Below, piece after piece: positions 1 through 64,000 of a stretch of 64,000 bases of DNA (positions are counted from its first letter, which is position 1; each line of letters opens with the position of its first letter). A model generated the notes under the pieces. It had not been told where the DNA came from, did no database searches, and saw nothing but the letters and a program-made list of their open reading frames with translations. The translations under genes were made by a program, and so were the position numbers. The stretch is taken from NCBI GenBank assembly GCA_949317995.1, contig OX439043.1:2286501-2350500 (forward strand), written 5' to 3'. The DNA is from Acholoe squamosa. Its lineage: Eukaryota > Annelida > Polychaeta > Phyllodocida > Polynoidae.

Positions 1-460
1 CTTGCTTGAACATTGTGTTCCAGTAATACCTGGACCTGATGGCTGCATAGGTTTTTGTTAGACCGAGGTGTCCCCCTAGGGGTGAGCAGTGGGTGGCTTC
101 GATTAACGAGTCAGCCCATTTTTCTGATATTACGATTTGTAGTGTAGGTTCCAGACTGTCACCAAAGGTGGATTTGGTGATTCTGAACAAGACTTTGTCC
201 AGAATTATGAATTGGTCATGATTAAGCAGTATCTGTTTGCTGAGGCTAGAGTCATCTGGTAAATCACCCTTTGTGATGTATTGCAGCATGGAGAGGGCAA
301 ATGTGTCCTCATGCTGCGCCTGTATCAATGAATCCCTAGATGGTGTTGTACTTTGTGGGATAGTTTGGCCCTCCTGGCGTTTGCTACCTTCACTGATACT
401 TTGGGTGACCTAGATTTGGGTGGTCGACCCCTAGGTTTTGGTTTGGTGGCCTTGACCTTT
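1..460 (-). pseudogene. Gypsy-1 integrase, N-terminal zinc-binding part (partial)
   Basis: Minus-strand translation of roughly 1-290 gives an open stretch with the HHCC-type integrase start: a histidine in EATHCSP, then GGHLGLTKTYAAIRSRYYW, the usual G-H-x-G-x-x-K-T pattern before the catalytic core. The cysteine pair and the DDE core would lie beyond the left edge. The link to RNase H (about 300-510) contains stops. In a live element the enzyme would insert the cDNA copy into chromosomal DNA. Confidence 0.7.
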
Positions 461-511
461 TGGGGGTGTGTCTGTTTACTCCTCTGTGGTTCGCTGGGTG
501 CAGGGGGTGTG

Positions 512-1181
512 TCAAGCTAGGCTTTCTGAGCTTTTGTACACACATCTCAGGGTCAGAGAAAATTGCATTGATGCTTTCCCTCTCAGAGCTGCCTTTCTTG
601 GTGATGATACCCCTTGGTTTCTTGCTGGTGCTACCCTAATCTGTCCTCCTTTGAGTATGGACCTTGGAGGTCCCATAAGGACAGGGTTGTCTGGAATTGG
701 GTCGTTAGATCTGAAGACCTTTGTCATTGTGATATCTGAGAATTTGACTGACTTAGGTGGAAGTTTGATTTTTCCTTGGGTTCTAATAGAAATTGGGTCA
801 TCAGAGCTTGGGGGGTATGTCCTTCTGGAAAGGAAGTCCGCCACTATATTGGCTCTGCCTTGCAGGTACCTGACTTCAAAACCATATGACATGACGGTAT
901 CAACCCACCTGGCCAGTCTCCCATTTGTGATGTTTTCATTTTTGTTGAATAAGGAGACTAGGGCAGTGTGGTCTGAACTTTTTTACTGCAAAAACTATAC
1001 CTATTAGTTCTTTGTCAGTTATCCCATATCTAGATTCTTGAGGCGTTAAACCTCTCCCTGCAAATTCTATAGGTCTATAGAAACCATAATCATCAACCTG
1101 TGTGATCACGGCTCCCAAACTGTAGTTGCTTGAGTCTGTGAAGATGATGAAAGGTCTGGTATAGTCTGGGAATTTGAGCAC
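512..1181 (-). pseudogene. Gypsy-1 RNase H domain
   Basis: Two minus-strand frames together cover a Ty3-type RNase H. The first (936-1181) carries FTDSSNYSLGAVITQ with the first catalytic aspartate, then the ITDKEL motif with a catalytic glutamate. The second (512-892) carries the domain end, VRYLQGRANIVADFLSR, matching the usual V-x-Y-x-x-G-x-x-N-x-x-A-D-x-L-S-R. The frame is broken between 892 and 936. The enzyme removes the RNA strand during cDNA synthesis. Confidence 0.8.
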
Positions 1182-1397
1182 AGCCTCAGTACAGATAGCA
1201 GATTCGATTTTTTCAAAAGCTCTCAGACACTCAGTGGTCCATTTGAAGGTGCCCTAGGTTGCCTCATAAAGTGGCTTCATGATGTGGGCAAAACTTCTAA
1301 TAAACCTTTTGTAGAACTGTGCCATCCCATTGAAACATCTCAGATCGTGGATGTTTTTGGGTGGGGGGAAGGTTTTGACTGGGCCGATCTTGTCTGG

Positions 1398-2189
1398 TTA
1401 CGGTGATAGGCCATGTCGGTCTACGTTGAAACCTAGGAATTCCATTTTGGTAGTACCAAATTCGCATTTTTCTGATTTCAGTTTTATGTTTCCCTTGATA
1501 AAAAGCTTCAAAACTTCATCTAGGTCTCGCAGGTACCTTTCCCATGACGGGCTGTAAATGGCTACGTCGTCCACATATGCTACAGCGTTTCTGTATTTGC
1601 ATTTCATGAACAACTGTTCCATTACATTCATGAAGGATAGGCCAGAAGTTTTGAGTCCCATTGGAAGAACTTTAGCCATGTATCTCGTGCCATTGGTTGA
1701 GAAGGTTGTCAGTGGCCTCGATTCTTTTGCCAAGGGAATCTGGTGATAGGCACTGTAGACGTCTAATTTCTAGAAATATTTCGCGCCTGTCCTGCCTATT
1801 TGCTGCATTAGGTCGTCTGCTCTGGGGAAAGACTTTAGGTTTTCATTGACCCATCTGTAGTCCACTACAATTCTCCACCCAGATGCTACTGATCTGTTTC
1901 CTTGTGGCTTAGGTACCAAAAAGGTTGGTGAGTTCCATTCACATGGCTTGGTGCATTCCTCAATGATGCCCTGTTCAAGTTTTTTCTTTAAGAGCTCCCT
2001 CTGAAAGAGTTCTTTGTGTGGGGACATTCTACAGGATGGTCTGTTGCATGGTTTGAAGTCTGGGATCAATTCCAGTTTAACTTCATTTTCTACATTTAGA
2101 CCTATATCACTCTCGTTCAGGACGAACCTGCCTGTTTGATTCAACAATGTTTTTGATTTGTTGCTTTTGAGCGTCGCTGAGTTTTTCAC
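1398..2189 (-). pseudogene. Gypsy-1 reverse transcriptase
   Basis: The N-terminal half (1770-2189) has the fingers motif LEQGIIEECTKPCEWNSP and RIVVDYRWVNE. The C-terminal half (1398-1733) has the palm with AYVDDVAIYS, the catalytic Y-x-D-D box, and KCEFGTTKMEFLG from the thumb. The two halves lie in different frames with a stop between them, so no single polyprotein can be read. This enzyme class copies the genomic RNA into DNA. Confidence 0.88.
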
Positions 2190-3138
2190 AGATCGTGTAT
2201 TTCAAAGGTTCATCCCCTTTCGGGAGTTGGTCCATAGGATCCTCTCCACAATTTATTGGGAATAAATCTTTTTCTGAGGTGATGCTGTTGAGTGAGTGCT
2301 TGTTGTTGAGTGAACCAATGGGGACAGCATGTTTCATGTCAAACAGCCTAAAGATACCAAGATTCATGTGTCTTTTGACTTTGATTGGGAAATCATTTGG
2401 GTTTGCTACAGTCACTGGGATTATCCTAAGTGCTGACCTTGGCTTAACAATGGCGTGCTTTACTAATACCGGTAATGTAGTACCCGCGCTCTCAGTTATT
2501 CCAGTCTTTCCCACCAAACTGTCGCTTCCTGTTACGATAGCGTTGAAGGTGGCTTCAGTGTTCGATAGTATGGATATGTTCTTTACAGCCCTGATGTAGT
2601 TGAGTGTTTTTGGTTTAGGGCCAAAGGATATTTTTGCTCTGTATTTAGTCATGAAATTTACCCCTAGAATGAGCGGGTGATTTAGATCAGGAACTACATG
2701 GAACCTGGTCCTGAATTCATGGCCGTCGATGAGGAAGTCTATAGTCATGGAGTGACTTACCTGAACTGGGGTCTTATCAGCCAGAAACACTGTGAGTCTA
2801 GAGTGTCTACCATGTCTAAAATTGGGTGTGTTTGATACCTTATCAGCCATCTTTTGGCTAATAAAAGACAGGGAGGCGCCAGAATCAACAAGAGCTCTAT
2901 ACAAATGGTTATCTATGTCAACAGATACTGCACCATTAGTCAATTCTGTGTTAACGAAAATGGCCTTACCTTGCTGCCCATATTTGTCAGACTTGATCTT
3001 CAGCTTCAGAATTGAAGTTCTCTGGTTGTGGTCCTCATATTCGTCCTCATCATCGTCAGTGCAAGAGTCCTGGTCCTCCTTATATTCCATATGCTCTGTG
3101 TGATGGGTGCTGGAGGTGTGAGAGTCAACTGAATTCAC
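2107..3138 (-). pseudogene. Gypsy-1 aspartic protease region
   Basis: This 343-codon minus-strand frame carries a retropepsin-like domain. The catalytic triad appears as LVDSGASLSFIS about a third of the way in, followed later by HPLILGVNFM, the hydrophobic-hydrophobic-G segment typical of these proteases. The N-terminal ~40 residues are acidic (DDDEDEYEDH). The end overlaps the RT frame. The protease would cut the Gag-Pol polyprotein. Confidence 0.8.
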
Positions 3139-3243
3139 TTCTGCTTCAGCAATTGAATGAGAAGTGGTGGGGGGCGGTTGTTTGTTTGGGTCCTTTATGG
3201 TGGGGGCGGGGACTGTAGGTGCTGTCGTTCCTTCCCCTGAATC

Positions 3244-4461
3244 CTAATCATCACGACTGTTCTTGGGGCTGTCACTTTCAGGGTCAGACTGAGACCCTCT
3301 TTCAGGGTCAGACTGAGACCCTGTATAGCTTCTGCTATCCTTCCTGCCGGGGGTAGGGTCCCTTGATTTGTTTAGTGACTGCTGTACCCAGTTGTCGGGG
3401 ATTGTGAAATCTGCTGGTACCATAAAGAAGACATTGCAGGAATTATTTGCTTGTCCATTCACAGGTATGAAAACAAAGCTTTTGCTGCTTTCTGATGACC
3501 TGGACCTCTGGTTGGATCTATCTCTGGATTTCTTTCTTCCTGGTGAGTTGAAGTCAGATCTGTTTCTTGAACTTGACCTGTTATCGCCAGAGGCTGGTCT
3601 GTTGGAAGATTTAGAGTTCCCTTGGAAACCATTTTTGTATTTGTATACTGCTTGTTGTAATTCCCGATGGGCAGCCTATCTTCCTTTTTGTGGTCATTGT
3701 GGAATTTGTCCCTTCTGGATCTGTTGTCCCTGTGATTGTTGTTGTTGTTGTTGTAGCCTACGGCACATAACTCGGCTGAGCTGTCATGGGCCTGGGCAAG
3801 TTTCACTGCTTGAATGCTCAGTTCTTGCTCGAGGGCAATTTCTTCAGCTTTCAGTAGTGTTTTTGGTGCCTTGGCGAGGACAACATTTTTCAGTTCAGGT
3901 CTGAGGCCATTGATCAGGTAGTTGATTTGTGAAGCCTCATCTAAACTGCTGTTGGACAGTAGCAAGGTCATGTCCGCCAGGTAATCTTCTGTGGACTCGT
4001 TGGGTTGTTGTTTTCTGCTTCTGTAACCTTTGAGAAGGGTAGTGGGGTCCGGGGTGCCGAATCTGGCCAGGAAAGCTTCATATACAGTATTTGTGGCCTG
4101 CATAATTAGCTTGTCCATTATGTTGGTGAAAAACCACTGAGCTGCTCTGCCTTTGAGGAAGGTGTACATACACGGGGCATGTAGGTCGGGCCCTTTTGGG
4201 TGGACATTTCTGATGAAGAACTTGAATTCAGTCAGGAACTTCCCTGCAGATCTGTATGGAGAGGTCTTGTAGAAGGGGTCAGGTTTGTTGAATGAGCCCA
4301 ACTGAGCAGATGTGAGTTTATCATTATTCATCATGCCTAAAGGCCTTGTGTGTTGACTGAAAGCGGATTGTCCCAAGTCAGGCATCTCAGGTGTGGAGTA
4401 TGATAACTGGGGGTATCCCGGGGCATAAGGTGGCTGTGCTTGGCTCTGGTGACTTGACACC
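3244..4461 (-). pseudogene. Gypsy-1 gag, capsid and C-terminal part
   Basis: A frame on the minus strand from about 4461 to 3459 contains a retrotransposon-gag capsid core: FLKGRAAQWFFTNIM (the conserved aromatic pattern), later YLADMTLLLSNSS and INYLINGLRPELKN. An asparagine run and basic patches (RDNRSRRDKFHND) follow, suiting nucleic-acid binding, but no clear CCHC knuckle is seen. A short frame at 3244-3462 continues with a duplicated SDPE-rich segment. The upstream edge is the TIR element inserted at 4462. Confidence 0.75.
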
Positions 4462-5824
4462 CAGTGGCGGATACAGGGGGGGGGGCGAACGGGCCTTGCC
4501 CCCCCCCCCAAAAAAAAAAAGAGGAAGAGGAAGAGAGAAGAAAGAGGAGAAGGAGAGGGAGACAGAACATGGTGTTCCATATACCATTAGAAAGCTTAGA
4601 TCATAAGGATGCTAACTGTTGGCTTCTTATATAGATGTAATGAAAGCTGATTTTTTTCCAGAATTTTAAAAGAATTATTTCTCTTCTTGAGGGTTCAAAT
4701 AACCTTCCAGTGACCCCCCGCCCTCCACACACACACATACACACATTCACACCCTGTCCCTCCCAGTATGTCTGGTCCATTACATGTACGTGTGACTTGC
4801 ACTTTGCTGTTACAGCACATCAACGAGGCTGTGTATGAAGTGTGACAATGGGGGGGGGGGGGTCTGAGGGCATGCCCCTAGGAGAACTTTTTAACAATCT
4901 AGAACAGAAATGATGCATTCTGGTGCATTTTAGCCTGCCATATCTCTGATAACCATGCTCATCTCCACCAAATAAAAAGGGAAGTTGATGCACATGAATG
5001 CATCTTTCAACTTGTCTGGTCTAATGAGATTCCATTCTGTGTCTTTCTTTTATGGAGGGGGGAGGGGGTGATCTTGGTATAGTTTTGAGCTGAGGATATT
5101 TATGCAACAGAACGCACCATTTGACCTTCAGGATTCCAAAATTTTCCTGGGGATATCCTCAGACCCACCACCTACAATTAGGATTGCAACTCAATGTATG
5201 TTTACTTTTAAGGGCCAAGTTGAATATGTATATTGTGGTATGATTGTGAAAATGCAATCAGAAAGCACTGGTCCAATTATTGAGTTTCACAATTTTCTTT
5301 GGGAGAGAAGAGGTGGGAGAGCATACATGTATGTAAATATGGTGTGCCAGAATGCCACAGAATGCACCATTTCAAGTCTTATATTTCAAAATCTTCTGGG
5401 GGGGACAAGCCCCCCCAACCCCCAAACTTTTAAATATTTGGGAGTGAAGCTTATTACAAATTTTCCATTCTATGTGGTGTTCAAAAATGCACCAGAATGA
5501 AAATTTTGTAGAGATCGTCAAGGTGATTTGTTTATATACTGTATGTGAGGACATACACATCACCTTTCCTTCAGGATATTTAACATTAAAACAGGTTTCT
5601 TATCTAAAATTGTATAGACTTGACACTTAATATGTTCAATTAGAATGCATCAGAATTCACCATTTCAAGTATTATGCCTTAAAATTTTCTTGGGGGAGGC
5701 ATGCCCCCAAACCCCCCTAGTTTGACTGCTGCGCTTCGCTTGCGGTGCTCAGGACCATGTAGTATCTCACCACTTTCACTAGGTCTTGGCCCCCCCCCTC
5801 TACAGAATCCTGGATCCGCCACTG
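4462..5824. mobile_element. 1.36 kb non-autonomous TIR element inserted in Gypsy-1 gag
   Basis: The ends are inverted: CAGTGGCGGATACAGG on the left, and CAGTGGCGGATCCAGG when the right end is read on the minus strand. Both are flanked by the direct repeat ACACC (4457-4461 and 5825-5829). No transposase frame is present. The interior has one inverted and three direct degenerate copies of a block with GAATGCACCATTT followed by a G-run/C-run palindrome near CATGCCCCC (about 4855-4930, 5105-5165, 5345-5430, 5640-5720). The right end read through from gag gives VADPGF followed by glycines, which I recognise as a common artefact of predicted proteins in animals. Superfamily not assigned. Confidence 0.82.
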
Positions 5825-5829
5825 ACACC

Positions 5830-7679
5830 TGTGCTGGAGGTGTGTAAACACCGTTGAATATCTGACCTAAGGCGGTCCGGCTCGGGTCCAGCGACCGGAT
5901 GTGTGCTCCTGCTGCCATCTGGTGTGAATTTACTGCACTAACGCTTGGTGTTTGATACTGCGCGGCTTGTGAAGTGGGCGTGGCAGATGCTCTGTTGCCT
6001 CTGGAGTTGTTCTGGAAGGCATTAGGTGGGCTATACCTTATTCCAATCAATGTATTGGCTTGGATTGAGCTGTAGCTTGGTGCTGTAGGGTATGGCGGCA
6101 TGTGGTGGAGGGGATTTGGGCGTTGTCCCATGCTGGAGGCAGTCTGGTTGACTGCCGTGGTGTCAGCGGTGGCTGACTGGCTTTGTATGGCTCTATAAAT
6201 GTCTGTCTTCATAGCATCCATATTTCTGCCGAGTTGCTCCATCATCTGATACGTGAATTCTTCAGACCTCCTGAGGACGTCCATGTTGGTCTCTTCCGCC
6301 CCTCTAGAGCTGAGAGCACTCTCACTCTCCATTCGTTCCCTCCAGCAGTCCATGTCATCTAGCCTCTGGTTTACTCTGGCAAGCAGGTTGTTTTGCTCCT
6401 ATCCACTGTTTTTGATTTCAGCAGATAGAACGCTGACCTGTTGGGCGAGTAACTCAGAAAAGGAGTCACTGATAGTTTGGGTGCATTCCCTGATTAAACT
6501 TCTTCTCAGGCCGTCCTGACCATAATGTGGTGGCTGGTCTGTGGACATTGTGATATTGGCTCTGTGGGGGAAAGTTACTGCTGTGTCCTCTCCCGAGCTG
6601 ATTAGATGAGGTGAGTTATAGGTGCTGTAGGGTATGGCGGCATGCTCTGCTTCCTCTATCCAAGTAAGGAGTTGTGGCTACTAGGTGTGATCTGCTGGTA
6701 GCACTGTCCACACTTCTTAGAAGCCTGTAGCCAGTGGGCGATCTCCTCCTGAGAGGTGAGCTTGACTGTGTCCTCCTCCTGCGTCTGGGCTGGGGTCTGA
6801 CAGGTAAGTCTACAGAGCTTGTCCGCTGATGACTTCTAGGGTTGTACACAGGTGGGGGGGAAAACAGGTCTTCCTCCTCCTCCTCGGATGTGGATGGGTG
6901 GTGGTAGGCTCTGGGGTGATTACTAAGAGTCTGTTGATGTAAGCCGAGAAGCTGGTGGTGCCTTCTTCCGTTTGGTGCCTAGGGGGAAAACTGGGGGTGG
7001 GATGATTTGCTCTTCCTACACCCGCTGTCCTCCACCTAGTTATTGCTGAGCCAATCCTTTGTCTCCAGTAATCGGCGTCTAGCAAGGTGTCAGAGTCTGA
7101 TTCCACAACAACATGGCTTTCCCAAACTAAAGGTTGTTGGGTATTTCTTCTGGTACCGGTAGTGGCTGAGTTGGTACCTGCCTGTGTCGGAGTATTACCG
7201 GTAGGCGCTGTACTGGCTTCTACAGGTGATAGGGGTACAATGTCCTCTAGGGTGGCTTGGAGGTCTGAGTCTCTCTCCTCCAGGTGTGGATCCAAATGTA
7301 GGTGATCCGGTGTACCCAATTGTGATGTCTCAGATGTGGGGCTCATTATACCAGATAGCCTTATTTGTGGTGAGGCAGCTTGTGAGTGTCCAGGTAAAGA
7401 AATGTTTAATCCTGGTGCAGACAGAGACACTGGTGTACTGGTTTTTGCTCCAGTATTGTTATCTACAATTGTGGATGAAAATTGTTCAATGCCGGTACTC
7501 ACAGTCTGTTTTGTGCGTGGTTGAAGGGCTCTAGGTATAAGTTTGAGGGCGTCAGGTGACGAATTTTCTCTCTGGAAATGGTGTGCTGCGGCTGCAGGTG
7601 GGTTGGGCGCGTCTAGCCCAGGTGATGCAAAGGTACGTTTAGAAACTGGCTCCTTGGGTGTGGTCTTACTATTACTCAT
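5830..7679 (-). pseudogene. Gypsy-1 gag, N-terminal part
   Basis: Minus-strand coding starts with ATG at 7679, about 45 bp after the 5' LTR. It runs 289 codons of Ser/Thr/Pro-rich sequence, then passes through frame breaks near 6810 and 6400 to a segment ending at the TIR element (5824). That segment includes a likely helical part (MDVLRRSEEFTYQMMEQLGR). The same N-terminal motifs recur in the second relic (18506-19170), so this is a real family-specific gag head. Confidence 0.65.
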
Positions 7680-7726
7680 TGCTATGAGAGGTTAGTAGTG
7701 GGATATTCTGAGGAGTTCTCCACAAT

Positions 7727-8269
7727 TGTCAACGAACTGTTACAAGTCGATGTTGTAATGAACACTGAATCCAGAGAAGTTCTTTGATCCTTGTTTATTG
7801 CATGATGACAGAGTGTACATATAGGTGGTGACAATGATACACTTGCCAGCGTGCAGGCTCTGCCCCTAAGCTCCTAGCTCAACCTGTCGTGGGTCCTAGA
7901 TACTAGGGAGGTTGTGCGTGGGATAATGTAAGTAGAAAAGATGATCCTGGGGGCTGCTCACCAGTCTTATATACTAAGGTGAGCAGCTCACACGGTGATG
8001 AAATGTACCGGTAGGAACAGGTCAGATCTGGTCAGATCTGGTTGGGTCTGATCAGATCCGACGCGTCGCCATACCTGGTAATGATTCTATTTATAGATGG
8101 ACCAATCAGGATGAAGGGAGATCGTGGAATTTCCCTGCATCCTAGAAATGCGTCCACAGGTATGTCGGTATGTCGTGATGCTCCCAGTGAGTCAGTGCCC
8201 AGAAATGGGATGGGCCGGGCTCTCACAACATCCTGGTATGGGTGATGTAAGAGCAGTTCACTGTACACA
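7727..8269 (-). repeat. Gypsy-1 5' LTR with adjacent primer-binding site
   Basis: The LTR is bounded by TGT...ACA ends (start TGTGTACAGTG on the minus strand, end CGTTGACA) and is about 543 bp. The end sequence CGTTGACAAT is shared with the LTR at 19218. Just inside, on the minus strand, TGTGGAGAACTCC is the likely tRNA primer-binding site with its leading TGG damaged. A tandem GGTCAGATCT duplication lies near 8022-8040. The right boundary is uncertain by a few bases. Confidence 0.65.
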
Positions 8270-10035
8270 CTGGGGGGGGGGGAATGAGCTGTGAGCTTGT
8301 GTGCAGGTTCTGAGCGCGTGTGGTGAAGTATTTGATAAATGTGTAAAATAATGAATAATACCCAGAATGGTCCATTGACAACCGGGTCAAGGTGACTCCT
8401 AAAAACTTATAACTTGAAACCCCATATATTTTTTCTCCACTGATAGACAGTTTACAGTTTGTCCATTTATATGAGTTTGAAAAACACATAAATTTTGTTT
8501 TTTTAATGTTAATGGTAAGTCTATTCTTGTAGCACCATGCTTCAAAATTACATAAATCCTCTTGCATCAATTTGTTAACAGTTTTAGAGTCATTACCCGA
8601 CAGTATCATCAGCATATAATAAAATTTCACAGTTTTTACAAACTTTCTCAATTTCATTAACATACAATAAAAACAGCAAAGGACCAAGAGTTGATCGATG
8701 AGGAACTCCACATACAATATCAATTGGTTCAGATTTAATACCATTGGCAAGGGCGGATTGTCTTCTTCTTTTTAGATAGTTTTCCAACCAGGATCCTGCT
8801 TTTCCTTTAATTCCATAAATTTTGTATTGACTTAATAGAATACTGGAACTTCATCTATCTCTGGATTCCACACTGCATAGTTGTCCTTTGACACTTTAGT
8901 ACCAATGCCTGTAAAATATGTGTTGATTTCATGTGATACCATTTCTGTATTCAATAAATTCCCACTGTTTTTATCGAGTAGATTAATATCCACCGCATCT
9001 CCACTACCTGGTAGAAGTAACTTCAACTCTTGCCAGAATCTTCTGGGATCATTTTTATGTTCCTCTATTTTGCCTAGAACATGTAGTCTCTTGGTGGTGT
9101 AAATGATTTTACTCATACCATTACATGCTTTTTTAGCATTTTTAATAACATCTATATTTCCAGTTCTTTTAGCTTCAATATCTTTGCGTTTAATTTCTTC
9201 AATCAGCTCAGGCGTTATCCATGGTTCCTTATGGTCCCTGATGACTATGTTTCTCAAGGGACACATGACATTAATTGCATGGTAAATTCTATTCAAGATT
9301 ATATTCCACAGGATTTCTACATCAGTAGTATCATTAAACTTTTTCCAATTAAATTGTTTGAGATGTCTATGTAATTCTTCAGATGAATAGTTTTTCATTT
9401 TTCTGCACAGGATAATTCTTTTGACTGGTTTTACATAAGTTAATCTATTAACAGATACATAAACCATATCATGTTCACTATTGGCATAGTGTACACATCC
9501 AGAATCTAATATATTGTTATGAATAGTGAAGATCCAGTCTAGACATGACACCCTATCTATCTCACGTGTTGGGCAATTAATCATATTTACTAGTCCATGT
9601 CCCATCATACCTTGTTTTAAAATATCTACCATTTCAATTGTATGGTCAAGCATGTCAATATTCATATCTCCTAGTATATAGACCTCTTATTTGTATATTC
9701 TATGTATTCGATCCAAAAATTATTTTCATTCTCCCAAAATTCAATCATACTTCCTTGCGGGGGTCTATATATATTTATAACTATTACATCTTTTAATCCA
9801 TCACTTCTAATTATGATACTCTGTGCCTCTATGTCTTTTTCACTTAAGGTAGGAAGCCAATTCAGTTGTTGGACAATATAAGTCAGTTTTACATAAGTTA
9901 ACAGGCCTCCTGGTTTTTTCCTTATACCATCTTGCAACCAGGTTCTATAGGGTCTATACATTTTGTAACCTCTTAGGGTAAATTCACTTGATAGGTCTTT
10001 ATCCTCTAACCAGGATTCTGAACATGTAATAATAT
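8270..10035 (-). pseudogene. LINE ORF2: endonuclease rest, linker, truncated reverse transcriptase
   Basis: From right to left on the minus strand: CSESWLEDKDL and VINIYRPPQG (endonuclease motifs) in 10035-9671, then a 277-codon frame (9665-8832) with the end of the endonuclease (NSEHDMVYV) and the linker (EHKNDPRRFWQEL). Next come RT pieces GVPHRSTLGPLLFLLYVNE and LLYADDTV (8787-8593), then YKFLGVTLTRLS (about 8400). Between 8832 and about 8820 the protein jumps from linker to the part just before the GVPQGS motif. About 200 residues, including palm motif A with its catalytic aspartate, are therefore deleted. Frames are broken in several places. Confidence 0.82.
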
Positions 10036-10284
10036 TGTAGAGGTCGGCAAAAACGTCTCTTGGAGAAACCGGGACTCGAACCCCGGACCCTCCAACTTCG
10101 AAGCGGCAGCTCTTCCTCTGAGCTACTTCCCCTGGCCTGACATACCCTGTCACCAACACGGCCCCACTGACATTTCCATCTTCCACCTACCTCTGGATCG
10201 GTATGGTATACATAGGGGGATTGACCACCAAGTGAGCTGGCCTCTGGAGGCTCAACGCACCCGGCAAGGGAACGAACCCCTACA
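10036..10284 (-). repeat. LTR-like terminal repeat, 3' copy (minus-strand orientation)
   Basis: 249 bp, starts TGTAGAGGTC and ends CCCCTACA on the plus strand, so it is TG...CA on either strand with short inverted ends. It differs from the partner at 11774-12022 at nine positions only. Contains a 72-nt tRNA-like sequence at 10061-10132 on the minus strand. Confidence 0.78.
10061..10132 (-). other. tRNA-like sequence inside the 3' LTR-like repeat
   Basis: On the minus strand the 72 nt begin GGGGAAGTAGCTCAGAGG and end CCCGGTTTCTCCA. TAGCTCAGAGG fits the Pol III A box and GGTTCGAGTCC fits the B box exactly. The 5' GGGGAAG can pair with the 3' TTTCTCC allowing G-U, the D stem GCTC/GAGC is intact, and the T stem CCGGG/CCCGG is intact with one extra loop base. 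The anticodon stem is poor. By eye it is closest to tRNA-Ala. Probably not a working tRNA gene but a transcribable Pol III unit. Confidence 0.7.
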
Positions 10285-10471
10285 CTCGTCCCAACCAGCT
10301 TCAACCGTATCCTGCCAGACCCGATCCTCCAGTTCAGGTGTGAACGGTACCAGCACTGAGTCACACACAGTTACAGCCTGTCCTGTTCCCAGGACTTACT
10401 GTATGTACCACCTGTTTCCAAGTCTCCCAGCACTAGTAGGTTGAAGCGCTTGTCTAATAAGCTAATAGATC

Positions 10472-10572
10472 ATGGATATTGGAGCCCTAGGGCCTTACAT
10501 GCTGGATATACCCGAGCCACGTAGCGGCGAGGGTATATCCAGCATGTAAGGCCCGTGGGCTCAAATATCCAT
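10472..10572. repeat. Long hairpin (42 bp arms) in the TRIM-like interior
   Basis: Arms 10472-10513 and 10531-10572 are inverted copies with three mismatches, around a 17-nt loop. The inner 24 bp (starting GGGTATATCCAGCATG) pair perfectly. Both arms are continued by weaker similarity (AATAGATC against GACCTAAT). No coding role seen. Confidence 0.9.
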
Positions 10573-10761
10573 GACCTAATAGGTTTATACCATGATTTCC
10601 TCCATTTTGTTTTAATTTCTTACCTGATATCCACAGAATATAGCCACGAGAAGACATTTTGTAAAAGCAAGCGATCCGGCCAGGGTCACCGCTCTGCGGA
10701 AAGCCATTGTTTCTGTTCCTTGCCGAGAGATGAACCGCCTTGTTCACACACACTTTTTGTA

Positions 10762-11355
10762 TGGAATCCAACCATGACAAGTCTTCAAAATAAAACATAC
10801 ATATCCTTAGACATTCTAGATGATCCCTCCATACGTATTTTGTCCAATATATTCAAAATAAAGGAGAATCCATTGATTTTTCCATCGTAAGCGAGTCGCG
10901 GTCCGGCCATTGCCACCCGCCTCCTTGCTCGGCAAAAGTGTGTCAGTGGCCCTGATGTGGATATAGGTCAAGTTCTCGTTGTACAAGAAAGACGCTGAAA
11001 ATTTCGGACCTTTTTTGAAAATCAATGGATTCTTATTTATTTTGAATATATCGGACATAATATGTATGGAGGGATCATCTAGACTATCTAAGGATGTATT
11101 CTTTTTAATATCTTGACATGTCATGGTTGGATTCCATACGAAAAGTGAGTGTGAACACGGCGGTACCTCTCCCGGCAAGGAACAAAAACAATGGCTTCAC
11201 ACAGAGCGAACCGGGCCGCGACTCGCGTACGTTGGGAAAATCAATGGATTCTTACTTATATCGAAGAAAATGGAGAAAATTAGCACGCATTCCTCATCTA
11301 TGGATCGAAAACTTCTTGGGATTTCGATATTATAACATGCCATGGTTGGATTCCA
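10762..11355. repeat. Three 119 bp modules, one inverted and two direct
   Basis: Modules at 10762-10880 (minus), 11018-11136 (plus) and 11237-11355 (plus) are each 119 bp, begin AAAATCAATGGATTC and end GGTTGGATTCCA. Each is followed by a related stretch with GAAAAGTGAGTGT, a good splice-donor consensus. After the first two comes CGGCAAGGAACA...ACAATGGCTT, containing an ATG. In the first module this ATG frame runs into CAGGTAAG, another donor. The modules could be captured and multiplied host exons; no protein family recognised. Confidence 0.7.
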
Positions 11356-11758
11356 TACGAAAAGTGAGTGTAAACATAGGACAAGGACCTCAGGTTAGAA
11401 CTCATTTATTTTCGCATTGGGATTCCATCACTGTTCAGTGTGGCGCTATGGCTAACATCTTCGCCAACCAGCACTGCGGCCGGGGTTCAATTCTCCTATG
11501 AGTTGGGACGATTTTTCACATTGAAATGATGGCCAGATTGAATTTGTATGTCTGCCACACATTTCCTAAAATATTCTAAGTCCAACTTGACCCCAAAAAA
11601 GTATATACCAAAAATTTCAAAAATGCACATGAGTGGTATATGCAGAATATACCATGCATATATCGCATATAAAACCAACGGAAGTGCCAGAATCGTGGTA
11701 TAAACCATACCGGCCCAGGTCCCGAGTATCTTAGTCCCCCTTACAGGGCAGGACCACT

Positions 11759-11772
11759 CGGTTTCTCCACCA
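11759..11772 (-). promoter_or_regulatory. Primer-binding site of the TRIM-like element
   Basis: On the minus strand TGGTGGAGAAACCG starts one base after the CA end of the LTR-like repeat, the standard place for a tRNA primer-binding site. It is complementary over 14 contiguous bases to the 3' end of the tRNA-like sequence encoded in the repeat once CCA is added. Confidence 0.65.
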
Positions 11773-11773
11773 G

Positions 11774-12022
11774 TGTAGAGGTCAGCGAAAACGTCTCTTG
11801 GAGAAACCGGGACTCGAACCCCGGACCCTCCAACTTCGAAGCGGAAGCTCTTCCTCTGAGCTACTTCCCCTGGCCTGACATACCCTGTCACCAACACGGC
11901 CCCACTGACATTTCCACCTTCAACCTACCTCTGGATCGGTATGGTATACATAGGGGGAGTGACCACCAAGTGAGCTGGCCTCTGGAGCCTCAACGCACCC
12001 GGGGAGGGAACGAACCCCTACA
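11774..12022 (-). repeat. LTR-like terminal repeat, 5' copy (minus-strand orientation)
   Basis: 249 bp partner of the repeat at 10036. The primer-binding-site-like sequence lies immediately inside it at 11759-11772, which sets the element's orientation as minus. Contains the tRNA-like sequence at 11799-11870. Confidence 0.78.
11799..11870 (-). other. tRNA-like sequence inside the 5' LTR-like repeat
   Basis: Same 72-nt tRNA-like unit as at 10061-10132 with one base change, and with perfect A and B boxes. Its 3' end lies only 26 bp from the primer-binding-site-like sequence, with which the end CGGTTTCTCCA (plus an added CCA) is complementary. Confidence 0.7.
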
Positions 12023-12189
12023 CTATCAAAATTAGAATGGTCCAGTTGCAACTTGGTATCCTCAATATCAGATCTAATGCTACGTAAATTAATATGTGAG
12101 ACATGAAAATTATTGTCATTATCAAAACTCTTGACAGTTCTTAAAGATCTAGCCATTATCCCATAATTTCCTAACCCTCCCCTGACCAA
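12023..12189 (-). pseudogene. LINE ORF2: start of the endonuclease domain
   Basis: The minus-strand frame reads FHVSHINLRSIRSDIEDTKL then DHSNFD, the usual beginning of the apurinic endonuclease-like domain (compare LHLNTRSIKAN in the NADAR LINE here). It stops abruptly at 12023 and its continuation, IITCSESW, is found at 10035. That continuation shows both pieces belong to one gene cut by the 10036-12022 insertion. Confidence 0.8.
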
Positions 12190-12190
12190 G

Positions 12191-15090
12191 CCCCACTCGT
12201 TCCTTCCTGTCTGTGTACATCTTAAGTACTAAGAATAATATCATTTCTTCAATAATAACAATAGTAGAGAAAAACAAATTTATAATACAGAAAAAAATAA
12301 AAAGGTTTAAGAAGAAATATACCTTGTGAGACGTACTGATCCTAAGATCTGATTTTCAGCAAAGGGTGACACTATATATATAATAGACCTGTTTGTGGGA
12401 ATTAAGCTCTACCCGTTGTTCATAACATGGGTTCGCATTTCATATATTATATAGTTAAAGATAGTTTTACCTTGATTCTTGTATATGATGTTGTAATCTA
12501 TATAGGCCTCTCCTATGTGATATGTCATGAACCTTAATTCTAAATTAACAAGTAACAATTTCTCATGACAAACCAGCAAAAGGACCTTGAGTCACCCTAC
12601 ATATCCGTTGTGCATAAGGAGATATTATCGTTTGTCTCAAGGGGTATAGAATTAAGGAAAGAAAATAGCCAAATTTTTGGATTTTTAATTTATTAGATTT
12701 GATATGATTTATGAACATTTGAGCCTGCTTCTCCAGTAGAGCGTCACTAGGATGTAGTCCATCTACCAGCCATGGAGTATATCTGTCCTGTCTCCCCTCT
12801 TTAGGTCTGCTGTAGTGAACTATGTGATATCCATGGCATCAGCTCATATATCAGTTTAGTTATTTGCCATATAGCATTGTCCAAGATTTTCTGTCTTGTA
12901 TCATTTGCATTGTTACACCATTTTCCTAGCAATCTAAAGGTATAAGTAGTTTTTGAGTTACATGAGACAAATGCAAGATACATACATTGAGGACAATGAT
13001 CAATTACAGCAGCTTTTGAGTTACATTAATAAGCTTGCATATATATAATGCCCATAATCATGAGATCCCTCGTTGATGTCAAAAGACTGTCACGTTTCCG
13101 TCATTACTTCTGGATGTTAGGGGGGTGTTTCTAGATTGTGACCCAAATTCTTTGCTTATAGACCCTATGCTCTTTCGCTTTCTCTCTCTCTCTTTCGTTT
13201 TATGTAAACACGATGTATGAACATGAAGATAACAGGTGATGTAAGTACTTTCATTTTCGATATAAGACACGACACACCACTTGTCCACTTATTTTAAGAC
13301 ATCTTAATTGTACAACATATTCTGTTTCACTTTCTCTCTCTCTAGTTATATGTAAACATGATGTATAGAATAGTCAAGTACTCTTAAAGTAATCAAATAA
13401 TTGCTAACCTAGGGTTGACCAACATAACGGCTAGGCACAAGAAACTGCAGACCTCAGAAATGCTCTTCGTTGCTGTCTACACTCTCCCTACCTCCACCTT
13501 GGATGGATAAGTGACCTCCCCTCCTTTCTAACTGTGTGCCCAAGGAACATCACTCTTAACAATTAGATGGTTTCACCTTTAGTCCTGCTGCAATTAGTTG
13601 ATATAGGACCTAAGCCCGTGGATTTAGCCATGCCTTGCAGATAAATTAAAAGAATGCCTTTTTCTAAGCAAATAATCACCATAGCATGAGGGGAATAACA
13701 GAAATAAGACTTGAATTTGTGGAAGTAGTAGGAGGGCAGCAGAAGCTGCCTCAGGAGTGATTTAATGCAGGGTCATTACTAATGGCTACAACTTGCTTTT
13801 ACATGTCTATGCATATCTTAGGATTCAGGAAGGTGCTGTTGTACTAATAAAATTGTCCATATAATGTGAAACTTGCACTTTTTGAAATCCAATTATAGTG
13901 ATTAGTGATGTGGTTGTACAGGAATTCTTCCTTGCCATGCATATATTGGGTTATATAGGCATGGCAGTCCAATGGATGCACAGCTCCTCTAATAGGTCTG
14001 CTGTGCAATTATTTTGGTAGCCATGGATGTATGATTTAATAATGCAGGGCAGTGTCTTTTGACACCTTGTTATACATGTTACAGGAATAAGGCCACTTCG
14101 AAGGGGAGGGAGTGTAACCCCCAGTTATTGAGTAATAGATGCACACCTGCTCCCCTTCTGCATATTACTTCTGCAAATGTCATATTAATATGTGATTATG
14201 ATTGATTGACCAATAACTTTTTCGAATGAAAAAATCTTCTACGTGCCTTATTCCTTAAGTACCCTATATCTCCAGAAGAAGAATGCATAAAAGGAACCTT
14301 GGTAATCTATGAAACATGTATAGTCCAGTCGTGAATGGAGAGAAAACATGCAGTACGTACCCTGAAACAATATCAACTACAGAGCAGAATGATAGGGTGC
14401 CATTAATACCAACGACTGAGCAGATCTGTTGTTATTACTGGCACCCTCTATCAAATCCACCATTTTTTTACATTAATTTTAAATTGAATGTTTTGGGAGG
14501 CAAATGACATTCTTAGGTATGGGAAATATCCCTAAGGTTGTTATGAGATTCAATTTGAATAGAGTAAACATTGTCATCAAGTTGAGCACAAACTTAGAAA
14601 AAGCCATAAAACCTCATTTCTGCTGGTTGGTGAATCAGTAACTACAAAATCAATGGGAAATATCCTGACCTACAAACCTGATTTTCTCACTTTTCTTCAC
14701 ATAGGCCAGGAGAGAAAGGTCTAAAGAACAGGCTTGAAGTCAAAAAAATATCTTAAAGCTCATTTGCGTATTGCTAAAACAGCTGCACAATGCTAGGGTG
14801 CCAGTAATATCCCCCATGCCAGTAATACCCATGGCTGTAACCTTAATGCACCTGATCTCTTAGTTCAAAACATTTGACCAGTTCATTTTGACCTTGCCTA
14901 GAGCTACACCATTTCAGATCCATCATTTGCTTTTTCTTGTAGCCGTTTTCAAAAATCACATTTTACATAAAATCCCCATAGATGCTTGTATCATTTGCAT
15001 TTGTTGTTAGGATTTTTTATCAAATTCTTTAGTTAACACACAGCATTTCCTTCATGGCAAGGCCAGGATGTCTGCATACCAGATTGGTAT
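12191..15090. other. No gene recognised
   Basis: AT-rich sequence with only short frames. A CTTTCTCTCTCTC tract followed by TATGTAAACA occurs twice (about 13172-13225 and 13328-13370), a local duplication. A hairpin at 14391-14452 is listed separately. Nothing else could be supported. Confidence 0.6.
14391..14452. repeat. Imperfect hairpin, ~25 bp arms
   Basis: GATAGGGTGCCATTAATACC on the left is mirrored by GTTGTTATTACTGGCACCC on the right around a ~14-nt loop, with a few mismatches. The half-site AGGGTGCCAGTAATA recurs at about 14800, suggesting a small dispersed element rather than a gene. Confidence 0.55.
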
Positions 15091-15232
15091 CTAGAGTGTA
15101 TTGTAAAAAATTACTCCTTTGCCACACAAAACCACAGAATGTGTTATAAGATATCCACAGAGCACATATTCTTCACACAAACTATCACAATGTCCATATA
15201 GATTAATTGTACCTAGTGAACAAAATGTAATT

Positions 15233-15640
15233 TGTGGACACTTTGTTAATACATCTGGTGGACAAAATGTATTTTGTGGACACTTTGTTACCATGCACTG
15301 TGGACAAAGTAGGTGTTGTGGATACTTTGTGATAAATTTGGGTTGATAGATTGTGGGCAGTTTGTAATTTGTGGACATCTTGCTCGAGTTGAATGTTGAC
15401 AGTGTGGTTTTTGTGGATGCTCTGTGGTAAAAGCTTGTGGACTAATAGTGTTTTTGGACATATTGTGACAAAGGTATGTGGACAAAATATGTTTCGTGGA
15501 TACTTTGTGATATAGATTGTGGACAGAGTGTATTTTGTGGATACCATGATTTTATTTTATGGACACCTTGTAAAAATAGTCTGTGGACAGTACATTTATT
15601 ATGGACACCTTGCACTGGGTCTTTGTGAACAAAATGTGAA
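15233..15640. repeat. Degenerate minisatellite built on GTGGACA
   Basis: About 15 submonomers start with GTGGACA or GTGGATA. They alternate between ~18 bp (GTGGACAAAATGTATTTT) and ~23 bp (GTGGACACTTTGTTACC...), giving a 41-45 bp higher-order period. The minus strand reads as repeated KVSTKYILST or TKCPQNTFCP peptides in two frames, which explains the Cys-rich and Ser-rich open frames here; these are not genes. Confidence 0.75.
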
Positions 15641-16940
15641 AAAAATATGAAATGGACAATATGTGTCCCATGGTTAATGTGAAGCACAACAGGGGGGCTT
15701 CCATTACTCGAAACCAATATTCTGTCAGTAGCTAGTCCAAGTTACACACCACTTTAGCATTTGATACTCAAGGACACCAGCAGCAGATTTAGCCAGGGAT
15801 GCAGGGGTACCCTTCATTTTCCTGTACCTACTGACATTTCCCATGTGTAAGGCATGTTGGCCCAAAGTCTGGACATCTTATAGGCTGAGTCCCTTTACTA
15901 TAGAACAGTATGAAACCTTCAAAAAATCCCAGCTGTACCTCATAGCATGTCTCTCAATTCAGCACCTTATATGCGGGATGAGCCTTGTACATCATTTTTA
16001 TGACAAAACAGTATTTTTACCTGTGAGGGGCTGTGTCTATGTTCTCGAAATGGAAATTTACCCTCATATTCTAAAGGCATTGCATACCTGCCAACACCAA
16101 ATGATAAAAAGAAACTTGAGCCTATAAAACCTAACCCTTTTTGTTTGAAAAGGGGCTTGGAGAATCTAAGCACAGGGGTCTGAGGAGACATCCCACAGGG
16201 GGCTTAGACATGTCGCAAAACTAGAGGCCAAATTTGTGCGTTATGATGATATTTGAAAATGACTGACATACTTAGTTTAAAAGTTTACCCATATGGATAT
16301 AAAATATCTCTCTAGAAAATATCTCTGGATAAGAAAGGTGCTCTCTGGTAGTAGATATATCCACTGCTGAGAAAATTAAAAAGATATAATTTATATCTAA
16401 CCTCCCCCCACTCATTTTGTTATAACCTGATGATAAAACTTATGAAAATCCCAAACAATATCCCTAAGGTCAGACCATTGCGGTAGTGAGATAGGGAAAA
16501 AAAGTCAGGGAGGGTCTTCAGTCAGTCTTCAAATTGTTGTCTATCTAAAGGAACAAATTGGCATCAGCTTGCAAAAGCAGATGATCCGAGATGGTTTGGC
16601 TTGGTGCCCCTTGGCCACAACCCCAATAAAGATTTGATTCATATCCAGTGCTGCCGAAATCTTTTTCTCAACACAGGCCAAAGTAGACTTTGTCTTGGCA
16701 ATTTTACACGGGCCATTTTTCTCTTTATTGTTAGTGCAATAGAGAATAAGAATTGGAGGGGGGCTGGGGGCATATTCCCTCAGGAAATTTTTTAATATCC
16801 AGAAACCAACTGGTGCCGCCTGGTGCATTTTCAGGATTGCTAAAACCCTTAGATGAAATTTTTTCAAAGACACCCCTAATATATCAATGATGACTGACCA
16901 TGGAAGGTCTTGGAATAACTGAAAAAAGAAATGAGGAGAC
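15641..16940. other. No gene recognised; one old TIR-element fragment
   Basis: Short frames only. About 16740-16850 carries, inverted, the G-run/CATATTCCCTC and GGTGCATTTT pattern seen inside the 4462-5824 element, so it is probably an old fragment of that family. Confidence 0.45.
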
Positions 16941-16945
16941 TGCAA

Positions 16946-17110
16946 GTGCTGCGAGTGAGTAATAGTTGTTTAACGCCATTTCGATAGCTAAGGTCATATT
17001 CATGGTGAGAACTTCATTACACAATTTCACAGAGGCCGCGCATATGTGCACCACACACATCCTTAGGGGATAGCAAAGAGAAGATATAGACCCTTTTAAG
17101 TGGGCTAGGG
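16946..17110 (+). mobile_element. SINE-like repeat, degraded copy
   Basis: GCGAGTGAGTAATAGTTG then TTTAACGCC and AGCTAAGGTCATATTCATGG match the intact copy at 63335-63617. Both also share the tail region ATAGACCC-TTTTAA-GGC-TGGG-AGGCC. Only one half of the internal duplication is present here. Confidence 0.7.
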
Positions 17111-17134
17111 AAGCCCTGCAAGTGCTGTAAACCC

Positions 17135-17440
17135 CCCATGTATAAACTGCAGCTTATAGACCATTTCAGATGCCATCTGTGCCTTATAGCCTTCCTGAAC
17201 TCAGGATGCGGCTTATATGAAGAGTTTTACCCATGTAGACTAGCATAAGGAATGAAGTCCATTTCGGACCCATTGTGTGACTTATATATCATTCTCCCAA
17301 AGCTGGCCCAATCAGCAATGGAGTATTTTGCCATGCTTGTCCATGCTTGGCCCAATATAAGCTGACATTGGCCCAATGTATCCTTGCTACCTGGGGGGGG
17401 GTGCTGCTTATATTTGGGTTTGGCTTATAAGTGTGGTTTT
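17135..17440. repeat. Old copies of the TATAAGCCGC MITE family
   Basis: Several blocks such as GATGCGGCTTATATGA and CTGCAGCTTATAGA match the inverted-repeat family that is clustered at 54960-62290. Boundaries are unclear. Confidence 0.45.
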
Positions 17441-17469
17441 ACGATATGACTGGATGGTGTGAGGGGCAC

Positions 17470-17922
17470 ATACTCCACCTGAGCCAAAGGTTTTATTTCC
17501 CTAGTTTTTTTGGCTTTGAGATGGATGCAGCCCATTTCTCTCAACTATTTTTCTTATTACACTGAACAAATTATAAGCCATTGCATACCAAATCATCACT
17601 TGGTATCTAGAGTGTTAGAATTAGTGCTTTGGCTTGATATGGTCGGAGGGTAAGAATCAGTTCAACAGCGGCACATTGTCATGTCATCTACTGAACCTAC
17701 AGCACATTTGATACACTTATCTATACTAGAGCTAACACTTTAACACTATGGGAGTGGTCTTTTGAGAGGGGTGTTGTAGACACTAAATTGATCCAAATTT
17801 TGAAGGTAATTGAGTTACAGTTGCAAGAAAACTAGTATTCTTATGTCAGGTCTTGCTTCCATAGATTCTCATCAGTCTGCCTCTTCACCATAGCAGGTGA
17901 ATTTAGATAGAGTCATGGCTAA
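17470..17922 (+). repeat. Dispersed repeat R, copy 1
   Basis: From TTATTTCCCTAGTTTTTT to GGTGAATTTAG the sequence parallels 26320-26720 and 52010-52345, with shared blocks such as GCCATTGCATACCAAATCAT and GAATCAGTTCAACAG. No coding potential. Confidence 0.8.
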
Positions 17923-18505
17923 TTAATCTTCTGTGATGATAATATAAAATTGATTGAAAGGAAACCTGTATCAATCTTTGATTTGCAATTAGGTTTGTTC
18001 AGAATATTCATTCATTATGGGTAAAATCTCCTCTAATTTGGATCTAGGTACAGTCAACACCCATTCTGTAACATTTGGGGAAGCTATATACATGCCCAGT
18101 ATCAAAGGTTCAACATACAGCCAGGAGTTAGATACTTGACTCTTCAAATGATGAAACTTAAGGCTGAAGGACATGGGACCCTATGTCTCCAAGCCCTGGA
18201 CATATATAAAAGGGAAAAGGAATAATTTGAGAAAATTACACCTTAATCATCAAAATGAAAGTTGAAGGGGGATATATTTAAGTCCATTTTGGGAGGGTAA
18301 ATACAATTTTTATGTTCAAAGAATGTATTTTCTCCTTGTAAATTTCAGTGATAAGGATGTATATTTACGTTAATCTACTAATAAGTAGATACTAGGTACA
18401 TCCGCATACACGTTTGTACGTTAATCTACGTAGAGAAAATCTGTAGATAGGCTGAAATATCTATGTGTAATTTACGTACATATGACGTATTTGTGTTTAC
18501 TGGGT
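17923..18505. other. No gene recognised
   Basis: AT-rich, short frames only. TACGTTAATCTAC occurs twice near 18369 and 18418. Confidence 0.5.
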
Positions 18506-19170
18506 CACCGCACTGGTAGCTTGTGTAGCACCGGTGGGTGCTTGTTGTGCACATCCTGTATTGAGTCTATTTTCTCTCCACCTGTGGATTGCTGAGTCTA
18601 ACCTGCTCCTCCAGTAACCGTCTGCTACTGATGGGTGGGCTTGGATGTCTGGTACAGTGAGGTTGTCCCAACTTAGGTCTGGTGTACACTGTGGACCAGA
18701 ATCAGTGCTGGATGAAGATGACTGTCTAGCAGCTTCCAGGGCGTCCTGCAGGCTATTGGATCTTTCTTCTAGATGGCTATTTAGGTGGAGGTGATCAGGT
18801 GATTGATTTTCAGGCGTGCTGTATGTGGTATTTTGAAGACCACCTAATCTTAGGGGTGGTGATTCTGAGGGTGATTAACCAGGTAGGGTGAGGTTTAAAC
18901 CTGGTGGTGGGGCTCCTGCTGGTGTGCTGGTATGTGCACCTGTGTTGGTGTCCACTATGGTGGACGAAAAAAGTAAGGTGTTTGAACTCACAGGTGTTTG
19001 TTTATGTGTACATCTGTGGATCGGCAGCACTGGGTCCAGCTGGAGCGCGTCTGGCAAGGAGTCTATTGGGGTGGTGTGCTGTGTTCTGGTGGCTTCTTGC
19101 TGATCTCTGTCTGGATATGTAAGGATATGGGGCTGGCTCCTTTGGTAGGGTCTCACTGTTGTCCATGGCT
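18506..19170 (-). pseudogene. Gypsy-2 gag head
   Basis: Minus-strand frames share phrases with Gypsy-1 gag in the same order: FSSTIVD-NTGA, then PGLN-SLPG or LTLPG, PDHLHL, HLEERS, and a W-R-x-R-x-x-S-A-I-x-R-W-R segment. A stop follows LTLPG (about 18877). No further gag or pol is present. Confidence 0.65.
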
Positions 19171-19217
19171 TATGAGAGGTGGTAACTGTGGGATGATACG
19201 TGAGGGTTTTCCACCAT

Positions 19218-19546
19218 TGTCAACGAGTCCGTAAATGATGAATGAGGATGAATACAGACGAATCAGGGATCAAGTTTGATATCCACTTTATTCATTGAAG
19301 TCCACGAGGTATAGATGGTGATACAGTATGAGGTGCCCAACAGTGTCCAAGCCTAGCCCTTGAGCTGTGGGCTCTTGTCTCACGTGAGTGTGTGTGAGGG
19401 ATGAATTATGAAGGTAGAAAGATGAGTGAGCCGCTCCACCTACAGGTATTTATAGTAGGAGCTGCTCACCCAGCTCATCCTAAAAATAGTATCAGGTGAG
19501 CTAAATATAGTAACTGGGGAACTCCAGTGCAGGTGTGTAGGCGGAT
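19218..19546 (-). repeat. Gypsy-2 5' LTR with primer-binding site
   Basis: About 329 bp, TGTTTAGG...TTGACA on the minus strand. After one base follows TGGTGGAAAACCCTCACG, an intact primer-binding-site-like sequence that starts like the one of the TRIM-like element (TGGTGGAGAAACC). Confidence 0.6.
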
Positions 19547-20509
19547 CCTAAACACCCGGACAGTGCTCAATCTGCTTGTGCTCCAATCCGAACTTGGACA
19601 GATGAGCTAACCATCGTCCAATCATCAACTCGGCGTCCCTTAAATTAAGGAGCCATCTCAGAGATGAATGGTCGGTACGTAAAGTGAAGTCAGTTCCCCG
19701 AAGAAAATGCTTATACTTCTTTGTATACACCACTAGCTCTCTTTAAGTGGTACAATAATTATGCTGTGTCTTGTTTAAAGTGTTGCTAGCGAATGCCAAT
19801 AGGACCTCGACTCCATTCTGGACCTGAGAGAGTGCAGCCCCTATAGCATTATTACTAGCATCAGTGTCTAGTATGAATTGTCCGGCGGGCGCTGACTCTT
19901 ACCTAACGGGAGAGTCAGGCTTCCTGCATAGGGCTAATTTGTCAGGTGGCTGGAATTGTAGGACATAACTTTTTTATGTCAATTTCCTCTTAAGGATGGC
20001 TTCCTAAGACATGTTTGTTGCCATTTTGTGAGAAACCTTTCATATGGGGGCCCAGATTATTTGGTTCTTGCAAATCTGTTAGCCTTCACATCAAGTTTAG
20101 CTGCCATGGTCGGCCATGATGGAAGTGGTTTCAGGTCTCACAACAGAGGTGTTATTCATGAAATAATGTTATCCATGAGAATCTGCTTGGTGAGTGGAGA
20201 TTGACTTCCTGTCTGGCAGAAAATGCACCTGCTTATGGCTACCTGTTGCAGCCCACACAGTATGTGCCAAACCTTGGAAAAAGGTGCGATCTAAAGGTTT
20301 CCAACAAAAGACACTCTTCCCACTCATAGACAGCAAAACTAAGGTGGTACTCTTGTCAATATTATATGCTGATTGTTGGGGATTTGTTTCTGTCAAATGT
20401 TATTCTTAGAAACTTGCTGTTTCTAGAGCACCTGCAAGTTTTAGCTAGGGCAGTCCCAGCGACTCAGTCCTTAACTGAGTCGCACACAGTGACTAAGTAT
20501 GAAATGTCC
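19547..20509 (-). pseudogene. Gypsy-3 RNase H, interrupted
   Basis: The domain starts at about 20509 (KYPKPKGHFIL) and resumes at 19883 with QFILDTDASNNAIGAALSQ, bearing the first catalytic aspartate. It then gives YKHFLRGTDFTLRTDHSSL (19733 down), with a later catalytic aspartate, and IEHCPG before the Gypsy-2 LTR. The gap is a ~600 bp insertion at 19884-20486. Confidence 0.8.
19884..20486. mobile_element. ~600 bp insertion in Gypsy-3 RNase H
   Basis: It is flanked by an imperfect ~20 bp direct repeat of the target (CAGTGTCTAGTATGAATTG at 19862 and CAGTGACTAAGTATGAAATG at 20487). Both ends carry a small GACTC...GAGTC hairpin followed by GC, one near 20461-20482, the other near 19892-19917. 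No coding frame of note; family unknown. Confidence 0.6.
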
Positions 20510-21645
20510 CTTGGGTTTGGGATATTTCAGTACCGGTGTGTTCCTAAACAAATCTTTTATTCTATTAAAAGATTCTTTTTGCTCACTGGTCCATGGGAAG
20601 GGTTCCCGAGCCCTACCAGGTGTCCAATGAGCTAAGCATTGCATAGATAAGCTTACACGAGAGTAATTTGGTATAAAATCACGGTAATAGGAACAGATTC
20701 CTAAAAATGATCTAACCTCCTTAGCACTCGTGAGTCTTTCCCAATTCTCCATGGCTTCTAGCTTCTCCAGATCTGCACTTACCCTGTTGGAGGTAATTAT
20801 CCTTCCTAAATATGTAATTGTTTTATTAAACAAATTACATTTCTTAGACTTGAGTTTAAGGCTGTTAGCTAGAATCCTATCCAAGACTAGTTGTAGGTTC
20901 GCATGGGATTCCTTGAATGACTTGCCAAACACGACAACATCATCCAAGTAAACCAAACACCTCTTCCACAACAAGTCACTGAGTAGAGATTTCATCATAG
21001 CCTTGAACGTAGCTGGTGCATTGCACAATCCGAATGGTAAGACATTATACTCAAATAGTCCCAAATGGCTAGAGAACACAGTTTTCTCTATGTCATTGGG
21101 ATGCATTGGTTTCTGCCAATACCCGGACTGTAAATCCAGGGTGCAGAACCATTGGTTCCCACCCAAACTATCTAAGGTCTGGTCTATCCTTGGTAAAGGA
21201 TATGAGTTCTTCTTTGTCATACCGTTTTGTTTACGATAGTCAACACAGAAACGGATGGTACCATCTTTCTTTGTGGTCATACAAACAGGGCTGGACCAAG
21301 GGCTCTTGCTCGGCACAAGCCCTTGTGCCAAATTAACTTCTTCTTAAGAGGGAGTCTACGATACGGTATTTTGAAAGGTCTCTTGTCGCCCACATCGATA
21401 GTGTGCAACACCTTATCGGTTCTGCCTACGGGTCCTCCCTCTGTACCGAAAGCATTTTCATACCTTTGTAGGAGATCCCCTAGGTGCCGTTTTTCCTCTG
21501 TATTCTGTAAATCTGATTTACTAATCAGTTTCTGAAATTCTTCATTCAAAGGGTGCTTACTAACATGGTTTAATGGTTTCTTGAACTCGGCTTCGGCAAT
21601 GTGTTCCACTGAACTTATCACCTCTACGCGGTTCAAGTAAATCAC
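20510..21645 (-). pseudogene. Gypsy-3 reverse transcriptase
   Basis: The fingers (IPYRRLPLKKK) lie in the frame 21645-21277. After a frame change near 21300-21331 the palm and thumb follow: TIRFCVDYRKQN, CTLDLQSGYWQ (catalytic D), NVLPFGLCNAPATF, LVYLDDVVVF (Y-L-D-D box), KKCNLFNKTITYLG and RSFLGICSYYRDFIPNYS. This is a textbook Ty3/Gypsy RT with connection domain. Confidence 0.92.
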
Positions 21646-22300
21646 TCAACCGGTTCGGTTAGTCATGGGTAGTACAGTCCATGCTGCGTTCACCACTAAC
21701 GTATCCACTGAGTCCAACCTGATACTCGATAGGTGTATCGTGTCGGGTTCAAAGACTCCCATCTCACCCTTCTGGGCCATTGATCTGCCACAAAGGACAT
21801 CACAAGTGGTACTGGGAGGGATTTTCACCGGATGGATAACCGAAGCTACTGAAGACACTTGTCTCAATACGCACTGTACATGCAAGCCATAGGGGTTCCG
21901 GATACTCATACCATCCCTCGGATCCAACATGGCCCCGTATAGGCTTGCCAAATCCAAACAGAGGATTCCATTGTCACTAACCTCTGCTATAGTAGGTGAA
22001 AGAACAAATTATTTGCCTCCTATACGGATAGGCATAAAAGTCCTCCCAAAAGTCCTCATACTGCTTCTGTCGGCCGTGCAAGCATTTAGCCCTGTTTTGA
22101 GGTTTTCATGTCTGCCGGCCATTAAGTGGAAGAATCTTTTGGACACACAGCAGTGGCTGGCTGCAGTATCCACTAAGAATTCTCCAACCCGACCTTCCAC
22201 AGTTATGGGTATATACCAGTCTCCCTCCCAATGGGGATGGGTTACTGGTAAACTGGTGAAAGTCTCCAGAATCACCAAGATTCAATCTGTGTCCTCTTAA
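21646..22300 (-). pseudogene. Gypsy-3 aspartic protease region
   Basis: A minus-strand frame at 22278-22009 contains EFLVDTAASHCCVSKRFF, a retropepsin active site of the D-T-A type, then RTFGRTFMPIRIGGK. The following frame (21957-21646) has a plausible protease C-terminus with DLASLYGAMLD in the place of the usual I-L-G-x-D segment. Confidence 0.65.
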
Positions 22301-22587
22301 AAACTCCAGACAAGGATGACTTGGGGAAAGGCGTGTCCCACACACTTGGATCAACGCTTTAATCCATCCTTCCTCTCCCCCAGTACGGCCACTGGCCACA
22401 TTGTCACCTCCAACACACATATCTGCACTGGGGTCCCCGGCCCCGGTCAGAATGCTGGGGTGTGCACCCACAGTCACCCGACCTCCAGGTAAACTTGATT
22501 CATATTCTTCCACTGGATTACCCCCGGTAGCCTTTTGGCATTCTTTTCTGGTTGGGGTTATACCCAATGCTGTGGATACAACCCCCT

Positions 22588-25427
22588 CTAATTTCCCAGT
22601 ATGTCAGCTACATCAGCATCCTGCTGATCTGCTTCGGGTTCAGCTTTGGCTTCATAGTAAGCCGCCATTACTGCCTTTGCAGCAGTACGCTCTGACAAAC
22701 AGTGCCCCATTTTCTGGCACCTGAAACATTTTACAGTTTGGTGATCCACTCTAGGTCTCGACCGACTGGCTTGTAGTGCTTCAGTTATTTTCTTGCACAT
22801 ATCTTCCATTACCTTTGTCAAGTCCGGAGACTGACCACTCACTTTAGAAGTGCTCTCGGCCGGCTTATTCGCCTTACCATTTGATCTGGGTGTACCTGAA
22901 GTCTCGTTGCTGATTTTGTATCCTTCGACTTGTTAAACACCTTCCTTGGAATATATTTCCTACCGGAAGTGTTCTTTCTTAATTGCATTGCGCAGAAGGT
23001 ACCATCCTCCTGTTCAATGTCAATCAAATCGAAGTCATCTAAGGTATTAGTCTCCTCGGATCGATGCATTGCAGCTGCTACTGGGGTATGTCCTGCCACA
23101 TTAGGAACATCCCCGGCTAACATGGTTTGTTTCTTCACGGCCATATCTATACCATTAAATATGCCATGCAATGTGGACCCTTCTTTCCAGGCGTCTCTTG
23201 TAGCTATTTGCTCATCTCAGTCTCTTAGTCCCTTAACGAATTGGGTAATCAAATCGTCCATATACCAGTCCTGGTTTTCTGTCCCGGGTCTAGCCTTACT
23301 CAATAGGGCATGGGCCATCCCATATGCCCTAAACACCTCTGTAGGTTTCTGGGTCTGTTTCCTAAAACGTACCATCGGATCCTCCTTGATCATGTTGCAT
23401 AATAGCCCACAAGCAGTTTCAACTAACTGCTCAAAACTTCCAACAAGGCCATACCAGGTTCGCCATTGCTCTACAGCCATGCGACCCAGGCCAGCCTTTA
23501 AACATCTTACGAGATGTGGCTTCGTCTCGTATGGAGTCCACCCATTGCAATTCATCACGTCAATGAAATCTTCACACCATTCCTTCCATGGTCGGGTACA
23601 ATCATACTCCTTTGGATTGACAGCTACCCTCCTGGCTGGCATACATCAGTCTACTTCACTCTTGTTTGCTCCATTCAATCACTGTGGTTTCATTCAAGGT
23701 TCGATTGCCTCCTAAACCACCAAAACTACTATTATTTGGCGGTGGTGGTGGTGGTTGGTTGTAACTCTACTGTGATTGACCAGCCCCAGCGTTTCCTCCA
23801 CCACCACCATTGGGGGTAGTACCCGAGGTACCACTCGTCCCCTGACCGCTCATATTGGCATTCCAATTCTGTCCACTAGCATTCGGCATGCTACCTGCTT
23901 GGCTCTGCTGGCCACCACCCTGCACATTCTGCGAATTGCCCGGGTTGCCAGCATCCAATCCGACATTATCCGTCTGATCCACGGTTATGTGGAATCCGTC
24001 AGTTTCAACACTAGTGTCGGAACTGTCTCTTTGAACGAAGTCCGGGTCCAAGTTATGGACAATTGGGACTCCACTAATGCGAACTCTGTTAGTCCGGCCA
24101 TTTGGACCTTGGGTCCTGACATAGACCCCTTCTTAGTCAACATTCCGAGATGCATTATCGTTTACAAACGGATTGTATGCACTCGTCAGCTGTTTTGGTG
24201 TTGAACAGGTAACAAAGTCGCCCTGTTTAACAAAAGTAAGGTCTGGACTCGGGTCCGCGCTCGTTGGAGGGGGATTGGTCTTTTCCTTATCCTGCAAGTT
24301 GCTTTGCATAGCAGACTTGTTTAGAGTCAGAGTCGCGACATTGCTGGTTAGGTTCCTCTGTTCCTCTCTTAACTGAGCATTTTCGGACAAGATTTCTGAT
24401 CAAATCTTCTCATTGTCCTCAACGGCTTGGTTACGTTCTAATTGAGCGGCTTGCACCTCTCTTTTTAAAGTATCTTTCAGTAGCCGATACTTCTCACTCT
24501 TTTCTTCCTGAGACTGGTACTCAGCCGTTTCCCTACGGATCTCATCTTGTTCTGAGACAAGTTTGGATTCCATTTCGCCTTTACGTAATTGAAGTCTTTT
24601 CAACTTCTCTTCCATTGCACTTAGCTCGGATTGTACCCTGTTCACATCCCGAGCTTTAGTAACTTCCTTGGATCTAGCTTTATCAATAGCTCTCCGCCTG
24701 TTGGCTTCCTCTTTCTCTAGTTCAGCCAACTTACTCTCCCTTCCTTTCTCTTCAGTCGTCTTCAATTCTATCCAGTGGGCTAGAGACGACAATCGATACT
24801 TGAGGTCGGTTTCCCCTCTTGCTCTATAGAACAAAGTTTGTTAATTCGTTCTCGGGTCTCATTCTCTATCTTCTTTTGTGCAGCCATGAAAATTTCATGT
24901 TGCTTCTTAGCTTGTTGCTCTACCTGGTCTTTGGTTTTTATAAAAGCCAAGGTCGACTTATATCCCGGGCCTATCCGACGACCATGTCTGGATTTACAGC
25001 TTCCTTTCGGATTAAAAACTGAATCTGACAAGGCTTCATCTAAGGATTGCCCCAGCGTATAAATTTCCGTGGATCTCGGTAATATATCCTGGTTGGTATC
25101 CTGTTGGGATGGGACAGACCCAATGAGGACATTGTCTGCCTTTCCACCATGGTGTTTACCATCCCCTCCATCATCTCGATCGTGATCCGATGATGTCATT
25201 AAAGGGCTATCCTGCCTTATTCAGGTAACATTTTGTACCCCCTGCTCACTAGGCGTTACTGTCCTTGGAATAGGACTTTGGGCCTTTGGAGTCTTTAAAG
25301 TACCAGTAGCGCCCACCAAGATACCAGCTTCTAATCTGCGCCTACTAGTTATAACTTGAGACCAATCGCTCAAGTCCAACCGGGCGGGTTTAATTAACCC
25401 ACTCAGCAGACCGGTATCCGAGGCCAA
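22588..25427 (-). pseudogene. Gypsy-3 gag with coiled coil and degenerate zinc knuckle
   Basis: The region is read in at least seven broken frames. From the N-terminus: a polar head (25427-24800); a long charged coiled coil (24834-24400, e.g. AELEKEEANRRRAIDKAR and AMEEKLKRLQLRKGEMESK); a Gly/Asn/Gln-rich linker (24051-23767); a capsid-like part (23642-23217) with WKEWCEDFIDVM and FRAYGMAHALL; and a CCHC-like knuckle at about 22735 (KCFRCQKMGHCLSER) whose last cysteine position is arginine. The long coiled coil is unusual for Gypsy gag. Confidence 0.7.
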
Positions 25428-25516
25428 GCCCTATGCTCGACGAACTTGCATTGTGCAATCCTCAGCTTTAAGCCGTTTGGCCGCACTCCACCCCGAACTG
25501 ACTGGTCACGGCACCA

Positions 25517-25917
25517 GTGTAATGGTTTGATTTATGAGTTTATGTCAGGTGGCTCTTAGGCTCGCTTATATACTATAAGTAGCACACAACACAAATGGTT
25601 CAGGTTGGGCAAAGCCCTTTAGCTTCCCACCTGTTTGGATGGACTTTATTAGAGAAGGTTAGCACAACGTCTGGACTGGACTAGGTCCAGTCCCCTTCTG
25701 CGGATCGCCCGGCTCCTTAGTAGGAGCTGGATGCGAGGCGTGGTGCTGCCCTCTCTTGTACCAAATGAGTATCGCGAAGTGACACCTGGTTAGCATAGAA
25801 GGAACGAGCACCACACGAGCACATCTCTCACATATACACCACGATGCCGGCCCCATCAATAGTAATAGTTTTGAATACATAGACCTCGATACATAGTAAA
25901 TACGATTCCCTACACAT
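25517..25917 (-). repeat. Gypsy-3 5' LTR
   Basis: Minus strand TGTAGGGAATCG...CCATTACA, about 400 bp, then CTGGTGCCGTGACCAG as probable primer-binding site one base inside. The right edge meets repeat R sequence (ATTCAATATCTGTTTGG) that also occurs at 47080 without the LTR, confirming the boundary. Confidence 0.65.
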
Positions 25918-26890
25918 TCAATATCTGTTTGGCACATTCATCTGAAAACAGACCATCATATTTTAATTGTGTCTTTTTTTTTCCTTTTCTAAAAGCTAGA
26001 TAATCATCACATAAATGTTAAGATACTGAAAGTGAAAGATGAACAGCCAAAGAGATATTAAAGTATAGTCTGGAAATAAACCCCGGGTAATTAACCTGTA
26101 TAGAACGAGACCTGATCTACTGTCTGATAACATTCTTGACTATAACGAGGGCTCCAGTATGCGGTATGGAGCGGCAGTGTTACATGCGGCACACCAAAAT
26201 CCATTGTTCTCAGCGACACATGTTAACACATGTAAACAAAAAGAACAAAGGAATACCTGTGCCATCTCTTATGCTACTGCCCTATGCCGCCTATTGGAGC
26301 TTGGGCATATGTTTTGACTGTGGACATTTCCCTAGTTTTTTTTTGGTTTTGAGATGGATGCGACCCATTTCTTTCAACTATTCTCCACCTTATTTTTCTT
26401 ATAACACTGAACAAAGTAGAAGCCATTGCATACCAAATCATCGCTTGGTATCTAGAGTGTTAAAATTGGTGTTTTGGCTTGATATGGTCCCAGGGTAAGA
26501 ATCAGTTCAACAGGGGCACATTGTCATGTCATCTACTGAACCTAACGCTTTAACACTATAGGAGTGGTCTTTTGAAAAGGGTGTGGTAGATACTAAATTG
26601 ATCCAAATTTTGAAAGCAATTGAGTTACAGTTGCAAGGAAAATAGTAATCTTATGTCAGGTCTTGCTTTTATAGATCCTCATCAGTCTGTCTCTTCACCA
26701 TAGCAGGTGAATTTAGCAAAAGTCATGGCATACATACTTTTTTCCAAGAGTGTGCTGAGATTCTTCCAGTTTGTTCTGGAAGAAACCATACAAAATAGGT
26801 TTTTTCCAGGTTTTTTCCACTGTCCAGGAAGAAATACCTTTCATCCGGGAAGAAATCCAGCCCTGAATGAGTGTAATACTATAAAGATAT
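25918..26890 (+). repeat. Dispersed repeat R, copy 2 (uninterrupted)
   Basis: 25925-26415 matches 47080-47580, and 26416-26725 matches 52010-52345, so this copy shows R without the 4.4 kb transposon. The shared stretch around CTAGATAATCATCACATAAA also occurs in each tandem unit (28799, 36888, 44188, 46815). It continues with a TTTCTTCC/GGAAGAAA-rich tail. Confidence 0.8.
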
Positions 26891-28104
26891 CGAAAAGTGC
26901 ATCTCTACTTCGAATCAACTATAAGTTCCAAAAGTGCATTTCCCAGGTAATTGGAACTAATAAATTTTATGCTATTTTGTATGTGGCAGCCATTTTGAAT
27001 TAATTTTGTGTTATGCCCTGTCTAATGAGATGAGATTATTCCAATGCCTTTTGGTGCTGGTAATTCATTATGCAAGGGATGCACTATTCAAGGTTGATAG
27101 AATAGGTAGTGACATGGCTGTAAATGGCACATGAGGTTTTGGTACAGACTAGAAGGGATAATTGGTGCTACTCCAAAACCTAGGGAATATCTGAAACAAA
27201 ACAACTTCAGCAAATTCAGCATAAACAAGAGCTAATACCAAGAATTCAAATCATACTCAAAAGACAAACAATTGCTACAAGACAAGCTTGAATCAACCCT
27301 CTTAACATTACACATTATTTTTTCCTCGCAGTCCCGCAAATAACCTCTCTTTTACCAGCCTGAAACAGGATGGTCCTACATTACATTACACATCCTGTGG
27401 TGCTGTGTATTTGGTGACTAGGAGGACACATAAACACCTGGGGCTAGTTGTCTGTCTCCCCACCCCAATGTTAGAGGGGATACACAAAACTTTCCACTTT
27501 TCTTATTTTAAATAATACCTCTGCTAACTCTACATCTGTAAGTTTGATTACTTTTGGCATCTTTCCCCATATGTTTTTAACAATGATGATATAAAATCTT
27601 TTAAGGTCACTAATGCATTAATGCATCATTCCCAGTGATTGTTATGGTCATAAATGCTACCCTGGAGAGTAACTTGCCAGGGCTACACTCATGCCAACTC
27701 TACGGGGTTGATACTGTCCGAGAGCATCAGCATGATGCTTTGGGACTGTGACTGGCAGGCATTCTCCCCAGAACTTCATTGCAGCATCATGATGACCAAT
27801 AGGCTGAAGCACTCCTTTTATGAAAAAATAATATGTAAAAAAAAAAATTTTCGTAAAGCTATTGACATTTTCTTGGCAATATCTAAGATATGTAAATGTA
27901 ATAGTGAGCCCCATGGCCCACTAAGGTCAGGACACTGGTGTCAGATGGCTATCTTGCAAAATCTAAACACTCGGGTGAATATTGCTATATGGCAGCCATT
28001 AATTACCTTATGTAATGCTATAAAGATTTAGAGAAAGGAATATATTTACTTGTAATCAACATAGAAACGCAAAATAAAGTCCTTCATGCACATTTTTTAT
28101 ATCT
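26891..28104. other. No gene recognised
   Basis: Short frames only. ATATGGCAGCCATT at 27990 and CTATTTTGTATGTGGCAGCCATT at 26970 resemble the tandem-unit phrase TATATGGCAGCCATTTTG, so this is probably older sequence of the same repeat. Confidence 0.5.
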
Positions 28105-29063
28105 GGGAATCCATTCATGCCATTTAGAATAATACCTGTGTATATGGCAGCCATTTTGTATTATCAATGAGTTCTAATGAGTGCAGGGTTGCGAGGTTTC
28201 TTCCAGAGGACGGATAAAAACAGTAAAAACCATGGAAAAAACCTTCGGAAGAAATAGGTTTTGTCCACCTAAAAGTGGGAGAAATGGAAGAAACTGGAAA
28301 AATGTCTCTAAACATTTAGAATAAAACTCAAAATGTCACTATATACCAATTAAAGTATAATAAAGATAATTACAGAGGTATCTTTTCCATGTCTGTAGGT
28401 GGGGGAGTTATTGGTTTTTCAAAATAATGATGCAGGAAACCAAATTATGAGTGGATATTGTCTGTTTTGTGACCTGGACAAAATTACATTTCCAGTTCTT
28501 TCCAAAGTGAGACTTATTTCAACTGTGCCCTTTTTTATTCAAGGCACATAGCTTTGGTGAAGATAGAGTGACTTAAACTGACGTTACACCTGTCATAAGG
28601 GACGACTGAATTCAATGGCTATTTGGTGGTAAGGTATTTATAAACTTGTGAACGTTGTACACAATATCTGATGGACGAAACTAAATTCTGGGGAAGATGT
28701 CTGTGTTGTGAAGTGTTTGAAGTTTGCTTGTTTGTTTTTATGAATACAAGACACATAATCTCTTAATTATGTCTTTTTCTTCCCTTTTCTGTGTAAAGGC
28801 TAGATAATCATCACATAAATGTTGAGATACTGAAAGTGAACGATGAACAGCCAGGTCAGTATAAAGGTGCAGTAAACATAGTCACGTCATGTACTTAACT
28901 ACAACTTAGTACAGAATGTAACAGATAATAACTCGCTCTGATTAACACTGAGTCAACGAATATTTCTGTAGATGAAGCTATATATAGTTACCCTTCTGTT
29001 ATCTACAGTACATCGAGTCTCATTCTATACATTCATGCCATTTAGAACCATACCTGTGTATAT

Positions 29064-30753
29064 GACCAATAGCCATGAATTGTCGTCAAGTAGGCTGGTC
29101 AAGTGGTCCCAAAAAATATAGCTGAATTATCTATTTCTTTTACATACGTAAAGTACAAGTGTTGGTACTTGAGCCCCATATATGAGGGAAGGTTAAATGT
29201 GTAAACTATTTCTACACCAACCTGCTGAAGTGAGGTATGTCAAGTACCATGTGTTCATGTCTATGACCTATCCCTATGCAGAGATTCATAGGATATACAT
29301 GTATCACAGTTATTATACCCTTATAATTGTTAATAATATCATAGAAAAACACCCCAACCATGGAGGAAAATCACTTTTCTTGTACATTTTTGGCATGTTC
29401 ATGCTATTTTTGGCATGGGGAGAATAATGCTAGTTAGAAATAGCCCTTGTTGAAACTAACATCTTTCTTTTCAGTTAGCATCACTCCTTGAAAAGGGAAC
29501 AAAGGCAACAGGGCAATATATTCTATCATTAACAGGTAGCATTTGCCTTCAGCTCAACCCTGGTATATAGATTTAAGGGTCTGGGGATGAGATCTGGATA
29601 GTAAAACTAATGAAACCAGGTTGTAGACGTGACCACACAATCACTGCTGATAGGAGAAATATAGAGAAAATGTTTATAAATGATTGATTCCTATGCTATT
29701 TATTTAACATGGAGAGTTATTAACCATTCGGAATACATGAGCACATCTCTATTCTCTCCTGTGATGGTGGAATTAACCTTTTTTGACAATAAAAGTTGCA
29801 GGTCTTTGGTTAATGTCTTGCATATTCATCTTAAAACCCTGTTGTTATGACTGTCTTAGTGATAGGTTGATGGAATACAATGTTTATGGCTTGGTTTCAT
29901 TGGTACATTACCTCTAGGCCTAAGTACCACTGACTACAACATAAGGGAGGGGCCATACAGGTTTAAGTAAGAGGGAAATATGCGGTCGTAGACATGACCA
30001 CATGGTCGTAGACGTGACCACACCTATACTTTTCTTATGATATCTCTGGTAGTATGTGGAACATAATACCCAAACTTACAGGGCTTAATTCTTTCATATA
30101 AAGGTATAAGGCACACATAATAAGGATAGTTAAATATGAAACACCTAGCAGCATTGCCGCATGTATGGTTGTAGACGTGACCACATGTAAACTACCCCAA
30201 AATCAGACCATAGCCCCAGGGCCATACTATTCTACAGGTAGGTTCAATTTTTTTTGTGTGATAGATAGTTACATGTAAGGTCTTTCCATGCTAAATCTCA
30301 TTGGTCCATGTACTTTGTCTTTTCTACTATAAGGGGACCTGAAAGAGGTTGTAGACGTGACCACTCAGCAATTCCTCAAAGGGTTTAATTTTCCTAGTGT
30401 TCACAAAACATAATGCATGGACCTCCAACTATCATGAAAAAATTCACTATGGTAAGGGGGGATATACCAGATGAAATGAATAAGGATTTGGCCCTTTATT
30501 TTTTTTATTTTGTAACAAGGGGAAAAAGTTAGGTCCTCCTTTTTACCCCAAAAAACACCCTTTTTGGCTGTTCTCACCCCTGTAGCTCTCTTATTATGCT
30601 TCACAGATAGACAAAACCCTGGTTCCCCTTCAAGCCCTAAGCCTTGATGACCAAAATACATGATTAACACAACTAAATCTCTCATTTTTTTGAATAATTT
30701 ATTAAAAGAGAGGCAGAGGCAACCTAGTTGACGACAATTCATGGCTATTGGTC
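29064..30753. mobile_element. TIR element E, copy in unit U1
   Basis: Ends are inverted over 31 bp with one mismatch: GACCAATAGCCATGAATTG at the left, the same read on the minus strand at the right. The target is ATAT (or ATATG) duplicated. The partial unit U0 holds the empty site (GTGTATATGGCAGCC at 28138-28152). There is no transposase. Five copies of a motif GGTYGTAGACGTGACCAC lie at 29619, 29984, 30004, 30167 and 30347. Open frames at 29197-29427 and 30401-30742 are not supported as genes. Confidence 0.85.
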
Positions 30754-31420
30754 ATATGGCAGCCATTTTGAATTATTAATGAGTTCTAATGAGTGCAGGG
30801 TTGGGAGGTTTCTTCCAGAGGACGGACAAAAACAGTAAAATCCATGGAAAAAAACCTCCGGAAGAAATAGGTTTTGTCCACCTAAAAGTGGAAGAAATGA
30901 AAGAAACTGGAAAAATGTCTCTAAACATTTAGAATATAACTCAAAATGGCACTATATACCAATTAAAGCATAATAAAGATAATTACAGAGGTATCTTTTC
31001 CATATCTGTAGGTGGGGGAGTTATTGGTTTTTCAAAATAATGATGCAAAAGGAGCAAAATAATGAGGAAAAAGGAGCGAAACAATGGCACAGGGCTAAGA
31101 CGCGGAAGTTTGGCGCGGCCTGGGTTTTTGTTGGTTTTGTAGTAACCATACATTGCTCAACTTATATTTTTGCACCAGTCTATTATGAAACCTAATACAC
31201 CATCATGAGGGACTTCTGAAACACATGGAACCTACCTCTTCGCCAATAGAAGGATCTAAAATTCCTCCAACGACACGGTAGATGTGAAAATCCAACATGG
31301 CAGCACCCATACTCGTACGCTTCAACGGTTTGTAAACAAAGCAAGATTGAACCTTCTATGGCCCAAATGGAATACAATCCTATGCCTGAATGGTTCTAAG
31401 ACATTTGAGAACGTGGTATA

Positions 31421-32977
31421 TTGATTATAAAGACTTTTAATACCTGTTTTGTACCAACCAATATACGAGAACAAATGCCAACGACTAGAAATACGAAACA
31501 GTCGCCCCATTCGGAGCTAGCTTCCGGCAAACCAAAAACAATGGCTGCCACTTCCGCTATGAACAATAATAGAACTTTACAAACAGAAATATCCGATTCT
31601 GAAGAAGAAAATGAAGCCTTTCTACCTCCCCTGACCCATAAATCGTCGACAAAAGACATTATTGATAAAATCAATGAAATTGATACTCGACTACAGGTTC
31701 AGGAATCTATTGCCAAGAGAACGCTTAGGCTGCTAGGTGGTATGGAAACAAGACTCTTCGGACCAAATGGATTCCCAAATGGAAAATCTGTCACTATACC
31801 AGAAATCGAATCACGGTTGGATGAACATAGTTCCTCCTTATCTATGCACAGTGACAAAATTGAATCTAATACCTCAGCAACAACGAAAACCCAATCTGAG
31901 CTTGATAAACATGAGAATCAATTTGAAAGATTCGATCTTGAAAGGAAAAGAAGAATCCTTATTTTGGAAGGTATTGACGAAGATAGGCCAGGTAGTCTAC
32001 GTGACATCCTTGACCAAATTATCAATGACCTGGGACTTGATTTCAACAATGCAGTAGCTGAGGCTATATATCGTCGAGGTAAGAAGTATGTACCCACTGC
32101 ACAACAGAAGCAAAACACAAACTTCAAAAAAAGGAATCGTCCTATAGTAGTTATTTTTGCCTCAGCTCACTACAAAATTCAGATGTTCTCTAATGTAAAA
32201 AGATTGCAAGGAAATGCTGCATGGCGTGGTCTCCACCTAGCTGACGACATAACCAAGGAAGAAAAACAAATCCAAAATGACCTGAGATCAATCCATGCAT
32301 TGGCACGTGGTAAGGGGGTGGACTGCTCTATTAGAGGAACACAAATCATCATAGAAGGTCAAGCTTACCCATACAAGGAGCTGGGGAATTTACCTCATGA
32401 TCTATCCCTTCAAAATGCTAAAACTGTTCAAACCCCAGATGGTATTGCCTTCCAAAGTGAACACTCAGTATTTTCTAACCTCCACAAGTCTGAAATAAAA
32501 TTCGAAGGCCACACATATGATTCTGTTGAAAGAGCATACCAGGCTAAAATGTGTGTAGTATCCAACCAAGTTCATATCCTAAGGAAGGTTAATTCTGCAG
32601 CCACACCACTTGATAGCATGTTTGCTGGACGAGCATGTAAGAAAACCAACGACTGGTACGACATAGATGAGACTGTGATGCAGAAACTGCTGGAAATCAA
32701 GTTCAATGACCCGCTACTACTACACCAACTAACCCAGACCAAGGGCAAGTACCTGTATGAAGCTACACGACATCGTACATATGGGGCTGGATTCCATCTT
32801 GGTCAGAAAAAGGACATCAATATTAGAAATGTTGCCCATAATCAATATGAGTGTGCCAACAAGTTGGGAGAATTTTTGATGAAAATAAGATATAGACACA
32901 CAGGTGAACAACCTCTCCCAACTGCTGAGGAAATACGTCTTCAAGATGCAGCAAACCAACAGCAAGATAATCCCTAA
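31421..32977 (+). CDS. LINE ORF1 protein: coiled coil, RRM-like domain and C-terminal NADAR domain
   Basis: 518 codons from the first ATG; a start at residue 19 (MPTTRN) is also possible. Residues 1-70 are polar with an acidic patch SDSEEENEAF. Residues ~76-175 form a coiled coil. ~176-325 resemble the RNA-binding part of L1-type ORF1 proteins (KRRILILEGIDED, IVVIFASAHYK, AWRGLHLADD). Residues ~338-491 match the NADAR/YbiA family: FQSEHSVFSNL, SVERAYQAKM (E370 at the place of the E in the family's VE-x-YYQA-x-K), FAGRACK, KLLEIKF, LYEATRHRTYGAGF and NKLGEFLMKIR. The usual tryptophan of the W-G-x-G motif is tyrosine here. NADAR proteins are known as N-glycosidases acting on ADP-ribose-type substrates, some removing ADP-ribose from guanine in DNA; activity of this protein is inference. 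The frame is intact. Confidence 0.88.
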   Translation: MIIKTFNTCFVPTNIREQMPTTRNTKQSPHSELASGKPKTMAATSAMNNNRTLQTEISDSEEENEAFLPPLTHKSSTKDIIDKINEIDTRLQVQESIAKRTLRLLGGMETRLFGPNGFPNGKSVTIPEIESRLDEHSSSLSMHSDKIESNTSATTKTQSELDKHENQFERFDLERKRRILILEGIDEDRPGSLRDILDQIINDLGLDFNNAVAEAIYRRGKKYVPTAQQKQNTNFKKRNRPIVVIFASAHYKIQMFSNVKRLQGNAAWRGLHLADDITKEEKQIQNDLRSIHALARGKGVDCSIRGTQIIIEGQAYPYKELGNLPHDLSLQNAKTVQTPDGIAFQSEHSVFSNLHKSEIKFEGHTYDSVERAYQAKMCVVSNQVHILRKVNSAATPLDSMFAGRACKKTNDWYDIDETVMQKLLEIKFNDPLLLHQLTQTKGKYLYEATRHRTYGAGFHLGQKKDINIRNVAHNQYECANKLGEFLMKIRYRHTGEQPLPTAEEIRLQDAANQQQDNP

Positions 32978-33214
32978 CAATCTGTAAAGTACTATACCTT
33001 CACCTACGAAATCCTGGGCTAAGGTCAAACAACTGTAGCAAAAGCCTACTAAGTTCAATAACCTTACCGGTATACGGGACTGCATAAAGGCAGAAGTTCC
33101 TATATTGGTTACTATTCATACCAGAAGTGTAATCTAGGTCAATTCTATGTATTACTACTACTGTATTAATAGAGAGAAAATGAAAAGACTAAACAAACCA
33201 ATTCACTGTATTAC

Positions 33215-36087
33215 ATGTATTATACAAATATAAAGAAACTAGAAGACTCCAAAGGTCTACGTATTCTGCACTTAAATACAAGAAGTATCAAAGCCAATTA
33301 TGCATCTATATGTGCCGAAATCTACCCAGCCAACCTTGAAATTTTTACGTTTTCTGAAACATGGTTTAAATGCGAAGATGATGAATCTAGTTATCAACTG
33401 AATGGATATACTAGATATAGATTAGACAGGCAAGTCCTTGACAATAAAGGAAAAATTAAAACAGGGGGGGGGGTATATGTACCTATGTAAAGCATGGAAT
33501 CAAACATGATATACAGAAATACGAGCATTTAAACAAATCTGATGGTACAATTGAAATCCAATGTGTATGTATCCTGAAAGATCACATGAAACCAATTATT
33601 CTATTAAATATATATAGACCACCTGACGGGGATAAAAATTTATTTGTTAACATCCTATCGGACATACTCTCGAATTTAGAAAATACAAATACTTTCGAAA
33701 TTATAGCCTTGGGGGATTTTAACTTCAATATAAACGAGGATACAGATATAGTCAATAATTTACTAAATCGAATGAAACACTTTGGACTGAACCAAGAAAT
33801 TAAAGATGCTACGAGGAAAAAGGCAACACTAGATCTAATATTTACGAATCTTAGACCAAATCTCATTGTATCAGGTATATGCAACAATTATATCTCTGAC
33901 CATCTCCCTATATTTCTAATAAGGAAAAAAACTAAAAATGTACAAGAAAAGGTATATATAACAGGTCGTTCTTATTCTAAATTATCTGATGAAACCCTTT
34001 TGTCTGAATTTGACAAAATAAATTGGGACAACTTTAACAATTCAACAGATGTTAATTATGCCTGGTCACAGTTAGAATCAGCCATACGTGGCATTCTTGA
34101 TAGATTTTGTCCGGTACATAAATTTCTGGTACATAGATATAGAGATCCATGGATGTCCCAGAATGTCTATGAAACCATAAGGGAAAAAAACAGAAAACTA
34201 TGGAAAGCCAGACGATCTAATAAAGAAGAAGACTGGGAAAACTCAAGGGTTTTTAAGAATAATGCAAATAAGGTAATAGACAAAGCTAGAAAAAATTTCT
34301 TTAAAGAACAACTTGAAAATCATAAAAATGATCATAGAAAATTCTGGAGAGTCATTACTAACCTGATACCCGGACACCCCCATCGTGCGAAAGATATATC
34401 ATTAGTAGACCATGGCAATAACAATATGCCTATTGACAAAGATAAAGTACCTGCCTTTATTAATCAATACTTTGCAAATATTGGACCTACACTTGCCAAA
34501 GATCTATATTTGCCATGGAAACCCTACGATGAGTATGTTGCAAATAAAATGGACCCGATTGTTACTAATTTGCCTGAGGTTAAGAAACTAGTCCATGATA
34601 TCAATGTTAACAAATCCTCAGCAATTTCAGATATATCTACTAACATATTAAAGAAAATTTTCACTCATGCTCCTGACAAACTTGTTAAAATATTCAATCT
34701 ATCCTTTTCTTCAAATACGGTACCAGATGATTGGAAACTTTCGAAGGTAACCCCAATACCTAAGGCTAGTAATGATAAATTGGTGAATAACTACCGCCCT
34801 ATATCATTGTTACCCCTACCGTGTAAATTAATTGAAAAAATTGTACACAATAGAGTATATGGTTTCTTGGTGAAAGAAAAAATACTAACACCTCATCAGG
34901 GTGGTTTCAGATCAGGTTTTAGTACTATAGACACCTTGGCAAAATTTACTGATGATATTAAAAGAAATTTAAATATGGGTAACTCAACGATAGCTGCTTT
35001 TATAGACCTAAGGAAAGCTTTTGATACGGTTGATCATTCTGTATTGCTAATAAAATTAAATCACTACGGTATAAGATCTGACAATTACCATTGGTTTGAA
35101 AATTATCTTACAAACAGACACCAAATAACAATAGCAAATGGTATAACGTCTGGTAAAAACCAGGTACTGTGTGGCGTACCCCAGGGGTCCATCTTAGGTC
35201 CTCTATTATTCCTGATTTATGTGAAGGATGTAATAAATTGTGTAAAAAATTGTAATATTAAGCTATATGCCGACGATACTGTTATATATTCAGCACATCA
35301 CTCGTATATGCTAGCTAAAACTGATCTTCAACACGACCTTGAAATGTATGAAACATGGTGTATTCAAAATAAACTATCTATTAATGTGGCTAAAACAATG
35401 GTAATGATTTTCTCCTCAAGTACCAAAAAACTCAATACGCTAGCAGCTGATATACACTTAGGTAATCAACTATTGCAAGTAGTACCAAGCTATAAATACC
35501 TTGGAGTTACCCTTGACCCTCTACTGTATTATAATTTACATCTAGCTAACCAAGTAAAAACTTTTGCTTACAAAACCTACAAACTATGTCAACTAAGAAG
35601 ATACCTTGATGTTAAACTAGCTATAAGAATATACAAGAGTACTATCCTCCCATATATGGAATATGCTGATATTTGCTTTGCCACCACATTTGATAAATAT
35701 TTGGATCCACTCCAATATGCACAGAATCGCTGTATAAAAATATGTCTTGGTTTGCCCCATTTGACAAACACTAACTATATACACAATGTAACGAAAATTA
35801 ACAAAATTTTTGATAGAAGACATATCCATTTATTGAATTACATGTATAATAGAGCACAAGATGATTATTATAAAGACAATAGAAGAATTGTTACTAGATT
35901 ACATGATGCACCCACTTTGAAGATCATAACCCCAAATGGTATGGCTTATGCTAGGAGCGTAGAATACTATGGAGCCATAAACTGGAATGCTCTACCTACG
36001 GAGAGGAGACTTGCTGTAAACTTAAATCAATTCAAAAAAGAATCTAAAAAATTACTAAAGTCTCTTATTCCGTACGTAAATGCATAA
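33215..36087 (+). pseudogene. LINE ORF2: endonuclease and reverse transcriptase (frameshift at a G run)
   Basis: The frame from ATG 33215 gives the endonuclease start (LHLNTRSIKAN, FTFSETWFKC) and stops at 33490 just after a run of ten G (33467-33476). The second frame is open to 36087 and continues with NIYRPPDG, ALGDFNFN and SDHLPIF (endonuclease), then RT: NYRPISLLPLPCK, HQGGFRSGFS, FIDLRKAFDTVDHS (catalytic D), GVPQGSILGPLLFLIYV, KLYADDTVIY (Y-A-D-D) and YKYLGVTLDPLL. There is no RNase H; by RT motifs it belongs to the CR1/L2-like group. Apart from the G run the gene looks complete, so the break may be recent, or an assembly error in the homopolymer. Confidence 0.9.
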
Positions 36088-37148
36088 TATTTCCTAAATC
36101 TATAGCACAATATTAATCTTACGGTTGATCTCTCTCCCATATCCTAAGAAATTATCAATATGTGATTTATAATTGAATTGTCCCGATGATTCCTTCAATG
36201 TATATTTCATTATTACTTTATTATTTTATGTGCCAAAGTTTTCGTACATATATTGGGAAGATAGGTAGGACCAGAATTATCAACCTAACACTGTTATAGT
36301 GGGGATGAGGTCCTCTACCTTCTGTTTGACTTATGTTATCGTTCGTAATACATGGTAATTAAGTATATCTATTCAAGAAAACTCTGTATTTTCATGTTAA
36401 ATTAAGATGTTTCAAACATATTTGACATATCGTCTTGTACACCTCGATCTCTGTACTGCTATTAATCTATGCTCGATACTTATTAAGTCAATAAAGTAAA
36501 TTCAAACCAAAAAAAAATGCAGGAAACCAAATTATGAGTGGATATTTTCTGTTTTGTGACCTGGACAAAATTATATTTCCAGTTCTTTCCAAAGTGAGAC
36601 TAATTTCAACTGTGCCCTTTTTTATTCAAGGCACATAGCTTTGGTTAAGATAGAGTGACTTAAACTGACGTTACACCTGTCATAAGGGACGACTGAATTC
36701 AATAGCTATTTGGTGGTAAGGTATTTATAAGCTTGTGAAGGTTGTACACAATATCTGATGGACGAAACTAAATTCTGGGGAAGATGTCTGTGTTGTGAAG
36801 TGTTTGAAGTTTGCTTGTTTGTTTTTATGAGTACAAGACACATAATCTCTTAATAATGTCTTTTTCTTCCCTTTTCTGAGTAAAGGCTAGATAATCATTA
36901 CATAAATGTTGAGATACTGAAAGTGAACGATGAACGGCCAGGTCATTATGAAGGAGCAGTAAACATAGTCACATCATGTACTTAACTACAACTTAGTACA
37001 GAATGTAACAGATAATAACTCGCTCTGATTAACACAGAGTCAACAAATATTTCTGTAGATGAAGCTATATAGTTACCCTTCTGTTATCCACAGTACATCG
37101 AGTCTCATTCTATACATTCATGCCATTTAGAACCATACCTGTGTATAT

Positions 37149-38858
37149 GACCAATAGCCATGAATTGTCGTCAAGTAGGCTGGTCAAGTGGTCCCAAAAA
37201 AATATAGCTGAATTATCTATTTCTTTTACATACGTAAAGTACAAGTGTTGGTATTTGAGCCCCATATATGAGGGAAGGTTAAATGTGTAAACTATTTCTA
37301 CACCAACCTGCTGAAGTGAGGTATGTCAAGTACCATGTGGTCATGTCTACGACCTATCCCTATGCAGAGATTCATAGGATATACATGTATCACAGTTATT
37401 ATACCCTTATAATTGTTAATAATATCATAGAAAAACACCCCAACCATGGAGGAAAATCACTTTTCTTGTACATTTTTGGCATGTTCATGCTATTTTTGGC
37501 ATGGGGAGAATAATGCTAGTTAGAAATAGCCCTTGTTGAAACTACGTCTTTCTTTTCAGTTAGCATCACTCCTTGAAAAGGGGACAAAGGCAACAGGGCA
37601 ATATATTCTATCATTAACAGGTAGCATTTGCCTTCAGCTCAACCCTGGTATATAGATTTAGGGGTCTGGGGATGAGATCTGGATAGTAAAACTAATGAAA
37701 CCAGGTTGTAGACGTGACCACACAATCACTGCTGATAGGAGAAATATAGAGAAAATGTTTATAAATGATTGATTCCTATGCTATTTATTTAACATGGAGA
37801 GTTATTAACCATTCGGAATACATGAGCACATCTCTATTCTCTCCTGTGATGGTGGAATTAACCTTTTTTGACAATAAAAGTTGCAGGTCTTTGGTTAATG
37901 TCTTGCATATTCATCTTAAAACCCTGTTGTTATGACTGTCTTAGTGATAGGTTGATGGAATACAATGTTTATGGCTTGGTTTCATTGGTACATTACCTCT
38001 AGGCCTAAGTACCACTGACTACAACATAAGGGAGGGGCCATACAGGTTTAAGTAAGAGGGAAATATGCAGTCGTAGACGTGACCACGCGGTCGTAGACAT
38101 GACCACATGGTCGTAGACGTGACCACACCTATACTTTTCTTATGATATCTCTGGTAGTATGTGGAACATAATACCCAAACTTACAGGGCTTAATTCTTTC
38201 ATATAAAGGTATAAGGCACACATAATAAGGATAGTTAAATATGAAACACCTAGCAGCATTGCCGCATGTATGGTTGTAGACGTGACCACATGTAAACTAC
38301 CCCAAAATCAGACCATAGCCCCAGGGCCATACTATTCTACAGGTAGGTTCAATTTTTTTTGTGTGATAGATAGTTACATGTAAGGTCTTTCCATGCTAAA
38401 TCTCATTGGTCAATGTACTTTGTCTTTTCTACTATAAGGGGACCTGAAAGAGGTTGTAGACGTGACCACTCAGCAATTCCTCAAAAGGTTTAATTTTCCT
38501 AGTGTTCACAAAACATAATGCATGGACCTCCAACTATCATGAAAAGATTCACTACGGTAGGGGGGGGGGGGATATACCAGATGAAATGAATAAGGATTTG
38601 GCCCTTTATTTTTTATTTTGTAACAAGGGGAAAAAGTTAGGTCCTCCTTTTTACCCCAAAAAACACCATATTTGGCTGTTCTCACCCCTGTAGCTCTCTT
38701 ATTATGCTTCACAGATAGACAAAACCCTGGTTCCCCTTCAAGCCCTAAGCCTTGATGACCAAAATACATGATTAACACAACTAAATCTCTCATTTTGAAT
38801 AATTTATTAAAAGAGAGGCAGAGGCAACCTAGTTGACGACGATTCATGGCTATTGGTC
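37149..38858. mobile_element. TIR element E, copy in unit U2
   Basis: Same ends as the copy at 29064. It has one extra GTCGTAGACGTGACCAC motif, giving three in tandem with ~18 bp period near 38070-38125. Confidence 0.85.
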
Positions 38859-39117
38859 ATATGGCAGCCATTTTGAATTATTAATGGGTTCTACTGAGTG
38901 CAGGGTTGGGAGGTTTCTTCCAGAGGACGGACAAAAACAGTAAAATCCATGGAAAAAAACCTCCCGAAGAAATAGGTTTTGTCCACCTAAAAGTGGAAGA
39001 AATGGAAGAAACTGGAAAAATGTCTCTAAACATTTAGAATAAAACTCAAAATGTCACTTCGGACCAAACGGATTCCCAAATGGAAAATCTGTCACTATAC
39101 CAGAAATCGAATCACGG

Positions 39118-40278
39118 TTGGATGAACATAGTTCCTCCTTATCTATGCACAGTGACAAAATTGAATCTAATACCTCAGCAACAACGAAAACCCAATCTGA
39201 GCTTGATAAACATGAGAATCAATTTGAAAGATTCGATCTTGAAAGGAAAAGAAGAATCCTTATTTTGGAAGGTATTGACGAAGATAGGCCAGGTAGTCTA
39301 CGTGACATCCTTGACCAAATTATCAATGACCTGGGACTTGATTTCAACAATGCAGTAGCTGAGGCTATATATCGTCGAGGTAAGAAGTATGTACCCACTG
39401 CACAACAGAAGCAAAACACAAACTTCAAAAAAAGGAATCGTCCTATAGTAGTTATTTTTGCCTCAGCTCACTACAAAATTCAGATGTTCTCTAATGTAAA
39501 AAGATTGCAAGGAAATGCTGCATGGCGTGGTCTCCACCTAGCTGACGACATAACCAAGGAAGAAAAACAAATCCAAAATGACCTGAGATCAATCCATGCA
39601 TTGGCACGTGGTAAGGGGGTGGACTGCTCTATTAGAGGAACACAAATCATCATAGAAGGTCAAGCTTACCCATACAAGGAGCTGGGGAATTTACCTCATG
39701 ATCTATCCCTTCAAAATGCTAAAACTGTTCAAACCCCAGATGGTATTGCCTTCCAAAGTGAACACTCAGTATTTTCTAACCTCCACAAGTCTGAAATAAA
39801 ATTCGAAGGCCACACATATGATTCTGTTGAAAGAGCATACCAGGCTAAAATGTGTGTAGTATCCAACCAAGTTCATATCCTAAGGAAGGTTAATTCTGCA
39901 GCCACACCACTTGATAGCATGTTTGCTGGACGAGCATGTAAGAAAACCAACGACTGGTACGACATAGATGAGACTGTGATGCAGAAACTGCTGGAAATCA
40001 AGTTCAATGACCCGCTACTACTACACCAACTAACCCAGACCAAGGGCAAGTACCTGTATGAAGCTACACGACATCGTACATATGGGGCTGGATTCCATCT
40101 TGGTCAGAAAAAGGACATCAATATTAGAAATGTTGCCCATAATCAATATGAGTGTGCCAACAAGTTGGGAGAATTTTTGATGAAAATAAGATATAGACAC
40201 ACAGGTGAACAACCTCTCCCAACTGCTGAGGAAATACGTCTTCAAGATGCAGCAAACCAACAGCAAGATAATCCCTAA
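39118..40278 (+). pseudogene. LINE ORF1 copy 2, N-terminally truncated, NADAR domain complete
   Basis: 386 codons from an internal ATG equivalent to residue 133 of copy 1. The end of the coiled coil, the RRM-like part and the whole NADAR domain are present and by eye identical in sequence to copy 1. The upstream ATG at 39051 is in another frame. With no 5' UTR promoter it is unlikely to be expressed as before. Confidence 0.85.
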
Positions 40279-40515
40279 CAATCTGTAAAGTACTATACCT
40301 TCACCTACGAAATCCTGGGCTAAGGTCAAACAACTGTAGCAAAAGCCTACTAAGTTCAATAACCTTACCGGTATACGGGACTGCATAAAGGCAGAAGTTC
40401 CTATATTGGTTACTATTCATACCAGAAGTGTAATCTGGGTCAATTCTATGTATTACTACTACTGTATTAATAGAGAGAAAATGAAAAGACTAAACAAACC
40501 AATTCACTGTATTAC

Positions 40516-43387
40516 ATGTATTATACAAATATAAAGAAACTAGAAGACTCCAAAGGTCTACGTATTCTGCACTTAAATACAAGAAGTATCAAAGCCAATT
40601 ATGCATCTATATGTGCCGAAATCTACCCAGCCAACCTTGAAATTTTTACGTTTTCTGAAACATGGTTTAAATGCGAAGATGATGAATCTAGTTATCAACT
40701 GAATGGATATACTAGATATAGATTAGACAGGCAAGTCCTTGACAATAAAGGAAAAATTAAAACAGGGGGGGGGTATATGTACCTATGTAAAGCATGGAAT
40801 CAAACATGATATACAGAAATACGAGCATTTAAACAAATCTGATGGTACAATTGAAATCCAATGTGTATGTATCCTGAAAGATCACATGAAACCAATTATT
40901 CTATTAAATATATATAGACCACCTGACGGGGATAAAAATTTATTTGTTAACATCCTATCGGACATACTCTCGAATTTAGAAAATACAAATACTTTCGAAA
41001 TTATAGCCTTGGGGGATTTTAACTTCAATATAAACGAGGATACAGATATAGTCAATAATTTACTAAATCGAATGAAACACTTTGGACTGAACCAAGAAAT
41101 TAAAGATGCTACGAGGAAAAAGGCAACACTAGATCTAATATTTACGAATCTTAGACCAAATCTCATTGTATCAGGTATATGCAACAATTATATCTCTGAC
41201 CATCTCCCTATATTTCTAATAAGGAAAAAAACTAAAAATGTACAAGAAAAGGTATATATAACAGGTCGTTCTTATTCTAAATTATCTGATGAAACCCTTT
41301 TGTCTGAATTTGACAAAATAAATTGGGACAACTTTAACAATTCAACAGATGTTAATTATGCCTGGTCACAGTTAGAATCAGCCATACGTGGCATTCTTGA
41401 TAGATTTTGTCCGGTACATAAATTTCTGGTACATAGATATAGAGATCCATGGATGTCCCAGAATGTCTATGAAACCATAAGGGAAAAAAACAGAAAACTA
41501 TGGAAAGCCAGACGATCTAATAAAGAAGAAGACTGGGAAAACTCAAGGGTTTTTAAGAATAATGCAAATAAGGTAATAGACAAAGCTAGAAAAAATTTCT
41601 TTAAAAAACAACTTGAAAATCATAAAAATGATCATAGAAAATTCTGGAGAGTCATTACTAACCTGATACCCGGACACCCCCATCGTGCGAAAGATATATC
41701 ATTAGTAGACCATGGCAATAACAATATGCCTATTGACAAAGATAAAGTACCTGCCTTTATTAATCAATACTTTGCAAATATTGGACCTACACTTGCCAAA
41801 GATCTATATTTGCCATGGAAACCCTACGATGAGTATGTTGCAAATAAAATGGACCCGATTGTTACTAATTTGCCTGAGGTTAAGAAACTAGTCCATGATA
41901 TCAATGTTAACAAATCCTCAGCAATTTCAGATATATCTACTAACATATTAAAGAAAATTTTCACTCATGCTCCTGACAAACTTGTTAAAATATTCAATCT
42001 ATCCTTTTCTTCAAATACGGTACCAGATGATTGGAAACTTTCGAAGGTAACCCCAATACCTAAGGCTGGTAATGATAAATTGGTGAATAACTACCGCCCT
42101 ATATCATTGTTACCCCTACCGTGTAAATTAATTGAAAAAATTGTACACAATAGAGTATATGGTTTCTTGGTGAAAGAAAAAATACTAACACCTCATCAGG
42201 GTGGTTTCAGATCAGGTTTTAGTACTATAGACACCTTGGCAAAATTTACTGATGATATTAAAAGAAATTTAAATATGGGTAACTCAACGATAGCTGCTTT
42301 TGTAGACCTAAGGAAAGCTTTTGATACGGTTGATCATTCTGTATTGCTAATAAAATTAAATCACTACGGTATAAGATCTGACAATTACCATTGGTTTGAA
42401 AATTATCTTACAAACAGACACCAAATAACAATAGCAAATGGTATAACGTCTGGTAAAAACCAGGTACTGTGTGGCGTACCCCAGGGGTCCATCTTAGGTC
42501 CTCTATTATTCCTGATTTATGTGAAGGATGTAATAAATTGTGTAAAAAATTGTAATATTAAGCTATATGCCGACGATACTGTTATATATTCAGCACATCA
42601 CTCGTATATGCTAGCTAAAACTGATCTTCAACACGACCTTGAAATGTATGAAACATGGTGTATTCAAAATAAACTATCTATTAATGTGGCTAAAACAATG
42701 GTAATGATTTTCTCCTCAAGTACCAAAAAACTCAATACGCTAGCAGCTGATATACACTTAGGTAATCAACTATTGCAAGTAGTACCAAGCTATAAATACC
42801 TTGGAGTTACCCTTGACCCTCTACTGTATTATAATTTACATCTAGCTAACCAAGTAAAAACTATTGCTTACAAAACCTACAAACTATGTCAACTAAGAAG
42901 ATATCTTGATGTTAAACTAGCTATAAGAATATATAAGAGTACTATCCTCCCATATATGGAATATGCTGATATTTGCTTTGCCACCACATTTGATAAATAT
43001 TTGGATCCACTCCAATATGCACAGAATCGCTGTATAAAAATATGTCTTGGTTTGCCCCATTTGACAAACACTAACTATATACACAATGTAACGAAAATTA
43101 ACAAAATTGGTGATAGAAGACATATCCATTTATTGAATTACATGTATAATAGAGCACAAGATGATAATTATAAAGACAATAGAAGAATTGTTACTAGATA
43201 ACATGATGCACCCACGTTGAAGATCATAACCCCAAATGGTATGGCTTATGCTAGGAGCGTAGAATACTATGGAGCCATAAACTGGAATGCTCTACCTACG
43301 GAGAGGAGACTTGCTGTAAACTTAAATCAATTCAAAAAAGAATCTAAAAAATTACTAAAGTCTCTTATTCCGTACGTAAATGCATAA
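40516..43387 (+). pseudogene. LINE ORF2 copy 2 (frameshift plus nonsense codon)
   Basis: Same domains as in copy 1. The G run (40765-40773) has nine G instead of ten, again out of frame. The second frame ends early at 43201, where the TTA of copy 1 is TAA, removing the last ~60 codons. Other differences are single substitutions (e.g. FVDLRK for FIDLRK). Confidence 0.9.
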
Positions 43388-44458
43388 TATTTCCTAAATC
43401 TATAACAGAATATTAATCTTACGGTTGATCTCTCTCCCATATCCTAAGAAATTATCAATATGTGATTTATAATTGAATTGTCCCGATGATTCCTTCAATG
43501 TATATTTCATTATTACTTTATTATTTTATGTGCCAAAGTTTTCGTACATATATTGGGAAGATAGGTAGGACCAGAATTATCAACCTAACACTGTTATAGT
43601 GGGGATGAGGTCCTCTACCTTCTGTTTGACTTATGTTATCGTTCGTAATACATGGTAATTAAGTATATCTATTCAAGAAAACTCTGTATTTTCATGTTAA
43701 ATTAAGATGTTTCAAACATATTTGACATATCGTCTTGTACACCTCGATCTCTGTACTGCTATTAATATATGCTCGATACTTATTAAGTCAATAAAGTAAA
43801 TTCAAACCCAAAAAAAATGCAGGAAACCAAATTATGAGTGGATATTTTCTGTTTTGTGACCTGGACAAAATTATATTTCCAGTTCTTTCCAAAGTGAGAC
43901 TAATTTCAACTGTGCCCTTTTTTATTCAAGGCACATAGCTTTGGTTAAGATAGAGTGACTTAAACTGACGTTACACCTGTCATAAGGGACGACTGAATTC
44001 AATAGCTATTTGGTGGTAAGGTATTTATAAGCTTGTGAAGGTTGTACACAATATCTGATGGACGAAACTAAATTCTGGGGAAGATGTCTGTGTTGTGAAG
44101 TGTTTGAAGTTTGCTTGTTTGTTTTTATGAGTACAAGACACATAATCTCTTAATAATGTCTTTTTCTTCCCTTTTCTGAGTAAAGGCTAGATAATCATTA
44201 CATAAATGTTGAGATACTGAAAGTGAATGATGAACGGCCAGGTCATTATGAATGAGCAGTAAACATAGTCACATCATGTACTTAACTACAACTTAGTACA
44301 GAATGTAACAGATAATAACTCGCTCTGATTAACACAGAGTCAACAAATATTTCTGTAGATGAAGCTATATAGTTACCCTTCTGTTATCCACAGTACATCG
44401 AGTCTCATTCTATACATTCATGCCATTTAGAACCATACCTGTGTATATGACCAATAGC

Positions 44459-46157
44459 CATGAATTGTCGTCAAGTAGGCTGGTCAAGTGGTCCCAAAAA
44501 AATATAGCTGAATTATCTATTTCTTTTACATACGTAAAGTACAAGTGTTGGTATTTGAGCCCCATATATGAGGGAAGGTTAAATGTGTAAACTATTTCTA
44601 CACCAACCTGCTGAAGTGAGGTATGTCAAGTACCATGTGGTCATGTCTACGACCTATCCCTATGCAGAGATTCATAGGATATACATGTATCACAGTTATT
44701 ATACCCTTATAATTGTTAATAATATCATAGAAAAACACCCCAACCATGGAGGAAAATCACTTTTCTTGTACATTTTTGGCATGTTCATGCTATTTTTGGC
44801 ATGGGGAGAATAATGCTAGTTAGAAATAGCCCTTGTTGAAACTAACATCTTTCTTTTCAGTTAGCATCACTCCTTGAAAAGGGGACAAAGGCAACAGGGC
44901 AATATATTCTATCATTAACAGGTAGCATTTGCCTTCAGCTCAACCCTGGTATATAGATTTAGGGGTCTGGGGATGAGATCTGGATAGTAAAACTAATGAA
45001 ACCAGGTTGTAGACGTGACCACACAATCACTGCTGATAGGAGAAATATAGAGAAAATGTTTATAAATGATTGATTCCTATGCTATTTATTTAACATGGAG
45101 AGTTATTAACCATTCAGAATACATGAGCACATCTCTATTCTCTCCTGTGATGGTGGAATTAACCTTTTTTGACAATAAAAGTTGCAGGTCTTTGGTTAAT
45201 GTCTTGCATATTCATCTTAAAACCCTGTTGTTATGACTGTCTTAGTGATAGGTTGATGGAATACAATGTTTATGGCTTGGTTTCATTGGTACATTACCTC
45301 TAGGCCTAAGTACCACTGACTACAACATAAGGGAGGGGCCATACAGGTTTAAGTAAGAGGGAAATATGCAGTCATAGACGTGACCACGCGGTCGTAGACA
45401 TGACCACATGGTCGTAGACGTGACCACACCTATACTTTTCTTATGATATCTCTGGTAGTATGTGGAACATAATACCCAAACTTACAGGGCTTAATTCTTT
45501 CATATAAAGGTATAAGGCACACATAATAAGGATAGTTAAATATGAAACACCTAGCAGCATTGCCGCATGTATGGTTGTAGACGTGACCACATGTAAACTA
45601 CCCCAAAATCAGACCATAGCCCCAGGGCCATACTATTCTACAGGTAGGTTCAATTTTTTTTGTGTGATAGATAGTTACATGTAAGGTCTTTCCATGCTAA
45701 ATCTCATTGGTCAATGTACTTTGTCTTTTCTACTATAAGGGGACCTGAAAGAGGTTGTAGACGTGACCACTCAGCAATTCCTCAAAAGGTTTAATTTTCC
45801 TAGTGTTCACAAAACATAATGCATGGACCTCCAACTATCATGAAAAAATTCACTACGGTAGGGGGGGGGGATATACCAGATGAAATGAATAAGGATTTGG
45901 CCCTTTATTTTTTATTTTGTAACAAGGGGAAAAAGTTAGGTCCTCCTTTTTACCCCAAAAAACACCATATTTGGCTGTTCTCACCCCTGTAGCTCTCTTA
46001 TTATGCTTCACAGATAGACAAAACCCTGGTTCCCCTTCAAGCCCTAAGCCTTGATGACCAAAATACATGATTAACACAACTAAATCTCTCATTTTGAATA
46101 ATTTATTAAAAGAGAGGCAGAGGCAACCTAGTTGACGACGATTCATGGCTATTGGTC
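44459..46157. mobile_element. TIR element E, copy in unit U3
   Basis: Near-identical to the U2 copy, including the triple motif near 45372-45426, so U2 and U3 are the most recent duplicates. Confidence 0.85.
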
Positions 46158-47074
46158 ATATGGCAGCCATTTTGAATTATTAATGGGTTCTACTGAGTGC
46201 AGGGTTGGGAGGTTTCTTCCAGAGGACGGACAAAAACAGTAAAATCCATGGAAAAAAACCTCCCGAAGAAATAGGTTTTGTCCACCTAAAAGTGGAAGAA
46301 ATGGAAGAAACTGGAAAAATGTCTCTAAACATTTAGAATAAAACTCAAAATGTCACTATATACCAATTAAAGCATAATAAAGATAATTACAGAGGTATCT
46401 TTTCCATATCTGTAGGTGGGGGATTTATTGGTTTTTCAAAATAATGATGCAGGAAACCAAATTATGAGTGGATATTTTCTGTTTTGTGACCTGGACAAAA
46501 TGACATTTCCAGTTCTTTCCAAAGTGAGACTAAATTCAACTGTGCCCTTTTTTATTCAAGGCACATAGCTTTGGTGAAGATAGAGTGACTTAAACTGACG
46601 TTACACCTGTCATAAGGGACAACTGAATTCAATAGCTATTTGGTGGTAAGGTATTTATAAGCTTGTGAAGGTTGTACACAATATCTGATGGACGAAACTA
46701 AATTCTGGGGAAGATGTCTGTGTTGTGAAGTGTTTGAAGTTTGCTTGTTTGTTTTTATGAGTACAAGACACATAATCTCTTAATTATGTCTTTTTCTTCC
46801 CTTTTCTGAGTAAAGGCTAGATATCATTACATAAATGTTGAGATACTGAAAGTGAATGATGAACAGCCAGGTCAATATAGAGGTGCAGTAAACATAGTCA
46901 CATCATGTAGTTAACTACAACTCAGTACAGAATGTAACAGATAATAACTCGCTCTGATTAACACAGAGTCAACGAATATTTCTGTAGGTGAAGCTGTATA
47001 GTTACCCCTTCTGTTATCCACAGTACATCGAGTCTCATTCTATACAGGTTAATTACCCTGGGTTAATTACCAGA

Positions 47075-47586
47075 CTATATATTCAATATCTGTTTGGCAC
47101 ATTTGTCTGAAAACAGACCATCATATTTTAATTGTGTCTTTTTTTTTCCTTTTCTAAAAGCTAGATAATCATCACATAAATGTTAAGATACTGAAAGTGA
47201 AAGATGAACAGCGGGAGAGTTATTAAAGTATAGTCTGGAAATAAACCCTGCATAACTAACCTGTATAGAATGAGACCTGATCTACTGTCTGATAACATTC
47301 TTGACTACAACGAGGGCTCCACTACGCGGTATGGAGCGGCAGTGTTACATGCGGCACTCCAAAATCCATTGTTCTCAGCAACACATGTAATAACATGTAA
47401 ACAAAAATAACAAAGGAATACCTGTGCCGTCTCTCATGCTGCTGCCCCATGCGGCCTATTGGAGCTTAGGCTTATGTTTTGATTGTGGACATTTCCCTAT
47501 TTTTTTTTGGCTTTGAGATGGATGCAACCCATTTCTTTCAACCATTATCCACCTTGTTTTTCTTATTACACTGAACAAAGTAGAAG
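47075..47586 (+). repeat. Dispersed repeat R, copy 3, left part
   Basis: Matches 25925-26422 up to GAACAAAGTAGAAG, where the 4.4 kb transposon begins. The remainder of this copy continues at 52010. Confidence 0.85.
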
Positions 47587-48436
47587 GGTGATGGTCAGAA
47601 AAAGTGTACAAAACTGGCAAAATCATGGTTTTTGACTGTTATGCAGCCACAAAATTAAAAATACTTATTCAATCTTGTGTTCAATGGTCTCATCTTATAG
47701 GAAACATCCTAGGCTTTCAGAAAAATATCAATTTGGGTTTGTTGGGTAAAGATTTCTGGAGTTATCAGGTCACAAAGTTGAAAAATATTCATAAAACCTG
47801 TTTTTTTTAGTTTTGGTAATCTTCTACATGTCTGCATGTTCATTCAAAGATGAGAAACCCATCCAAAATTGGTTGTGGTATTAGGTATACGTTGGGCCTA
47901 CAAGATTTATATCCGTTTAGGTGGGTGTTGTTTGAAAATGTCCCGCTATGGTCACTCAGATGTTGAATTTTAATTGTTGAGGCGTCTACGACAATAACTC
48001 TTACATCAGAATAAATCTATCAGTAACAGTCACACAACATCTGTAATACATTCCATGTAAAGGTCTTATAAAGGGTTGAAGTTGCTATGAAAATTTAGCT
48101 GTCGGCCCAATGGTCCCCGACTTGTGGGTCAAATTGTGAGCGCGGACTGTGTTTTCATCACAGACGATTCAATTACATTATACAATGTCAATAATTTATT
48201 TAAACATTCATTTGCTTTTCTCATATGTCATATGATCTAACATGGCCTGCTGGTCAATTCTGAGGACTCAAACCAGCGGGTAAATATATTCATGTAATAT
48301 ATTCTGAATACAGCCTGCAATTAAGTTGTCAGAAAATTCAGTAGTAGCATGATGAATACATATTTCTATTAAAAAAAAAATTGTCAAATAGTCACTCAGA
48401 GTGTTAATATTTTGTTTTGTTCCTCTCCTAACACAG

Positions 48437-48890
48437 ACTAGAGAGTTGCGGGCCCGACTAGAGGTGGTGGCGGAGGCAGAGCGGGAGGGCCGGGAGTCAC
48501 CGGTCTTCTCGCCGGACCACAGGATTGCAGCCCACTGGAGGAAGAAGGCATCTGCTGCTGCCGCTGCTAACACCGACAGCGACAAGTCTGACGAGGAACC
48601 CTGTCCGCTACAGGTTTCGACCACCCTTTTCGGTGGTCGGGGCAGGTCAAGGGTCCGTGCCACCATAGGCACCACCACCACCACAGTAGCAGCAGCTGGT
48701 CGCAGAACGCTCACCACCACAGCAGCAAATGAAGTTGCTTAAGGTTTCACACCTGAATTTCTTTTTCATTTTCAATAATAAGTTCTTATCAATCATATTG
48801 TAGGCCACCACAACCCGCGACACTGCCACCGCAACCACTGCCACTGGCATGATGGCTGGAAGACGGTCACGGTCAGCCACTACCACACGG
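48437..48890 (+). pseudogene. Possible 5' exons of the transposon gene
   Basis: An acceptor (CTCTCCTAACACAG) precedes 48437, which reads TRELRARLEVVAEAEREG and DSDKSDEEPC. A second exon-like block, 48804-48890 (87 bp), is bounded by ATATTGTAG and by GTAAGTAT, and reads as a Thr/Arg-rich peptide. Joining to later coding is not resolved. Confidence 0.45.
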
Positions 48891-49114
48891 GTAAGTATTA
48901 ATGCTTTCATCACAGCAGACAATCTATAGATGTATGGATACCATAGACTTCTCATATATATAAGGTGCACCTGTATTTATATAAGCCTCACTCTATACAC
49001 TGTCCAGAGTTAATTCAGTAGATGCATTGATACTAAAGCTGCAATTAAGGGTTATAATTGTCATAGTGTTAAAGTCTATTTATTTCCAATTAAAATTCCT
49101 CATTTATTTTGCAG

Positions 49115-49362
49115 GATGGCACCTCTGCCAGGACTGAGGGCCGACGCGGCAGAGTCGGTCAGCCCGACTGATGCGGAGGACCGCGAGCGGCAGCACCGTG
49201 TGGACCTTACCTCCCCAGCGAGTATTGACCTCACATCCCCAGAAAGGGTCGACCTCACATCTCCAGAGAGAAGTGACCTCACGTCATCTGACCGGGACCA
49301 CGTAAAGTCTCCAGTTACGCCGCCAGCTTTCAACACCAGAGGCGCCACATCATCGCTTTCCT
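49115..49362 (+). pseudogene. Exon-like block with VDLTSPE repeats
   Basis: It follows a good acceptor (TTATTTTGCAG) and starts with ATG at 49116. It reads four near-repeats of DLTSPE or DLTSSD, then stops in the bases overlapping the next frame. Downstream coding continues in another frame, so either a frameshift or a small intron lies at about 49290-49340. Confidence 0.45.
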
Positions 49363-51037
49363 GATGGAGCCCGAACACTCCTACACCCTACCAGGCAAGA
49401 AGGACACTGTGACTGTGCGGAAGAAGAAACACCAAAAGGTTATGCTCCTGCATGTTCTCTACAAGCAGTACCTTGAGCGTTTCCCGGACCGTCGGTGCAG
49501 CCAGAGCTTCTTTAACCGGGTACGGAAGACGGTAGGCTTCATCAAGTTGGTGTCTTATACCAACACCCAGGTGTGTTTGTGCACTAAGCACCAAAACTTC
49601 ACCCTCCGACTCTGTGCCTGCAATGACAGGAGGCTGCCCGACGATGTGGTACGCAACAACACCAAGGAGCAGTTCATTCCACACACCAGCTGTCCACTGT
49701 GGGACCTGGAAGATGGTCATTGTTGCTTATGGGCCACCAGACAAGAAGACCAGGAAGAAGAAGACAGTAAAGAAACTACGCCTCCATCCATCTACCACCA
49801 CTAAAGAGGACTTCCTCAAAACCATGGAGACTGAGTTTGAAACAATGCGCGCGCACTCCATCCGCGCGCAGACACAACATCGGGCCATGCGTCTGCTACG
49901 TGAAAGCATGACAGAGGCAGAGTGTACCATCCAAATGGACTTTGCTGAGAATTGGATGGTCACCTATCCTGAGTCGCCACAGAGTGTATACTACGCCAAG
50001 GAACCGGTCACCCTCCACCCAGCCGTGATCCACCATAAGGACAGTGATGGTGCAACTACCAAGCACCTCTCTGTGGCACTCTGGACGGACAACCGGAAAC
50101 ACGACTCCAGGGCCATCTTTGCCTTCGTGGCCAGGCTCTGCAAGTTAATCCGTGATCGTCTGCCTCTTGTTAACATGGTCTACTACGCCTCAGACTCCCC
50201 ATCTTCCCAGTACCGTAATAGGGCCATCTTCTCCATGCTCTGTAGGCACCAACAACTGTTCGGTCTCAGTGTCACCTGGACCTACTTTGAGGCAGGACAT
50301 GGCAAAGGGCCATGTGACGGTGTTGGTGCCACTGCCAAATGGAACGCAGACATGGCCATCAACAGGAAAATCCTGATCCAGAATGCAGCAGACTTTGTGG
50401 ACCAAGGTAACTGACTGGAAGGGTATGTGCAGTACATCCACGTACCCCTGAAGGAGGTGGAAAGTGCATGCGCAGACCTCCAACCCCTGATCTGCATGAA
50501 GGCTATCACCGGCACAATGCAGGTGCATGCCGTAGTCCCAGTAGTTCCAGGCTGCTCCATTGCTGACAGGGCACCTCATGCTTCAGTCCCTGCTGCTGGG
50601 AGGATAACAAGTCACTTCGTGAGTGTCCTGGATGGACTGCACACTGGCTGACCTTCAGAAAGTCAGGTAAAGAAGTCGCTTCAGCCCAAGCCCCAACAGG
50701 AGCAGAGGAAGTGGAGGAGGTGCTGCCCGAAGAAGTTGTGGAAGATTACAGCGTTGGAGACTATGTTGCATTTAACTACAACAGCAGGTGGTTCCTGGGA
50801 TGAATCATCGAGGAGGCCAACGAGAATGACAAGCTCTTAATATCGTTCATGGAAGGACCAAGTTCTTCTGGCAAGAGATTTGTCTGGCCCCCCCGAGAGG
50901 ACAAACGGCATGTGACCTTGGACGACATCATCATCCAGACTCCAGCACCAGTTCCTTTCGGCAAGGGCAGATCTGCAGATAAGTTTGTCCTGCCTGCCGA
51001 AACCCACCAGGACCTACATGACAGGTTCTGGTGTAGG
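49340..51037 (+). pseudogene. Transposase-like protein, broken by two frameshifts and two TGA codons
   Basis: 49364-49720 reads SYTLPGKKDTVTVRKKK, then a Cys/His-rich stretch. After a shift near 49700, 49720-50414 reads TIQMDFAENWMV, HPAVIHH, NMVYYASDSPSSQYRN and YFEAGHGKGPCDGVGATAK. An in-frame TGA (50412) precedes a continuation to 50651. The C-terminal part (about 50740-51037) has VGDYVAFNYNSRWFLG, a second TGA, then ISFMEGPSSSGKRFVWP. Conserved acidic residues in DFAENW, SDS and CDG could be the catalytic set. I recognise the combination (LPGKKD, DFAEN, HGKGPCDG, VGDYVA) from many uncharacterised invertebrate and fish proteins, but cannot name the superfamily. Confidence 0.7.
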
Positions 51038-52009
51038 TGATGGCTTGATATGTAAAATGTACTTATAACGTGAGGCATTTGCGACGAAAACTGCTTATTT
51101 GATAGCATCTGGTAGTTCAGCTTTATTCTAGATATCATTAAAGATATGGTATCAAGGTTTTTGTATGCTATTATGAGACATATTTGCCTTATAGAAAAAG
51201 GGTATAGCAGTAATATTAATCCATGTTATATTTTTCTGTAGCACACTCAATCTCAGGAAAGTGTGAAAACATTGCCAATTTTTATTTTCTGAGCCACTCA
51301 AGGTTAAAAAATTGTGTGTTAATTGATGGTTCATAGCTTTAAAACAAATGTACAAACAGTTTTCTATAAGGAAATGAGGTTAAAAGGTGCTCTGATGATG
51401 TTTGGTTAATGTAGGGCTTGATATGCAAATGTTTGCAAAACTCGAGGCGTCTGCGACGAAAACCCCCATTTTTTGGTAATGTTTGAGACTAAACGGTACA
51501 AAAGTGTCTTCAGTGAGGCCTGTACTGTTTTTTACCTTTGAAAAAAGACATATTGAGGATTAACTAAAGAGATTTAGGGGCTGATCAGGGCAATTTTGAC
51601 ATAACTACTGTAAAGTTGGTGTTTCAAATACAATTATTTCTAAAATTTCAAAATTTTGATAATTAGGTTGGGGCACCCACAAAATTATTTTGAAGATACA
51701 GTTTTGAAATCTTGCATGCCTAATCTACTTGGTTATAGGCATTTGCAGACTAAATTTCAAGTTGTTGTGACCTATGAAACTTGTTTTATAGCAATCATAG
51801 AGTTTTCGTCACAGACGCCTCACAAAAAATGTTGAGATTTGGTTGACCGTGAATAAAAAATGCAGTTTTTGGAGGAAGCCAGTCCACCAGGGGTTTTCAT
51901 AGAGCCAAGATGATGCTTTATCAATATAATAAAGTTTTGTGATGTTACTCTGACTTTTGTCTTCCTGTAGTGTGTGCACCAAAAAAGAACACTTTTTCTG
52001 ACAGTCACC

Positions 52010-52450
52010 TAGAAGCCATTGCATACCAAATCATTACTTGGTATCTACAAAGTTAAAATTGATGCTTTGGCTTGATATGGTCCGAGGGTAAGAATCAGTT
52101 CAACAGGGGCACATTGTCATGTCTTCTACTGAACCTGCAGCACATTTGATACACTTATCTAAGCTAGAGCTAACACTTTAAGACTATGGGAGTGATCTTT
52201 TGAAAGGGGTGTTGTAGATACTAAATTGATCCAAATTTTGAAAGCAATTGAGTTACAGTCGCAAGAAAACTAGTATTCCTATGTCATTTCTTTCATAGAT
52301 CCCCATCAGTCTGTCTTCCCGCCATAGCAGGTGAATTTAGCAAAAGTCATGGCTTACATACTTTTTTCCAAGAGTGTTCTGAGTTTATTCCAGTTTCTTT
52401 CAATTCTTCCAGAAGAAACCTGGAAGTAACCGGACAAAATAGCTTGAAGA
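52010..52450 (+). repeat. Dispersed repeat R, copy 3, right part
   Basis: Continues R after the transposon: AGAAGCCATTGCATACCAAA onward parallels 26418-26745 and 17570-17915. Fades into unique sequence after CTTCCAGAAGAAACC. Confidence 0.85.
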
Positions 52451-53566
52451 AACCCAGCTTTGATTCTAGCATTGCATCATCAATTTCTTTTTCCATTTCA
52501 TGCTATTAATGTGGTGTCATGCTAGGGAAAGAACACAAATCATCACATTATCTAAATATAGTTGGAATATCTTTTTTAGAGTTATCTAAATTCTTCAGCA
52601 TCATGAGGAAATCTCTCATAATACAGTGCTGCCATCTGGTGGTATGTTCTGTATATCCTCAAATGATCACAAATGAAAGTCCAGGGATGCCACTCACTGA
52701 GCACTAAACATTTTGATATCCTCCTACCTTTCTCGATTCTCAATGAAAGGACATGAAAGCCTAAAATTTGGAATTCCTAAAAAGCTTGGAAGGGTGGTAT
52801 CTCTGAATGTTACTGGAGCCAAAAGTCCCTGAATTGTTTGATAAGAACCCATCTGATTTTGTTTAGAAAAGTACAGGGCTTTGAGACATAAAACCCTGAA
52901 ATAAGGGAAATCCCTTAATTAACACTACCATCTATGAATGATTTCCTCAATTGGCGCCAGATGGCAGCACTATACTATGGAGTCTGTTTGCTTTGAGCAG
53001 AAATGAGGTAGCATTTATAATAAGTATATGATGTGGATTTGTATTACCTATATTAGGGGTACATGCTGAGATATGTCCAGATACCTCCACTGGTAAGTTA
53101 CTTGGCCATAGGCTGTCAGTTTTACTATGAAATAGCCTTGTACATGAAGTACTAAACTTGGAAGAAATTATTAAATGATTACAACAATAGACAGCCCATC
53201 ATTTTTTCTCATAGCCCACATGATTTCATCCTGATGTATTATTGATATTAGACCTACTTTTGACCCAGAGGAGCTGTTCTCGTCTTCCCTGAATGCACTA
53301 TTGAGAGAGCAATGGAGTATTAGCAAATGATACAAATATAATAATTTGTACAAACCTCTGAAGGAACACCTTCTTTAGCATTGTGACAGATAGGGAGTGG
53401 CCAAATGGCCTGGCCGCTGAACTCGCTACTTTTGATTCACAGATGTCCATTCCCCCTCCCTTCCCCCCCCCTCCCAGTTCCACTACTAGGGTGACCTGGT
53501 TACTTGTATTATTGTTCTAGCTGCTCACCAGGAAAATCCTTGTGAGCACTAGTGTGAGACTAATAA
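52451..53566. other. No gene recognised
   Basis: Short frames only, no repeat boundaries identified. Confidence 0.5.
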
Positions 53567-53885
53567 GGGAGTGGTCATTATTTATCAACAGGGGGGGGAG
53601 GGTGGGTTTGAGGGGGGGGCGTAAAATTTTCAGACCCCTACCGAGGGGGGGGCTAAAAAAATTTTGACCCCTCTTGAGGGGGGGCTAAAACAATTCACCC
53701 TCTTTTAGCAAAAAAGCCCGCGCGCTACTATAGATCAAAGAGGGGCGCGAAAACTCTCCGCGCCTCCAGCGCGGGGGGGGCGCAAAATATTTTGACTGCC
53801 GTCGAGGGGGGGGCGTAAAAAATTTCCACGCGTCCGCGCGAAAACCCACCACCCCCCCCACTGATGATAAACAATGACCACTCCC
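53567..53885. mobile_element. 319 bp MITE with G-rich interior
   Basis: Ends GGGAGTGGTCATTATTTATC and GGGAGTGGTCATTGTTTATC (right end on the minus strand) are inverted copies, flanked by TAA on both sides (53564-53566, 53886-53888). A 3 bp TAA duplication fits PIF/Harbinger-type elements. The interior repeats G-runs followed by CGTAAAATTTT or CTAAAAAAATTTTGAC four to five times. Confidence 0.82.
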
Positions 53886-53888
53886 TAA

Positions 53889-56800
53889 AGAGGTGTATAT
53901 ACGGTGCAGATTTGAGCAGACTAGACCACACAAAACATCAGCAGATAAATGTCTGCTTGTGTTGTGGCTTGTATGGAGGAGTCTGCAAGACCTGATACAT
54001 TGCACATTTTTAACACGCCGTGTATACACCATTTAATTACTGGAAGTTGTTGGACGTGGAAGTGGCAGTAGGGGGTGGGTGCCAGGGGGGGTCCCGGGGA
54101 GATACTGATACCTTTATCAGCAAAGGCTGGTGTTTGAAAAGTCGGCACAATCATAAACATCTATAATACAAGTACACATTTATCAGGGGTTCACCTCTCA
54201 GAGATTAATCGAGAAGATCGATGCAGCTGATACCAATGCTAAATCTCAATGTCATTGTAGAAAGTGCAGATTCTCAATCAGAGGGATGTCCATCTGTCAA
54301 TTTACCCTGTAAATTACCCAGAATTTTTAGAAAGGGCCATCTCTCATATAACTATGACAGTCATTCCATGAAGGTGATCTGTTTTGCCCTGAGGACCAGG
54401 ATATATCTTGATTTAGGAGTACATTTTGGTAATCAACAAAGAGAGTTACATTCATCTGCATGCCATAAAACATGTTTTCCTAAGGGAAATAGGGTAGGTA
54501 GTTATTTGTTCAGATCTCTCTATAAAGTAGAGGGAATATGGGAGGGGGAGATGGGTGCAAAGGTGCGTAGCCTCAGCATCCACACCTTTCTATCACACCG
54601 CTGATCTCAATACAGGTATGAATGCTCCAAACATATCTTCTAAAACCACACAGTGGTTGGAGAGTGAGGGGTCTGTACCCTAGCCATGCAATATCTCCCG
54701 CATAGCGAGGCACCGCCCGATGACGGCACAGGATGGCAACTACCAGTAGAAACCATGCGCTTCTGTGCTATCGTGATTTAATTGTTGTTTTTCATTATTT
54801 TTTTCCTGACAATAAATATCTCGGGTATTCGGTCCTACAAAAATCAATCTGGGCCTGCGTAATGATAAAATCTGCCGGACCGAATTGCCTGCAAGGGGAA
54901 AAGCTTTTTGTATAGACTGCAAACTGGGGCATTTTATGATGTTACTCTTCCAACTCAGCTAGGTCACAGTGCTTGAGAGAGGTTTGACCTGTACTCGGGG
55001 TGCAGCCTATATGAGGGGGTTTCACACCATAGAACCGCCAGTTTTCAATTCCCAGTTGCAGCTTAGGGCCTCCTCTCAAACCCAAGGTGTGGCTTATATG
55101 AGGGAATTCAGTCTGTGGTATGCAATACATTATAAAACAACTCCAAGTCCTTATTCATCTGTAACTTGTGAACATGTGCATTTTATTAATAATATACAAC
55201 ATATAAATACATATGGGATATCTCAAAATGATACCCACCTTATATATCATCTCGTTTTGCAAATATCCATATCACCAAAGACCATTATCAATAATCATGC
55301 ATAGAAATTTGTTGACACTGTAATATTGTCTTATTGAATATCGTTGGGATATTCATGGCAGAGATCTATTTGGATATGTGTCATCACCTTGCATCCCTAT
55401 ATATTGTGGGTATTTCAAAAGAGCGCTTGCTCCTTCAGAGGAACTTCATTTACTGGCTTTGACTAAGATATCAATGAAGATGTTGATAAATGAATGTCAT
55501 TAAAATGTTCTTCAATTTGGGAAAATCGTCTGTGAAAATCTAGAACCAGTCTTCAACCTTAAGCCATAACAAGGTCATGAACAGAAAAGACTAAAACAAG
55601 GGTAACCTTTATCAAAGTGTGACCTTAAGTTAATTATGTGAACTATAACAAAAACATTTGACCATCAACCACTGTCAACATTTTTTCCCACAGTCACTAA
55701 GTGTGGTAGATGTATAATATTATATTGTACCTATTGTAACTTAGCAACATAGCAACTCTATACAAATCATCCATCCATGGAAGTGGCTTTCGTTTCCTAT
55801 ATATCTCTCATGTACAAAACTAAATCTATCTGTACAAAATGTTTGTAACAGCGTGATCTCTGAGCGACTAGGCCAGAGATGAAATAGATGGCTACAATAC
55901 ATGAAATCTGTACATCATTATCCTTGCGCCATTTCGATGTAAAAATGAAAATTCATCAAAGCGGAATAAAAATTCTTGTAGATGTCAGTAACAGTTTTAA
56001 AGAATTATCACAAATTCTATATTACAAATGTTAGTAATTCTTGTTCAATGTCTTTCCCAGTCTGAGATGTCTCTCTTGTTTGAGATTTTGAGCACATTGC
56101 TCGATATGCTCATGAGAGGAATAATATGATTCCCCTCAGAGCCTCTTGGGTAACTATGTATAAATCACTTCTAACATACATGTACACTACCTATACATGA
56201 GATTCTGCACACAACCTAACTCTGTGCCCTTTTATTTTACACATGTATCATCATAATTCTACACAAAATATACATCTACTTTTGTATCATTACATGTCAT
56301 GTTTGTATTCGGCAACCAGAGGGCTTCCTCCAAGGCAGACTCTCAAAAGTCGTTCCACCATTCTGGTTTCCCGAAAAGATTGATGAGCGAACTGTGCATC
56401 AGCCGGTTTGATATTCTGATTGCTAGATGTTTAACACACACACACCATGGTTCAGCTAGATATATGATCAGTGGGAAAGGTTAGCACCTGTGAACTGTAA
56501 CCCTTGCTGCTGTTTGTGTACACAGAATATAATGTTAGTAAAAAATGGATTATATTTATATTTTGTTGACATCATCAGTATTTACATCTTTCTACCTTGT
56601 GATATGTGGATATGTATAAAATATACATAAGTACCAAAATGCGGGGATTTGGCATACTCGTTTTGTAATATTTGGGTGGTTAATAATGGAATTCTTAACA
56701 TTTAGAACATCAAAATGTGGATAATTCAAATTAAGTAGTTTCATTACTGTTCACTATACACCAGATTGGAAGTTTTCGTTTGGTTCTCTAACTGAGAGAT

Positions 56801-57238
56801 TTTGGTTCTTTTCTTAAGGAAAAGACCTCAATCTTTTTGCAAATTGTTGTTGGCATATGTAAAAAACAATAGCCATGGGCACATCTGGAAGTTGGGTTTG
56901 AATCTCATTCAGTAATAAATATATAATGATTGCATAAAGAAAAAGAAAACAGGGTAATGTTTTCAACATTATACCCCTAAACACTCTGCCCAAATTAACT
57001 TTTTTGGTGAATGAAAAGGTTTTGAAATAAGCATTTCAATATTCGAAAAAATCAAATCACGAAAATGAAAAAATTAAATGAAAAGTCCAAATGAAGGGCA
57101 ACAAAGCAGACTACTACATCTGAAATCGTCTTCAGCGAAAAAAGGCTTTTCAAAACCTTTTGGGTCTCATTAGGTATTGTAATAACTAGATTATAAAACT
57201 GAGAGATCGATAAGCTTGTACTTTCACCCTGTCAACTG
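53889..57238. other. No gene recognised; one MITE fragment
   Basis: Only short frames. 54975-55115 has GCAGCCTATATGAGGGG and GTGTGGCTTATATGAGGG, a copy of the TATAAGCCGC MITE family. Nothing else supported. Confidence 0.5.
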
Positions 57239-57371
57239 GAGGCCATTTCACCGCGTTCATCAATCAAACACGGATGTCTGTCTCCGCAACACGAACGTCC
57301 GTCTTTGCAAAGACGAACGTCCGCAGAGATGGACGTCCGTGTTTGATTGATGAACGCGGTGAAACGGCCTC
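57239..57371. repeat. 133 bp near-perfect palindrome
   Basis: From GAGGCCATTTCACCGCG to its inverted copy CGCGGTGAAACGGCCTC, centred on TTTGCAAA. The arms (~65 bp) differ at a handful of sites and contain GACGTCCGTGTTTGATTGAT in both. Typical of a foldback MITE; no obvious target duplication. Confidence 0.88.
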
Positions 57372-57398
57372 TTGAAGACCTTTAAGAGGCATAGGTTG

Positions 57399-58058
57399 TA
57401 CCGTAAATTCTCTCGTATAAGCTGCGGCTTATACCAGAAACCAAATAAAAGTGACACTTATAGATTCAGTCTAAGGAAGTGGTGCGCCTTATATTATTCG
57501 CACAGGATGCCCGTGAGAATAACCGTCTTATTAGCGTGGGATTTTCTAGGGCACCGAAATTCTGCACAAGAAATTCTGGTAAACAAGAATTTACTGAATA
57601 TTTTGGGAAACAGGACAGGAGGAGAAATTCTGGGAAATAGGAATGGAAATGAAATTCTGGGAAACAGGACTGCATTAGAAACTCTGGGAAAAAAGACTGA
57701 ACCAGTTATTTGTGAAACGGGACATGTTCAGCGCAGGTTAAAGGCACCCTGATTCTCTTGAAGGTCCTGTTTCTGAGATATACTGGCTAGTTAGTGTCCT
57801 AAATATCTTGTATTATGTAATGCCCCATGTCCAAAATTTCCTCTTTCCTAAAATGTCCCCATTTCCTCTGTCCCTTTTCTGAAATGTCCTGTTTCCAAGA
57901 AAATCTCGTGCGAATAAGGATCTTATTTGCACGGAGTTCCTGTGAGGATAACATCAGCCCCATAGAACAGTACTAAAATGCCAATTTTCAAGCCCCAGAT
58001 GAGGCTTATAGCCCTCTCGCAAATTCAGGGTGCGTCTTATACAAGGGTATTTACGGTA
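57399..58058. mobile_element. TATAAGCCGC MITE, interrupted by a second MITE
   Basis: Left end TACCGTAAATTCTCTCGTAT, right end GGGTATTTACGGTA. The two halves of a ~205 bp element are separated by the insertion at 57496-57952. Confidence 0.7.
57496..57952. mobile_element. ~457 bp nested MITE with internal ~30 bp repeats
   Basis: Ends TTATTCGCACAGGATGCCCG and (minus strand) TTATCCTCACAGGAACTCCG are inverted, and the similarity continues to CTTATT-GC...GATTTTCT. Inside, GAAATTCTGGGAAACAGGAC recurs about four times on the plus strand, with related inverted GTCCTGTTTCC-type units at 57830-57900. The repeated NEILGNR peptide read here is a by-product. Confidence 0.7.
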
Positions 58059-58420
58059 GCCTTTTGGTATATACTCATATTATTGCACCCCTCTATGAGT
58101 AGCAATATCAGCAAGTGTGTAACCTCATTTTCTATCATTTACTTTGTTTCACCCCTCTTTGGACTTGCCCACCTCGCCTCATGCATTTAAACATGTTACG
58201 ACTTTATGTTCACCCTAGTTGACTTATTGTCTATTCTGAAAATATTCCCCATTTATATTTCTGTTCTCTCTGAACTTGCTCTCAATAAATACATATAACA
58301 AATTTCAGATCTCATTTTCAACCCTTATAGGACCTCCCCCGTATACATTTAAAGATGATTTGGCTCAGTTTCATTTGTCATTGGGCTTGTTTAACTTGGG
58401 CCCTATACTCGACTTATGTT

Positions 58421-58646
58421 TCAGCTCTCATTGGACTTTCCCATCTTTCCCTTCATGCGTTTGAATATGTTCCTGCTCGGCACTTTCTGGAAGTTGGTGT
58501 CATGTTGAGCGGCGAGCACATGGAGGTCCTGCTGTCCTAACTCCCGCATGCGCTGTCTGATCAGGTCCTGAAGCTCCCAGTCGGGCGGCTGGCTGTAACT
58601 GTGGTCTTTGAAGATCCTTATCTGGTCTATCACCTTGGATATTGAC
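58421..58646 (-). CDS. RasGEF gene, terminal exon with stop codon
   Basis: Acceptor CTACACCAG, then SISKVIDQIRIFKDHSY; a basic C-terminus KRMKGKMGKSNES ends at a TGA (58421-58423). No clear AATAAA was found just downstream. Confidence 0.85.
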
Positions 58647-61600
58647 CTGGTGTAGGGGAGGAATTAGGGTAATTCATTAATCACACTGTTACTAGAGATG
58701 AATACTTCCATTATGATAGACACCCTGTCATTTCAAGTATATAGCCTAAATAATTGGTGTTACCATAAATTCTCCCATATAAGCCGCATCCCTCATATAA
58801 GCCACACCCAGACTTGAGGAGAGAGCTATAAGCTGCTCTTTGGGCTTGAAAATTGCTAGTTTAGTACTATTGTATAGTGTCAAATACCCTTGTATAAGGC
58901 GCACCCTGGCTCTGGGAACCTCATATAAGGATCAATTTCATTTGGATATTGGTTTAAGCCATGGCTTATACGAGAGAATTTACAGTAATCTTTTTGTATA
59001 ATCATTTTCATCTGGTTTCCAGTATCTTGTATTTCTACAAATATTGACAACTAGTCACTTATAGTCTCATAATTTGCTAAAGGGTTGATGCACATAAAAC
59101 CAGACAGGAGGATAGGTTCTCTAGGCATTACTATTTTCTTGTTTGTTTTGATATGGAGTTTATGTGTTTATACAGCAAAATAGTACCTTGATTTGCCCAT
59201 AATATATCTACCACTTTAACTCTCTCATCCACAGGTTCCCTGTACTCAATGCCTTTTTGGCAACTATAGTTGCCAGTGGAGTGGAGAGAGTTCCCCATCT
59301 AAAGATGCAAGGCTCACAGAGGTAATCATTTTATGAAAAATGAACTTTGAATAAAACCACTTACTTCATCTTTGGCCACTTGTACATGGTATTAGCCAAT
59401 CGGAAGCCTCCAATCTCCAACTGCTGAACATGGAGCAGGAAGAGCAGGACACAGGGGATTGTGGGAAGGCTCCGGCTGTCGTCAGACTCCAGTAGACACA
59501 TGCTGTCAGACTTAAGGAACACCTGCACATAAAAGACATAAATACATTATATAAACTGTTGGTCATGAATTCCTGAATTTGTTCCTCATATCATATTACA
59601 TTCAGGGCTTGATCCCAAGCTTTGCCTATTTACAGCACAAATCAAAATCAGGTAGATGATCTGATTTGAACAAAAACAAATATAACTGTTAAGGCACTAT
59701 GCACCTATTCCAGTCTGTGGAAAGTACCATGGTCTTGGACCTCTACCTGACTGCTACTGCCTTAAATTCCCTTGTATAAGCCTCACCCTTGTATGAGCCA
59801 CACTCTTAGTTTGAGAGAAGCTATAAGCCTCATCTGGGGCTTAAAAATTTACATTTCAGTACTGTTCAATGGTGTAAAAATCCCTCATATAAGCCGCACA
59901 GCTTCTTCGGACTGAAGCTAGAAGCCTCACTTTTATTTCGGTTCTGGTATAAGCTGTGGCTTATAATACAAGTGAATTTATGGTAACTTTGAGCCACCAA
60001 TTTGATAGACTGCATGTGTACAGTGGTGTAATCAAGCATCTTTTTTCTTTTTACTCTGTTATGAACAGATGAATAGCAATTCATACCCGTATGGACGAGA
60101 GCTCGTCCATGATTGAGGCATATTTGGACGGGAGGTTCCTCCATGCCTGAAAAGTAAATGTTACACATCATACAAAGTATCAGTGTTATGAATTATATGG
60201 GGAAGCAGAGAGAATGTCAATGAAAATAAAAACACTATGACTTTACATTAGTTCAATGGAAACTTATAAAAAGAATTAAGCAAGAAGCTCAAAATATCTG
60301 TAAATCCCCCCCTACACCACATAGTCTACTCACTCCATAGAAAATGGACTCTTTCCTATCTAGCATTCTTCAATGTAGTGGTAAAAAGGAAGACCTTTCA
60401 TCCAAGTATAAGATTATACAAAGTGTCTATTGTTGCTGGTGTTTGCCCAAGAAGTTATGACTCTACACCTTTATGCCTTGTTCAAGACTTATGAATGATG
60501 TCCATAACTTACAGGTACTTGACGTACGAGCACGTTCTCCAGCCCGTCCAGGATGGACACACAGGTGGCAAAGTTGCGCATCTCCTGACACAGACGGGCC
60601 GTGGTCAGGAACTTGGAGATAGCCACGATCTGCGCCTAAAGGGAAGGATGGACAAGGTTTAAAAAGAACTACACTAGAGAAATCAAATTTCATATCAACC
60701 ACACAATTTCTACCATAGACTCTTGCAGACCATGCATTCATCTTCAGAAATGAATAGGTTGATGCATGGCTTGGATCAAAAGTTGAACATTCAAGAACAT
60801 TATTTCAAATGAACAGGCTAATAAGCCAAAGCAAGGCCATGATATTTCATAACATCGATATTAATAAAATATTGTACTGTTAAAGTGGGAAATGATATTG
60901 GAAATGAAGAAAGCCCATCTGGTCCTAATCATCCCTCTCTAACACAATTTGATTCCTTAATATTTTCATTAATTCAAATGTCTATGAGATCCACATTTGT
61001 TCTGAGCGAACCCTATTTGTTTGCATAAACTGCATTACCTTGGATGACTCACAGCAAACAATCTCAGCAGCCACCCAGAAGGCGATGGCCTGTGAGTGTT
61101 CTATCATACGCTGTATGATGTCGTCAGTGGTGAACGTTCCCACAAACAGACTACTCTCCTGGTTATCTTCCCACGCTGCAGTCAACCTGGATAATGACAC
61201 ATATTTATGAATATTCATTTTATGAAAGGTGATGACTGTTCAGGTTTCTTGCTTTTATCCCCTTTTTTTGCTCTGGTGAATGGAAAGGAAGGGATTATGA
61301 TAATTTACAACTGTAGCTAAAGCACCCATACTTGTACTTTTACTACACTGCATACATTTCTACAAGTTTTGTAGGAGGCAAAAGTCAAGAAATGGAAGCA
61401 AAGAAAGATTGTAAGACTGGTGTGCTTTTTCTGAATTATCAATATAGATTTATTCATATAAATATATTTTTATCAATCATGTATTCTATGAAATGTGGCT
61501 TAAGTTATCAACGGATATATCGACAGATATAACAGTGGTAAGATAATTATACCTGTACATAGACTGAGCCTTATTGATGGCGGGTGTCGTCAGCGCCACA

Positions 61601-62570
61601 CCCACACCCTGTGCCTTAGAGTTCAGGTAGTGCACCGGATGCGACTGGCGGAACAACTCCTGTGGAACAAAGTAAGACATCAATTAGTGTTAAATAGATT
61701 TGGGGCAGATGTATGTTAGACTACTTATGTACACCAAACAAGTGAGACCTACCTTATATAACATTATGCTACCAAAATGATTAAACACTACTCTAAATGT
61801 CTAGGACAAGTGCTGTAAGTATTCCATTATATGTGACTTAGTGCTGCTTATAGGATATCTTCCAAATCAGTGCATGCCTTTAATTATAGCTGAGGCATAG
61901 TAACTATGATATTATGGCACATGTTTGTATGGATATTGTTTAGGTCAGCTATAAGGCACATCTAGATTCATATTTTTCCACTTCAGTGCTGTGCAATGAT
62001 GTATAAGTCCACCCTGATCTTGTACGGGATTCTTCCTCAGGTAGAAGCCATGACTTATACCATAAATTTTCTCGTATAAGCCGCGGCATATACCAGAACC
62101 CAAATAAAAGTGTGGCTTATAGAATATGCCCCAAGTTGGGGTGCGGCTTATATGAGTGGTTTTAACACCATAGAATAGTACTAAACTGCCTATTTTCAAA
62201 CCCTAGATGTGGCTCATAGTCTCCTCCCAACTCAGGCTGCGGCTTATACCAGGGATGCGGCTTATACGAGAGAATTTATGGTACATGAGGTATCACAGTA
62301 ACAGACTTCAAGGAAACAAGTTGCTCGTACCTGCTCCATACAGGTGAGTTGTTCAGCAAGGGTCACAGACGTGTAGTCAGACAGCGTGAATGTGTCCCCG
62401 AGTCGGCCCATGGAGGACCGTGGGAAGTACGCATCATGGTCGCACTTGTCTATCTCCAACTGGCTCAGATAGCGGTCTGCATTAAGGCTCGCTACACGCG
62501 CCTTGACCATCTGGTGCCGCAGCTTTTGAGGCTTGGCATTAAAATGTAGCGCCGCCTTGAAGGATTCCCA
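58421..62570 (-). CDS. RasGEF (CDC25-homology) domain protein, 3' end, seven exons
   Basis: Seven minus-strand exons (62331-62570, 61553-61659, 61039-61186, 60513-60635, 60087-60146, 59365-59522, 58421-58646) all have AG/GT borders. Together they give 1,062 nt = 353 codons plus stop with phase kept at every junction. The protein enters the RasGEF domain at TLSDYTSVTLAEQLTCMEQ, followed by ELFRQSHPVHYLNSKAQG, IAFWVAAEIVC, ISKFLTTARLCQEMRNF, SILDGLEN and AWRNLPSKYASIMDELSSI. It ends with VQQLEIGGFRLANTMYKW and a basic tail. Such domains exchange GDP for GTP on Ras-family GTPases. The C-terminal half reminds me of KNDC1 (very-KIND), but I am not sure enough to name it. The 5' end lies beyond the window or upstream of 62570. 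Confidence 0.85.
58770..58992. repeat. TATAAGCCGC MITE in RasGEF intron
   Basis: ACCATAAATTCTCCCATATA on the left and GGCTTATACGAGAGAATTTA on the right are inverted ends of a ~220 bp copy. Confidence 0.75.
59235..59321 (+). other. Possible plus-strand exon inside a RasGEF intron
   Basis: A polypyrimidine tract and CCACAG precede 59235; AGAG|GTAATC follows 59321. The 87 bp are open in the frame FPVLNAFLATIVASG and VERVPHLKMQGSQ, with matching phases at both ends. The protein is not recognised. It could be an exon of an antisense gene or a chance open stretch. Confidence 0.35.
59365..59522 (-). CDS. RasGEF gene, sixth visible exon
   Basis: 158 bp, acceptor TATGTGCAG, donor GTAAGT. Encodes FLKSDSMCLLES and LLFLLHVQQLEIGGF; the last two bases begin a lysine codon. 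Confidence 0.85.
59757..59988. repeat. TATAAGCCGC MITE in RasGEF intron, diverged
   Basis: CCTTAAATTCCCTTGTATAA at the left and GTGAATTTATGGTA at the right, with internal CATATAAGCCGCACAG. Confidence 0.7.
60087..60146 (-). CDS. RasGEF gene, fifth visible exon
   Basis: 60 bp, acceptor CTTTTCAG, donor GTATGA, phase 0. Encodes AWRNLPSKYASIMDELSSIR. Confidence 0.85.
60513..60635 (-). CDS. RasGEF gene, fourth visible exon
   Basis: 123 bp, acceptor CCCTTTAG, donor GTAAGT, phase 0. Encodes AQIVAISKFLTTARL and the N-x-x-x-x-x-S-I-L-x-G-L segment of RasGEF domains. Confidence 0.88.
61039..61186 (-). CDS. RasGEF gene, third visible exon
   Basis: 148 bp, acceptor TATCCAG, donor GTAATG. Encodes LTAAWEDNQESS and the helix MIEHSQAIAFWVAAEIV near the RasGEF core. 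Confidence 0.85.
61553..61659 (-). CDS. RasGEF gene, second visible exon
   Basis: 107 bp, acceptor TTCCACAG, donor GTATAA. Starts ELFRQSHPV and ends with two bases of an arginine codon completed by the next exon. Confidence 0.85.
62047..62283. repeat. TATAAGCCGC MITE, best-preserved copy
   Basis: TACCATAAATTTTCTCGTAT and the inverted ATACGAGAGAATTTATGGTA bound ~235 bp, in the intron after the first visible RasGEF exon. A partial further copy lies just left (about 61925-62045). Confidence 0.8.
62331..62570 (-). CDS. RasGEF gene, first visible exon
   Basis: 240 bp, acceptor TTTCAG before WESFKAAL, donor GTACGA after CMEQ. Phase 0 at both ends. Precedes and enters the RasGEF domain. Confidence 0.85.
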
Positions 62571-63321
62571 CTGAAATATGAAAAGTAGTATTCAAGTGTA
62601 AGATGTTCTATGAACAAGAAGGTAGATGCATTTGTAATATAAATTAACGATTTAAATTATTAAGGTAAAAATATTTCATAAACATGTGCCTAAAAACACA
62701 AATGATAGGCTGATTGTGGTCTCGGATCATTACGATGATCAATACTATGAATATCTGATGATGAGAATGGAAATTTTCCGAAGTTTTGAGATTAATGATA
62801 TAGTGATCTAGGTTGGTAATAAATCGCAAAATCTAATTTGGATGTGGTATACAATTCCATCATTGGGAGCTCCATATAACACGGTGAGTAAAGAAAGAAA
62901 GGATTTGAAGATTCTGTGTTTTGAAATAAAATGATGAAGTTAGATTTGAAGGTGAAGTTCTAAAGCATTTATGAAAGGTAAATGAGATGAAAGATTATAA
63001 CCTATTGAAAAGTTCTGTCTTACAGTATATATACACCTTGTGAAAAAATAGTTTGAATAGAATAACATAAGGTCATAATGGGTGGAAAATATGCTGGTAA
63101 TAGCGTAGCTCTAAATAAAGCTGTGCTCTTCAAGAGTTATATTAGTCTTAGAGCGTCTGTTTCTTAACCTTAATTTTAGGTGATACAACTGTAATCATAC
63201 AAACTAGCTCATCCAATTTTACATCAAATGTTGGGCAGCTTGAGTGAAATATGATTCATTTTGAAAAAAACAAATGTTTTGAAAATTCAAAAGCGCTAAA
63301 GTTTGTATGGGTATAGTTGAT
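62571..63321. other. No gene recognised
   Basis: Upstream intron or flank of the RasGEF gene; no exon could be supported. Confidence 0.5.
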
Positions 63322-63334
63322 TCAAAAAGATGGT

Positions 63335-63617
63335 GAGTGAGTGAGTGAGTAATGGTTGTTTAACGCCAAGCCGACAGCTAAGGTCATATTCATGGCGGAA
63401 AAAGTACATTAGACATCACGTCACAAAGGAATACATGTGCCTGTGCCCATGCATATGGACACCAGACATATGTAAGAAAGAGGGGACAGGAAAGAGGAGA
63501 TTCAAGGAACGAATATGTGCCAGTGCCCGCGCATATGGACACCACCCACACTCAGAGAGGATAGAAAAGCAAGACATAGACCCCTTTTAAAGATGGCCTG
63601 GGGCTGGGGAGGCCCGG
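63335..63617 (+). mobile_element. SINE with 13 bp target-site duplication
   Basis: Flanked by TCAAAAAGATGGT on both sides (63322-63334 and 63618-63630). Opens with GAGTGAGTGAGTGAGTAATG and a core GTTTAACGCC...AAGGTCATATTCATGG. An internal duplication has GTGCC-GTGCCC--GCATATGGACACCA twice (about 63437-63465 and 63514-63545). The opening resembles repeats I know from molluscs. Confidence 0.85.
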
Positions 63618-63630
63618 TCAAAAAGATGGT

Positions 63631-64000
63631 CGGTCAAGACTATTCTAAAAAAAGTACCATTGTATCCTTCTCTGGGGTATGACCCTTGTACTGAAATGCC
63701 AGTATCAACAAAACGTTAACTGCTTATTAACCATTAATCAGGTGGTGCAACGATAATTGGATAAATATATAATGCACCGAGGCATCATACTATCCTTTAA
63801 AGATGGTTAACAAAAGATGTCATAAATTGTACAAAATGTACTACAAAATAGTTTACAACACGCAGGACAAATGGCAGGGACATCGCAAATATACAATACT
63901 ATATACGACTACCGGGAACCTCCCAAATATGAACACATACTGTTACACCACAAGTTGAAGCAGGACAAAATATAACAAATGCTGCCTAAAGGGGGGTAAA
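63631..64000. other. No gene recognised
   Basis: Unique-looking sequence with no supported feature up to the window edge. Confidence 0.5.

Follow-up and report, generated by a model that had tools for sequence, protein, structure and literature searches.

A NADAR domain under purifying selection in the ORF1 protein of LINE retrotransposons of Acholoe squamosa

The first open reading frame (ORF1) of a LINE retrotransposon in the polychaete Acholoe squamosa carries a C-terminal NADAR domain, which is under strong purifying selection, of a strength close to that on the core of ORF1 itself. The element lies in a stretch of 64,000 nucleotides (contig OX439043.1, positions 2,286,501 to 2,350,500) that we refer to as the window, and its features are collected in Table 1.

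Table 1. Features of the LINE, its tandem duplicate and two host-type NADAR genes (window positions unless stated)
Feature	Position	Strand	Description and evidence
LINE retrotransposon, whole unit	about 31048-36516	+	5' UTR, ORF1, ORF2, 3' UTR, A-rich tail; flanks compared with uninterrupted repeat copies, four colinear relatives
5' target-site duplication	31043-31047	.	ATGCA; flank comparison
3' target-site duplication	36517-36521	.	ATGCA; after A run 36509-36517
ORF1	31421-32977	+	518 codons, TTG start, single open frame
ORF1 middle part, probable RNA-binding (RRM/CTD-like)	31913-32410	+	residues about 165-330; conservation among LINE ORF1s, motif resemblance
NADAR domain	32456-32893	+	residues 346-491; Pfam, structure model, Foldseek
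Active-site motif 1, ERAYQAKM	32528-32551	+	E370 (=E43), K376, M377 (=K50); alignment
Active-site motif 3, EATRHRTY	32759-32782	+	E447 (=E125), H451 (=D130), Y454 (=W133); alignment
ORF2, endonuclease (part) and reverse transcriptase	33586-36087	+	Pfam
Tandem duplicate of 31756-39058	39057-46357	+	5'-truncated ORF1 (39118-40278) and ORF2 (40739-43201); 99.63% identity; NADAR 7e-15
L034, host-type NADAR gene (candidate)	6536-7201 of locus	-	183 bits; without RT nearby
L035, host-type NADAR gene (candidate)	6389-7129 of locus	-	168 bits; without RT nearby

The NADAR domain and the element that carries it

ORF1 is open throughout, in agreement with the initial annotation, which had described a single intact frame; its first in-frame ATG corresponds to residue 19 (31475) and would give a protein of 500 amino acids. 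The C-terminal part had been assigned to NADAR from the letters alone, and profile searches, structure prediction and structure comparison confirm it. The Pfam profile PF08719 (NADAR) matched with E=1.3e-14 and 55.2 bits, above the curated cut-off of 35.1, while TIGR02464, a model of riboflavin-intermediate N-glycosidases, matched at 6.9e-14 (52.4 bits, under its own cut-off of 73.7). By sequence, the E. coli YbiA structure 2b3w was matched among PDB entries at E 3.4e-4. The AlphaFold2 model of residues 332-500 had a mean pLDDT of 86.7 and a pTM of 0.84. Its input alignment of 35 rows (34 of them bacterial, archaeal and viral-contig NADARs) contained NADARs only, which biases the model toward NADAR. 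It shows the five core helices and flanking small sheets of the YbiA fold, and when compared by Foldseek with 350,542 PDB chains only two were matched at E<=0.001, both NADARs: the Phytophthora NADAR with ADP-ribose (8bau, E 2.1e-9, TM 0.78) and E. coli YbiA (2b3w, E 1.3e-7). Protein searches with the NADAR stretch gave no matches at E<=0.001, and scans of viral contigs with the NADAR domain, ORF2 and ORF1 found no relatives.

The only Pfam matches of the window ORF1 were NADAR and a sub-threshold DUF7474, leaving the middle part without a match, and we take this part to be probably RNA-binding (RRM/CTD-like) from a resemblance of its motifs. When seven ORF1s were scanned at E<=5, Transposase_22 (PF02994) was absent among the 25 of 49 families listed. 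Likewise, L1 ORF1p was absent among the 60 PDB matches of a profile of the seven, in which coiled-coil chains appeared at E 0.02 and worse. Of the architecture first proposed for ORF1, the NADAR domain stood, the coiled coil is weakly suggested by these chains, and the L1-type RNA-binding part was not confirmed beyond the resemblance of motifs.

The insertion itself is genuine. Near 28420 and 46440, further copies of the 2.6-kb repeat hit by the element show the target without an interruption, and the flanks place both ORFs inside one target-site duplication, as had been claimed; the 15-base duplication derived from initial BLAST boundaries was replaced by ATGCA after the flank comparison. ORF2 has a strong match to RVT_1 (7.4e-39) and one to Exo_endo_phos_2 (7.2e-6) just under the cut-off, in keeping with the endonuclease/RT ORF2 annotated downstream of ORF1. 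The 5' part of the endonuclease is encoded further upstream and in a different frame, close to a G run at about 33464. This run has a different length in the two duplicate copies, and the ORF2 of copy 1 is split near it; the open frame of ORF2 in copy 2 terminates before that of copy 1. With an AP-type endonuclease (just below the cut-off), a reverse transcriptase, a target-site duplication and an A-rich 3' tail, the element has the features of a LINE. Its ORF2 scored 53.6 bits to R2 vs 44.3 bits to 8c8j, the latter treated as an L1 RT on the grounds that searches with other ORF2s place it next to LINE-1 ORF2 chains; L1 is not its closest RT. The motifs PQGSxLGPLLF and YADDT are of the Jockey-superfamily (CR1/L2-like) RT kind and, taken with exclusion, point to a LINE that is probably of non-L1 type, within the Jockey superfamily and CR1/L2-like.

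The initial annotation had also counted two copies that keep the domain unbroken while ORF2 is damaged. The domain is indeed unbroken in both, but a second independent insertion is ruled out, since the 7.3-kb units 31756-39058 and 39057-46357 form a tandem duplication and show only 27 differences, none of them in the NADAR stretch. The junction between the two units lies within ORF1, which explains the missing 5' part of that frame in copy 2. The persistence of an identical domain in a tandem duplicate says nothing about selection, and that part of the argument had to be given up. The order of events appears from the sequence to be insertion of the LINE into the 2.6-kb repeat, followed by the 7.3-kb duplication of LINE and repeat together. 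Copies of the repeat that served as landing site lie at 28142-31047, 36508-39058, 43809-46451 and 46158-47046 (window 28142-47046).

Elsewhere in the window, open reading frames at 2107-3138, 3459-4580 and 20471-21331 (all on the minus strand) resemble by eye pieces of protease, gag and RT of Gypsy-type LTR elements, and what looks by eye like a remnant of another LINE ORF2, with endonuclease and RT pieces, is found at 8223-10186 (minus strand). At 15231-15617 a 62-base repeat occurs in five irregular copies, most of them starting TTTGTGGACA.

Family copies, selection and the active site

We searched the window's own genome (1.481 Gb in 63 contigs) with ORF1. We scored 83 of the 3414 first-look candidates, among them the two in the window itself; six others were 98% identical and many 90–93%, the remainder trailed off to 69%, and a sister subfamily lay at 61–63%. 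Among these 83 matches 59 were stop-free and 78 reached residue 490 or beyond (the window's two included in both counts), so the further copies of ORF1-NADAR that the initial annotation had proposed to look for do exist. Four relatives fetched with their flanks were colinear with the window element over 5.2–5.45 kb at 87–98%; ORF1-NADAR was open in all four, and in three of them an ORF2 of 970–972 codons was open as well. The distance from ORF1 to ORF2 in this family is about 0.2 kb. The many copies and the relatives with open frames indicate a family with intact-looking members and not a decayed singleton.

The dN/dS of the NADAR domain between the window ORF1 and its copies was 0.10 at 98% identity (n=3), 0.08 at 90–93% (n=8) and 0.07 at 84–89% (n=4), far below the value of 1 that had been put forward as a check. 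For the middle part of ORF1 the same three sets gave 0.05, 0.07 and 0.06, for the N-terminal 80 residues 0.71, 0.28 and 0.22, and for the coil the two more distant sets gave 0.11 and 0.14. These are simple Nei-Gojobori counts in which every pair shares the window sequence, and the 20 ORF1s chosen for the family comparison were mostly stop-free (19/20). A chance fusion in a single copy is excluded by the 83 scored matches and by these ratios. Between other LINE families synonymous sites were saturated (five pairs, pS 0.79–0.93, pN 0.22–0.37); five close pairs gave dN/dS of 0.15–0.64, on few changes, and a sixth pair had none.

The residues of the active site can be read against the Phytophthora NADAR, whose numbering we follow. 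In that protein E43 and E125 coordinate the distal ribose, while K50, R79, W89, R93, W133 and D130 contact the pyrophosphate; in the E. coli C7 NADAR K95 (=K50) is essential, although Arg is tolerated in vitro, and NADARs take ADP-ribose off guanine, in DNA (PMC11543638). The window domain keeps the pair of ribose glutamates (E370 and E447) and W89 (W412), and departs on the side of the phosphate contacts, with M377, H451 and Y454 in place of K50, D130 and W133. The same altered site was found in the window family at 84–100% identity: all 16 copies have E43, M50, W89, E125, H130 and Y133 and a Lys just before position 50, and 15 of the 16 have R79. A site that is identical in all copies has been rebuilt and fixed, not left to rot, and a decayed domain is ruled out. 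In the five copies of the sister subfamily H130 and Y133 are constant, position 50 is Lys in four and Met in one (which has stops), and four carry Lys at both position 50 and the preceding one.

A wider comparison included 39 domains, namely the window's, 18 from 10-kb loci and 20 domain-only places in which RT was unchecked (L016, with a split domain, was dropped, and L024b is a second domain of L024 whose RT falls outside the stretch). They form 22 clusters at 70% identity; an ORF2 was observed with 18 domains and with 11 clusters. E43, W89 and E125 were invariant in all 39. Lys or Arg was present at position 50 in 38 (the window alone lacks it), D130 in 33 and W133 in 21. Only eight of 161 columns were invariant, and they include three of the six active-site positions (hypergeometric P=0.0015). 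R79, present in all seven host and reference domains, was kept in one of the 39, that of the window. At this position 26 of the 39 have Asp, a recurrent charge reversal beside an otherwise kept active site. The invariance of E43, E125 and W89 favours a ribosyl N-glycosidase site. Given K50M, D130H and W133Y, and the frequent Asp at position 79 in the other domains, activity on ADP-ribose is not to be assumed for the window copy.

NADAR domains beside other types of ORF2

With the Pfam NADAR model we obtained 3224 first-look candidates, a figure that is not a count of NADARs, and scored the best 150, which leave out the weaker domain of the window itself. All 150 were above the cut-off and 143 were stop-free. 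From the ranked lists 20 places were picked by hand, and not at random, and 10 kb around each were inspected. In 18 of these 20 the NADAR frame lies 5' of an RT-encoding ORF2 on the same strand, and the 18 ORF2s fall into three groups. Group A (L016-L019, L021, L025-L027, L032 and L033) is of the window element's kind, about 30% identical to its ORF2, and that of L026 scored 46.9 bits to R2 vs 32.4 to LINE-1. Group B (L020, L024 and L028) is L1/Tx1-like, since the ORF2 of L024 scored 233 bits to LINE-1 ORF2 chains vs 71 to R2. Group C (L022, L023 and L029-L031) is represented by L031, which is intermediate (LINE-1 96 bits, R2 70 bits).

Between groups A and B the similarity of the ORF1s covers both the middle part and NADAR, and with group C it is confined to NADAR. 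In group C, ORF1 has up to 774 codons and is located directly 5' of ORF2, which reaches 1167 codons. In L030 (complement of 5972-8293), and also in L022, L029 and L031, NADAR sits in the middle of ORF1 and is followed by a tail with a hint of esterase, a weak match to the carbohydrate esterase family SASA (PF03629, E=0.051); these proteins possibly combine two enzyme domains. In seven loci of group A (L017-L019, L021 and L025-L027) ORF1 and ORF2 are separated by about 1.2–3.5 kb, with other open frames between them in most, which may reflect an extra ORF or nested insertions. Compared with the short gap of the window family, the linkage of both ORFs is looser here.

The two best-scoring places among the 20, L034 and L035, had no RT within 10 kb and look like host NADAR genes. 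Both are canonical at E43, K50, R79, W89, E125, D130 and W133, and pattern scans with L034 found relatives in bacteria (up to 58% identity) and viral contigs (up to 57%). In a tree of NADAR domains, none of the LINE domains grouped with this pair. The window domain was placed beside phage and bacterial domains (support 72.4/89), A1-A3 came together at 99.2/100 and group B fell beside bacterial domains (80.7/77). The deep nodes are weak, and the module may have been gained once and then exchanged, or gained several times.

Prior art and proposed function

The presence of NADAR in LINE ORF1s is already in print: a Repbase search found it in the ORF1s of several Tx1 LINEs of the Pacific oyster, and also in Gypsy elements of Ectocarpus (PMC12477816, Genome Biology 2025). 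The oyster elements resemble the window element in having a YbiA-family NADAR in ORF1 and are probably of the same kind as our group B, whereas the window ORF2, which scores higher to R2 than to 8c8j (against 233 bits to LINE-1 for L024), is not L1-like. The Ectocarpus case is likewise a NADAR borne by a retroelement, although there it is an LTR element with the domain at the N-terminus of Pol. Among the titles found on NADAR and retroelements this was the only such report, most others being judged by title, so that a mention elsewhere is possible. What is new here is NADAR in a LINE of apparently non-L1 type, its presence beside three groups of ORF2 in one genome, the selection on it and the fixed altered site.

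Regarding characterised NADARs, the window domain shares its fold and E43, E125 and W89 with 8bau of Phytophthora nicotianae, and differs from it and from the DarT1-associated antitoxins in K50M, D130H and W133Y and in the fusion to ORF1 (PMC11543638). The same differences separate it from E. coli YbiA, with which it has 24–28% identity, a common fold and the YbiA-type E125. A parallel for an enzyme added to ORF1 is the esterase, a different enzyme, of vertebrate CR1/L2 LINEs, possibly passed between lineages. Table 1 of that paper, with 448 Jockey-superfamily elements, includes PHD, RRM, CCHC, Tnp22, coiled coil, zipper/finger and esterase, and NADAR is absent from it (PMC4120745).

We tentatively favour, as quite possible if short of probable, that the domain serves the LINE particle as an N-glycosidase-type module under selection, directed most likely against ADP-ribose-like marks as a counter-defence, with a substrate that in the window family has probably shifted. 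ORF1 would coat the RNA of the element and carry the domain to RNA, cDNA or particle, where it would bind and hydrolyse, or at least bind, an N-ribosyl group. The likeliest substrates would be ADP-ribose or a related nucleotide put by host ADP-ribosyltransferases on the nucleic acid of the element or on its particle, and a built-in counter to host ADP-ribosylation would be the most economical reading. ZAP is a PARP-family protein and reportedly restricts human retrotransposition. The NADARs of animal positive-strand RNA viruses have been interpreted as a means of countering ADP-ribosylation by the host (PMC9503650). A point against is that the nucleic acid of LINEs is not known to be ADP-ribosylated in Acholoe squamosa. 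The site of the window family was rebuilt and then fixed on its phosphate-contact side, and the three fixed changes suggest that it now probably differs from characterised NADARs in substrate or chemistry, perhaps acting on something other than ADP-ribose itself. N-glycosidase chemistry does not imply ADP-ribose, since YbiA acts on riboflavin intermediates; removal of ADP-ribose by the window family is plausible.

The main rival, which we regard as rather unlikely, is that the domain of the window family has lost catalysis and offers a surface for binding a ligand, RNA or a partner, in assembly or nuclear docking. The fixation of K50M, D130H and W133Y in 16/16 copies speaks for it, but E43, E125 and W89 are kept in those same copies and in all 39 domains, most of which also retain K or R50 (38/39) and D130 (33/39). 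In SNA-3, moreover, changes at YbiA-type residues in domains 2 and 3 impaired function, which according to its authors could mean either enzymatic activity or misfolding. The ORF1 protein of L1 belongs to the particle at the nick, and from such a position the domain might clear PARP-type ADP-ribose from DNA ends or guanines at the target, allowing target-primed reverse transcription and the second strand to finish. The activity of NADARs towards ADP-ribosylated guanines of DNA (PMC11543638) agrees with such help in integration, which nevertheless seems improbable given the three changes in the substrate site.

Another reading is that the domain processes the RNA of the element, acting for instance on NAD-type caps or on other nucleotides. 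A role in RNA processing has been suggested for the NADARs of Gypsy elements in Ectocarpus and of Tx1 elements in the oyster (PMC12477816); the version with NAD-type caps is our own proposal. NADARs, however, cut N-glycosidic bonds and not pyrophosphate, and we consider this reading very improbable. Finally, the two RT-free NADAR genes of the genome could have supplied a functionless domain by chance capture in one copy, an idea that is scarcely credible against the many copies, the several families, the dN/dS of 0.07–0.10 and a tree in which no LINE domain joins L034 and L035.

A broader version of the counter-defence reading is doubtful to us. NADAR would be a general, exchangeable module of LINE ORF1s beside at least three types of ORF2, in which the site moved from the ancestral R79 to an acidic phosphate side with Asp and was rebuilt a second time (K50M/D130H/W133Y) in the window family, and it would reveal an undescribed host defence in which the RNA or DNA of retrotransposons is tagged with ADP-ribose or a related nucleotide.

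The roles of NADAR across eukaryotes are stated to be unclear (PMC11125620), and these related families with natural variants of the active site provide a series for asking which NADAR residues set the substrate. The enzyme domains of LINE ORF1s extend past the esterase type. A selected NADAR across many copies hints at an arms race between genome and parasite. If the domain is an N-glycosidase in the LINE particle, hosts must place ADP-ribose-like marks on retrotransposons, and the reply of LINEs would be an enzyme, in parallel to the answer that has been proposed for RNA viruses with Macro and NADAR domains (PMC9503650).
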